Shown: one piece after another, positions 1 to 64,000 of the stretch
Layout of the letters: each line of letters opens with the position of its first letter
How positions within the stretch are numbered: position 1 is the first letter of the stretch
Assembly: GCA_949152475.1 (NCBI GenBank)
Contig: OX424570.1
Coordinates: 23,184,694 to 23,248,693, forward strand
DNA from: Terebella lapidaria
Lineage: Eukaryota > Annelida > Polychaeta > Terebellida > Terebellidae
DNA: 64,000 nt
Direction of reading: 5' to 3'
The notes under the pieces: generated by a model
What the model was told of the DNA's origin: nothing
What the model saw: the letters and a program-made list of their open reading frames with translations, nothing else
Databases searched by the model: none
Program-made: the position numbers and the translations under genes

Positions 1-900
1 GACCAACTTATATAGTGATCACAATGCATCTGTTCAATCATGATTGTCGCTGCACGAAAACAATGGCATTGCATTGTTGGATCAAACCTGGTTTACATAG
101 TTTATCCTATATTTCATCCTCAACACGAACGTATAAAATGCTTCTCCATTTTTAATAAAAGATTACCAGCACATTACGTTCACACTATTATCAACAATAT
201 ATACAACGTACAGTACCATTAAACTTGAATTGGGATGCGCTACGGTTCAAGTCTTATTAAAAAAAATCCACAACACAGAATTAATTAATTATTCCGTGTT
301 AATATTATTGGGCCGGTATCGGACTATTATCACTCCCCTTGCTCCAAGGACATGAGCCTGTCATTAGGTTTTAGTGCGTTGTCGCTGTACTATCCTTGTT
401 CTATGGGCGGATTAAGAATGGCTGAATTAACTCAAGGCTGTCATGATTATTTCGTGCCCGGGATATTCACAACAAATATTGTGCGTGAAGAAAATCCCTC
501 CTTGTATTCATCTCCCTCAAGACTTGTGTCAGTATAGTAGTTATTCGTTAGTATTTAATATTGGCAAAAACAACTAAAGCAATATTGACCATTTTCTTTC
601 AACATCCTCTGACTCAAATAGACGTGTTAGGCATTCTGTACTACATCTGAAACAACTCCATAAATCAGTAGGTCAGAAGTTCATTCTCAGTGCGTTGTCC
701 TACAAAATGAAAAAAAACAACAACTTATATTTGTGATCCTAACTTGTCAGAATTTAACATGGGAAAGTCCCATTTGGGGCAAGTTTGGCCCATAATGGCC
801 CACTTCGAGCGATTCAAGGGTAACACGTAACTTATGCACGTCATAGGAGTACTTATAAGAAATGCTATGCATCAATAAGAAAAAAACGTTACTGTTTATA
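1..900. other. no gene seen; diverged repeat unit
   Basis: No convincing coding region. Bases about 300-540 resemble about 5150-5300 (shared words around CACTC-CTTGC, GCGTTGTCGCT and ATGGCTGA-TTAA), so this is one of several old, diverged copies of a background unit. The short open frames here have no recognisable domain. Confidence 0.5.
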
Positions 901-904
901 CTTC

Positions 905-1165
905 CGAGAAAATGGCCACCAAAGTCCCAAACCAGACATTTTTTGCCGAAAATGGCCGCCATTTTGAAGAAAATGCGAAAATAAAAAAACTAAAGAACTT
1001 TCCTGGAAATGTTTTTGGGTATTTTTGTGCAAAATATCAGAAAGATTCGATTGTTATCTTTAAAGATAAAAATGTGGATGGACGGACGACGGATGGACGA
1101 CGGACGCAACGCCATGCCAATAGGTGTTCGGACCAAAGGTCCGGTAACCTAAAAATCAGTTCCCT
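905..1165 (+). repeat. GGACGG-tailed dispersed repeat, copy 1
   Basis: Contains CAGAAAGATTCG, TTTAAAGATAAAAATGTGGA, a run of GGACG/GGATGG units and ACGCCATGCCAATAG. The same order recurs at about 48420-49000 (+) and, inverted and more diverged, at about 52590-53100 (-). This is an interspersed repeat family of unknown class; the three copies in one window define it. Limits are approximate. Confidence 0.6.
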
Positions 1166-2670
1166 TCTGGGAAATGTTGGTAATAGCATTGTTGGTGAAT
1201 ACTATTTTTCTGTTTAAAAACTAGACGTTTGCATACAATATATGACGAATGACATACCACATCCAACCAAAGTATGTCCAAGTGAGAATGTCATTTCACA
1301 TACAAGAGAGTGATGGAAAATGCCCATGGGAATCCGGTGATATCCTATGTAACCATAACTGTATAATGCCCGGGGTGGCTCGCTTCGAGTCTGACTCTTG
1401 ACCAACACATATATCATCTTTTACGGATATTCAGCTCCATTCTGAATGCTGACAACAAGCAGTAGGTAGAGTAAATATTTCCCATTCACCAATAAAGTAT
1501 TCCAGTTTGGTTTCAGTACTGTGGGATAAAATATTTCATATAATGATATTTACAGACGGAAACATTGAGTTTTGACAAAAAGAGAAATCATTTGGCATCT
1601 CCATTTGATTAGCTTTTGTTTGTTTGATTAACAATATGTAATGATAAGAGCTAAGAACGGACATTAAGAGAGGCAGTCTTAAGTGTCATAGTGCTTAATT
1701 GTTAATGAGAGTTTTGGATTGCATGGTACAATGAACTGTTGCAAGAAAATGAATCAGTTCCACGAATTATGATGATGTATTCACTTGACAAGCAGAAGCG
1801 TGTCGTATAAGAATGACAAAACAATTTCTCCCTGGATAGACTTTCTCATAATTACCAAAAATACTACATAATGTGCATTGATATGCGTCCTTTGGAATTA
1901 TTACTAGGTACTATATTTCCATTTACAGCTTATCAACTCAACAACACTGGGCTACGTGTTGTCAAGCAATGATGTCCGTGACCAATAAACGATTTTTCTT
2001 CCATTATTGCCTAACTCAGCTGGACTTGTCTGGTTACTTTTACGTGAACCAATAAAGCAGAGAAATAACAAACTGCAATCTTTGCGCAATGGCGTCTGAA
2101 GTAAATATTGGTGGAGTTTTATCTCTTAGGCCGTGTTGTGTTGAGACTTTGTTTAGCGTCCGCCAGATTTCGAAAATATATCAGGCAACACGGAATATTA
2201 ACACACACACAAGATTTAACACAAGCCAATATACAACGCGCAAGTCATACATTCTTGTGCACATTTGGAGTGGAAGCCGGTTCTATGGAGGCCTGAAAAA
2301 GGGCGAAAACCTTGCATAATATATTCCAAAAGGAAATATGGTGTTTTTGCGCATATATTATCCGACATTGAAGCCGATAGAAAATTGAAGAACAATTATC
2401 TAAATATATCGTTTTTACACTGGTAAATGATCGTTATTTGCTCTGTGTGTTTTTTGTGCCAAATTTCGTTGGAAAGCCTTAACACAACAATGTCTTAGAC
2501 CTATGCATGACAATGTGCACAATCAAAATATTACTGTTCAGACGTTAAAATTTTGTAAGCAACAAACGAACTGATACCAAGCTCATTGACCAGTTTGCTA
2601 ATGATAATGCAGGAACTCGATTACGTGAACTTCTAATTTGATAACTCTCCGGAATCAAACTGTCCTGCGT
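1165..2670. other. no gene seen; background repeat unit near its end
   Basis: No supported gene. About 1925-2135 is one of four diverged copies of a roughly 200-bp block (others at about 4030-4195, 8325-8520 and 16130-16300). Shared features are a start near TGTCAAGCAATGA, a GTGAACCAATAAA-like word and a closing GGAGT(T/C)CCATTTCTCAT-like stretch. Function unknown. Confidence 0.5.
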
Positions 2671-3297
2671 ATCCGTCTATCACTCACCATCACTGGGGAG
2701 GAGCTTCACATGTCTATACCGATTCTTATCCGTCTATCACCCACCATCACTGGGGAGGAGCTTCACATGCATATACCGATTCTTATCCGTCTATCACTCA
2801 CCATCACTGGGGAGGAGCTTCACATGCGTATACCGATTCTTATCCGTCTATCACCCACCATCACTAGGGAGGAGCTTCACATGCGTATACCGATTCTTAT
2901 CCGTCTATCACTCACCATCACTGGGGAGGATCTTCACATGCATATGCCAATTCTTATCCGTCTATCACCCACCATCACTGGGGAGGAGCTTCACATGCGT
3001 ATACCGATTCTTATCCGTCTATCACTCACCATCACTGGGGAGGAGCTTCACATGCGTATACCGATTCTTACCCGTCTATCACTCACCATCACTGGGGAGG
3101 ATCTTCACATGCGTATACCGATTCTTATCCGTCTATCACTCACCATCACTGGAGAGGAGCTTCACATGCGTATACCGATTCTTACCCGTCTATCACTCAC
3201 CATCACTGGGGAGGATCTTCACATGCGTATACCGATTCTTATCCGTCTATCACTCACCATCACTGGGGAGGAGCTTCACATGCGTATACCGATTCTT
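2671..3297 (+). repeat. 57-bp minisatellite, 11 copies
   Basis: Eleven head-to-tail units begin exactly every 57 bases from 2671 to 3241, each starting ATCCGTCTATCAC and ending near ACCGATTCTT. Because 57 is a multiple of 3, one frame stays open for 239 codons (repeat RLSLTITGEELHMRIPILI, 19 residues), but the peptide has no known domain and the open frame follows from the period. Variants alternate (CTCACC/CCCACC at the 5' end, GAGCTTC/GATCTTC and CTTATC/CTTACC at the 3' end), which suggests expansion by two-unit blocks. Confidence 0.95.
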
Positions 3298-6082
3298 ATC
3301 CGCCATTTTTTGTTCAGTTACCTATTATGTTTAGTTAGTCGCACTTTCCAGAGATGATTATGGTGAGTGTTTTCCTTGCTCAATATTTGCTACTTTGTTG
3401 TGTTGTATTTAGAGAGTGTGACAAGGTTTAAGAGTATTGTCATCTGGGGTTCAGCTCGGTACCAATCTGTCTAGGCAAGAACAAGCTCTTCCCTGTGACC
3501 ATGGGACAAAATCACAGTAAAACTGAATGTATCAATGCAAGTGATATATCAACAACCATATATTACAGTAAGAGTTAATTAATAGTCCCGTTAATACATG
3601 ATACCCCTACTTCCGTATTCACTAGACAAGCAAAGAATGTCAAATATTGCTCCAAACCTTGGTATTTTGTGGGTTTTCTCTGCGATTGCAAACGGGGCGT
3701 GGCCTGTTGCTATGTCGTCGGGACAAAGAATTGTTTATGCAGTACTGAATTTTGGATAGCATGACACAGAGCATTGCTGAAAAATCTTCAGTATTTCTGT
3801 AGATAATTTGTAGGAACAATCATGAGCAGGAACATTTTTGAAGATTCATTAAACGGCAGGATATTTCTTGTTGAATGAACCAGCTCATAATAATTTACCA
3901 TGAATAACATTATTGAGGAACATGATTTCACGGCTTGTGGATTCACTGAATTGGCCTTAGATGTGTTTTTTTTTTCAACCTATTATCATCATTGGTTTTT
4001 ATCAAATCCATTGTATTACCACCTCCACAAAATACAATGTGACGTCAAGCAATGATATTCCTGACCAAAAACTGTTCTTTTCCATTAACGCCTAACACCA
4101 TTGAGAGTTGTCTGGTCACTGTTACATGAACCAATAAAACTTTGCACGTCGGCGTCCGAAGTCAATACTGGCGGAGTTCCATTTCTCATTATTAAATCGT
4201 ATTTTTCTTATGTGTAGAGCATGAAATCCTACTCAATTTATCGAATGAGACAATTCTGGTTTCAAACAGAGCATCAGGCAGCACAGACAGGCCATAATGT
4301 GACAGTTGAATAATATCCGAAGTAAATGAAAGGTTGAAAAATGATTACAGCAATTTACAAAAATACGATTTTGATGATGAGGAAAAACATTGGTAGAACC
4401 GGGATAAAGCCAGAACATTCGCTTACATCCAAAGCGACGCTGGCGTCCTTGTGAATTTATGTGAATATTCATCTTTTATCGTGTTTTAACCAAGCTATCT
4501 TCGTTTTTGACTGACTGATTTCAAGACTAAACTCAATCCTTTTCAAATATTGTTATATTTTATGAATACAGACTTTCAGCAGTAAACACCAGATCATACA
4601 TTAAATTTTCAAAATGCGCCGGTGTTACCGAGATGAATGTTTGTTGTGTATTTGTGTAGTGCATTTGACTGACAATATTTCTTCATGGTTGCATTGACAT
4701 GTGTGTGTCCAGTGCGACTGAGTGTTTGTTGGAAGAACTGGTCTGCCTGCCGGAGTGATACATTTGGAGTGAGAGAGACCCACTAGATTTGTCCTAAACT
4801 ATAACATGTGTATTATTTAATGGCATGGTCAGTCTACCTGTTTCTACTGCATAATTCAAGACGCAGTATATCATATAGAAGCCACCAGAACTATTGCCTT
4901 CACGGTGTGACATTTCATTTTCGTTACATTATTTTGTCAAGATTCGTTCTCCATAGTTCATTTCATTTTCATTTTCAACAAAGAAAATGTTTTCCCGTCT
5001 ACATTCGTTAAACATGGACAAAGTATTCCCTCATTCATTGCCCCGAGCAATCCACAGCATAACATGTTTGAGCACATAAATGGGACGTGTTGAGGATCTG
5101 ATTATTCCCACAATATCTGCTCCATTTAATCATTATTCCACGTTTATGGGATTCTCTAGGTATTGAAACATTTATCACTCGCCTTGCGTCACTGACTTAA
5201 TCCTGTTAAGATTCGTTGGGACGTCGCTATATTGTCTCTTGTCTGTGAGAGGATCAACTATGGCTGAGTTAATATATAACTTTCAGGTGTATTGCTGACT
5301 CTCAATCGTCATAACAGAGGCTGTGCTTCGAAAAAAAAACCCAATTGATTATGCATGAATCTCAACCAAGTTTCGACTTCTATATTTTGGTACATTGTTG
5401 TTCTTCTATTATTCAGCATTTTCTTCCAGACATTCGTCGGAAACCAATATATCAACATCCTATGGGAGACAAACCGCATGGAGCACAATTTGACTTGAAT
5501 TCTGAGAAAAAAACCTTTTGTGATAATGACAAGACTTTGAGAGGTACACCTATGTGTTGCCGTCTGAGAATAGACAAAATGTAAGGCATACACTTACACC
5601 TCTGAAACACAGGACTTATAGATCCCCATACATCATTCTAGCTACATTATATCATCGGTCAATATGTCGATCAATTGAAAGGGAAAAACATGTAACTATT
5701 GATCTTCATGACAATATGAAAACATTGCATTCACAACAATAATAGCCGGGGAACGAGTTTGTTATGGAACGTAATTTTTCGACCCATTTCCACTCGTCAA
5801 AGGGAAAGAGAACGGAATCACATTGTATTGCAGTTTGGAATTGTAACGTAATGCTTTAACAATGCAGAAATGTGGTGTTATGCCACAACGATACCCTAAC
5901 TAATCTATACCACACATTCACGTGCTTCAATGATGACACTGACATATATATCTCCTGTTTAACTGTTATTACGTGTGTGCTTTCATTTGTATCATATTCA
6001 TATATGTTAAGTGATAGTTGTTTCTTGTATCTGTTATGCACGTGTTGTGAACGAAATAACCCATGACAAGTGTGACAAGTTC
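3298..6082. other. no gene seen; diverged background repeats
   Basis: No supported gene. About 4030-4195 is the second copy of the block at 1925-2135, and about 5150-5300 pairs with 300-540. Open frames on both strands are short and lack recognisable domains. Confidence 0.5.
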
Positions 6083-6315
6083 TGACGAAATAACACATGA
6101 CAAGTGTTTTCGATTTTGTTTTCTTGCCCTTTTGCGATGACGAAATAACCCATGGCAAGTGTTTTCGATTTTGTTTTCTTGCCATTCTGCCATGACGAAA
6201 TAACCCAAGACAAGTGTTTTTGATTTTGTTGTCTTGCCATTATGCCATGACGAAGTAACCCATGACAAGTGTTTTTGATTTTGTTTTCTTGCCATTCTGC
6301 CATGACGAAATAATC
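6083..6315. repeat. 55-bp tandem repeat, about 4.2 copies
   Basis: Units start at 6083, 6138, 6193, 6248 and (partial) 6303 with TGACGAAATAACCCATG, followed by CAAGTGTTTT and a GATTTTGTTTTCTTGCC stretch. The period is 55, not a multiple of 3, so the three overlapping minus-strand frames of 108-118 codons here are the same repeat read in rotating frames and are not genes. Confidence 0.93.
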
Positions 6316-6626
6316 TGCCAGATGGCTTTGGTGTGAACTTCCTTGCTGATTTGATTGGACTTTCCTATAATTTGCACAAGTGATATACAAAATTCCGGAC
6401 TAAAATAATGAAGTCAAGTCATATTATGAACTATTGCCAACATATAATGAACATGTTGGCAATTAATAGTATTACTTATGAAACAACAACACATACTGCA
6501 CATAAGCCTAGAGTATTCAACAAAATTACAAACAATACACAACTATATCATAGTGGAACTATGACATCGTAGTGGAACATATCTGACAGAGAACATCAGA
6601 TGTAAGTATCATGAGTATAATGGAAG

Positions 6627-6657
6627 TATCAATCTATTACCACCAATACAGTAATGT
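6627..6657 (+). repeat. short dispersed repeat (AAGTATCAATCTATTACC), copy 1
   Basis: Core AAGTATCAATCTATTACC plus ACCAATACAGT. The core recurs at 7363, 40497, 49689 and 50055; the last two and the 7363 copy continue for about 80-90 bases more. Confidence 0.6.
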
Positions 6658-7362
6658 CAGTCTGCGCACATGTAAACAAACCTGGCATGCGTGTATGTGT
6701 CCCAGAGACATGAGGATAGGAAACCCCAGTCAGGAGGGTGACTGCTTTGGTAGAATGTATAAATTATCCATTCAGTGGGTGGAACACGTAACAGTTGGCC
6801 ACATTACTGGGACATTAATGGCACCTATTCATCCTGATAATGGCCCATAAACGACTTCAGTACAGTACACAGTGGTCAATAGCAACGATGCATCTGGTGT
6901 TCTAATGTGAACAGATGGCCAAGACATCGTGCCAAAACATGACATCGTGAAATAGATCCTTTGCAGTTTATGACCAAAATGCATTAATACATTCGCTATT
7001 GATTTTTTTCATATAGGTGTACTCAACATATATTTTTTTACTCACAGCCAAAAAGTGGCTATTTCGTGTAAGAGTCTTTAGAACAAAGATCACACGATTC
7101 AAAAACAGAAAAATACACCTTAGAAGACAAACGTTAAATTATAACGATGTTATGAACGCTATTACTATAACGCTGTAAGTATTTTATTGCTATCAATAAT
7201 ATCACGACCAATAACACACAGTGTTATAAATGAAAATATTGAAAATTTATGTTTTAATAATATCTTTTATTACATATTAACAATAATGTATCATATGACA
7301 TTGTATTATCAAATTTAACCACTTCGGTTATTTAGTGCGGATGTAAGGCTGGTTCAAATGTA

Positions 7363-7442
7363 GGTATCAATCTATTACCACAAATACAGTAGATTTTGAT
7401 GATGACAATAACAAACGTAAAATACAACATTTTACGTTTACA
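7363..7442 (+). repeat. short dispersed repeat, copy 2 (longer form)
   Basis: Has the core and the continuation TTTTGATGATG-CAATAACAAACGTAAAATACAACATTTT shared with 49689-49778 and 50055-50145. Confidence 0.65.
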
Positions 7443-9074
7443 ATGTGATGGTTAATATATATTTGGGAAAAATAAAAATAGTTTACTAATTCCATCTCGG
7501 CTTTATTTCATCCATTTTATGCATGCAACAACATTGTGCCTAAATACTTTTGACTATAGTACATGTACATGGTTTAACCTAAGTACAAGAAATGAATTTG
7601 CTATTGCTAGTGTTGTTTTTTCCAGTGTAAACAAACACCTGAATTTTGCCGTTCTTTGTTTAATGTTCTTGACCTGCCCATTGAATTACATATATGAAGA
7701 CAGGATATATATGGGATATGGGGCAGGAAATGCTCACTCTTCCTGGAATATGCGATTCCGTGTCAACCCGTCCCAAATTATGTAGAAAAAATGCGTTCAC
7801 AGTAGTGCATCAGATGGTATCCACTTTCGCAATCAAGGCAGGATCCGGTGACGAGTGGTCAAACGACAACTTTGCATCTTGACAAATCTTCCTAAATTGC
7901 CTCCATACGTGATCTACATACCAGAAACTTCTTGTAGAAATTTCTGGATCAGATGTTCCCATCACTTGTATTGTAATTTGCGCAGTAGTGGACAAAATGT
8001 GCATATTACGGAATTGATTCCAGCAGACTGGACTGGAAGTGTTTATGAGGTTTTAATGAGAATAAACTATACTCTTGGCCTCAGTTGGGTTCGGTGTAAC
8101 CCCAACCTGAAATGGGGGTAGATTATAAACTCGCATATAAATTTTGAACACCATCCCACAATAAACTGCATAAATAAAGTATGACCAAAGTTTGTATTTA
8201 TTGATGGTGCATTTCGACAAATGTCATTGAAAGTATTAACTAGGAAAACGTTCCTGTGTGGGATGTAGTACAGCTAGTTTCGTATATTATACCACTGGCA
8301 TTTCTGGATGACCTTTGCACAGGTTATTACCTAACAACTCTGGGTTAGTGCTGTCAAGGCATTGACGTCCGCTAACAAAAAACACTCTTATCGTTCATTA
8401 TTGGCTAAACCAGTTAGGTGTTATGTGGTCATTTTACGTGAACTAATAAAACGCAGAATGTCAATCCGCATGAACATTGCATCCACAGTGATTACCAGAG
8501 GAGTCCCATTTCTAATTTTATCCATTAAGTTTTAGTGTTTCTTGGCCACAGGAAATGGTGTAAGTTGATGAAGTAACAACGCAAGTTCTCCCAGAAACCC
8601 ACGTATAGTTCTGGTGAGTGCAGAGCTTTGTCAGTATTAGTTGTTATACTACATCCAAGGGTAATAAATATATACTGACTGTCAAAATACTTGTAATACT
8701 ACTCATTAGTAAAAAAACATGGTGTTGGCTTGAGTAAAAAAACTACGTGTGTGACACAAAAACACTCAAAGAAATGAAATAGTGGTACAATACACAATAA
8801 TAGCCATCAAGAGTGGAATACTTGTGATTGGTTTGATAATTGAGGTGACTTTTTCTAACATTGAGACAGTCTTTTTACTAAATATGTGATATTTGTGTGA
8901 AATTCCCATAACATCGCCCACCTTTGTTGACATGGTCGTGCTTGAGTGGAGTTGTACGGTACCTGTACACTATACACAGGCCACGTTCGCTGGTCATCGT
9001 CACGCTTCAGTGATCTAAGTCCTAGTGCTCGGTATCGTCCACTAACTAGACAGTTCGGTTGCACAGTATAGAAT

Positions 9075-10373
9075 ATGAATACCCGCAAGATGTCCAAGAC
9101 GACTGATACAGACGACGCCCTGATGGGGAAAATTGCAAAGCTACTAGATGAGAAACTTCAACCAATAAACGAATCTATACAGGAAATATCGACTAAAGTA
9201 GACAGAGCATTGAATGCAGCAAACGAAGCAGTCGCTTCAGCAAATAAAGCAGTTGCATCAGCAAACGAAGCCCAGTCTAAGGCTAATAGCGCCATGAAAA
9301 TGACAACTGACCTGGCAAATCGTGTGGACCAGCTCGAAGATGATCTGAAACACAGCCAAGTACAACAGCGTCAACTCTATGAACAGCTTCTGGGTGTAGA
9401 ATCCTACAGCCGTAGGAACAACCTTGTCTTTGAAGGCATAAAAGAAGGCAAAGACACCATGCTGCGCCAGGAGATGCTCCAAACGATCACAAACCTGGGA
9501 ATTGACATTTCTGACAGCAAGCTCGTGGCATGTCACAGAATACCGTCAATTTTGGCTGGGGTCCAGAAGAGAACCACCCCCCGACCAGTTATAATTAAGT
9601 TCCTCAGATATGAAGATAGAAAAGCAGTCTGGAACCTCAGACGTAGTTGCCAACGTGGTGTACGTATCAAGGAGGACTTCCCGACGGTGATAGAGCAACG
9701 ACGTAGGACCATGTGGCCATATCTGCGAGCTGCCTACCAAGGAGACCCAGCGAACCCAAGCGCACCAGTATCAGCATACATGAGGCTCGACAAACTCCAC
9801 TTAAATAACCAGACGTTTGCTCATGACACTCTGGATAAACTGCCAGAATATATCAAAGACCGCGTCTTGAACCCACCCTGTACGAAACAGTCGGCCAGCG
9901 TTACAGTCTTCTTTCATAAAGACAGCCCCTTGTCGAACTTTCACCCTTGTGACTTTGAGGTTGATGGCTGCAGCTTTTCTTGTGTCGAACAATACATATC
10001 ATACAAGAAGGCAGATATCTTCAACGCCGAGGATATTGCCGGAGAGGTGCTCAAAATGGAAGATCCTCTAGAGATGAAACAGCGAGTGAAGCGGCTTCCA
10101 CGCTACAAAGATGACGTGTGGGAAAGAGAGGCTCCTAAGATCCTCCTGAAAGGGTTATCGGCCAAATTCACGCAGTGCAGTGCTATGAAACAGGAGCTCC
10201 TGGCCACTGACGATTCTACTCTGGGGGAAGCAAGCCCTAGCGACCTACTTTTTGGTATCGGTATCTCCTTGTACAGTCCAAATGTCTTGGAAGTTGACAA
10301 ATGGCGAGGGAAGAACTTACAGGGACGAACTCTGATGTCGGTCCGCGATGGGTTACGACAAGGCACTCTTTAG
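9075..10373 (+). CDS. LINE ORF1 protein with C-terminal NADAR (YbiA-like) domain
   Basis: 432 residues, intact. Residues 20-105 are a heptad-rich, Ala/Asn/Glu-rich coiled coil (likely trimerisation). Residues 109-200 look like the L1-type ORF1p RNA-recognition domain, with ESYSRRNNLVFEGI at 109-122 and VIIKFLRYEDRKAVW at 172-186. Residues 201-225 (DFP..IEQRRRTMWP) match the following C-terminal domain. These parts normally bind LINE RNA as a chaperone. After a linker, residues 277-428 match NADAR/YbiA: FFHKDSPLSNFHPCDFEVDG, then VEQYISYKKA, LLKGLSAKF, DLLFGIGI and the closing DKWRGKNLQGRTLM. E305 and D390 match conserved active-site positions of YbiA, but the usual Trp after the Asp is Phe here. 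In bacteria and viruses NADAR proteins act on N-glycosidic bonds linked to ADP-ribose or riboflavin intermediates; a role for it in a LINE is inference. The start could be the Met at 9090. Confidence 0.88.
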   Translation: MNTRKMSKTTDTDDALMGKIAKLLDEKLQPINESIQEISTKVDRALNAANEAVASANKAVASANEAQSKANSAMKMTTDLANRVDQLEDDLKHSQVQQRQLYEQLLGVESYSRRNNLVFEGIKEGKDTMLRQEMLQTITNLGIDISDSKLVACHRIPSILAGVQKRTTPRPVIIKFLRYEDRKAVWNLRRSCQRGVRIKEDFPTVIEQRRRTMWPYLRAAYQGDPANPSAPVSAYMRLDKLHLNNQTFAHDTLDKLPEYIKDRVLNPPCTKQSASVTVFFHKDSPLSNFHPCDFEVDGCSFSCVEQYISYKKADIFNAEDIAGEVLKMEDPLEMKQRVKRLPRYKDDVWEREAPKILLKGLSAKFTQCSAMKQELLATDDSTLGEASPSDLLFGIGISLYSPNVLEVDKWRGKNLQGRTLMSVRDGLRQGTL

Positions 10374-11157
10374 ACCTCTCGGTGGAGACTCCGATGCACA
10401 TTACAATGCCCACTTCATATCTGTCCTATACATGTAAAGTGACACTTTGATGCATATGTTATTGTCGCAGGTATATATATAGATAGTATTGCAAGCGAGT
10501 TTCGATACTTTATTTTCACAAAAATCATTTTTACTTCGATTATGTGTATACTGGTGTCATATGCATACTTAATAAGGTAAGGCATTGCTATATTGATTTA
10601 GAGATTGTTTGATATATATATGTATATGCATCGGAGATATTATGTGTATTATGATGAATTCTACATGATAATATAATATATAGTGTACATGTAAGATGAC
10701 TGATTAATATGCACCCAACACGTGCGCCGTAATATACATAAATGCTATATAACTCATTCTTGACAAATGCCCATGTTTTCTATCACCAATTATGATGATG
10801 GATTGTCGTACTATCTAACAACTCGATCACAAAATGTATGGTGAATGACTGAATGATAAAATGAGCTAAACTTTATATGATAGCCCTGATTCTATCGTGA
10901 ATGTACCAAGAAACAACAATTATATCAACATACCAATTGAGTGGAATTCTTGTGTCATTACTCGTCACATTGAATCATGTCATTTTCATTTGTTTCTTTT
11001 ATTCTGTTCGTTTATGGCTGTATCTACACTGGGACAAATGCCTGTCGGTGCGGTGTGTGTGAACAACATGATACAGGAATTTTGATGCGGCTAACAAAAA
11101 ATATGTCATGGATGATTAAACTTGGGCATGAAATAAATAAAATCTGCGTCTGTACAA
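10374..11157 (+). other. LINE inter-ORF spacer
   Basis: About 780 bases, AT-rich, with no open frame of note and no repeat structure. It separates ORF1 from ORF2 within the same element, so ORF2 would need reinitiation or internal entry; nothing in the sequence shows which. Confidence 0.6.
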
Positions 11158-14100
11158 TTGCATCTTTGCTCATACAATTTGAAGATGGAAAATGATGCAC
11201 GTGACTCGAGTTCTGATGAAGATTTCCCAGGTTCATCCGATTGTGTGGAAGATTATCGACTGTCGATCTTGAATATCGATAACCAATACTGTGATCTAAG
11301 TGAGATAAATGGGAATTTGATGTCTTTCCCTAGCGCAAAATACTGTGCCATCCATATAAATATTCAAAGTCTGCCTTCCAAACATATAGAGTTATGTGAT
11401 ATGATAGCACAATTGAGAGAAAATGGAGTGGTCGTGCACTTTATCATGCTCTGCGAGACATTCCTGACTGATATAAATGCGAGTATGTTTCCCATCACCG
11501 GATATAATTTTGTTCATGTTAGTAGGTCTGTCCTCAAGAGGGGAGGAGTTGCAATCTATTTACTCAATGAATTCAATTACAGAGTGAGACACGATCTTTC
11601 TATTAATATTGAGGGAGAATTCGAGAGCTTGACTCTAGAAATAGATTCTAAACACGGTAAACCAAACCTCATTATTTCTGAAATATACCGTGTACCAAAC
11701 ACTAACGAACGGACTTCAGTCGAACGTTATGACCAGATGGTCACTGCAATATGCAATACTAATAATGACGTATTGGTTGGCACCGACCAAAACTTCGACT
11801 ATATGAAAGTTAACATGCATCAAAACTCGTCTGATCTGTTGAATGTCTTTTTTCAAGCTGGTGTGCTCCCAACAATAAAGCGACCGACCCGGGTTACGCA
11901 TACAAGTGCAACAGTTATTGATAATTTGTACATCAAATGCCATGGATATAAGAATGTGGACTCGCGTATTATATTATCACACATGTCGGACCATTTCCCT
12001 ATCATAGCTTGCATGGGCAAACGCCTACTGATAAAGGCCCCCTGACGTTTACCCACAGGCCTTTCAATCCGGCAAATATCGCTAATTTATCAAACGCTCT
12101 GAGCGCTCATCCTTGGGGAGAAACAATGTTTAACAAAGGGGTGAGTGAAAGTTATAATTATTTTATTACACACTTCAACAGACTTTTAGACAAGAACATC
12201 CCCTTCAAAACAACTTCCATACCATATAATTCCATTATAAGGGAACCATGGATGACACCAGGTCTTATGAAAGCATCTCGAAAACGCGATATATTATATA
12301 GAAAATATCTTTCGAAGGCGAAAACTAGTAATGTTTATGTAAAATATATTAAATATCGAAATGCCTATGGAACCATTAGACGCAATGCGAAAAAAATATA
12401 TTACACTGAACTCTTAGAACAATACCAAACGGATATACGCAAGACGTGGAAAGTTTTGAATACAATAACTGGGAGGGCCCAGGCCAAGCCCACCATACCA
12501 GACAGTTTTGAACTAGACGGCGAGAAGATATCTGATACGACCAAAATTGCTAACGAGTTTTGCACATATTTTAGCAGCATCGGCAAGACATTTGCAGAAG
12601 CGATACCAAAATCGACCAAATCACCTGAGCAGTATATGCGCATGTCCGCCACGAAATCGACAATGTTTCTTTCACCAACATATCCTGACGAAATTTATAA
12701 AATTATCAAATCATTTAAAACTAAAAAAAGCTCAGGTGATGATGGCATCAGTATGCATCTACTCAGGCAATTGGGTGAGTCTTGCTGTGTTCCCATATCT
12801 ATAATTGTTAACAAGTCGCTGGAGGAAGGCATAGTCCCCGATGCTATGAAACTAGCAAAGGTTATACCTATTTACAAAGCAAAAGCAAAAGACTCTTTCA
12901 ACAATTATAGACCCATTTCTCTGTTATCTAACATATCAAAAGTAATTGAGAAAGTGGTACACAATAGGCTTTATTCATTTCTGACGAAGTTCGATATATT
13001 AAACGATCACCAATATGGGTTCAGACCCAAGCGCTCTACAATTGATGCAATCACTGAATTTACCTCGAATGTCCTGCCTTCACTGGACGAAAAGGGCAGG
13101 TGCTTATCTGTGTTCCTGGACCTCTCCAAGGCGTTTGATACCATAAACCATAACATATTACTGAAGAAACTTGAATATTATGGTATACGAGGGAACGCCT
13201 TGGGGTGGTTCAGGAGTTACCTTGACCAGAGAAGGCAGTATGTCTCTTTCCGAGGAGTCAATTCGAATATACAAAACGTAGAATATGGTGTGCCTCAGGG
13301 ATCGGTGCTAGGCCCGCTACTCTTCATATTATATACAAATGATATTCCAGATTCTCTAAGCCACTCTAAAACTGTTTTATTTGCTGACGACACGACTGTA
13401 TACCTTTTCCTGGTGAAAACTTACAGAGTATGTATACATCAATAAACTCCGATCTAACTGTTCTAAATGACTGGTTCATGGCCAATCAACTGTCTGTCAA
13501 CCCGACAAAGACAAAATACATCCTTTTCTCAACACGTGGAAACTATAATACTATCTCACACGAATTATATATCAACAATGAAAAACTAGAAAGGGTCGAA
13601 TCAACTAAATTTTTGGGCGTCATTATAGACCAAAATCTCAATTGGCAGCAACACATAGAACATTGCCGGAAAAAAATATCGAAAGGAATATATGCCATCA
13701 ACATGTCGAAACACATACTGTCCCAAAACCACTTGAAAATATTATATTTTAGTTTGATACATCCTTATCTACTGTATGGAATTAGACTCTGGGGCAATAC
13801 CTACCATAAATATATTAATAAACTTGAAATTTTGCAAAAAAAGGCTATTCGGGCCATATGCGGGGCTAAATATAATGACCCTACATCGTCACTTTTCAAA
13901 AACTTGAGGATAACTAAAATCAGGGACATGTACAAATTAAATACATCTCTCTTTATGTATGACTTTGTCAACATAATGCTACCAAGTCCCTTATTACAAA
14001 TATTCAGCCTTCATGGAAGTACACACACCCATGATACTAGGCATAGCACCGATCCCAAACCACCAATTGCGAATACCGATGTCATGAAACGTAGCTACCT

Positions 14101-14209
14101 ATATACGGGCCCATCTGATTGGATGAACCTGGACAAAAACATCAAAACTTCGAGATCAAAAACGATTTTTAAGAAAAAAATGATGCGGAATTTTATTTCT
14201 AAATACTGA
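11158..14209 (+). pseudogene. LINE ORF2: AP endonuclease + reverse transcriptase, frameshifted
   Basis: The first piece (11158-12045) is an APE-type endonuclease: IHINIQSL, LCETFLTD (catalytic Glu), GGVAIYL, VGTDQNFDYMK, RPTRVTHTSATVIDNLYI and SDHFPI (catalytic His). The second (12009-13445) is the reverse transcriptase: YRPISLLSNISKVIEK, YGFRPKRSTIDAI, FLDLSKAFDTINH, GVPQGSVLGPLLF and FADDTTVYL (catalytic Asp pair). The third (13430-14209) continues with NDWFMANQLSVN and TKFLGVIID, the thumb region. The pieces lie in different frames: one single-base shift near 12017 (an A lost in the AAAC run before CGCCT) and one near 13405. Without them the protein would be about 1010 residues, normal for the superfamily. 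The first Met could be at 11158 or 11185. Confidence 0.92.
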
Positions 14210-14475
14210 ACATTATGACAACATGCTAGGTTATACGTATCGATACCATATATGTGTGTGTTATGATTGCATGTGTCGAATACTGATTTTAAATATCTAA
14301 TCGAATATGATTAAACCCAAAAAAGGCGAAATATTCCAGTGTGGATTCAACCATTTAAGGTGATCACCTCCCCGCTCTGCGAGGTTACAGACACTGTCTT
14401 GCTGATCACCTGGGATATGTATATATATATGTAATGTAATGTATTCCTTTCTGTTCAGCATATCCCGAATAAAAA

Positions 14476-14511
14476 TATCTATCTATCTATCTATCTATCC
14501 ATCCATCTATC
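14476..14511 (+). repeat. (ATCT)n LINE tail
   Basis: ATCT repeated about seven times, with two ATCC variants at the end, directly after AATAAAAAT. It serves as the 3' tail of the LINE, as in many CR1-like elements. Confidence 0.85.
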
Positions 14512-15590
14512 ATCAGTTTGTTGGTTGAGTATTCCAGTGGACATGATTTTCATTTAATCTGTGTATAGAAATTAAAGTTATGGTGCATTTTGGACAACAA
14601 AAAGAATTTTACTGAATCTACTATAAGGACAAAAAGCAAATAAACCTGTTGCTTTATATTCTTCGTCATGTTGTGGATTTGAGTATAAATATTTAGCCAG
14701 GCTTTGTTCATATCGGAAGTGTCTTTCACTTAATATTTTCCATTGGTGCCATTACAACCATGAGTATATATTGAATATAAGTCGATATATAGCCCTAAGG
14801 TTTTGAAAATCATTTTCACATCAAAAGTGATAAAAATGTTGTTTGTGTTAGACAGAATATTATCAGCCAAAACCATTTCATCCAGTGGTATCCCAGGAGG
14901 AAACCAATTCAGGATACGATAATGGACGAAAACGAAGATACTGGATACTGTCCATGTACGCTGCTAACAGCCATGGCCAGTGAACTAGAAAGGGATGTTA
15001 TTGTGATAAAACCTTCAAATTGCCCATTCCAATGGGAGAAACATGTATCAATTGGTCACCTTACCGGGGTGGTAACGACGTGTATTCATCCCCGATAATG
15101 GCCCATAAACGACTTTACGACAGAATGTGATGGCAAATAGTGATGGTGCCGTTGGCGTTTCAAGGTGAAAGAAAATAGACATGTCATTGTGTCAGCTTTT
15201 TTCCTTCGGGAATGTGGTGTATTGTGTGAACAGATTCATTCGTGTCTGTTTTGCAACGATCTGATTTGTATGCATGTAGTATTACCAGTTGATCCAGGCA
15301 AACCGGTGTTTACTGCTGGTTGATACCATTTTTTTATCATATCACAAGTATGGTTATATTCGAACAGAAACAAAAAAACACCACTTTGTGCACGTCAAAA
15401 TGTCTGTTTCTGCATATTCTCAAATGTATATTAATTCAATATCCCAGTATATTTATTCATGTTCATTGATTATCACAAGTAATACTATTTCATATCCTCA
15501 TTCAATTAATAATGACGATTGAATGGTAGCTTCTTGTGCCATGTTCTGACATTTTCGAATAGTATAATACTACCAACATCTATGTGTTTC
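14512..15590. other. no gene seen
   Basis: No supported gene. About 15000-15200 is a diverged copy of the background unit also present at 6700 and 20710. Confidence 0.45.
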
Positions 15591-15597
15591 CTTTTGT

Positions 15598-16071
15598 ATG
15601 GCGCCCCGTTCGTGCCACCAAAAAGGGAAGTTATTTTTTTATTTATCTCATACGTATGAAATAAAAAGTCATATGTAGGAGATACTAACACATACGTATG
15701 AAATAAAAAGTCATACGTAGGAGATACTAACACATACGTATGAAATAAAAAGTCATACGTAGGAGATACTAACACATACGTATGAGATACTAAGTCATAC
15801 GTAGGAGAAACTATGACATATGTAGGAGATACTAAGTCATACGTATGAGAAACTAAGTCATATTTAGGAGATACTATGTCATACGTAGGAGATACTATGA
15901 CATACTCATATGTATGAGATACTATCGCATACGTATGACTTATTTTCTCATACGTATGACTTTTTATCTCATATGTATGACTTTTTATTTCATATGTATG
16001 ACTTAGTAACTCATACGTATGAGTTAGAAAAAAAAAAATTCTCTTTTTTGTGGCACGAACGGGGCGCCATA
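15598..16071. mobile_element. foldback (hairpin) element with internal tandem array and 7-bp target duplication
   Basis: Terminal inverted repeats ATGGCGCCCCGTTCGTGCCA (left, from 15598) and its complement (right, to 16070) enclose about 15 short units built on the self-complementary word TCATACGTATGA, mostly about 30 bases apart. The left half and right half are complementary, so the 474 bases can fold into one long hairpin. CTTTTGT occurs directly before (15591-15597) and after (16072-16078) the element, a clear target-site duplication. No coding capacity: non-autonomous. A 7-8 bp duplication with GG-starting ends would suit Merlin- or hAT-like mobilisation, but the family is not known to me. 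Confidence 0.88.
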
Positions 16072-16078
16072 CTTTTGT

Positions 16079-18612
16079 GTAACTGACCAGCTATTATACT
16101 CATTGCAATCTTCATCTGCAAAAGTTATCACTTCGAGGAAACTGGACTACGTATTGTGAATGTAATGACATCCTTCCCATCAATAAATCTCGTCTCGTTT
16201 ATTTCAGCTTGTCCTATTACTTTACGTTGACTGATTAATTATTGAAATGGTATAATTACTAGTGGAGATCTGTTTCTCATTTAATCGTGAATAAAGTGAT
16301 ATATTATTCAATGTAATTTGACAAGTGCAATAAATATCCATATTCCATTGTTGTTGTTAGTGCATTGGCCAGAATTCGTTTCTATGACGTCACTCATTGT
16401 GATTTCAAGTTGGATTTTTTTTTGTGAAGAGACGTTTTTGTAGACATATAATAAACCAAAAATTGCATTGCACTGGAGTTTATTTCTCACTTGATCCTTC
16501 CGCAGAGCACTGGTGAACTCCTGCATCGTGAAAGGATCCGTGCAAAATAAATTTCAGTACAATGCACTATTTGGTTATTATATACGTTATGGGATATGTT
16601 TCAGGAGTCTTAGGAATGAAATCTTCAGTACAGATGGATGGCATGAATACTCAAATTATTAGTCTAGATTACCAGTGGTAATGATAAATGGACACCAGCA
16701 TGAAAAAAGAGTAAAATACAGAGCAAAATGCGTATCCATTTCTTTATTATGCTGCTCAATTCTGCTTAATAATTCATTACTTAACGAACCTGCGGCAACT
16801 GGTGACGAGATTTGGACCATACGATAACGTATTTTGTTTGAATTGGTATAGAGCACAGTACCCTCAATAATTACCATACAGCTCACATTTCAGTCAGATG
16901 ATACCTGAACAATCTGGTCCGACCTTGAGAGAAGCACTGCGTATGGGAAAGTCGAGCCAGAGGCACTCGCTGAAAGTAACGTGTAGTTATATTAATGAAT
17001 TTGGTGTGCCGACCAATCACATACAATATTCATTACCGTATCAAATATTGCTCTTCAGTGAGATGTCTTGTTGAAGTAAAACCAACCTCTTCATCTCATC
17101 GTGGTATTATCCAATCAAAACTACCCAACACTGCATGGGTTAATCAATGGTAATGCAGTTTTCCCTTTTTAATTGAGGGGCAGCAACAATGCACAACAAT
17201 TTGTAAACTGACTTTTGACGACTGTTTACTTTGTATTATGAGATGAAAAATGGATATAACATACTTCACACAATCTATATGTCTTGTGTTCACCAAACAG
17301 TGTGATAATACACACTTTGTGTTCACTTTGACGGTATTTACATTACACTCTTTAGAATTCATCACCAAGAAAATCATGTTTTTCTTTCAATGTGGAATGA
17401 AACACGCACGAGTTACGTTGGAAATATTATAACCATTTACACACTGCCTCCATCATTGTGGAAGGTAACACACCAGTATTGAGACATATATTGAAATATG
17501 TCCGTCTTCAAGGTTCAAGTTTTTTTTCACCATACCCACACTCTTCAGATATAGATATTTAAATGACCTTCGTTTTTATATTTCAAATGTTCAATTTTAA
17601 GTTTGTATTGCTGTCATCAATATCTCGTGGTAGTATAATTTGTAAAAGGTTGGTGCAAGTTTGTATATTGTTGAGTAACGGTTCTTCAACTTAAGTTTAT
17701 CAATAAGTTTTTTTACTTGGTTGTCGCTTATCTATTCTTTCCTTTTGTTCATAGACTCGTGAAATGTGTATTCTACAATTCAGAACATTTACTTACAAAC
17801 TTCATTCCCTCTGGTTGTAATTCACTCAGTTTTTCATTCAACTGAATTGGCTAAACAAGTAACAATTTCCCCCTGTGGATGTGTAAAAATAGGATATCAC
17901 TGGCTCACGTTTTAATGGTTGGAAATAATGTGGTGTACATTCAGCTTTTCAAAAGTAAGGTCTGACGAACACCCGTTGTTTTTATTGAGAGGTAGTTTCA
18001 AGCCTCAGGCCACAACATGTAACAATGAATGTTATTTCCACATATGAATACCTAGTGACCTGTAATGACGAAACATATATAGAACATCATCGGTCACTGA
18101 TTCCGTCTATATTGAATTGATCAATATCATTATTATTCAACTGAGATATGCATGTATACTAGTGTGTTACATTGGAATTCATCGGAATTTGAAAAAAAGA
18201 TCGCGTGTCATTCCTTTGGAATACCTTATACTTGGGTATGGTTTCATGTTTGATATTGGTAAGTTTGTATTTTCATTGCACCAGATAATCACGAATAACA
18301 TATATATGCATATTCTCTCCGACTCATCCCTCAACCATAACTGTTTAATCTCTCGGTTGCTCGGGTTGTTGCTGCAAGTCTAGCATCTGACCCCTCATAT
18401 TTTATGGAAATTTAGCCTGATGACGACAGTCCGAAGGTGATATACTGGGTTTAATAATGTAAAATATTATCGCCACTTCCATTTGCATAGTGATGTATGC
18501 ATGTTTTATTTATGATAGTAACAATACGTGAATTCACGTCATACAATGGCATATCCAGTTTTAATGGTTTTTACTATCATCTAATTGTAAGTCACGCCGA
18601 GAATGTCATGTG
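16079..18612. other. no gene seen
   Basis: No supported gene. About 16130-16300 is the fourth copy of the block first seen at 1925-2135. The remaining sequence is AT-rich with short, domain-free open frames. Confidence 0.45.
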
Positions 18613-18615
18613 ATC

Positions 18616-18985
18616 TGGGGGCAGTTGGCGCAGTCAGTTAAGGCGCTCGTCTCGTGACCAGCAGGTTGTTGGTTCGAGCCGCGGCGCTGGCGCTGCTGTG
18701 TTGGCTGTCTAACACCCTTGGGCAAGGTGTGTACCACAGTGTGTCTCAGTTCACTCAGTCATATGATTGAGTACCCGATTGGCAGCGTTGGCAATTGTAG
18801 GTGTGTCCTAGTCACCTTGCACCAATATGGCAGCAATAAGTCTCTGACAAATAGGTGATTGTCCATGGATCCCAGGGAGTCAGAAAGTAGTTCCTGGCCA
18901 TATATCGGGAGTAATAATTGTGAAGCGCTTTGAGCAGGTTTCTGTAAAAGCGCTATATAAAAACTTCACATTATTATTATTATCT
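18616..18985 (+). mobile_element. tRNA-derived SINE
   Basis: The 5' part has an RNA polymerase III A box (TTGGCGCAGTCAG) and B box (GGTTCGAGCC) about 45 bases apart, as in a tRNA. The body of about 300 bases ends in GCGCTTTGAGCA, GCGCTATATAAA and (ATT)n. That 3' end resembles tails shared between SINEs and LINEs of other animals. Non-autonomous, about 370 bases. No target duplication was found. Confidence 0.88.
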
Positions 18986-18989
18986 ACAA

Positions 18990-21900
18990 TACAATCACAT
19001 CCTTGTGAATTTGTGCATATATTTGCGTCTCAAATCGTCAGGGGAAATCACAGCGGAGGTCGTATGCGGGACAAGGGATGCTCACTCTCCCAGAGTACTT
19101 GATCACAGTCTCAGCTAGCCAATTGACACTTATTTTGATGCAAATGAGATCGAGAACTTGACCACTTACACTCCATATCAAAATTGCCTGAGTTTTTAGT
19201 GGGAGATGATGACTCATGAAAGGTTTCACGTGGGGACCTGTTTTATTCTCCTTGGATAGTGAATAAAACTGGCTCCCCGCGTGAAGTGTGAGTTACTAAT
19301 GATTGTTATAATACTAATAACAAGCATATTATGACAATGAATGGGATCAACGATTGCATGTTCTATCCAGTATAATGGATAATTTATGGTTACGTGATAA
19401 TAATGACATTATTTAAAGTGCATGTGATACTAAACATAATTTGAGTACATGACATGTACGTGAAAGCATTGTGTGTCACATTATTTCACTCGCTATTATT
19501 GGGCAGTTTATTTCTATTATTGCCTCAACAAAACTGGACAAGGTACTGAGGAGAAAATGGCGTCTGCATTATAGTCGAAACTATTTCTTGTTGTTATTGC
19601 CTTTGTTAATACGAATTTATTTGCAATGTAAAAGCTCGATAAATTCAACGTAAGCCAGTCGAAGAGGGTGGGGGATAGGGGATGTTGGTGCAGACTGGTG
19701 TGAGTGACATTTTTGATGCTGTCAAAGAATAACCCTATAAGTTTCACAAAAAAGGCTACTGAACCAGATAACAAATACTTACGTGTTCTCAAATATCACC
19801 GAATCGCAACCCTTACCAGTCATTAAATTCAAAATTTGCTTTCTTCCTTCACTATTCAAATCCAAAATCATATCCATTGATGCAAATTCATGGGTCCCTT
19901 GGCACCAATGAGGACCAAATATGCATGATAATAAAAAGCAGTGATTATACCCTGTTTGCATGGAAACAAATAATTTAGGTAGTTTAAAGAACATCAACAG
20001 CTCTGAAGTTTTGCCATTATGCATTTCAGTCAGAAACGACAGATATATACCTACAATATTAGGAACGAAGCTTCTTATTTTCATCATCTACAGCTTGACA
20101 AAAGTTATGAATAATGGATACCACGAATGAGGCATACTAGAATGTCCCCTGAAGCATCCATCAGTCATGATTATTTATTCCTCTGGGTGTCTTCAAAATC
20201 CTGACCTCCACATATAAATTGTGTTTTTATGCAAATTCAGCTCTTATGTCAGTGTTGACGACAACCAGAGGGCAGCTCAGATTCAAATTTACATATTTCA
20301 TCTCGTAGGACTGTGGATTACTTATTGCCTAAAACATGATATTATTATGTATACGTCGACGACAATATTTGGAGGTGATATAGTGTGGGTAATAATGCAT
20401 GAAATTTCATTGGTGACCGATAATTGAATCACTATCGTTCCATCATATTACCATTTTCAGTGTAGATTTTAACAACAGCCATTCGCAGTCAGAATCATAT
20501 GGAGCCCATGCATCCAATAACAACTACTTTAGTGGTATTTCACCACATTGATATAACATTAATATTAACATAAAATAATAAACCTTTCTTGCTTTAATAA
20601 TCACCATACACCTGGATAGCATCATGACTCGGAAGTAGCATGCAGGTGCATTAGAAAGACATCATGATATAAGAAACGTGCCATCGTCCTGCTAAAATAT
20701 CCCAGATGTCTATTTCAGTTGGAGAAACATGTAACAGTTGTCCACAATGTCGTGCTAATAATGACACCTTTCCAGCTAGATAATGGTCCATGAATGACTT
20801 TAGGACAAAACATGATGACAAATGGCAATAGTGCAGTTGTTGTTTCAACGTGAAAACACTTGGACAAGACATTGTTTCATTTTAAAATTACTTTAGGGAT
20901 CTGCTCAGGTCCTTTATCGTGTTGAATATAAATATTTATCGGTGTTTTTGTTTTATATAATACTGCATCTGCTAAATAATTTATACACATTTTTGCAACA
21001 TAGATAAACATATTACTCGGTGTATACTGGTTACTAGACGTTCAGAATATCAACATAGATGCTCTTGATGAAGACAATGAAAACACATAATAATGCCATG
21101 ATAATTGATCAGATAAGCGCTATGTGAGCTAGACATGTTTGTCATCGGTGTATAATTCATTATAACCACAGAAGTTGGCAATGTTCATGAAAAAACTCCA
21201 TACGTTGAGAAAACTACCACCGATAACATCGAGAACAACTTTATGTCTCTGATCATAAAATTGTGTCTTAGAATTGCCCCCACTAAATTCAAGTCCCCAG
21301 TAATGACATATTGACCTTGTGATGTAACATCAAATATGCCATATCTTAACTCTGCTTATGGTAATAAAAACCCATTCAATCGATTTAACGGGAAATATTG
21401 AGATAAAGACAGGCTAAGGTAGGCTGCCTACTTGTGGCAATTTGTTGGGACAACCAGATAACCGTGTATCTTGATACACGTACATATATCATGTATGCAA
21501 CTCTATATGGCGATAATATGAGGGCCTAAATATTTTATCATTGAATAATATGTAGTGACCAGAGTCATGTATTATCGACAAGTGGAAATCCAGCTGTAAT
21601 CACGAAATTACATATTGGAGGGTTGACCATTTCACGGGAATCTTCTAGGGAATTCCCCCAAAAAACAACAACAGTATATTGTAATACAATTTGATATAGT
21701 ACCAACTTCTCAATGATATCACCACAACGCAGTGGCTTGCTCTTAGTGTGGTGAGACCAGGGAAGAACAGTTGAGGTATTTACACAATGTCCCCGAGTTG
21801 TGAAACGCTGACCTTGGTCGTGCATCAAGACCCAACCTGCTTTTGCTATCCCTATAGACAAAGTACCGCTAATCTACCCTGCTGAATGGTGACCCATGAG

Positions 21901-23525
21901 ATCAATAGTCGCATAATGAATGCGTTCTCAAAACTGGCATTCGAAATTTTCGAAGTGGTACGCAGGTGCACTTCAACAATATTTGTAAGTCAGGAGATCG
22001 GTTCTGTTCGGGTAAAAATATGTCTTAGCAACACAAGTTTATTCATAAATAATATTTACATTAGTTTCAATTCACTCTAATTACTTCATACATTTAAATA
22101 TTTACATAAAAAAGTACACCATTATAAATATTATTTTCTAATGTATATGATCGAGAGAGAGAGAGAGAGAGCGAGATAGAGAAGGAAACGCGGGTGCGAT
22201 GAGGTACCATACATGTTATAATTGGCATAATATGCTGACATTCTTGCCACCACCATGTCCCTCAGGATTCCGTGTATATGGCTATAGTAAAAATATGTTG
22301 ATCATGTTTTGACCGTGAGAATCGCATTTTATTCCATTGGCGAATGATGTCCGTCAGCAAGACAAGGCATTGCTATGATTTCAAGGATTGTACTACTTAC
22401 CATGACCATAAGCAGTGATAAACAGTTTGTGGCCCAGGGATCTTGAGAAACTGGTTTCCATCAGAATATATAAGATTTTCTTGGCAAGCGATGTCAAAAT
22501 AATGAATGGATAGTGTTATCATTCATTGCGACCGATTCTCACAAGGGATAAATAACGTATGCATTCCGCTTTTTTCTGTTTGTATACAAAGACAAATTAA
22601 TTGTAAACTATAATGTTAGTCTCAATAATAATGTTACAGCAGCCAAACTATATTTAAATGGATAGAAGACCTGGCATCAATGTAGAAACGATGTCTGGTC
22701 AAAGGTCAAATCCAGTTCTAACAGAAACACAGGGGTCAAGCGAACCTGGATTTTCTAAAGATCTCACGTCCCCACTCCCAGTAATTCAGGGGCGCCAATG
22801 TTCCTCTGAATAATTCAGGTACGCTTGACCCCCGTGGGAAAGCGATGTATGATCATACTTCCTAAACGCAAATAGCAAAACATGTTCATATCCAACAGTC
22901 TTAGCTGGTACAACCAAGTATCAATCCCTTCCCAAACAATTCACACAATATTTTTGCAGCAGTGTGCTTCAGGATACACTTTCTCAGTGAAGAGATAACC
23001 TTGTAATTCTAATGGTGAAGGATGTTTGATCCCAAGGGTAAGCTCAACTTTATCGTATTGATAACAGTTATCGGTGTTACGATTTCCTGCTTCACTGTTG
23101 CCTTTCCCAAGAGAAAGGCAGCCGGCATACTTAGAGGTGCGTGAAACTTGATTTATTGCTCAGCAAACATGATACTAATAGGAACACCACTGTTCTTCAT
23201 CTTTATATACACAAGTTGAACGGTGAGATTAATAAACTTCCCAACAGGAAACGCACAGTAAAATTATATGTATGAAGTTTCACAAGATTTTGGTGATCTT
23301 GTGATAAGAAGCAATATAGAACCTCACATAAAACAATTCTGGATAAGAGACGAATCCAAACAAACCCTGTATGACCGAAGCCTCAGATAATTTCCTGGGA
23401 TAATTCATGGGGGAAAGTTAGATAGAGTCTGAACTACATGTAATCAGTTTTACTGCCCACTTGAAGTATCGTAAAGAGCATCAGCTGGTTCTTGATATTT
23501 CAATTGGTTCTTGACATGCGGGGCT
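18990..23525. other. no gene seen; diverged background units
   Basis: No supported gene. About 19060-19110 resembles the Penelope-like 3' tail (GGATGCTCACTCT). About 20710-20870 is a background unit copy. About 21280-22560 resembles about 29610-30890 along its length (same order of short conserved words), an old duplication. A (GA)n run lies at 22151-22171. Confidence 0.45.
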
Positions 23526-23612
23526 CAAGTATCATACACTGCGCCTTCTATATTCAATAAGGATTAAAAAGGTGACAGACGGATTAAATGGCATTCATTC
23601 AGTGGACGAGTA
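23526..23612 (+). repeat. left arm of inverted repeat flanking PLE copy 1
   Basis: CAAGTATCATACACTGCGCC through CAGTGGACGAGTAGTATT is found again as its complement at about 25403-25508, on the other side of the Penelope-like copy. Confidence 0.7.
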
Positions 23613-23915
23613 GTATTTATATTACTTATATTGGAACTATATACTACTTATATTTATATTATAAGTAGTATTTATATTACTTATATTGGAATTTATAAGT
23701 ATAAGTATTTATATTACTTATAAGTAAGTATTTATTTATTTTATAGTATTTATATTTTATAGTATTTATATTACTTATATTGGAATTTATAAGTATAAGT
23801 ATTTATATTACTTATAAGTAAGTATTTAAGTATTTATTTATTTAGTATTTATAGTACTTATATAAGTATTTATATTACTTATATTGGAACTATATACTAT
23901 ATTACTTATATTGAA
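23610..23915. repeat. AT-rich minisatellite beside PLE
   Basis: Irregular repeats of TATTTATATTACTTATATTGGAA-like words cut to about 12-40 bases. The unit ACTTATATTGGA is also the first sequence of the adjoining truncated PLE (compare 40619 in another copy), so the array may have grown from the truncation point. Confidence 0.8.
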
Positions 23916-25280
23916 CTTATATTGGATCCCAAAGTTGCACAAAAATCCACACAAACAAAGATATATTTCAGGTTCAGCATCATGTTCTACCAAAGCCCTT
24001 TCTAAAATATTAACTACTATATTGTCTAAAATTAAACAGGGTCTCCAAAAGTACTCTGAAACCATCTATTCTAGAAGTGGTATAAACCAAATGTGGATAT
24101 TAAAAAATTCCAAATCTTTATTGGAATATCTACATGCGCACACACTTTCAAAAGTAACGTCTATCAAAACATTTGATTTCTCCACTTTGTACACAACTAT
24201 ACCTCATTCTGAACTGAAATCTCAGCTTAAAAAACTAATCAATAATTCATTTTTCTCTAAAAAGGGACAACGTCGGTACCACTATATTGTAGTTAAATAT
24301 AATACCGCTTATTTTGTTAAAGGCGACTCTGATGCCCCATACAAATATACTGAAATAGATGTGGTAAATATGGTTAATTTTCTGATTGATAATATTTTTG
24401 TGGAATTTGGTGGTTGAATATTTCAACAAACTATTGGTATTCCCATGGGTACAAACTGTGCACCATTATTGGCAGACCTGTTTTTATACTCATATGAATC
24501 AGATTTTATCCAACATTTACAAAGAGGAGGTTCTAAGAAACTAACATGTAATTTTAATTTCACTTTCCGATACATAGATGATGTATTGTCGCTAAATAAT
24601 CCCAAGTTTGGTGATTATTTGGATGTCATATATCCTAAGGAACTTGAAATTAAGGATACTACAGAATCCGCTAATTTTTCCAACTATCTAGACCTGAGGT
24701 TGGAGATTGATAATGATTCTAACCTGTCAACTAGATTATATGACAAACGTGATGATTTCAATTTTTCCATAGTCAATTTCCCTTTTCTAAGCAGCAACAT
24801 TCCTATGTCACCGGCATATGGTGTGTTTGTTTCTCAACTTATACGCTATTCCAGAGCTAGTTGCAAATATGAGGACTTTGTCTATCGAAGTGCCCAGCTA
24901 GTCTCTAAACTGCTACGACAAGGATATGTTTTACCAAGACTTATCGCTGCGTTTAAGAAATTCTATGGACGTCATCATGATCTGGTTGATAAATACAGCA
25001 AATCCATGTCTGCCATGCAACTAGATCTATTTTCATGTTAATTTTGGGGAATTCATGACGGGTGCCACTAGTGGGGCAGGAAATGCTCACTCTTTCCGGA
25101 ACACCTGATTTCACCTCCTGATGGCCATTTACGGGGGTTCATGAGTTTCCCTGTCATTTTTGTTTTCTCTCACTTCATATGCCTGATATGACTTTCTGTC
25201 CCCGGACTATGAGATTGGATAACGGACCCTGTTTTGTTTGCTCGGAATACTTGATACTGGGTATTGATTCCACGTCTATT
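23911..25280 (+). mobile_element. Penelope-like retroelement, copy 1 (5'-truncated)
   Basis: Encodes the reverse transcriptase core from the finger region onward: TFDFSTLYTTIPHSELKSQL (first catalytic Asp block), GIPMGTNCAPLLADLFLYSY and FRYIDDVLSL (catalytic Asp pair), then SPAYGVFVSQLIRYSRASCK. The PLE-type order and the preceding PKLHKNPHKQ motif identify the family. The reading ends at 25041 after LDLFSC with no GIY-YIG endonuclease behind it. A 240-bp 3' UTR follows, ending ACTGGGTATTGATTCCACG. The reading frame is interrupted once. Truncated at the 5' end, as expected of target-primed insertion. Confidence 0.88.
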
Positions 25281-25402
25281 AAGGCGCAGTGTATGATACT
25301 TGGGCCACATGGAGTCACAATTAATCAGATTACATGCTCTGGTGAATAAATATAAGCTGGTTTATTTTCTGACGTGCCCACAAGGGCCCAAGGACCGTAC
25401 AC

Positions 25403-25508
25403 CGCTCCTCAATACTACTCGTCCACTGAAAACATACCATTTAATCCGTCTCGCACCTTCTTAATCCTTATTGAAAATAGAAGAAGGCGCAGGATATGAT
25501 AATTGGGC
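25403..25508 (-). repeat. right arm of inverted repeat flanking PLE copy 1
   Basis: Complement of 23526-23612 at roughly 85-90% identity by eye. A second, shorter match in the same orientation begins at 25281 directly after the PLE tail (AAGGCGCAGTGTATGATACT). Confidence 0.7.
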
Positions 25509-25852
25509 CTGCGCGAGATTGAACCCGAGCGAAATATCAAATATCCACTATACTTTGCTTCACTATACTTTGCCTCAATGTTCTTAAGATGTGGTAATAA
25601 TTAGTCAGATAACATGATCTGGGAGAAAAATGTCAGCTGTATAGTGTCCTGATGTAAGCACAGAAGTCGGAAGATGAGTGAAACATCAAATATACACAAC
25701 ACTTTGCTTGAAATCAGAATTAAAGCAGCTGCATTCAAATGCATGCAAATTTGTTTTTCAAAACTGACTTTTCGTGCAACTCATCTAATATAAAACGAGA
25801 CAATCAGAGATTGCAGACCCTCGCCCTTCAGATTAAGTCACTAAAATTAGGC

Positions 25853-26605
25853 GATAATTGAGAGTTTTGGTCTTAAGACCATCGGTTGTACGCCATACGA
25901 TTGGGAATTGGCCAAAGAAAAATACAAAAATAGGTTGAACATTTAATATTGATTAGAACCGGAGTTATAGCCAATTATGTGATTTTCTTTTTTCCGTTGC
26001 CATGGCAACCGTTTTCTGAGCCACTACCATAGCACTCCAGCCCTATAAAATTTCAAATCGATCGGACCGTTTGCCTTTGAGTTATGACCGCAGACATTTG
26101 CACTGAAACGTCGCTGGCCAAAAATGACCGAAATCGTGACCCCAATTTTTCGACATCGGGCGATAATAGAGAGTTTTCGTCGTACGACCAATTCAACGAT
26201 CGGGAATTGGCCAAAGAAAAATACAAAAATAGTTGGAAAAATTAATATCAAATAGAACCGGAGTTCTAACATCGGGCGAAAATAGAGAGTTTTCGTCTTA
26301 CGACTATCGGCTGTACACCATACGATCGGGAATTGGCCACAGAAAAATACAAAAATAGGTGGAAAAAATAATATCGAGTAGAACCGGAGTTAGAGCCAAT
26401 TATGTGCCATGGCAACCGTTTTTATCCGATTTGTACAAAATTTGAGGAGGACCGAGCCACGGCGATACCGCTTCATTCCCATAAGTTTTAGATCGATCGG
26501 ACCATTCCTCTTCGAAATATGCGCGCGGACAGACAAACAAACAAACAAACAAACTGACAGACCCAATTGCAATACCCTCTCCCACTATCGGGGCGAGGGT
26601 AATAA
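25853..26605. repeat. modular dispersed repeat ending GGGCGAGGGTAATAAC
   Basis: Three modules start with (A)GAGAGTTTT(C/G)GTC (about 25860, 26171 and 26286) and share GGGAATTGGCCA, AAAATACAAAAATAG and AGAACCGGAGTT. The unit closes with GCGCGCGGACAGACAAAC, (ACAA)n and GGGGCGAGGGTAATAAC. No coding capacity. Repeats of this build are common in marine invertebrates; class unknown. Confidence 0.7.
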
Positions 26606-26612
26606 CAAAAAA

Positions 26613-28140
26613 AGTACACGTTGATTTCAACAATTATAGTCCGTCAGAGTTTAAACGCACATTTTATGCCAGTTTTTTTTATATAAACGACCTAAGTGTA
26701 TCCATCAAACCCGAATGTGAACAAATTCCGAAAATTACCCTTAAAATCCACTTCGAGTTCCTTTTTCCCAGCTATATTCTGAAAAAGAATAAAATCTGTG
26801 TTATACAGTGGTGTGCGTGGAACTGTTGGTCTATTTCGCACTTTTGTGCTTTGTACACATCTGCGTGCGATGGATACACCTCTTGTATGTACGCGTGAAC
26901 CGCCTGTTCAAATGAGCAAAATTTCCCACTAGACTGGTTGTAGTCATAATATTTGTGGTGAGTACGTCTCATTCATTCAATTCCACATGTTCAATGTGAA
27001 ATATAGTTTTCCCAAAAAATATTGCGTGCTTTCGAAGGCAGTTGCCTTAATGATGTCTTGCAAAATTTGAATTCAAAAGATTCATTTTCACAAGGTATAT
27101 TGATACTGCTAAATTTACAATGTACACGGGATCATAGGATGTTTCCGTTACAATATCTGTTTGGCATTAACACGCTTGAATGGTTCCGGCAATCATTGTC
27201 CGTAATTTCGTTTTGAAAGCCTTCACTTCACTAGACCTGATGGGGACATCAAATATGATGATCCTCCGCTCTGCTCAGTACATCAAAAGGCAAGTCGAGC
27301 GAGATAACCAGACATTATTGATGCCTAAGGTAAAAATTTGGAAGAGATAGTTGATGCATGATGTAATATTTTTCATGCCAAATTTATTTGAGTTTGAATA
27401 GTTTGAAATGACAAACGTGATGATTTCAATTTTTCCATAGTCAATTTCCCTTTTCTAAGCAGCAACATTCCTATGTCACCGGCATATGGTGTGTTTGTTT
27501 CTCAACTTATACGCTATTCCAGAGCTAGTTGCAAATATGAGGACTTTGTCTATCGAAGTGCCCAGCTAGTCTCTAAACTGCTACGACAAGGATATGTTTT
27601 ACCAAGACTTATCGCTGCGTTTAAGAAATTCTATGGACGTCATCATGATCTGGTTGATAAATACAGCAAATCCATGTCTGCCATGCAACTAGATCTATTT
27701 TCATGTTAATTTTGGGGAATTCATGACGGGTGCCACTAGTGGGGCAGGAAATGCTCACTCTTTCCGGAACACCTGATTTCACCTCCTGATGGCCATTTAC
27801 GGGGGTTCATGAGTTTCCCTGTCATTTTTGTTTTCTCTCACTTCGTATGCCTGATATGACTTTCTGTCCCCGGACTATGAGATTGGATAACGGACCCTGT
27901 TTTGTTTGCTCGGAATACTTGATACTGGGTATTGATTCCACGTCTATCTGGATATTGGCCAAAATACTACATTCGTGTGTATATAAGCATGTGCATATTG
28001 TGTATATAAGCGGAGATTCGGCTTTGAGCTGATCACATCAAAACTTTTTGAGATGTCCATCCTTGTTCTCAAATTTTATACAGGGTTCCCGAATCATTTC
28101 TAAGTTTCCCAACTTCAGATACTTCGTGAATAGCAATTGA
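26613..28140 (+). repeat. duplicated segment, copy A (interrupted by PLE copy 2)
   Basis: 26613-27404 and 27948-28140 together correspond to 28363-29347. The two copies agree at about nine bases in ten or better, including CCGCCTGTTCAAATGAGCAA and GCGGAGATTCGGCTTTGAGC. Copy A is split by a PLE fragment that copy B lacks. Confidence 0.88.
27405..27947 (+). mobile_element. Penelope-like retroelement, copy 2 (3' part only)
   Basis: Almost identical to bases 24736-25279 of copy 1: it starts inside the reverse transcriptase (ACAAACGTGATGATTTC) and runs through the C-terminal 78 codons (27473-27709) and the 3' UTR to CACGTCTAT. It sits between TTTGAGTTTGAATAG and GATATTGGCC, which are joined in copy B near 29150, giving an empty site. 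Confidence 0.9.
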
Positions 28141-28362
28141 ATACTGTACATAGATTGCTGCACCTATGGCATCATGAGCGTCCCAACAAAACGAACACAA
28201 TGAGCCACATGAAATCATACACTTCCAATGACTCTCATGTCCTTGTGAAGGTCTCTCCTCTCTTCTTCCCGTTCTGGTTTTATGTCATGCGGACACAGTG
28301 GGTGCTGTTATCGCTCGAGATATATAAATCACATCTGCACCTGTTCAGATTTCATAAGATGA

Positions 28363-29347
28363 AGTACACGTTGATTTCAACGATTATAGTCCGTCAGAGT
28401 TCAAACACACATTTTATACCAGTTTTTTTTCTATAAACGACCTAAGTGTATCCAGCAAACCCGAATGTGAACAAATTCCGAAATTACCCTTAAAATCCAA
28501 TTCGAGTTCCTTTTCCCCAGCTTTATTCTGAAAGATAATGAAATCTGTGATATACAGTGGTGTGCGTGGAATTGCTGGTCTATTTTGCACTTTTATGCTT
28601 TGTACACATCTGCGTGGATACACCTCTTGTATGTACGCGTGAACCGCCTGTTCAAATGAGCAAAATTTCCCAAAAGACTGGTTGTAGTCATCATATTTGT
28701 GGTGAGTACGTCTCATGCATTTAATTTCACATGTTTAATATGAAATATAGTTTTCCAAAAAATATTGACTGCTTTCGAAGACCGTTGCTCTAATTGTTGT
28801 CTTGCAAAATTTAAAAATCACAAGGTTTATTTTCACAAGGTATATTGATACTGCTGAATCGACAATGTACAAGGGATCACAGGATGTTTCCGTTACAAAA
28901 TCTGTTTGGTGCCGGCTTGACTGGTGCCGGCAATCATTGTCCGTAATTTCGTGTTGAAAGCCTTCACTTCACTAGACCTGATGGGGACATCAAATACGCT
29001 GATCCTCCGCTCTGCTCAGTACATCAAAAGGCAAGTCAAGCGAGATAACCAGACAATATTGATGCCTAAGCCCTTGACGAAGGTACACATTTGGAAGAGA
29101 TAGATGATGCATGATGTAATCTTTTCCATGCCAAATTTATTTGAGTTTGAATAGGTCTAGATATTGGCCAATATACTACATTCATGTCTATATAAGCATG
29201 TGTATATTGTGTATATAAGCGGAGATTCGGCTTTGAGCTGATCACTTCAAAACTTTCTGAGATGTCCATCCTTGTTCTCAAATTGTATCCCAGGTTTCCG
29301 AATCATCTCCAAGTTTCCCAACTTCAGATACTTCGTGAATAGCAACG
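28363..29347 (+). repeat. duplicated segment, copy B (empty site)
   Basis: Second copy of the segment at 26613-28140, without the PLE insertion. Around 29145-29165 it preserves the uninterrupted target. No coding region recognised. Confidence 0.88.
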
Positions 29348-30944
29348 CGGACAGTGGGTGATATTATCGCATGTAACTCAGACAACTCCCTTTTCAATTC
29401 ACAAGTGTGAATCAACAAATTACTTATAGGTAATGTCAATTATGGATGACCGTCATCGTGCATAGGTCATTATAAAAGCCATAAGGTTGCAATTCGTATG
29501 TCAAAACAGGACAACGTGAAAACACCCTACACTGATAAGTACACATCTTGATTGATTTGTTGTCTGTCATCTGAGAGCATGTAACGATGACCGGATTGTG
29601 GTGGCCGCTCTCACTTACATAGCTTGAGTTCCCAGTAGTGACATGGTGACCTTGTGCTGCAAACATCAAAGATGTGATTCCTTCACTCTACTTATTTATC
29701 ACGAAAACCTATTCAAGTATTTTAGCGGGAGATATTGAGGCAACTACAGGTTATGGGACGCTGCGTATTTGAATTGTAGTGACAGAATTAAAGTGACAAC
29801 CAGAAAGCCGGCAACGAATAATTTAAATTGTGAGATATTGTATGAGCATCTATCATGCATGCATCTGCGGCGATAATTCACGAGCATTAACTTGTTAAAT
29901 TCAAATAACATATAGACACAAGAAAAGCCATGTGTCGTCACATTATAATGACGTAACACCTTTTTATAACACAACATGATATGATTTCGATAGCAGAATG
30001 ATAATACCAGGGACACTATAATTTCACTGTTAGGAAGGTGAGATTTGGAGAGGAACAATTGAGGTATTTATACAATGTTCCCGAGCTACGAAACGCTGAC
30101 CTTGGACTAATTGCATCAAGCGGTAACATCTCTGTACTATAATTCAGTATGCTCGAAATAGAACAAATCTAGCTGCATAAACGATGACCCATGTGACCTG
30201 TATAGCGTCTACATTGTTCACCTAAAGGATGCCCTAATCAAACGTTATTCTCAATTTCCGAGGTATCATGTTGGTTTACTTTAGCAATAGTGAATTGGTA
30301 AGGTTGGATTTTTCAGGTCGAACAATTCAGAAAGAGTTTTCATATCATTTTTACTAACTTTCACTAACTTCATATTTATTCTCTACAAAACAGCAAAGGA
30401 TATTTTCCCAATGATACACATAATAAAACATATAACGAGAGTTGAATACATGTTGGATGGGGTGATCAATGAAAATCAGAGACCTAACGAGTCTATGCTG
30501 GTAATTCTGAACTGAACGTTTGCATATAGTAGTTGCTATAGCTGAATATATGCTACCGTTTTCTTACTCCTTGTTTCCACCACTGCGTTCCTTGGGATAC
30601 TGTGTATGTTATTATTGCAGAAATATATGTATCACCTTAAATCGTGTGTGTGTGTTGTGACTCTGAAAATCACATCGTATTCCATTGGGAAATGAAGGCT
30701 GTCAGCAAAAAGACCAGACCATGATAATATAAAGCCACACTCAACGATTGTACATATCAGGGCCATACATTGATAGAAAGAGTCTGTAGCCCAGGGGAAT
30801 TTAGGTCGGGGATTTGATACTGAATGAATAGTGTTATCATTCATCGCAACCGATCGTCGTGAGAGCATAAACATATGCATTTCATTATTTCTTGTTTATA
30901 TATCAACTTTTCATTTTCAATGTCCTTGCAATAAATCGTCCAAA
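29348..30944. other. no gene seen; diverged duplicate of 21.3-22.6 kb
   Basis: About 29610-30890 follows about 21280-22560 in order (for example TTGAGGTATTTA(C/T)ACAATGT and GTGTTATCATTCAT), heavily diverged. No gene seen. Confidence 0.5.
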
Positions 30945-31145
30945 CAGGAAATGTTCACTCTTTCTGGAACACCTGATTTCACCGCCTAAAGGCCATTCTT
31001 GGGGGTTCATGAGTTTCCCTGTAATTTTGTTTTCTCTCACTTCGTATGCCTGATATGACTTTCTGTCCCCGGACTATCAGATTGGATAACGGACCCTGTT
31101 TTGTTTGCTCGGAATACTTAATACTGGGTATTGATTCTGCGTCTT
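30945..31145 (+). mobile_element. Penelope-like retroelement, copy 3 (3' UTR fragment)
   Basis: About 200 bases matching only the 3' UTR of copies 1, 2 and 4 (CAGGAAATG-TCACTCTTTC to ACTGGGTATTGATTC). A short, dead-on-arrival insertion, somewhat more diverged than copies 1 and 2. Confidence 0.85.
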
Positions 31146-32879
31146 TTAATTGATTATTTTGTTCTGCAGCAGCTTGTTTTTTTTAATGGAAATACTTTTC
31201 GCATCCAAAGAGAAACTATGTCTTGAGCAAATCGATATCTTGTTCCATCGAAATTTGATATATTATCATAGTTTAAACGCTAAAAGCACACTATTTTTGT
31301 ATTCAATAATTTTACCGGTCCTAGTTTCATAACTCTCATTCGTACACTTCCCAAACAATTCACCCAATTGTATTCAGCAGGGCTTCCTGATATTTTTCCC
31401 AGGGATAAGATGACCTTATGGTTCCAACTGGGAGAGATGTTTGCAGAAAGCTCAACTTTTTCATATGGACACCAAAGATCCACATCACGTTTTACAACTG
31501 AGGATGCTAATATTTTATGCAGTGTTGCATTCCGCCAAGACATTAACAGATAGCATATATAGTAAATGACGAATGATACTTGATACTTACTTGCTCAACA
31601 AACAGTACACAAGCTGGACTGTTTCTGATTGAACTTCATCTAGATATACACCCCGGTACACATAAAAAATACTATAATTAAATGGGAGAAAGAAAACACT
31701 TTTAACCTACTACCAATACAGAACATTAACCGAAACGATTCTGGAATAGAAGCGAACCCAGAAAAAATCTGTATGAAGTCACAGAAAAGTCCTTAGAAAA
31801 ATGAATGTTGGAAAATTAGAACGAGTCTGAACCCACTTCAACCATCTTAAAGCATAGTTGGTTTTAGATGTTTCAATTGGTCCTTGAGATTTGGTCATAA
31901 TTAATCAGATTACATGACCGGGGAGATAAATGTAAGCTGGTTAATTTTCTGACGTATGCATGAGAGTGAAGGAGAGAGGAATGTCAAATATACACTATAC
32001 TTTTCTCACTATACTTTGCTTCAGAGTTCTTGAGATCTCGATATGTCCACAAGTTTTGTATCCAGTGGCCGAAATAGAGGGATCGGAAGGGCACAACTTT
32101 CTGTATTGGTTCCACAGTTTTTCACCGAGGTCAAACATCAAAAGTAATTTATGCTTGGATAAGACATGTATTGTGAACCAACAAATAGGTTAAAAATGCT
32201 GCATTCACAGTGGATCATGGGATATATCTGTTAAGGTATCCTCCTGGCCATAACAAGCTTTAAAAAATACCGGACAATAATTGCCGGTAATTGTGTGCTG
32301 AAAGCCTTCACTCGACCTCGTTCCCCAGGGATCGTAACATCGTTATTCCCTCGCTCTGCTCATTACATCAAAGGGGAAGTCAATAGAGATAACTGGATAA
32401 TATTGATCTGGGCCCTCGAAAAGGGTAAGAAAAAAACTCGAAGAACTAGAAGATGTCTGATGTCATCTTTCCATGCCAAATGTATGGCCATTTGGATTGG
32501 TCGGGAGATTTGTCGAAAGAGTACAGTCAGCTTGTACCTTATGCAACGTGTAAAACAGAATATCTGAGCAGAGAGTTGACTATGAAGTTATCACATCAAA
32601 CAATTCTTAAAGGTCTGTCATTGTTCCAAAACCCTTTGCAGTCACGTTACATCAAAGGGGAATGAACACTGCACATAGAAAACTGCAATGTACAATATCT
32701 TCAGCTTCCCAACAAATCAAAGCAAGGAGCCACAACTGTCTCAAACATGTACTTCTAATAACTTTGTTCCCCATATTTAGTCTTCTCCCTTTTCCATCGT
32801 GGTGTTGTAGCCAATGTGATACAATGGGTGGGGTTATCTCTCGAGATATATGTAAATAGGGTGTGTTCAAGCTATCATT
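31146..32879. other. no gene seen
   Basis: No supported gene. About 32290-32390 resembles 27220-27310 (AAAGCCTTCACT and CGCTCTGCTCA(G/T)TACATCAAA), a further diverged copy of that unit. Confidence 0.45.
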
Positions 32880-33055
32880 CAATAGGGGGCAGTATTGTAA
32901 TATCGGTCAGTTTTGGCGCCAAGTCACTAACGGATATCGTCTATTATCATCAATGACGTAAATTATGGCGGTAAAATTACGTTCATTCTGATAACACACG
33001 AAAACTCCATGAAACAGTGCTTTCAGCTGGCGATTGCGCCTATTTCAGAACAACC
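32880..33055 (+). repeat. M-family MITE, diverged copy
   Basis: GGGCAGTATTGTAAT, TTTTGGCGCCAAGTCACTA, TATCGTC and CAGCTGGCGATTGCGCCTAT align in order with the MITE at 62216-62455 (read on -) and its split copy at 46573-47370. An old copy; its ends are not clear. Confidence 0.6.
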
Positions 33056-35680
33056 CCCATTAATCGAGCACCTGTTCTGCTTCTTTGAGATGTCACACGT
33101 TTGCAGAGTTCTATTTGTTTGGGAAATGAAGGTCATCCACCCAGAGAATATGTGCTATCACAGCTGAAGATACGTCCACAGTTAGATATTTTATTATTGT
33201 CGTGGACAGTCCCAATAAAGGCGACTTTTGATGGACACTGATAAATCATGGTGGATAGATCCAGGACCAGGAGTGAGCAGTGTAAAATTTCTCTCCCCAG
33301 CATTAGTGGGTTATTCCTGAATGAGAAATAAGCAGTGAATAGGCCCAAAGAAAACAACGAAAAACCTCGCATGAACAACATGCAACACAATAAAATACGA
33401 GTTTCTCATACAATCTACTAGTACTTTGGCTAGCTGCCATTTTGATACTTTCCTTTCTCTCCTAGATCCTGCATTGATTCCCTCGTGCCACCATGGATGT
33501 GATTATCTCAGAGATATGTAAATCACATCTGCACCTGTTCGGAGTCCGTGAGATATCACAGCTTTGCGGCGCATTATTCCTTGGGGAAATGAAGGTCACT
33601 TGCACAGAGATGAAGCATTATCAGAGCTGAAGATGCACCCACAAGGGGAAATTGAACGTTTATTACCAGCAAACCAAAAAACCGGCAAATGTCATACGAC
33701 TGTAATATTTATACTTTAGCCGTTTAATTTCTATGAAAATAACTCGTCGTGCATCACATAACCTAGCCTCAGATCACGCGGGATATAATATATAGATAAA
33801 AGTCAACAGTTTGAGCTAAGTTGTTGGAACGGAAATTAAAATCCCCACACAGTGAGCTTTGCTACCATTTATTATCACATTACTTTCAAAGTTCAAGGTA
33901 GAGTGTTGCTAAGCCAGAACAAAACCCCCACAAAAATGTCATTTACCTGTCAAGAGTAAATGCATTCTCATATTACCGCCTCTTGAGAAACCTCGACATG
34001 CCCCTGGCTGAGCAAACTATAATTTCCACTCTAAGGTGACTTTTCAACAATGTACCCATCGCACATTGAGATTAACCAATTGTCCTAGAGAGCACTCATC
34101 TACCCACAGGAATGACAGCCTTGGGGGAGAACACAATGTCCCGAGTTAAGTGCAGACCTTGTACTGATTACATCAAAGACTGCCACCTTCCTCAAGTGGT
34201 CGTTCTTCTTGGAACCCTGGTAATCTAGCAATATTAGTAACATCTTATGGGACTTGGATGTTTTCTTTCATGAAAACCTTGGTTGGCATTGGTGAGAAAA
34301 CGCTGTGATCTCAGGACATGTGCTGTAAATCCCAACCGATGTCAATAAAGAAACAACACCTAATCTTTTAGCTCCATGCGAAAATATGCAACATTATTTT
34401 TGAAAACAAAATGTAGGTCAACGCATTTAATACAAAATAACAAAACATGTGTATAATGATTTTTTTTTATTTCACCCGAGTTGTATTTTTATCCGTTTGA
34501 ACACACATTTCATTCGAGTCGTGTATACAAACAAACGAAGTGTGTCCTCCGAACCCGAATATACACAAATGCCCAAATTGCCATCGAAAGTCCACATCGA
34601 GTATTTCTTCCAGTTTGTTTCTACATAGAAGTGTATATATTACAGAATGGTCAGTGATTTTCTTTGATGTGCCCGGAATTGCCAGTCCCCAATGCACGTT
34701 CATGTTTTGTTCACATCTGCCAGGGGACTGGCTGTGGTCAAAATACTTGATGTATGGACGTTCCATTCAGTCATTCTGAGATGTTGAATATAAAATATAT
34801 TCTTTTATTCTGAAAAAGTGCGTATTATCGTGGACAGCCCATTTAAACTATTTTAAAGTTGGAATCAATTTTAAAATCAGCCAAATTTAGCGTTCTTGTT
34901 TGTCACGCAAACTTGAAACTACATCTCGAGAGAGTCAGGAATATATAGAAAATATGCACAGTTCGACAACAGATACTCAGAAAATTGCCGTTAATCGTGC
35001 ATGAAAACAGTGGATAGAGAATGATCGGCCTGCCTACATTGCCGGTTGCTACAGTATCTAGACAAATACCAATGACGTCATGAGACTGTGTGTAGAAATC
35101 GCTCGCAAGGCTTTGAGGAAAAAAATGATTTGAATCTTGATTTGGCAACTCAATTTAGGCACGTAATACACATTTTCAGACCCAAATTTGTACGATATCT
35201 CATTCTATAGACAATATAAAGCTACCACAGAATGAATAAATTTTGTCAATTCTGAAGTGATTATAGCTTTAAGTGGCAGGAAGCCCACACAATAATCCAT
35301 GAGATCATTGATTTTCAAACTACATCTAGCCACCCAAGTGATTCCCCTCTTCCTCTTTTATATTTGCTCGTCACTCTCGTATCGTATAGATTTGACACAG
35401 TGTGTGTGACCTTATCAGAAATAATTGGATCACACCTAGACCTGGTCGCATTCCGTGAAATGCAACATAATTTCAGACTTGCCCTCGTGGAAATGAAGGT
35501 AGTTCATCGGCGTAAAGATCATAACAAGTGAATATTGTAACAGATGGTTGTTGGACGCTATTGTTTAGATCTACGATTTGCATGCAAATACAAATCACGC
35601 TACTGAATACTGATATTGCATAACTATATTCAACTCATTTAGAAGTTATCCTTCTTTGAAGTCATATCAATTTTAGGCAT
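33056..35680. other. no gene seen; diverged background units
   Basis: About 34060-34270 matches 38690-38880 (GACTGCCAC, AAGTGGTCGTTCTTCTT and TATTAGTAAC), and about 35340-35560 matches 39100-39330. Old duplications with no supported coding region. Confidence 0.45.
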
Positions 35681-38530
35681 CCAAACTTTGATCCATTTAT
35701 TGCCTCTACGAATCGCGTATAAGGAAGTTAGCGCATGATCAATCACCGATTTCGATTTCCGAATTTATTATGTGCCAAGTCACATCACCAGTTAGTTTTT
35801 GGCTTTGGAACTGTATTTCAATAATTTCATCTCGAATGAATGAATGGTCTTAATGCCACTTTGTCTCACAGTATATGATAAATCGGGCCCAGAATCCACG
35901 TGGGACAATGAGATGGCGAATGATATGAACCACACCCACAAAGCAGCTTCCCAAACCGAGATTCGAACCCGGGAACTTTTCAGATCGAAACGAGCATAAT
36001 GCATAGGTCGTCTTTTAGTGAGTTCATGGAAAACATTAAGGGTTTCTGTAGGCAATGTTTGTTTGCTACATATACATGCAAAGATACACCATTCAGTAAA
36101 TACTATACATCAGAATGAACATCCGTTCTCTATATCGAATATCGAACACCCCCGCACTCATTCTGTGATACATGCAGCGGAAATAAAGCAGGTAGTTTTG
36201 AACAATACAAAAGTTTTATAAGTGTATAAATTCTATTCATTCAACAAAATACATCGATCCCAACTGTTTACTGATCCGAGACAACCTCTTGAGACATGGA
36301 CTTCGGTAAGGGAAGACACTATCATGATTGCACTGTCTGCACGGACCCGAATGAGGTAAGCAAACGAAATGTGAGGAAATATTTTTGAGGTTGGTATTTT
36401 AAACTGAGGATGAGAATCCGAATGAAACACTCTTAATTCACCATCTTCTTTTTCAACAATGTTTCAACATTAACAATGTTAATGACTGATCCACTATTAG
36501 AGAAATTAGATGGCTATTTGTTTGTTGCACATATTGTCCTAGGTATGGAAAGGTGTTTAAACAAACATACTAGTACGAAAATAGGTGTGTGTTGAATAAT
36601 TCACGTGCGAAAACCCTGTCCTTTCCAACCGGCGCTCTCGTCCCGAGGAAACTGTGTCATTATCATCAATAATATATGTTATGGCAATCGAAAAGTACTG
36701 CTCATGTCAACAGTGTCTACATGTATCTCTCTACGAAATTTGATACCAACTAAATGAAACTACCAGGATTATGTCCTGACCATTCTCTTCAACACTGTTC
36801 CACAATAATAACACTTTACTAATACAGGTTTTACTCACGTGACTTATTCAATAATTAAAACCTTCATTGCAGCTGCGTTTTTATTTTGTATCAACCCAGG
36901 CGTCATGAAAGGTACTGAAAACCATGTGTTGCCACTTGGTCGTGGATACGGACTACGGTATGGGGTCTAAAAGGTATTAAAGTGTCTGGAGTCATGATTC
37001 ACTGCAACGTTATAGTCGGGGACTATAATTGTATTGTATTTATATGAAAGCTTTATCTCTACGTTCCACCAATTCGAAACCACTCCAATACCACGAAGTT
37101 AGGGAACATCTTCAAGGCATTCATCAATGATACCTCGAAACATTGCTAGAGCAATGAAGAGACCAGGACGTCAATCACCGTGTCGGGATAACCCTTGAAG
37201 CCTATTGAAAGTATTCACCATATTTTGTGTTTGGTAGACTCGAATGAATTGTAAAACCTTATATGAATTAACGGACATGTTTTTTTTCTACATATAGCTC
37301 ATTTCTGTCGGAACCAATAATTATAACCATGATATTTGATCAGGAGCCATGCTTAGTCCTATATGCCTTGTCATTACGTCTGAGTATGTCGCCCCGACCA
37401 ATAATAATGAGTTAAATGACATTTCTGGATAGATGAAATATCGATCAAAATTTACAGGCAACAATTTATTTTCATTAGCAGAATCTTCTGTAATTCTTCC
37501 AATGTAACAGTTATGTATGATGAGATATCATTAGACACTCCAAAATTATAGACACTAGTTAAACACATTTACTCTTGGTGGGAATCTTATGTGTTCTATT
37601 CTGCTCAAAACATTATAATTCCCAGTCGTATTTTGGAAATATGACTGCAACCGTTAAATCTGGAATCCGTCTATATCATGAATTGTAACTATGGACTCGC
37701 TGCTGAAATTTCTACCATGGCGTATCATATTTCTTTATACCCACATTCAGCACTAAAGATGTGATGGTTCAAGTTAATCTAACACAATGTTTGGAAAATT
37801 GAAACCAAACACTTTGATATTTAGTCTTATCAATATTTTTATACGAAAAGTTGAAATCATATTGGTCTATGTGTTCTGTCTCATTAGCAACCAAGAAAGA
37901 GAATACGATAAACAAGTGCCATATGTGTTGTATTATTTACATCCGTAAGACCTAACCTTTCCAAGTTAACACCCTGGGTTTGGAAAGAGTCGTCAATGCT
38001 AAGCTATGTGTTTGAAATCACAGAGTACTGTGCTGGCTACTCTTTACTAAAACAATATACCATTTCGATATTGTCTTGTATCTGCTTCATAAAAGTAATG
38101 TCGTTGAATGTCCTCGAATTATCAGGATTTGTGCTCACGATGATGCGTCATTTTCTTGTAAATTATATTGGATATTATTCCAGCATATTTCCAATAGTGT
38201 ATATTTACGTAGTATGAACTCATACATTTTCTCAATAGAAACGAAATTCATGGACCCGTTAGGTGACACTAATTATGCTCCCATTTCAGTATCAACAGGA
38301 TATTAAACAAATTATTGAGCAATGGAAAGTTCTATACCCCAAAATTTGTTACTGTATTCAGATCATGTTTAAGACCGACGAATATGATTGCAACCTTTCC
38401 ATCTCAACAAAACTCCATAGATTATCTAAGTACATCTTTTGAATTTTAAAATGGATCCTCTGTTCAATTTCCATAGCCAAGTCTGGTATTCGTTACGGAT
38501 TGTTCAGAGCCAATATCAATATACACTGTA
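35680..38530. repeat. segmental duplication block A
   Basis: Matches block B (about 41935-46150) in order: CGTGTATAAGGAAGTT-like start, the tRNA-like relic, GTGTGTTGAATAATT, GTGTCATTATCATCAATAAT, TCTACATGTATCTCTCTAC and TTTCTACCATGGCGTATCAT. Divergence is high (perhaps a quarter of sites) with many length changes. No gene seen. Within the block, 36560-36700 and 37900-38000 also resemble each other. Confidence 0.7.
35930..36030 (-). repeat. decayed tRNA-derived SINE in block A
   Basis: On the - strand the B-box-like GGGTTCGAATCTC is preceded by a tRNA-like 3' half. The A box is degraded, so this is not a tRNA gene. The matching relic lies at 42130-42215 in block B. Confidence 0.5.
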
Positions 38531-39399
38531 GCATATTATTTAGCCTGGCATACTATAACATGCCGATCAACAATCAAAACACGGTACAATAACAACCCAA
38601 AATATAATATTGCCTAATCTTTGGTGACAGTTTATTAATCAAACTATTCTACATTCGAGATGTTGAAACTAGTTGTCGTAGACATGTCACTTAGCTACCC
38701 ACAGGAATGTCAGCTCTGTCTCAAGGTTACACAAGGAGAACACTCAATGTCTCAGAGGCAGCTGAGTGCTGACCTTGGACTGATTACATCAAAGACTGCC
38801 ACTTCTGCTAAGTGGTCGTTCTTCTTGTAACCCTGGTAAACTGGCAATATTAGTAACGTCCTATGGGACATGTGTGCTTTCTTTGATGTAGACTTTATGG
38901 CATTGATTGGATTACCCCGGAAAAGATTTGTGAAAAGATGGTTTTACATGAACATTATGATCATGGAAACCTGCTGGAAATCTCATATAAAAGTGGCTAA
39001 AAACGAAACGGATTCTTGAAGTAACTAAATTGGGAGAAACCTCACACAATGAACTACGAGATCATTCATCTTCAAACCAGGCACCTAAGTTGTCGTTGTC
39101 GTGTTTTCACATTCCATCCTCATTCGGGTATATGTATGTGATTATGTCAGAGATATCTGGATCTTGTCTCATTCCGTGAGATGTAACATATTTTCCGACC
39201 TGTCCTGGGTGAAATGAAGATATTTCAACAGCGTCAAAAGAACTTTAACGTCACAAGTGACATAGGCCTATGGGTTTTGGACATTGCTGTTCAAGTATAT
39301 TATCTGCATGCATATGCAATCATGTATCTGAATATCGATATTACATAACATCTCTTCAACTCAAACAGAATTAATGCACCTCGGGTTCAAATCAATGAC
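38531..39399. other. no gene seen; diverged background unit
   Basis: Pairs with 34060-34270 and 35340-35560 as noted there. No supported gene. Confidence 0.45.
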
Positions 39400-41930
39400 A
39401 AGAATCCAATTATCAATGTAATGAATTTATTTACATCATTTAAACGTAGGAAACGAAGCCATGGACAACGACATTATAATCGACCATCTATTCATAATAT
39501 TTCCTTTGATGGTCTACTCGAAACATTGAAACAAACACTAGGCCTACACTATGTTCGCACTAAAATATTTGCAATACCTCATGTTAAACTTAAAGAACTA
39601 GAAGACCAATGCCCTACCCACTATATCAGAAATACCAATACCTATGAATTTCGTCTGTATTCCATTATCATGGATATTGTTTATCATCGGCTACATGTTT
39701 AAAGCCAACACAGACTTCCGAATATGTACCACCCAAACGGTCTTTTCTGAAGATAAAATTTGCCAATAAAGGTATTGATGCAATTATCATCAGTAATATA
39801 TTACATCATAAGTCTGTTCAGTCCCAGGTACCATCATACTTCACTGACACGGCCGATCCATCTATATCCTACTCATATACCAAATTTGTTGCTTCCAAGA
39901 TATTCAACTACAAACAAACAATGAATGATTTGGATATTGATGATCTCTTACATAACCCAGCCTCTTGCACTTGCATTAACTCTCCGTTCATACACGATCC
40001 CGTTGGGCATGTTATTTCAGGCGACCTCAATATAGTGGAGAATGAATCATTGAAAGACATTTTGTCCAAAGGTCCAGAATATAGAGAGCCCACGTCGTTT
40101 TCATGGAGATACAATTTTAAGTTAATCATGGATGCAGTTGAGGAGCATGCCAGGAAATATGGACAAAGCGAGAAAAGGCAGAAACTGATTCTCTGTCAGA
40201 ATGGGTCAAACAGATTAAGTCATTGGTAAACAAACGCATTAATGTTTTGTCAAAGTCAGTTAGTACTAAATATAGCTCTGTCTTCAATGATCCCATGGTT
40301 ACTAATAGTTTGTTGAAACTTCAAGAAAGGTTCGTCATTGTCCCTGCAGATAAAGCTTCTAATAATGTTGATTTTGTTTGTAAAGCATACTATATACAGT
40401 GCCTGTTTGACGAACTTGGTATTGCCAACAATACTAATTCCAATATAGTACATACCAAGCCATTACCGTGCCCAAACAGGATATCTTATAAATTTAAGTA
40501 TCAATCTATTACCACCAATACAATATCAAATCATTATCATCCAATACATTATCAAATCACACGTCTGTATTGCATTCGTTTGGAATTACTACCTCATGAA
40601 AACATCCTAATCTACCAAACTTATATTGGATCCCAAAGTTGCACAAAAGTCCACACAAACAAAGATATATTTCAGGTTCAGCATCATGTTCTACCAAAGC
40701 CCTGTCTAAAATATTAACTGTTATATTGTCTAAAATAAAACAGGGTCTCCAAAAGTACTCTGAAACCATCTATTCTAGAAGTGGTATAAACCAAATGTGG
40801 ATATTAAAAAATTCCAAATCTTTATTGGAATATCTACATGCTCACACACTTTCAAAAGAAACGTCTATCAAAACATTTGATTTCTCCACTTTGTACACAA
40901 CTATACCTCATTCTGAACTGAAGTCTCAGCTTAAAAAAGTAATCAAAAATTCATTTTTCTCTGAAAAGGGACAACGTCGTTACCACTATATTATAATTAA
41001 ATATAATACCGCTTATTTTGTTAAAGGCGACTCTGATGTCCCATACAAATATACTGAAATAGATGTGGTAAATATGGTTAATTTTCTGATTGATAATATT
41101 TTTGTGGAATTCGGTGGTCGAATATTTCAACAAACTCTTGGTATTCCCATGGGTACAAACTGTGCACCATTATTGGCAGACCTGTATTTATACTCATATG
41201 AATCAGATTTTATCCAACATTTACAACGAGGAGGTTCTAAGAAACTAACATGTAATTTTAATTTCACTTTCCGATACATAGATGATGTATTGTCACTAAA
41301 TATTCCCAAGTTTGGTGACAGACTCCGCTAATTTTTCCAACTATCTAGACCTGAGGTTGGAGATTGATAATGATTCTAACCTGTCAACTCGATTATATGA
41401 CAAACGTGATGATTTTAATTTTTCCATAGTCAATTTCCCTTTTCTGAGCAGCAACATTCCTATGTCACCGGCATATGGTGTGTTTGTTTCTCAACTTATA
41501 TGCTATTCCAGAGCTAGTTGCAAATATGAGGACTTTGTCTATCGAAGTGCCCAGCTAGTCTCTAAACTGCAGCGACAAGGATATGTTATACCAAGACTTA
41601 TAGCTGCGTTTAAGAAATTCTATGGACGTCATCATGATTTGGTTGATAAATACACCAAATCAATGTCTGCCATGCAACTAGATCTATTTTCATGTTAATT
41701 TTGGGGAATTCATGACGGGTGCCACTAGTGGGGCAGGAAATGCTCAATCTTTCCGGAACACCTGATTTCACCTCCTCATGGCCATTTTTGGGGGTTCCTG
41801 AGTTTTCCTGTCATTTTTGTTTTCTCTCACTGCCTGATATGACGTTCTGTCACCGGACTATGAGATTGGATAACGGACCCTGTTTTGTTTGCTCGGAATA
41901 CTTAATACTGGGTATTGATTCCACGCCTAT
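39400..41930 (+). mobile_element. Penelope-like retroelement, copy 4 (longest)
   Basis: The only copy that keeps the N-terminal part: RRKRSHGQRH near the start, then NSPFIHDPVGHVISGDLNIV and KGPEYREP (about 39980-40090), VPADKASNN (finger motif), PKSPHKQ-like, FDFSTLYTTIPH, GIPMGTNCAPLLADLYLYSY, YIDDVLSL, SPAYGVFVSQLICYSRASCK and the closing LDLFSC at 41698. The 3' UTR ends at 41930 like copies 1-3. The coding region is broken at several places, so the copy is inactive. No endonuclease domain is visible on the C-terminal side; an N-terminal one would lie before 39421, where I see none. A copy of the short dispersed repeat (40497) sits inside the finger region. Confidence 0.87.
40497..40526 (+). 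repeat. short dispersed repeat, copy 3 (inside PLE copy 4)
   Basis: TAAGTATCAATCTATTACCA followed by CCAATACA interrupts sequence that is continuous in PLE copy 5 (about 62898-62915), together with about 35 bases of extra local repeats. Confidence 0.65.
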
Positions 41931-42129
41931 CCAAACTAGTACCCATTCTATTGCCTCAATAAAGCGTGTATAAGGAAGTTTACTCATGAACAATCAACGA
42001 TTTCCAATCAACAATCACCTGTTGGTGTCAATCAAGTTATACTGTAATAAATTCAGCCCGAAAACACTGAATTATTGGGGTTTCATGCCACGCTTGTTTG
42101 GACAGTGAGATAAAGGATGATATGAAACA

Positions 42130-42215
42130 CACCCACAGGTTTGCAGGCCTGACATTCGATTCCGGACCTTTTCCAGCCCAAAACGAGCATGACACTAAGC
42201 ACGGTGGTGGTTTTC
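42130..42215 (-). repeat. decayed tRNA-derived SINE in block B
   Basis: On the - strand, GTGCTTAGTGTCATGCTCG (A-box-like) and GGAATCGAATGTC (B-box-like) align with 35930-36030 of block A. It is therefore older than the duplication. Confidence 0.5.
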
Positions 42216-42908
42216 CTAGATGCTTATGAGAATATACGTTGGACCAGTTCCCAAGTACAAAGTATTCAGGGAGAACAAAGCCAAGTCTGTTTTCCAATCT
42301 AAAACATCCAAGGTTTTTGTGACCAATTAGTGAATCCTACATTTGCATGCAAAGATACACGGTTTTAGTGGAAACTAAAATTATGTTTGACGATGAGCAG
42401 CCATTACCTGTTTGAGCACCGAACATTGTCAAACGTCACACTCATTATGTGATATTGGGAATGAAAATAAGTCGAAAAAACATGATGTTTCATCATTTGT
42501 TGCACCATAGAATTTAATATTTTCGGCATAGAAGTCTAGGGAAATATTGACGTGGGTGTACTGTGCCATAAGCAAACAGAGTATTCCGAAAATAGTTGTG
42601 TGTGTTGAATAATTTAAATGAGATACGCCTGTGCCTTTCAAGCTGGCACTTTTGTCGAGAGGAAATTGTGTCATTATCATCAATAATGTATGAGCTGACA
42701 ATAACAAAGAACTGCTCGTGCCAACAATGTCTACATGTATCTCTCTACAAAACTTAATCCCAAATCACCAGAATTATGCCAGGCCCATTCTGTTCAACAC
42801 CTTTCTACAATATTGGCCTTTAACAGGAATTAACACCCGGCTGCAGTGAAAGAGTATTATTGTATCCCCCGAACAAAGTTCGGCGGATACTATGGATTTA
42901 CGATCGTC

Positions 42909-42942
<34 letters not shown>

Positions 42943-43401
42943 GTCCGCGTCCGCAGACACTTTCTTGTGAACGCGCTACAGCTTACAAATCTGAACCGAT
43001 TTTGATAATATTTTATATGGACATGACTTATGGTGAGATCTCAACACCTATCGATTTTGGTTGCTATAGCGACCAAAATAGCCGATTGGCGTAACATTTT
43101 GTGCTCAAATTAGCCTGTTTAACACACATGAGTTGTGAACGCTCTACAGGTGGGAGTTTTCAACGAATGATGATGAAATCGCACAGGCTCAATGAGAAAG
43201 ACCATCACACGAAACTTATTGTTTTTCAGAATGATCGAAGAAATATTAAGAAGTTTGAGAGGTTAACTTATTACAACAATTAAAATGCCTACTTTGACAT
43301 GTGTGATCACTCCAATAACCTGTACTATGAAAGCAAATTGCACTGGATTCTTGTTCAGAATACAGAACTGATGTTTTTGGTGAAAACAGAACAATATTAC
43401 T

Positions 43402-43685
43402 GAATAAGTTAACATTGGTTTTACTAGTTAAGTCTATTATTGACCACAATAAAAATAGTTAAGATGAGAAACATTTATTATTGAGCTCTACAAGGTAAAG
43501 GTTTTGTCCAGTAGAGATTTCACAGGTGTAACCGAATAAGTTAACATTATTTTGACTAGTTAAGTCTATTATTGACCACAATAAAAATAGTTAAGACAAG
43601 AAACATTTATTATTGGGCTCAACAATTTAAAAGTTTTGTCCAGTAGAGATTTCATGGGTGTAACCGGATAAGTTAACATTATTTT
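43402..43685. repeat. 132-bp tandem repeat, about 2.1 copies
   Basis: GAATAAGTTAACATT starts at 43402, 43534 and (as GGATAAG) 43666. The units share AAGTCTATTATTGACCACAA and GTCCAGTAGAGATTTCA. Confidence 0.9.
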
Positions 43686-43699
43686 TACCATTAAATTCA

Positions 43700-44170
43700 A
43701 TTTTTACTTTGAATTTCAACTTGAAACCAAGTTTGGCACATATTATGAATTAAAATATAATTTATGGTGAAAAAATCGATCTGGCTCCAATTTCGTCATC
43801 GTGAAATGCAGTTTTGGTAAACTTTTACTTGAATTTCAGCTTGAAACCAAGTTTGGCACATAATTATTATGAATTAAAATTTAAATTATGGTGAAAAGTT
43901 TGATCTGGCTCCTATTTCGTCATCTTGAAATGTAGTTCTGGTCAACTTTTACTTTGAATTTCAACTTGGAACCAAGTTTGGCATATAGTATGAGTTGAAA
44001 TATAACTTATGGTGAAAAGTTCGATCTGGCTCCAATTTAGTCATCTTGAAATGCAGTTTTTGTCAACTTTTGCTTGAATTTCAACTTGGAACCAAGTTTG
44101 TCAAATATTCTGAGTTGAAGTATAACTTTAGGTGAAAACTTTTATCTGGCTGTAATTTTGTTATTTTATC
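43700..44170. repeat. 120-125-bp tandem repeat, 4 copies
   Basis: GAATTTCA(A/G)CTTG(A/G)AACC starts at 43711, 43831, 43956 and 44076. Each unit contains CCAAGTTTG and GATCTGGCTCC or a variant. Confidence 0.9.
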
Positions 44171-46150
44171 GAACATGTCGAAATGGAAATTCGTATGCAG
44201 TGATTTTAGTGGTGATCTTGAATTCGACCTTCAATAAGCTTGAAAGGTTTCACACTCACAATGTACATCAGTGATATATTTGGGGCAACAGGGATGATAG
44301 GGCTACGGGGGATACACCCAAGCGGTCGTAGGCGACCGGAAGCGTCTAGTTCTTCAACTGTCATAAGCTCCATATGGCGTTCCCATTTTAGTGCACAATA
44401 CACTCGTAAGCGTTATATGGTGCTCGGAATCATCTATACTCTTCTTCTACGAAAATGTTGTAAATGTTCCTGAGCAATCAGATATTCCTGATTACAGTCC
44501 CTAGCTATCAGTTGAGTTACATTGATGTGAGATATTCCTTGGACTATTCCTTATTATGTAAGATCATTCATGAAACTAAATAGGGGTATACAGATTTAGG
44601 ATCCTGAAATTAACTATGGTAGTTGAAGAGTTAACAACCTAACAAGTTTGCCTCAGAAAGTGTATTGAAAGTCTCAGCAGATCATAGCTTGACTACGGTA
44701 CATGTGGTCTAAAGTTATTGAATTATTTGAAGTCATGATCCACTACGAAGGTGCAGTCAGAGATATCATCCAATAGAAACTTCTGTTATCCTTACAACGT
44801 ACCAGTTATGTATGTTGAAATATCACCCCGCTCTCCAAAATCATAAACACCAGTTGAACACATTTTCCCGTGATGGGGCAGCACAAGTGCTCTGTTTGTC
44901 GAATGCACAAAAAATTCCAGTCGTATTCAGACCACATTCGGAAGCTAGAAAATTGTTTGCAGCCTTCACATCTTAACTATGCTCTATAGATTATCTGATT
45001 TTATATTATGATTGGTAAGTATGGACTTCCTGCTTAAATTTCTACCATGGCGTATCATATTCCCTTAAGTCCACATAATTACAACACAAAAGTTGTTATG
45101 GATGGAGCACACTCAATGATATTAAAGCTTAATAATACCTTTACTTTGAAAAGCTGAATTCGCATTGGTATATGTGTTTTGTCTCATTAGCAAACAGGAA
45201 AGAGAAGGTGATAAACATGTGTGCTGAATAATTTACATCAGTAGAATCTGACCTTTCCCAGTTAGCACCTGGGTCTCAAGAGATTGTGTTATTGCCAACA
45301 ATGATATATGAATTCTAAATCCAAGATTCCTGCTCGCGTCAACACTGATTACTCTCCTCTACTAAAACAGTACATACACCGGACATATATGGCCACCCCT
45401 GCATTATGAGCCAAACCGCAATATTGGATGTCGGTCAAAAAATGACCTAAATTACTTATCAGTTCAGATAGATTAAACAATACACGACATCATTCGCGGG
45501 GAGAAAAACGTAATATCATTGAACACCTTCTTCATTGTTTTGTAGTTGTCCATATGTCCTGTATGTGTATAAACTTCCGATATTGTCTTGTCAGTAATCT
45601 GCCGCACTGATGTGAAGTCAAGATTATTGAATATTCCTGGTCATTTAGTGATCAGGATTTGTGTTCATGATATTTGCCTTTCTTCAATATTGAAATAATG
45701 TTTCAAAATAGAAACTAGGCATCCGACCCAAAGTATGCATATTCACAGTCGCACTGTTTCAGATATGAGCGCTGCGAGTGACACTGATTGAGCTCAAAAA
45801 TTAAGTAGTGACAGGACATTAAACCGATTACACTGTGAAACTGGTGTATGCAATGTTACGTCCTGTACCCTAAAACTTGCGACTGTATCCAAACCACGTC
45901 TCAGAGCAACAGAGTGATTGCAATTTTTCCATCTCAACAAAACTCTGTAAATTATTTACGTTTACTAGTCATGAATTCCAATTTGCATGGCCAATCGTGG
46001 CAATCGTTAGGGGATTAGTCAGTAACCTATTACAGTCGATTTGTAGGATTATTTATTATGTAACAATGGACCAATGTGACGGACATGTATATTTAAATTA
46101 TGTATGCAGTGCTACATCAGTGATTATTACCAGCACACCAAATTTGGTGT

Positions 46151-46572
46151 GAAAACATCTGAGCTTCCATGCCATGACTAAAATATTCTCATCACGATCT
46201 TAGACGAGACCAAAAAAAAAACCCAGTGAACTGTCCAAACATTGCGAATCACTGTGGCACGTGACGGGCATATGCTGAGTAATATTGGGATTGGTGATAT
46301 TAGAATAAGGTGGATATTTTTCTGAAGATTTTATTGAAGATTTTATTGCGAGTACCTACAAACTATGAATTGTTTGGCTGTTAAGTCTCCATTCCCTTAA
46401 AAAAATAACTATATTTGCCATATTAGTTCATAATGTAGCCATAAAATATTTGATCACAAGCAACCTGCTGATCGAGTTATGCCTACCTAAATAGGAAATT
46501 TAAGTAAAATAAGTATTTTCCCAGAAGACGAAGTGGATCGTCAAGAATGACGATACTCAGTAATTGCGAGGA
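46151..46572. other. no gene seen
   Basis: AT-rich, no supported gene or repeat. Confidence 0.4.
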
Positions 46573-47370
46573 CTAATGGGGTGCGTACACAGCTCATTCG
46601 ACAGGTGGCAGCATTGTAAACTCAAGTTCAACACAAAACCTCATATGATTTTCGGCGATAATTTCTTTTAGGATGGTTGGATCAATTTGAAATTTTATAT
46701 GCTTCCATTTGGCACAAAACCATATTTTTTCACCAAATTTCAGACTTATATCTTGAAAACTTAAAAAGTTGGCAATCTACCCCAATGTTAAATGTTGGGC
46801 ACTAATCGGATCACAGGAATTTAAGGAAATTTGGGGATTTCATGATCATTATTCCGCAAAGAAATGTAATATGAGCAAAGGTTTTTGAGTTTGGAGAATC
46901 ATATAGGTGTATTCTAATGAATAATCATTCTTACAAAGTACTGTGCAGTGTGAACATCGAACAACATGCCAAATTCTGTTCAAACTTGCAAATTTCACGT
47001 TTGATGTGAAATTTAACATTGGAGTAGATTGCCAACTTTTTCAATTTTCAAGATAGGAGTCTGAAATTTGGTGAAAAAATACGGTTTTATGCCAAATAGA
47101 AACGAATAAAATTTCAAATTGATCCGACCATCCTAAACGAAGTTATCGCCAAAAAGTCATATGAGGTTTTGTGTTGAACTCGAGTTTAGTAGAGATCATT
47201 CTGGCGCTAAATCACTAAGAAATATCGTCGGTCGTGTACCATGCACGTGATATTTGACTCGAAAATTCCGTATGTTTGGAGTAATACCATGGTATCGTCA
47301 TAATAAATAACGTTATGACGTCATATTACCACTAAAAGATTGCTATCATCTGGCGATTATGGGTTTGTAA
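46573..47370 (+). mobile_element. M-family MITE, left part, split by two insertions
   Basis: AATGGGGTGCG at 46573 corresponds to the end of the 240-bp MITE at 62216-62455. The copy is cut at about 46618-47190 by a hairpin element, resumes with CTGGCGCTAAATCACTA to CTGGCGATTATGGG, is cut again by the Harbinger element at 47371, and seems to end with CCCATT at about 59190-59195. The bases flanking the whole are CT on both sides. Confidence 0.6.
46618..47190. mobile_element. hairpin MITE with about 180-bp inverted arms
   Basis: 46618-46797 (AACTCAAGTTCAACACAAAA onward) is the approximate complement of 47010-47190, with a loop of about 210 bases. No coding capacity. The undisturbed sequence at 62390-62420 supports this being an insertion into the M-family MITE. 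Confidence 0.8.
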
Positions 47371-47460
47371 AGGCCGGCGCACACTAGGCGATTCGATCGC
47401 TGGCGATTGAATCGCCACGAACGTCACGCGCACACTAAGCGATATAATCGCCGATCCAGC
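47371..47460 (+). repeat. Harbinger left terminal inverted repeat and subterminal motifs
   Basis: The terminal repeat runs to about 47410, followed by a second CGCACACTAAGCGAT (about 47429-47443) and GCGAT-NNNN-ATCGCC-like palindromes. These are probably binding sites for the transposase or MADF protein. Confidence 0.85.
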
Positions 47461-48142
47461 AGACGATTACGTTGAACTGCAGAGTCATTTTGCAAGATGA
47501 AATTAAAACAGAAAGTTGCCATTCTTTCCAGTCAGTGAAACATTTTTGTTTTGAATGTGTTTCTGACTGAAATAAGATTTGAAGGGGATTTAAATATTGA
47601 ATTATTATGTTGAAAGCAAACTAGGCTGGATATATTGTCAATTACGTCTAAGAATCATTATTGCATCAGACCCCGGAGGCGAATGACCTAACAGTAATTC
47701 CCAATCTCTTCATTTATAATTGAAGTGATTCCAAGGCAGTTTATTAGAAATATTAATTATATATGTGAGAGATTCTGTATATAATATATCCATTCATGCA
47801 CCCAGCGCTCGCAGCACTTTTGGTCGTCAGGCGGCGACGAAGAAGGAGGAGACAACGTCAGATAAAGAGGCGGAGGCTGTGGGTGAAGGAATGGATCAGG
47901 AACCACCGTGAGGAGGGTGCCCACGCTCAATTACTTGTTTCCTCGAAGAAAACAGATCCGTTGTCCTACACCAATTACATCCGTGTTGATGAAGCCGAAT
48001 TCAATACCATCCTGGATCGTATAAGACCAGCTATAACCAGGCAAAACACAAGAATGAGGGAGAGCATATCAGCAAGTGAACGGCTTGCGATAACTCTACG
48101 CTATCTTGCCACTGGTGAGATGTCGTATGATCATTTCGCTGG

Positions 48143-48162
48143 GGGGTGGGGGGGGGGGGGAG
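48143..48162 (+). repeat. G-run
   Basis: About 18 G in 20 bases, in transposase intron 1. Confidence 0.9.
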
Positions 48163-48419
48163 AATATTGCCGTTCTATATGTATGCAAATATATTAGTAT
48201 AATTTTCATGGTTTTGATTTATGTGTTGCATGTCTTATGCACCTCCCTATAATTCATTATACCTGAAACATATCTGGACGATTTTTCCCAATTTATTTTA
48301 TAACTTCTTAGGTAAAAAAAAAACATTATGGTTCTGATTAGGCGAGCGCGTCCCTTTGAACCCTGCGTATCACAAAACGAAAGGAAAAAATTAGCCCAAG
48401 GACTAAGATAGGTTACCGG

Positions 48420-49000
48420 ACAATCTTAGTTTTAAGCATTGCAGGTGACATTACCGACATATGACCTTGAGATTTACCAATCAAGTTCATGTTTGTGAAC
48501 TGCAATGTCATCATCAGGTTTGCTTAATAGGACTTCATAATATAAACATAAAAGCTCTATCAACAAGTATTTTGTCTGTAGAGGTCATTTTACACATGTC
48601 AGGTCAGGCCAGAGTGTGACATTTGGCCTTCAAAGTCACATATAAGGTCAAATTCGAGGTTACAAAAAATGTGCCATAAATACATGACTGCATGTAAGCT
48701 TATACACAATCTTAACCTGTATGTGCAAGTGTTTAAGTCTCAGTGGCTAATTTACACATTTCACATCGGACATTTAACACTCAAGGTCATCCAAGGTCAA
48801 GCACAAGGTCATCATCAGTTGTTCCATATATGATTCCTATAAGCTCATAATGCAATCTCAAGCTCTATCTACAAGCATTTCATCTGTAGAGGCAAATTTG
48901 GGCATTTTTTACCGTAAACTTTAAAGATATAAATGTGGACGGACGACGGCCGGATGGACGGACGCCGGACACAACGCCATGCCAATAGTTTTTTTGTGAC
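48420..49000 (+). repeat. GGACGG-tailed dispersed repeat, copy 2
   Basis: Contains repeated AAGGTCA words, TTTAAAGATA(T/A)AAATGTGGA, GGACGG units and ACGCCATGCCAATAG as in copy 1 (905-1165). It lies wholly in intron 1 of the transposase gene. Confidence 0.7.
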
Positions 49001-49688
49001 AGTGCGCTCGCTATGTTGATAAGAATGATTTGAAAAATTATAATGACACGAAAACATATTTCATTTCTGGGATATTGAACATGTTGTGTTATCATGTATA
49101 TCAGATTGTATTTTTTTGGCACATGGGATATTTTGCGTTGTCCCTGCTTGTAATTATATCACTGGGGTTTTATTTGCAGGAGAATCATTCAAAAGTTTAT
49201 CCCACCAATACAATACTTGTTGGGCGAAACAACCATCGGGAAGATCATCCCAGAAACCTGTGCCGCAATCTATGAGGCCCTAAAAGGAGAACATCTGAAG
49301 GTAACACTTGAATGTATGTAATTTTTATTCTGGAGATCTTCATCTGGACAGACTTGTTGTGTGGATTCTACCAGTCAAGTACATTTAAAACCAGCAGGTT
49401 ATATTATTTCTTCCTCTATGAATTGTACAGTTTGCTGCTAATCTCACAATGAAAGTTTTTTCCTTATCAAAACTGGCACTAGGGTCACTAGGAAAACTGA
49501 ACGAAATTATAAAATATAGGTATAATTGGTCTAAATGGCGACGAAGCCAATGAAATGGTCGAATCACACATATTTACATTAGCTGTTCAACAATTCAGTG
49601 AAAGTAGCTCTATAACGGCCTTCATGTTGATTGAAATCAGGAGCAGGCGCAGCAGACATTGTCTGTGGCGTGTCTGCCGGGTGTTGAA

Positions 49689-49778
49689 AGTAAGTATCAA
49701 TCTGTTACCACCAATACAGTCAAATTTTGATGATGCCAATAACAAACGTAAAATACAACATTTTGCAATAGAAACAAA
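49689..49778 (+). repeat. short dispersed repeat, copy 4 (longer form)
   Basis: Identical over about 88 bases to 50055-50145, starting GTAAGTATCAATCTGTTACC. Together the two copies enclose 277 bases in transposase intron 2. Confidence 0.85.
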
Positions 49779-50054
49779 GCCCGACCAAATAGTTTATCCA
49801 AAGACACACTGGCGTCATCAGGGGCAGACAGTGTGTTGAATGTAGTTGTTTCTACTGTACACCTGATGGAATTAGTATACAACTGCCCAACAACCTATGA
49901 AAATAATTTAGAAATCCGAAACAAACCCCATGAAACAGATATATGACAAGTACATAAGTACCTAATCACAAGCCCGAAGGCTACTGAGTTGATGGTATCC
50001 TCGGGGACAGATTTAACGTCCGCCAGCAGTGACACCAACTCAGTGGTATGAATG

Positions 50055-50145
50055 TAAGTATCAATCTGTTACCACCAATACAGTCAAATTTTGATGATGC
50101 CAATAACAAACGTAAAATACAACATTTTGCAATAGAAACAAAACT
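50055..50145 (+). repeat. short dispersed repeat, copy 5 (longer form)
   Basis: Read on the - strand it directly follows the BESS region of the MADF gene (after PYAPTPAQ) and supplies the present stop codon. It therefore appears to interrupt the original C-terminus. Confidence 0.8.
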
Positions 50146-51529
50146 GTGCTGGTGTTGGGGCGTATGGTTGGAACGATTGGAGTGGCATTTGTTGTCCAAT
50201 TTGAGCCTGGAAGATTATGTTCTGTATTTGATTTTTGACTATGGCTTTGGATCTATCATTCGTGATGGTTCTGATCTCTCCAGCTATATACTTTCCGAAG
50301 AGTTCTTCTTGATCATCGACCGGCTTCATTGTTTCTTCCGTACTACAGTCATCAACTTTTTGCACTAGGCCCTATATCAGTGAAAGTTCTTCTTCTTCCA
50401 GTTTGCGTTTTTTCGATGCGGTTGGGGCAAGCTTCTTCATCGTCCTTTTGACTGCCTTCGTTATGTTTTTTCCTGGAGTCTCCTCCCCTTCCTCTGCTGA
50501 CGCCACAGAACTTGGACATGATGAATCATTCCCCTGCGAGATAGACAAAAATATGTTAGATGTCTATTTGGTGTCTATTTACGTAACGAATCATAAAATG
50601 GTACAAGCTAATCTTTGTACATTACTTATCATAGTATTATATTCCGAACCCGACAGTATTGTACGTTTTAATTTTATTCAATTTTATGTAGACTTTTACA
50701 GGTTCCGTCAACCAAAGAAGAATGGGTTATTGTTGCTGACGAATTTGAACGCAAGTGGAACTACCCACATTGCATTGATGCTTTGGACGGAAAGCACATC
50801 TTACTTAAGCAGCCAGCAAACAGTGGATCAACATTTTATAATTATTAACACACGTTCAGTGTGGTTCTCATGGCATTAGTGGATGAGAATTATAATTTTC
50901 TATATGTCGACGTGGGATGTAATGGCAGGGTTTCGGACGGGGGAGTTTTCAACAGCTGCACTCTAAGTAGGTTCCTCGAGGAAGGAAATCTGGACATCCC
51001 TCCACCATCCCCAGTCAAGTTCAATGGTGAGACGAAAAATCTGCCTTACGTATTCGTGGGAGATGAAGCATTTCCGCTCAGAGAAAACCTTCTGAAACCC
51101 TTTCCACACCGAAACCTTGACCCAGACAAGAGGATCTACAACTACAGGACATCTAGATCCAGGAGAGTCGTTGAAAACGCTTTTGGGATCTTGTCGAACA
51201 GGTTCCGAGTGTTCCAGAGCCCTATTCCGTTACCACCAGGCAAGGCTGTACTGGTTGTACTGGCAGCGTGCACCTTACATAGCTTTCTCAGGAAGAGCAG
51301 GGCAGTTCAAGAAGAAGATGAAACCCCAGCAAGAGTCGGAACATCCAAATCAACTGCTCAAACTGGGATCCAGCAAGTACATGATCAACACACAGGAAAC
51401 ACTTCAACGAAAGCCAAACGTGTTCGCGATGATTTCTGTCTGTACTTCAACTCGCCCGAAGGTTCCGTCGAATGGCAAGACAGTATGATTTAGACATTTG
51501 ACATCTAAAAAAACCAGGATGACTGTTTG

Positions 51530-51990
51530 AATATGTCTGGCGGGCGTAGGTAGGGGCGGTGTGAGTGTGGATGGATATGATGGCTTGTGGTGGGTGGGTG
51601 TGACAATGTGTGGAGTGGATAGGTGTGTTGTGAGTGGGAGTGGGTGGGGTGGCGTGCGTAGGCAGGTGTGTTGTGATTGGTAGGGAGGATGTGGGTGGTG
51701 GGGTGGGGTGGTGGGTGGTTGTTGTGAGATGTTGTTGGTGGGTACGGGTAATTGCTGTGTGGGTAGGCAGGGGTGTTGTGATTGGTAGGGAGGATGTGGG
51801 TGGTGGGGTGGGGTGGTGGTTGGTTGTTGTGAGATGTTGTTGGAGGGTATGGGTAATTGCTGTGTGGGTAGGCGAGGGTGGTGTGATTGGGTAGGAAGGG
51901 TGTGTGTGGGTGGGGTGTTATAGGGTGTTGTGGGTGGGTATGGGTAGGTGCGGTGTGGGTAGGCAGGTGTGTTGTGGCTGGGTGTCTGTT
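51530..51990 (+). repeat. G/T-rich minisatellite
   Basis: The + strand is almost free of C for 450 bases, with GGTGGGTGG words. A unit of about 120 bases (GTAGGCAG(G)GGTGTTGTG, GGTAGGGAGGATGTGGGTGG, GTGAGATGTTGTTGG) is repeated twice, with partial copies around it. Frequent G-runs could form quadruplexes. It lies just 3' of the transposase stop, inside MADF intron 2. The 86-codon open frame in it is a composition artefact. Confidence 0.88.
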
Positions 51991-52589
51991 ATAATCATTT
52001 ATTGTGACATGATTCCAAAACTCAATATAACCCCAAACATTGATGTTATATACTTACATCCAAATTCGAAATTGACGACCTCGATGTAACGAAAGGGCTG
52101 AGAAAGTCTAGTCGTTCCTTCAGCCACTTCTGTCTCTCCGTCAGTCCCTTTCCTTCCGACCCACTTGGTCCCAGTTTGCGAGTCTTTGAAAACTGAGTAC
52201 GAAGTGTTTTGGTTCTCTTCATGACTTCTTCAACTAAAATATAGCCAAAGCAAAGATTACATTTCTTATGATTGTTCGAATATACGTTACCTGAACATGG
52301 TGTTAATGATTGATATTAGAGTACACTAGATGTGTAATTTGAAACTATTATGAAATTGTTTTGGAAAACGATTTTACACGATAAATCAATATCAATAAGT
52401 TTTACACAATGACTCAATATCAAATTTCAAGCCCCAAAGAGTGTACAACAGATGATAACATCTCTCACGATAGCAAGGCAGGGTAAGTGAAAAACGTATT
52501 TTGTTGCTTCTATGTTTCCTGTTGCTTATACGAAGGGCTGTGGTTATGTGATGGACATTTTAGTTTACATGATCATGTTCCGATAAGTA

Positions 52590-53100
52590 ATTGCCATGGC
52601 TTTGTGTCCGTCGTCAATCAGTCTTTCGTCCACATTTTTATCTTTGAATTTTAAGGGCGAATCTTTCTGAAATTTTTGAAAAGTGTCTAGGTATAATTAG
52701 GGCATTTCGAAATTTTTTGTTTCACTTTTAGATTTCCGGACGATAACTCAAAACACCTCAACGTATCTCCGGGAAATTTTTACCATTTATCAGTTATATT
52801 ACTTAGATGAACCCTATTGTTTTGGAGCTGGTTTCGAGGTCCGGTTAGTCAGTGAAAAACAGTTCCGTACTAAATCAATTCATTATCTGTTTTGAGTCAG
52901 CACCAAAAAATTCCATAATTGGTAACATTTTTCATCTATTTTTTCTGTCATAAAGGGATCGGTGCAGAGTAAACTAAAATACCTGAAATAGAGTTTAAAT
53001 ATTGAGACAATCGAATGGGAAATGACGTAGAGTCATTTCGATGGTGACCTTCAACTTGACCTTGCATTGATCTGCAGGGTCAAAACGACAATTTCGGTGA
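52590..53100 (-). repeat. GGACGG-tailed dispersed repeat, copy 3 (inverted, diverged)
   Basis: Read on -, TTTCAGAAAGATTCG, AAAGATAAAAATGTGGACGA, GACGACGGACACAAAGCCATG follow in the order of copy 1. Inside MADF intron 1. Confidence 0.65.
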
Positions 53101-53123
53101 AAATAGCAGTTGTGGCTCAACAC

Positions 53124-53550
53124 CATACGGAGCCTCTGAGAGGACATGGAAGAAATATTTTTAACACATTGTTATTGCGTTCCCTTGCAATAATATCGCG
53201 TTCCCTCGCAATCTGGATCGCATTCCCTTGCGATCTTATTGCGTTCCCTCGCATTTCTTATCGCATTCCCTCGCGATCTTGTAGAAAAACCTTCTCAGAA
53301 GTCATTGGCGTCAGCGAGGGAACGCAATAAGATCGTGAGGGGACGCGATCCGGAATGCGAGGGAACTCAATAAGATCGCGAAGGAATGCGATCCGGAATG
53401 CGAGGGAACGCGATCCGGAACGCAAGGTAACGCAATAACATCGCGAGGGAACGCAATATTATTGCGAGGGAACGCAATATTATTGCGAAGGAAACCAATA
53501 AAGATATGTCAAAAAAAAATTCTTCCATGTCCCTTCAGCAGCTCCGTACC
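53124..53550. mobile_element. foldback element with GCGTTCCCTCGCAAT array
   Basis: Ends CATACGGAGC..CTGA.. GGACATGGAAGAA on the left and the complement on the right (to 53550). The left half holds tandem units of GCGTTCCCTCGCAAT with spacing of about 22-25 bases; the right half holds the complement (GAGGGAACGCAAT), so the 427 bases fold into a hairpin. A stray unit recurs at 53852-53880. Non-coding. Its build (palindrome of short arrays) parallels the unrelated element at 15598-16071. Confidence 0.82.
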
Positions 53551-54107
53551 ACCATGATTTCAGTTCAGCTAATTTTTGGCCAAGGTCAATTGCATTGACA
53601 GATGGGTATCCTCCTTCTCTTTTATATTTTGAGACAATTTCAAGAAAAGGAAAGATTGACTATCATAATTTCTGAAAGGTTATTGTATTTCTATGACAGA
53701 TATATAAATCTCAAATGTAAGTAACAATGGAATCAAAACCTAGCATGATGTGTGTGAGCTTTTATTTGGGGAAAGATTCAATATGCATTCAGAATATACT
53801 AGTATGCTGCTAGTGTTTGGCGAATCATATAACTGTCGTCTGTCGGTGTCTGCGTTCCCTCGCAATAATATTGCGTTATTCCAGTATTGGTGGTTTTGTT
53901 ACACTCTTCAGATTCTACACAATTGTAAAACATTTGCTCCAGGTCTACTATTATACTATGGCCCTGCGCGGAGCGGTCAAACTGACCCGCACTAACCAGT
54001 CCCCGGAAAACATTCCCGAAGTTCAGAACCGCACCTATATCTTTGGACTGCTGGTACTCGTACATGATTCCGCTGGTTACAGAACAAACACAGTTTTATG
54101 CTATAAG

Positions 54108-54830
54108 CCTAGTAGTCAGGAGGAAATTACACACAGGGTGGAAACGTAGTACAGACTTTTTCTGTCGATTGGTATGGCTTCATAATGGTCTAAGACAACC
54201 TTTTTCAGAGGGTGTGTAAAATTTTCTCCTGGGCTAACTTTTTTATGGCCTTTTTCAAAATGGCCGACATCGACACTTTGGTATTTTAGGAAAAAAATCA
54301 AAATTATAATCCTGGCATAATGCTTTCGATCTATTAAGGTGACATTTAGTTATATGGAGATATATTCTTCATAACAATACTAATAATACTGATTCAAATG
54401 CCCCAAAAATGGAAAAAATCCAAGATGGCCGCCAAATTCTCGCCATTTTTACACAAATGCTCATAACTTCTTGCCAAATTGAGATAGGAAGCCAATTTTG
54501 GTGTCTAACCCTGGGTTTTGGGGTATGAGGATTTCAAATATATAACCAGTTTTGTGATTGGATGGCTTGAAGCTGCTCAGAATCCAAGATGACTGTCAAA
54601 TTTTAGCCCGATTTCACAAATAAGCACCAATGACCGTCATATGTATCAAGATAACAAACCTACTCTGGTGGCCAGTCCTGGGCTTTGGGGTATGAGGGTG
54701 CTACTTGAAGAAATACTCTTGTGTGTAGATAGTGACTGGCCAAATTAGAGGTGTTCAAAGGCGAAGATAACCATTAATCAATATGAAACATGTAAACGAA
54801 CCCGTCTAATAGCACCCACTCGCACAAAAT
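54108..54830 (+). repeat. left inverted-repeat arm of Rep/helicase element
   Basis: The best block is AAAATTTTCTCCTGGGCTAA and TGGCCTTTTTCAAAATGGCC; homology fades inward after CTAATAGCACCCACTCGCAC. Confidence 0.88.
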
Positions 54831-54929
54831 TAACAGAATCAACCACTATCAGACAGAAAAAAAAATTCTGAGCCAACTCTTCGGGAGGTTTGTTGGTGAT
54901 AAGGCACGGGCATTGATGCCAAATTGGCC

Positions 54930-57310
54930 ATTGTCAAATCAAACACACACATTGTGGTTGGCCTAGAGGTGTGGATCCTTCGATGATCCTCAAGACCGTT
55001 CCCATGACGCCACTCACCAGACCATCCTCTATATTGGGATTGCTCATCATAGTCACCATGGAGCCCTCACAGAGTGTAACATCAGCAGAAAGGTTGCATT
55101 CAATGGTACAGGTGTTGTATTCTTCTTCAAGCCAATCTATTCTCGATAACATTCACAGCCACAATCTTCGATTTCTGTCTGTTCAAAGAATCAGTCATCT
55201 TTACATTATGTGCAGCAGCAACTTTTTGGAAAAGAAACACATGAAGTACATCTGCTTGGATCTGTGGTCTTTAACATCTCCTAATTTTCAGAGCTCTATG
55301 ATTCAACATCTCCGAAAACGATTTGTCATTTTTTTGTCTCATTATGTCGGTCAAAGTAGTAACCTTGAAGTCCCAAGGCTCTGCAAGGGCAGCTGGGTCT
55401 CAGTATTTGTCCTCTTACATGCGGCAGTGGATAAAATCACTGACTGCCAGAATCATGAAGAACTCTTGTTTCTCTTGAGTTGATCCAGACGACCTCTGAT
55501 GAAATTCAGCATGCCTCTGCTGAGATCTCATCAATGAATATCAGCTCGAGGTTTTAAACCTAACCTTTGGGGGCAGTGATGCGCTCTTCAGCAAGTGGTA
55601 TATGCTTTTGTCCCACACCCCTTTGCATGGAAGCATGGTTCCGCCACTGATAGTAAATGCTGCTTTGCCAGTTGGAGCCACACATCGAAGCTTTGATGAT
55701 ATAAAACTTTTCTTATCCAATATATTGAAAGTCCCCAGACATTTTACATTCATCTATCGATGCACCACTAGCGAGTATGAATGAAGACTTCCCCCTGCAT
55801 ATTGTTCATGCACTGCATGAGAACTTGAGCCTGGTTCTATGGGATTGCCAAGATGCTGTGTTCTACTGACAATTGAGCGCATTTTGGTGTTGGAGCTCAG
55901 AGGCAGGCCACTCAATCTGGCAGGTCTTCCAGACTGATGTCCTCGAGATAAGCGTCGTCTAGGTTGGCTTTTGTTTCCAAGCGTCCAGCCGCTTTCTGGG
56001 GGCAATGTGTGCCAAGGCATCTTCTGCAAGATGATTTTCTTGGATCTCTTCATGGCTACTTCAACCTCTTTGATATTATTTCCAACTAGCGCTTGCTTGT
56101 CTCTGATAATGTTGCTGATGCTTGTCCTTTCACCATAGTAGGAAATGCTTCCACTCATTTAAATCCATTTCAAAGTGGTGAAGATGAAGAACCACGAGAT
56201 TCTGATAGTGCTTCTCACTGTCCCTACAGGAAGATTTCCGTCTTGAGATCTATCCTTTATTCAGAGCAAACTTCAATGAAGCATATGGAAAATTGGACCG
56301 GTTGTCGTTGTTATGGGTAGAATTTTCTTCAGATGGTTGATATTCTCTACCTGGTTTATTATCAACCTTGAAGAGGGATACAATTTCAGCCAGACAGGTC
56401 TTTGAGAATATCTACAGGAGGGCGTGCATGGTACATGTACATGTACCTGTCTAGTACAGATGTACAGTGTAGCCACACGTCTTCACTGCCTGGATCTCAG
56501 TGGCCCAGCAGTAAGAGTGGAAGTGTCAGTCTGGTGCTTGTCGGATCTGAAAGTATCCAAACAACATCCTGACTACAGTTTTTGAGAGGTGTGCCTGTGG
56601 CCTTGTAAATAGCCTTCGTGACACTCATCTCCCTGTTGGTCAGGTATGTTTTGCCGAGTCACTGTAGCTGATCGTCTGTCTTATCCCAGCATATTGTGCT
56701 CTGCATGGTTCTTCATTGAGGAGCTGACCATCTTCACTCTTGCTTCTTGCTAATATGACACAATGTATCGAATGCAGGCGTGTGCATCAACAACATATTG
56801 TAAGTCAAAATTAGGATTCCAGGCTTTCAAAGGGTTTTGATTTGTACTGACTTACCCATCAGTGGTTAGGCTTATGTACAACCATTTTCGTGGAGGCTAT
56901 AATGTTCCAGGTTATAATGTTCCAGGCTTGTTCGTCAGCAGCGTTTTTTCACTCATCTGGTTCAGTGTCTGCTGGAATGGCACATAAAGGTCTGACAAAA
57001 AGGTGGACGGGGTTACCTGAACCTGTAGGTCCTGTTACCCTTTTTGCATGACCTTGTATAATTCTTGGAATGAAGCTGAACATCATTTATAATGTCATGT
57101 AACTTGCTGTATCTCGTCTAATCAACGTCTTCTGTGTTGATAGATTTGGTAATAACGTCAACAACTTCCTCATTAAGTTATATGTCCAGTTTAGGAGGAT
57201 CTTATACTCAGAAAAGGCAGTGAATGTAAGTACCAATGTGAGGCAAATCTCCTTGTAGAAACTCAGTTGAAACAAAGTAGTCACAGACTTTGCCAATTTG
57301 ATTTGATGGT
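54930..57310 (-). pseudogene. Helitron-type Rep + PIF1-like helicase gene, heavily decayed
   Basis: Read right to left on -. Near 57290-57060: GKVCDYFVSTEFLQ, LPHI..IHCLF, DPPKLDI, EEVVDVITKSIN, QLHSKNYTRSCKKGN, RPPF, which follow the Helitron-like N-terminal (Rep) domain around its HUH-type PHIH motif. Near 56830-56540: NPNFDLQYVVDAHACIRYI, LLNEEPCRAQ, REMSVTKAIYKATGTPLKN, matching the conserved linker region. Near 55700-55590: CVAPTGKAAFTISGGT, a helicase GKAA motif of PIF1 type. Near 55110-54960: VTLCEGSMVTMMSNP and GLVSGVMGTVLRI, the C-terminal helicase part. Many stops and frameshifts; the nucleoside-triphosphate-binding Walker A segment is not clear. Such proteins nick and unwind DNA for rolling-circle transposition. 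Not a host PIF1: the Rep part and linker are transposon-type. Confidence 0.82.
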
Positions 57311-57469
57311 GAAGTGATCATCAATTTCAAGGAGTTTTTTACTATCTGATCAAACATTCCGCAGCTACTATATGGTTTTATATGCCTAATAAAATATACT
57401 TGGTATTGATATGCCTAATATAATATACTTGGGTTTGATTGCTCGGAAAATAATTATGCCTGGTAGTGG

Positions 57470-58225
57470 TATTGTTTATTTTGAAGTGCGAGTGAGTGCT
57501 ATTACAGATAGCACTCACTTTGCATGTGTTTCATTAATAAGTCCTTATCTTGGCTATTGGACAGTTGGATAGCTTTAAACTGGCCAATCACCATCTACAC
57601 ACAAAAGTATTTCTTCAGGTAGCACCCTCACACCCCAAACCCCAAGACTGGCCACCAAAAATGCCTTCTTATTTTGAATCTGTGACGGTTATTGGTGCTT
57701 ATTTGTGAAATCGAGCTATAATTTGGCAGCCATCTTGGATTCTGAGCAGCTTCGAACCATCCATTCACGAAACTGGTTATTTATTTGGAATCCTCATACC
57801 CAAAAACCCAGGGTTAGACACCAAAATTGGCTTCCTATCTCAATTTGGCAGGAAGTAATGAGTATTTGTGTAAAAACGGCGAGAATTTGGCAGCCATTCT
57901 GGATTTTTTTTCATTTTTGGGGGTCTGATTCGGTATTATTAGTATTGTTAGGAATAATTTATTTCCATATAACTAATATGTATCATATTAGACCGAAAGC
58001 ATCATGACACGAGGATAATTTTGATTTTTTCCTAAAATACCAAATTTTCGGTGGCGGCCATTTTGAAAAAGGCCATAAAAAAGTTAGCCCAGGAGAAAAT
58101 TTTACACACCCTCTGAAAAAGGTTGTCTTAGACCATTATGAAGCCATATCAATCGATAGAAAAAGTCTGTACTACATTTCCACCCTGAGTGCTATATGCT
58201 CAATATTCCTCCTGACTATAGTAGG
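57470..58225 (-). repeat. right inverted-repeat arm of Rep/helicase element
   Basis: Complement of 54108-54830. The same internal two-fold repeat is present. Confidence 0.88.
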
Positions 58226-58435
58226 ACCTCCATTGTTTATGCCTCAAGACGCATCTTGTGACGGTTGACCAAGCACCCCTTATAATTTTCTGAACTCTTA
58301 ACCTCACATTTTGTTTCCATTATACTAAATAACAACTGGAAAATAAGAATCTTCTAGCCCCATGTAACGTTCGTGAATACATGTGCCCAATTAAGGCCTA
58401 AAATGCTTTCCATTACGGCTAGCTTCTTCTTAGTG

Positions 58436-58477
58436 TGTATGTGTGTGTGTGTGTGTGGAGGGGGGGGGGGGGGGGTA
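58436..58477 (+). repeat. (GT)n followed by G-run
   Basis: TATGTGTGTGTG followed by about 18 G; inside Harbinger, between MADF exon 1 and the Rep/helicase element. Confidence 0.9.
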
Positions 58478-58984
58478 ATTAGAACAATACGATAGATGTC
58501 AGCCTACATGTACAATCGTATTTGATCGTAGATTTAGATCGATCGTATAGGCCTACTTACCAGTTGTTGCCAGTTGAGCGGCGATTTCACCCCACAACTT
58601 CACTTTCATGTCCCTATTGCTATACTCTCGCGAGGTGTGGTCAAATAGGGGTCGCATCTCCGACCATTTGTCAACAAATAAATCTTCCTTAGCCTTTGAC
58701 CACTCCATTTTGAGATTTGAAAATCTTCAGGACATGGTCCAAGGCTTTATTGATATCTATATACATGTAGGGTGCATGTACGTCTATATCCCGGGAGAGC
58801 ACGTGAATCGAGTGTTGGTATGCATTGTTGCTAAGCACGACGCAGTCACGTCCCATAGATTATTTAAATATACGTATGTTCATTTATATTCATATTTATG
58901 TGTACAAGTGATAGTTTAACACTGTATGCCTATCATTCATCAATTTTATTTACATTTTTAGTAAGAACTGAGGAGTAATCGCTA

Positions 58985-59178
58985 GCGATCCAGTGGTAAG
59001 ACCCCGCACATTGACCGATTCGGTTGCAGTCGCCGGCGATTGGGTCGCAGAAATTGAACACTGCTCATTGCTGGCGATCGGATCGCTGGTCGCCGGCGAT
59101 TGTGTCGCAAGGCATCACACACAGGGCGATTTCGGTCGTAAGTCGCCGGCGATTGGATCGCTTAGTGTGCGCCCGCCT
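58985..59178 (-). repeat. Harbinger right terminal inverted repeat and four subterminal palindromes
   Basis: The terminal repeat occupies about 59140-59178. Inward lie four related motifs of the form GTCGCCGGCGATTG-GTCGC (about 59028, 59066, 59089 and 59142), spaced 23-53 bases. Likely recognition sites for element proteins. Confidence 0.85.
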
Positions 59179-59228
59179 TAAGATCATGTCCCATTCTATT
59201 CAATAAGCGAGATCAGCATTCCAGAAAT

Positions 59229-59354
59229 TGGTGGATAAACAAAAGCACATGGTTGAATTTACTCACATTCAAATCTGAGACAATGGGATTATCTCTGCAA
59301 AGCTTGACGTTTTTTTTCTAGACAACAATGTCACATGCTTTTGTTTATCCACCA
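59229..59354. mobile_element. short hairpin MITE-like element
   Basis: TTGGTGGATAAACAAAAGCA at 59229 and its complement TGCTTTTGTTTATCCACCAA at 59335-59354 enclose about 85 bases. No coding capacity; no target duplication recognised. Confidence 0.65.
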
Positions 59355-60615
59355 AATTTACGTTTTTACGCATGCGCTCTTGTAATGCTGAACTAGCTTA
59401 TATCATTAATTCGTTTCCGTTCTTGGGCTGAGATCCTTTGTGCCGACTCAAATATCAGTCTCCACATTATAAACGCGCTCTAATTCACGCGCGGACCACA
59501 TCCGAACAGAAATGGTCGACATGAATATATAGCCTGCAGGTGATCCAAAAAACAAACCATAGTTGCCAGGAAGCCCGGTTACATGCTGTGCCCATAAACT
59601 TTCAGGAAGATGACATCAAGCTCGCGATAGTTAAATGGGAATAATGCACTTTCTATTTCATTATGTTTTGCAATACCTCTTATTTGGCCAGAAAATAACT
59701 ACAAGACCTGTTCTCTCTAGAACTTACGGATGCGTACTACGTAGATGAATTAGGTCCACCACCTAAAAAAAAGAATAAAATTGAGATCTCGAATATTAAA
59801 ATCGTGATCTCGAAATCAAATGTGTTATTCCCTTTGGGTACTGAATTTTCGATTGTGACAAAATTCCGATGACCAGCATGTAACCATGACCCAATGATTT
59901 CTCCTCAAATCAAATACGATATGATTTTTGTGTTGTTGTCTGGAACATCATTGCTTTGTGCATTGACGTCATTTTCGAAGATTGAAATGTACGTATTCTA
60001 CACCGAGAATACTGGAAATGGCCTTAGTGGGTCAAAACCAGAAAATATAGGTCAAGGCACATTTCGAGAACACACATGCAAACACATGATTAAACAATTT
60101 ATTGCGAATATCACATGCAACAATGTTGGGAAACATCACATTAATAGAAAATTACATTCAATTCTGCAATTATATCGTAATAAAAGGAATAATGAACCAT
60201 GGGTATAGATATATTTCATTTCCGGATAATCAGGCCTATCAAGCGCACATATGACTAACTCATGATAGTTAATGAGGAGGTGTGTTATGAATTTTCAGAA
60301 TCAATAATCCATTATTAATTGTGAACCCCCATAAGAATTGTCATACCATATCATCCGCCTCTTTGTCCATCTGATTGCTCTCAGTACTGGTGCGATTGTA
60401 AACGTCAGCTTTAGACTCGGTTTTAAGAGAAACAAGTGCGCAATGGTCAGCAGGGCAACGCCTCATATCAACGTATCTGTTATATATGTATGTATATTAA
60501 TGATGTAAAGAATATATCTACAGTATTTATAATTGGCTGCTTTACAGCATCAAAATACTCCAAACATTCGACTTCAAACTCCAAAAACTGAGTTCGATGT
60601 AGTTTGATGGTGGGT
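59355..60615. other. no gene seen
   Basis: No supported gene. A 104-codon frame at 59894-60208 begins MISPQIKYDMIFVLLSGTSL, with a hydrophobic stretch, but has no domain, no splice context and no homologue I recognise. Confidence 0.4.
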
Positions 60616-60810
60616 GTTTACACGATTGCTCATTTCAAACTCCTCCAAGCTACTCCAAACTCCATCAAAGTTTTGATCAAAGTTTGATCAAACTTTATGC
60701 TGGAATTTGAATTATTTTGAAGTCTCGGTTTACACGATCAAACTTGGCATCAAATTCCAAACTTTGAAGTAGTTTGAAGTGAAAGTTTGAAGTAGTTTCA
60801 TCGTGTAAAC
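60616..60810. repeat. possible MITE with GTTTACACGAT ends
   Basis: GTTTACACGAT (60616-60626) and its complement ATCGTGTAAAC (60800-60810) bound sequence rich in CAAACTCCAA/AGTTTGAAGT words in both orientations. A third GTTTACACGATCAAAC lies inside (about 60729). It sits just downstream of the host gene's stop, perhaps in its 3' UTR. Confidence 0.55.
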
Positions 60811-60831
60811 TAGGTTTTAGACTTTAACCCA

Positions 60832-62167
60832 TTAAAAATACTCAGAGTTGTCCATGACAACAGTACACTCTGCATCATCACTGTCAGATTGCACGTATGT
60901 GTCAAGTGTCTTCGTGTATTTGATTGGATATTGTGCATATTTGTCATTGTCCACGATCTCCAGCTCGTCTGGGTCATCATCTTGATCCACAGCAGGTCCC
61001 GCTAGGCTATATTCCTCCTCTCCCTTAGCGTACCCTTCGGTGACTTCCCTTGACGTGGGGAAGATTTGATCTACAACTAGGCTATAGTCATCTCCTATAG
61101 TGTACGAGTTGTCAGTGGATGCCCTTGGAGTAGGGTAGACCTGATATGATTGGTGATTATTGTAGACTGGATTCTGCAGGGCTGCTGCAGGGTACGCGTT
61201 TGAAGGTCGTTTACTGAAAATGTAAAATGGCTACATGTACATGCAGCATACCAATTTAAGATATGGGTTGAGATAACTATGTTTTGCTTCAGCAGTTCAC
61301 AAGTCAGAGTTGAACCCCATACATAACTAAACAGAATGTGGAACAAATAATACGATACTGAGTAATACATTATCGATTTGCTCGCAAACTTCCAGTGCCA
61401 TGATACCTGGGGATATGGTTTACCATAAGGACATGTAGTGTTTTTTCTTTGTTTCCTGTGAATTTTTTCGAAAAGTACCAACCCCAAAAAACATTGAATT
61501 TTGGGAGAAAAACGACCAAAAATTCATGTTGTTTTCTCAAAATAATTGCTATTCTCACCTGCCGCTGACGGGAAACAAAAACAAAGCAACAACATGGCCT
61601 AAGTAATAAAGGGCGCGATTTAGTTCAATAGGCATAGAATATATCACGGTTGTTGGATCGATTTTTATCAGGGTATATCGGAGAACATACCATGGGCCAT
61701 ATTCGTGTGGCCTGCGTTCTCATAGTCAAAATCATTAAGGCTCCAGATAGCGTGAATTACACTTACCATTTCACGTAGGCAACTGTCGCAATTATGAGTA
61801 CAAGCACCGCAATGCAAACTACGGCCACACCAGAACATAACCCTGTCAGAACGAAAGCAACAACATATTGATAATTAACATAATGCTAGTTTACGTATGG
61901 AATAAATAAAATACTTCATGATTGAAGGATATTCGAAATGGTATTACATACCACTTACATTTATGTATGGTATTCGTTACACACTCTTTTCCTGACCTGC
62001 TTGACTGTCACTGGGTGATGTGTCCTGTGTTGTCCGAGTCTGGGTACGTAGACCTTGAGTCACTTCACTGACACTTGGTATGGTGTCTCGTTCTGTCCCA
62101 GTCTGGGTGCGGATAGCTGAAGTGACTTGAATGTCGTCTGTTGAACTCGTTTTCGTTGCAGCGATAA
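60832..62167 (-). CDS. host single-pass membrane receptor-like protein, last three exons
   Basis: Three exons on -: 62167-61997 (171 nt), 61842-61767 (76 nt), 61213-60832 (382 nt with stop TAA). Acceptors are TACTGCAG, TTCTGACAG and TTTTCAG; donors are GTCAGG and GTAAGT; the phases join without loss (SDSQAG|LCSGVAV; AYVK-C|KRPSNAY). The first exon encodes a Ser/Thr/Gln-rich extracellular stalk (likely O-glycosylated). The second is almost wholly one membrane helix (VAVVCIAVLVLIIATVAYV). The third is a cytoplasmic tail of 126 residues, acidic and Tyr-rich, with NPVY (PTB-binding/endocytic type), two DDYSLV/EEYSLA motifs (YxxV sorting type) and the end DNSEYF. The ectodomain exons lie beyond 62.17 kb, none seen before 64000. 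The tail resembles phagocytic or scavenger receptors of EGF-repeat type in layout; that is inference. Open, unbroken, host-like. Confidence 0.78.
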
Positions 62168-62215
62168 CTGCAGTATTGATGCACTTGAAATATATTACTC
62201 TGCTTTCATGACTAC

Positions 62216-62455
62216 AATGGGGCCTGAGCAGAAAAACGCCTATTCGCCAGCGGGCAGCACTGTTTTAGTGGTAAAATGACGTCATAGCGTTATTTGTTAT
62301 CAGGATACCATGGTATTACTCCAAACATACGGAATTTTCGCGCCAAATGCCACGTGCATGGTTCACAACAGACGACATTCCCTAGTGATTTGGCGCCAAA
62401 TTTACCACTATTACAATGCTGCCACCTATCGAATGAGCTTTGCCCACGCCCCATT
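62216..62455 (-). mobile_element. M-family MITE, complete copy
   Basis: 240 bases with ends AATGGGGC(C/G)TG(A/G)GCA in inverted order and AC on both sides as a possible 2-bp duplication. The centre has AATACCATGGTAT. It lies in the intron 5' of the receptor stalk exon. It is the cleanest copy; others are at 32880 and 46573. Confidence 0.72.
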
Positions 62456-62716
62456 ACGGTACCCAGGTACACTTAGAGGTGGTCTACTGGCACAGTTTGA
62501 TGCACCATTACACTCGTCCTGGAAATGCGTGAGGAATTCTTGAATCGCAGGCAAGGTAATGTTGCCGGACTGACAAGTGAGTGAATCGGCCTGTGAATCT
62601 GCGGCATTGGGTATTATCATCCTAATAAACAGTTGAACTGAACTGCGGCTTATCAATACACGACGACCCAGAAGTTAGCTACGGCCTGATACCGGCCAGT
62701 GAACGGTATTCTTCAC

Positions 62717-63545
62717 ACTAATAGTTTGTTGAAACTTCAAGAAATGTTCGTCATTGTCCCTGCAGATAAAGCTTCTAATAATGTTGTTTTTGTTTGTAAA
62801 GCATACTATATACAGTGTCTGTTTGACGAACTGGGTATTGCCAACAATACTAATTCCATTAGTACATACCAAGCCATTACCGTGCCCAAACAGGATATCT
62901 CATCAAATCATGTGTCTGTATTTGTTTGGTATTACTACCTCATGTAAAGATTCTAATCTACCAAACTTATATTGGATCCCAAAGTTGCACAAAAACCCAT
63001 ACAAACAAGGATATATTTCAGGTTCAGCATCATGTTCTACCAAAGCCCTGTCTAAAATATTAACTGTTATATTGTCTAAAATTAAACAGGGTCTCCAAAA
63101 GTACTCTGAAACCATCTATTCTAGAAGTGGTATAAGCCAAATGTGGATATTAAAAAATTCCAAATCTTTATTGGAATATCTACATGCTTACACACTTTCA
63201 AAAGTAACGTCTATCAAAACATTTGATTTCTCCACTCTGTACACAACTATACCTCATTCTGAACTGAAGTCTCAGCTTAAAAAACTAATCAATAATTCAT
63301 TTTTCTCTAAAAAGGGACAACGTCGGTACCACTATAATATAGTTAAATATAATACCGCTTATTTTGTTAAAGACTGATGCCCCATACAAATATACTGAAA
63401 TATATGTGGTAAAAATGGTTAATTTTCTGATTGATAATATTTTGGTGGAATTTGGCGGTCGAAAATTTCAGCAAACTATTGGTATTCCCATGGGTACAAA
63501 CTGTGCACCATTATTGACAGACCTGTTTTTATACTCATATTGTAA
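62717..63545 (+). mobile_element. Penelope-like retroelement, copy 5 (middle part)
   Basis: Begins in the finger region (LLKLQEMFVIVPADKASNNV) and runs through PKLHKNPYKQ, FDFSTLYTTIPH and GIPMGTNCAPLLTDLFLYSY, then stops matching at about 63545, before the YIDD motif. Both ends are incomplete and the frame is broken, so it is a fossil. It keeps the undisturbed finger sequence that is interrupted in copy 4. Confidence 0.87.
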
Positions 63546-64000
63546 AATATTTTTAGTGACTGTAACGGCCCGTCCCTCCCGCGCACCACATTTCCATGAC
63601 AACACAGACTCTCTACATGACTTACATACAGTACATAAGCACTATACGATCACGAACATAAAGAGTACCGGAACAATGTATACATACACAGGTCAAACTG
63701 CACACACCCCCGGTCCCGTCCAACCAGAATATTCGACCCCGGTACACCGGCCTTGACCTTCACACACCTGTACTTATACACATAGAAAGTTACATGCACT
63801 GCACCCAGAATCACGTGAACAGACTTGTCAGAACACGCACGGGAAATCCCACTTTTCCAATGAGACAAGCTACAGAATAGTAGGAATGGAAAGTGTTAAG
63901 AATATGTCCGGAGGAAATATTTTGCTGTTTTTTATTATTTATGAATTCAATTAATATCTCCCCTCATATTCCCCAGTGCTCGAGTCTTCACTCCAAGTTT
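63546..64000. other. no gene seen
   Basis: C/A-rich sequence (TACACAGGTCAAACTGCACA and similar), abruptly joined to the PLE fragment. Not recognised; possibly another repeat that cut the PLE. Confidence 0.4.

Follow-up and report, generated by a model that had tools for sequence, protein, structure and literature searches.

The locus at positions 9075 to 10373 (+ strand) of a 64,000-nucleotide stretch of the Terebella lapidaria genome, here called the window, raises the question of whether a LINE has joined a NADAR domain to its ORF1 protein (ORF1p) and, if so, what that domain would do for the element. The original prediction had placed a NADAR domain behind an L1-type ORF1p in a single open frame, and had suggested that the retrotransposon may thereby counter ADP-ribosylation by its host. 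The analysis below addresses, in turn, the fusion itself, the state of its ADP-ribose site, the element to which it belongs, and its possible role.

A NADAR domain fused to an ORF1 protein

The frame at 9075-10373 is open over 432 codons, as had been claimed, whereas the remaining two forward frames contain 23 and 31 stops across the same interval. The order within the 432-residue product is a coiled coil, an RRM of the L1 ORF1p type by its modeled fold, and a NADAR domain, all in one frame.

Several lines of evidence support the assignment of the NADAR domain (residues 282 to 428; 9918-10358, + strand). First, the Pfam profile PF08719 (NADAR) matched these residues with an E value of 7.8e-34 and a score of 117.7 bits (curated cut-off, 35.1), and the match spanned profile positions 9 to 163 of 163. 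The C-terminal part searched alone (residues 273 to 432), the part in which the domain had been predicted, gave an E value of 8.2e-35; the predicted interval, 9897-10373, fits the domain plus a linker, and the NADAR motifs that had been quoted are present in the sequence. Second, matches to PDB sequences were found for a Phytophthora nicotianae NADAR (8bau; E 5e-16) and for YbiA (2b3w; E 4.6e-4). Third, an AlphaFold2 model of ORF1, computed from an alignment of ORF1 and 39 viral NADARs, had ten-residue pLDDT means of 93 to 98 over residues 281 to 432, except for 81 to 86 over residues 381 to 410, the least certain stretch of the domain, which contains E385, D390, and F393. Finally, a Foldseek search of this model against the PDB gave two matches at E values up to 0.001, and these were again 8bau (2.6e-9) and 2b3w (9.5e-7). 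Against viral models there were 45 matches at the same threshold; most of the named ones were NADARs from phages and giant viruses, and a few RNA-virus polyproteins ranked lower. By profile, fold, and catalytic residues, the domain belongs to the NADAR superfamily (YbiA family) despite F393, and the fusion is real and well folded.

Identity to phage and viral NADARs was 29 to 40% among the matches listed, and each of the 677 phage-genome records detected by tblastn at E values up to 1e-3 was less than 60% identical. In IMG/VR, single queries with the NADAR domain, the ORF1 core, and the reverse transcriptase (RT) returned 3, 2, and 2 pattern matches, respectively, none of which was confirmed; likewise, the 18 pattern matches of the full ORF1 in the genome contig collection included no relatives. 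Two patterns, around EASP.D and KW.G.N, fetched 199 confirmed relatives from IMG/VR, of which 80 were examined; 39 of those 80 entered the structure alignment and 5 a later alignment.

The part in front of the NADAR domain begins with a coiled coil (residues 9 to 114; 9099-9416, + strand), modeled as a single long helix with ten-residue pLDDT means of 86 to 96 over residues 11 to 100 and 78 over residues 101 to 110. A Pfam search found an alanine-zipper match in it (E 8.1e-7). The middle part (residues 88 to 272; 185 residues) was modeled separately from an alignment that included two distant LINE ORF1s, those of L089 and L087 (contigs described below), the latter added on pattern alone. The resulting model has a beta-alpha-beta-beta-alpha-beta arrangement with ten-residue means of 81 to 88, except for 53 over one loop and lower values at the edges; the N-terminal helix scored 55 to 66, and the last ∼65 residues mostly had a pLDDT of less than 50. 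Of the 10 Foldseek matches at E values up to 0.001, 9 were human LINE-1 ORF1p chains, including ranks 1 to 8. This places an RRM at about residues 115 to 201 (9417-9677, + strand), with ESYSRRNNLVFEGI at its start. Similarity to the L089 ORF1 (25% identity over 101 amino acids; single-comparison E 4e-7) is consistent with this, and no significant pairwise similarity was found between the L087 ORF1 and the core of the window ORF1.

An L1-type CTD may follow at about residues 202 to 265 (9678-9869, + strand). Its position fits, and the Foldseek alignments to 2yko, 2ykp, and 2ykq cover 139 to 152 columns of the 185 residues and so extend past the RRM; the model of this region, mostly below a pLDDT of 50, is of low confidence. 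The claim of an L1-type ORF1p thus stood as to fold and not as to family model. PF02994, the L1 ORF1 model, had no match in the window ORF1 at E values up to 10, nor in the L087 and L089 ORF1s, and a Pfam search of residues 96 to 272 returned no match. When the three ORF1 cores were combined into a profile, eight weak matches resulted, the best three of which were L1 ORF1p (E 0.13 to 0.23). The core is accordingly classed as an L1-type ORF1p on its predicted fold rather than on a family model. A coiled coil followed by one RRM, the arrangement that characterizes type II ORF1p, was found in the window ORF1 by the models and Foldseek.

The two halves of the fusion are similar in composition. The GC content is 47.2% in the core and 49.0% in the NADAR domain, and the best split found by change-point analysis within ORF1 was weak and located elsewhere than the border between them. 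This similarity without a clear break fits an old fusion. A NADAR domain carried as a useless passenger after a chance join would accord with the single copy seen in the 64-kb window. However, the domain is full length, without stops or frameshifts, and the same architecture has been reported in several oyster LINE families (PMC12477816), which makes such a passenger very improbable.

The ADP-ribose site

Contacts to ADP-ribose in 8bau (PMC11543638) were mapped onto ORF1 by hand via the PDB sequence alignment, in which the chain position equals the residue number plus 2. Eight of the 11 side chains that touch ADP-ribose are retained. These are, in 8bau and the window, respectively, E43 and E305, K50 and K312, K75 and K335, Y84 and Y344, D86 and D346, W89 and W349, E125 and E385, and D130 and D390. 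Thus the Glu and Lys of the VEQY...K motif, the family Glu (EASP), and the following Asp are all present, and the prediction that the conserved Glu and Asp are kept held for E305, E385, and D390. The three changed residues are R79 (K339), R93 (A353), and W133 (F393), and G78, which makes a backbone contact to adenine, corresponds to V338.

Comparison with the 80 IMG/VR relatives examined showed how unusual these changes are. At the W133 site, Trp was found in 80 of 80, so the Trp of the D..WG motif, predicted to be Phe, is indeed replaced by F393, a departure at one site. At the R79 site, R was found in 78 and K in 2, and at the G78 site, G was found in 73 and S in 7. The sites of E305, K312, W349, and W393 (F393 here) fall outside both fetch patterns, whereas E385 and D390 are covered by the patterns, so that the agreement of the relatives there is in part built in by the selection.

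Published work bears on several of these residues. The Glu at the E125 site is described as a mark of the YbiA family (PMC11125620). Hydrolysis by the Escherichia coli C7 NADAR depends on its Lys equivalent to K312 and on the acid equivalent to E385; at the E305 site, replacing Glu with Gln kills activity, whereas replacing it with Ala matters little in vitro (PMC11543638). The nematode protein SNA-3 is impaired in function when E251, D343, and W346 are changed together (PMC9303266); judged by their motifs and spacing, these residues correspond to E305, D390, and F393. Judged from its residues, the domain appears to keep those for ribose binding and catalysis and to have weaker phosphate contacts, and it is probably catalytically active.

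Alternatively, the domain may be a binding module that no longer catalyzes: it would read ADP-ribose on RNA, chromatin, or host proteins and guide the RNP to sites of PARP activity, just as PHD domains in the ORF1s of other LINEs may read chromatin. The changes of R79 to K, R93 to A, and W133 to F in the hand-mapped comparison would suit it. PHD, for which a targeting role has been suggested, is common in the ORF1s of L2 and CR1 elements (PMC4120745), and PARP1 is purified together with human L1 ORF2p, to a lesser extent when EN or RT carries mutations (PMC5821459). However, E305, K312, W349, E385, and D390 are retained, among them the Lys and acid on which the E. coli enzyme depends and the Glu whose change to Gln abolishes its hydrolysis, and we therefore regard a pure binding module as unlikely.

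The surrounding element

The features around ORF1 are those of a LINE read on the + strand. At about 8915 the GC content climbs from 36% to 48%, which marks the approximate start of a probable 5′ untranslated region (8915-9074). ORF1 is followed by an AT-rich gap of 811 bases (10374-11184; 33.5% GC) with no open stretch longer than 71 codons in any of six frames, and then by an ORF2 that runs from 11185 to 14209 across three frames, whereas ORF1 is intact. The first piece of ORF2 (11185-12045, + strand) holds the N terminus and a probable AP-type endonuclease, as suggested by a PF14529 match (E 5e-4; 20.4 bits, under the curated cut-off of 27.4) and by 23 to 25% identity to contigs L090, L088, and L092; PDB sequences gave no meaningful match to it and one chance match (E 0.34). 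The second piece, in another frame (12009-13445, + strand), is the RT (PF00078; E 2.1e-32), which is also similar to L088 and L090. The third, in the third frame (13430-14209, + strand), is the C-terminal part, with 34% identity to L090 and 32% to L088. A (TATC)n tail of 9 units (14476-14511, + strand), detected as a tandem repeat, is the probable 3′ end of the element. In the 3′ region ahead of this tail, TGATCACCT occurs at about 14361 and 14403 (14360-14412).

The contigs used for comparison, L087 to L094, were the eight in the genome contig collection that contained the RT motif. They are filed under prokaryotes (the sources include a Bathymodiolus gill symbiont and Aureispira and archaeon MAGs, with L088 and L090 both from an Aureispira MAG) and encode LINE-type proteins; most likely they are eukaryotic DNA within prokaryote-filed assemblies. 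As an exact degenerate pattern, the RT motif had no match in IMG/VR. An ORF1 upstream of ORF2 was seen in three of the eight contigs (L087, L089, and L092) among frames of 120 amino acids or more; the contigs are short, and the ORF1s of the remaining five may lie beyond their ends. The window ORF1 had no match in the eight contigs at E values up to 0.01. Consistent with this, the ORF1s of L087, L089, and L092 gave no sign of a NADAR domain by comparison with the window ORF1, nor did those of L087 and L089 by Pfam. The upstream frame of L092 appears by eye to be of the PHD and zinc-knuckle type, and L089 and L093 contain a DVE.NPGP peptide that presumably resembles 2A sequences.

The RT indicates the lineage of ORF2. 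The RT core is 46% identical to that of L090 and 43% to that of L088, compared to 28% for human L1, the one representative of the L1 group. In a ten-row tree, the window and seven other rows with RTs of the GVPQGSVLGPLLF type were split from human L1 and L089 at 99/99; this tree was midpoint rooted with long branches flagged, its rows carry no clade names, and no Tx1 sequence was included. L089 has two RT stretches, of which the tree took the long GVRQGC one and not the fragment with the searched motif. We take the motif GVPQGSVLGPLLF of the window ORF2 to mark the Jockey/CR1/L2 group. The RT thus appears CR1/L2/Jockey-like and not L1-like, with the group named by motif. The Tx1 clade belongs to the L1 group, and the NADAR-ORF1 architecture, known from Tx1 elements as discussed below, probably spans more than one LINE lineage.

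Whether ORF1-NADAR and this ORF2 form one element has to be weighed, because ORF1 could instead be a separate unit, namely, a Tx1-type ORF1, a retrocopy, or a LINE-derived host gene, about which the RT lineage would say nothing. Several observations point that way. First, the gap is odd: the distance between the stop-to-stop frames of ORF1 and ORF2 (the latter from 11137) is 764 in the window compared to −78, 4, and 3 in L087, L089, and L092, respectively. Second, change-points at about 8915 (36 to 48%) and at 10414 (49 to 33%) delimit a block of 48 to 49% GC, compared to 33 to 40% downstream. Third, ORF1 is intact while ORF2 is spread over three frames. Finally, no target-site duplication was found in a search for exact shared words; no word exceeded the longest of 100 shuffles, and one 10-base word in the gap equaled that maximum.

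However, two of these observations lose force on comparison. The GC contrast does not prove a chimera: all three of the other LINEs also have a higher GC content in ORF1 than in ORF2, though by less (1, 8, and 3 points in L087, L089, and L092, respectively, versus 10 in the window). Nor does the intactness of ORF1 prove domestication, because at the breakage rate of ORF2 the probability of finding ORF1 unbroken is 0.42. In addition, the two frames lie on the same strand in the usual order, and the 5′ end of ORF2 is uncut. We therefore consider it rather improbable that ORF1-NADAR is a separate unit. The ORF2 at 11185-14209 is likely the partner of ORF1-NADAR in one element, the bond between them being positional. 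Exchange of ORF1s between lineages has been argued, with evidence in the CR1 and L2 lineages, and a 5′-truncated insertion into another element is a described route by which an ORF2 acquires a foreign ORF1 (PMC4120745); such an insertion would likewise account for the unusual gap seen here.

No second copy of the ORF1/ORF2 element was found within the 64-kb window, and no Rfam match at the gathering score. The window otherwise resembles eukaryotic DNA rich in transposable elements. Stretches at 23914-25279, 40571-41931, and 62917-63540 form one family, 94 to 97% alike in DNA, with an RT of the GIPMGTNCAPLLADLFLYSYE type, further pieces of which lie at 27408-27948 and 30945-31149. By its motif we take this family to be a Penelope-like element; its Pfam match to RVT_1 (E 0.008) was below the cut-off. 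A DDE_Tnp_4 transposase piece (E 7e-23), presumably Harbinger-like, lies at 50849-51493 (+ strand). At 2670-3302 there is a 57-base tandem repeat of eleven copies with a 94% match, in which two forward frames are fully open and the third mostly so, as a unit divisible by three can allow. Finally, a 21-base satellite at 15647-16023 contains CATACGTATG-like words and also matches its own reverse strand.

Possible role and known systems

How might a NADAR domain serve a LINE? L1-like ORF1ps trimerize and are believed to assemble into RNPs with their own RNA (PMC3905857). An L1-type ORF1p such as this one would self-assemble via its coiled coil and bind RNA through the RRM and probably the CTD, so that in coating the element RNA it would place many C-terminal NADAR copies on the RNP. 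These may cleave the N-glycosidic bonds that attach ADP-ribose, most likely to guanines of the element RNA or first-strand cDNA, and removal of ADP-ribose would protect the template from host ADP-ribosyltransferases. As a whole, this working model of a LINE ORF1p-NADAR that de-ADP-ribosylates the guanines of its element and guards the template is a reasonable proposal that we hold tentatively.

Several published findings make such a role conceivable. NADARs, including one eukaryotic enzyme, hydrolyze guanine-ADP-ribose, and their action on marks made by pierisin or CARP-1 is assumed by the authors (PMC11543638). Possible writers of the mark would be PARPs, of which PARP1 is found with human L1 ORF2p (PMC5821459), or the guanine-N2 enzymes of clams, six edible species of which have an activity that ADP-ribosylates guanine N2 of DNA (PMC11209040). 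In animal RNA viruses, NADAR or Macro domains occur in polyproteins with the polymerase, and their proposed targets are ADP-ribose adducts made by the host (PMC9503650).

Other findings argue against the model. The substitutions R79K, R93A, W133F, and G78V are at the ADP-ribose site, where model confidence was also lowest around E385, D390, and F393. In human cells, PCNA-bound nuclear ORF2p was not appreciably associated with ORF1p (PMC5821459), and L1 was not inhibited by PARP1 overexpression (PMC4441479). Because of these last two results, a role at the cytoplasmic RNP or early cDNA is preferred over one at the insertion site. Specialists describe what NADARs do in animals as unclear (PMC11125620).

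The domain might also act on small molecules, such as NAD-derived signals, ADP-ribose derivatives, or reactive riboflavin intermediates, instead of nucleic acid. NADARs of bacteria and plants cleave intermediates of the riboflavin pathway (PMC11543638, PMC9303266), and those of phages have been argued to act mostly on small ADP-ribose derivatives (PMC9503650). However, an RNA-coating fusion partner would make little sense for a diffusible substrate, and macromolecular adducts have been argued to be the targets of RNA-virus NADARs (PMC9503650); a small-molecule substrate therefore seems quite improbable. An enzyme kept on an RNA-coating protein suggests that its substrate is the nucleic acid or RNP of the element itself. 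That the substrate is ADP-ribose on nucleic acid and the role counter-defense is plausible but somewhat less likely than not, and the overall interpretation that had been offered for this locus is partly supported. A broader proposal, that invertebrate LINEs armed their ORF1p with a guanine de-ADP-ribosylase more than once, to remove ADP-ribose added to their RNA or cDNA by host PARPs or CARP-1/pierisin-like enzymes that modify guanine N2, is speculative and unlikely on present grounds. If it is true, nucleic-acid ADP-ribosylation would be a defense against retrotransposons in animals, and the LINE-borne NADAR a counter-defense. If the NADAR-ORF1 architecture holds in a second LINE lineage, this would mean repeated capture or spread by ORF1 exchange.

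Comparison with known systems shows which features are shared. With type II ORF1p of CR1 and L2 LINEs, the window element has in common the coiled coil and the single RRM, and possibly also their CTD and a downstream ORF2 of the CR1/L2 type; those proteins have no extra domain or a PHD, whereas the window ORF1p has a NADAR domain, which the main text describing them does not mention (PMC4120745). The type IV ORF1ps likewise carry an enzyme domain on a coiled-coil protein and occur across several element clades, but their enzyme is an SGNH esterase and the surveyed proteins are without an RRM, whereas here enzyme and RRM occur together (PMC3905857). The P. nicotianae NADAR (8bau) has the same fold and the ADP-ribose contacts compared above, but it is termed stand-alone (PMC11125620), whereas the window NADAR is fused to an ORF1p. 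In the invertebrate RNA viruses, too, a mobile RNA-based agent has a NADAR attached to its own proteins, although within a polyprotein and not a LINE ORF1 (PMC9503650).

The closest systems are other retrotransposons. Gypsy elements of Ectocarpus have also captured a NADAR domain, but these are LTR elements with the NADAR in Pol, and outside Ectocarpus their NADARs match almost only bacterial proteins according to the authors (PMC12477816). In the same report (Genome Biology 2025), Repbase searches with these NADARs led to several Tx1 LINE families of the Pacific oyster, Crassostrea gigas, whose ORF1 proteins appear to be YbiA-family NADAR domains and for which a role in processing RNA intermediates was suggested. 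A LINE ORF1-NADAR fusion is thus a kind already in print, not a one-off, and less new than thought; among the open-licence papers listed, PMC12477816 was the one report of a NADAR in a LINE that was found. The oyster elements, known by description only, share with the window element a LINE ORF1 protein bearing a YbiA-family NADAR and differ in having an RT of the Tx1 clade, whereas the RT neighboring the window ORF1 appears to be of the CR1/L2/Jockey type. What appears to be new here is a NADAR-ORF1 followed by an ORF2 with a CR1/L2/Jockey-like RT.
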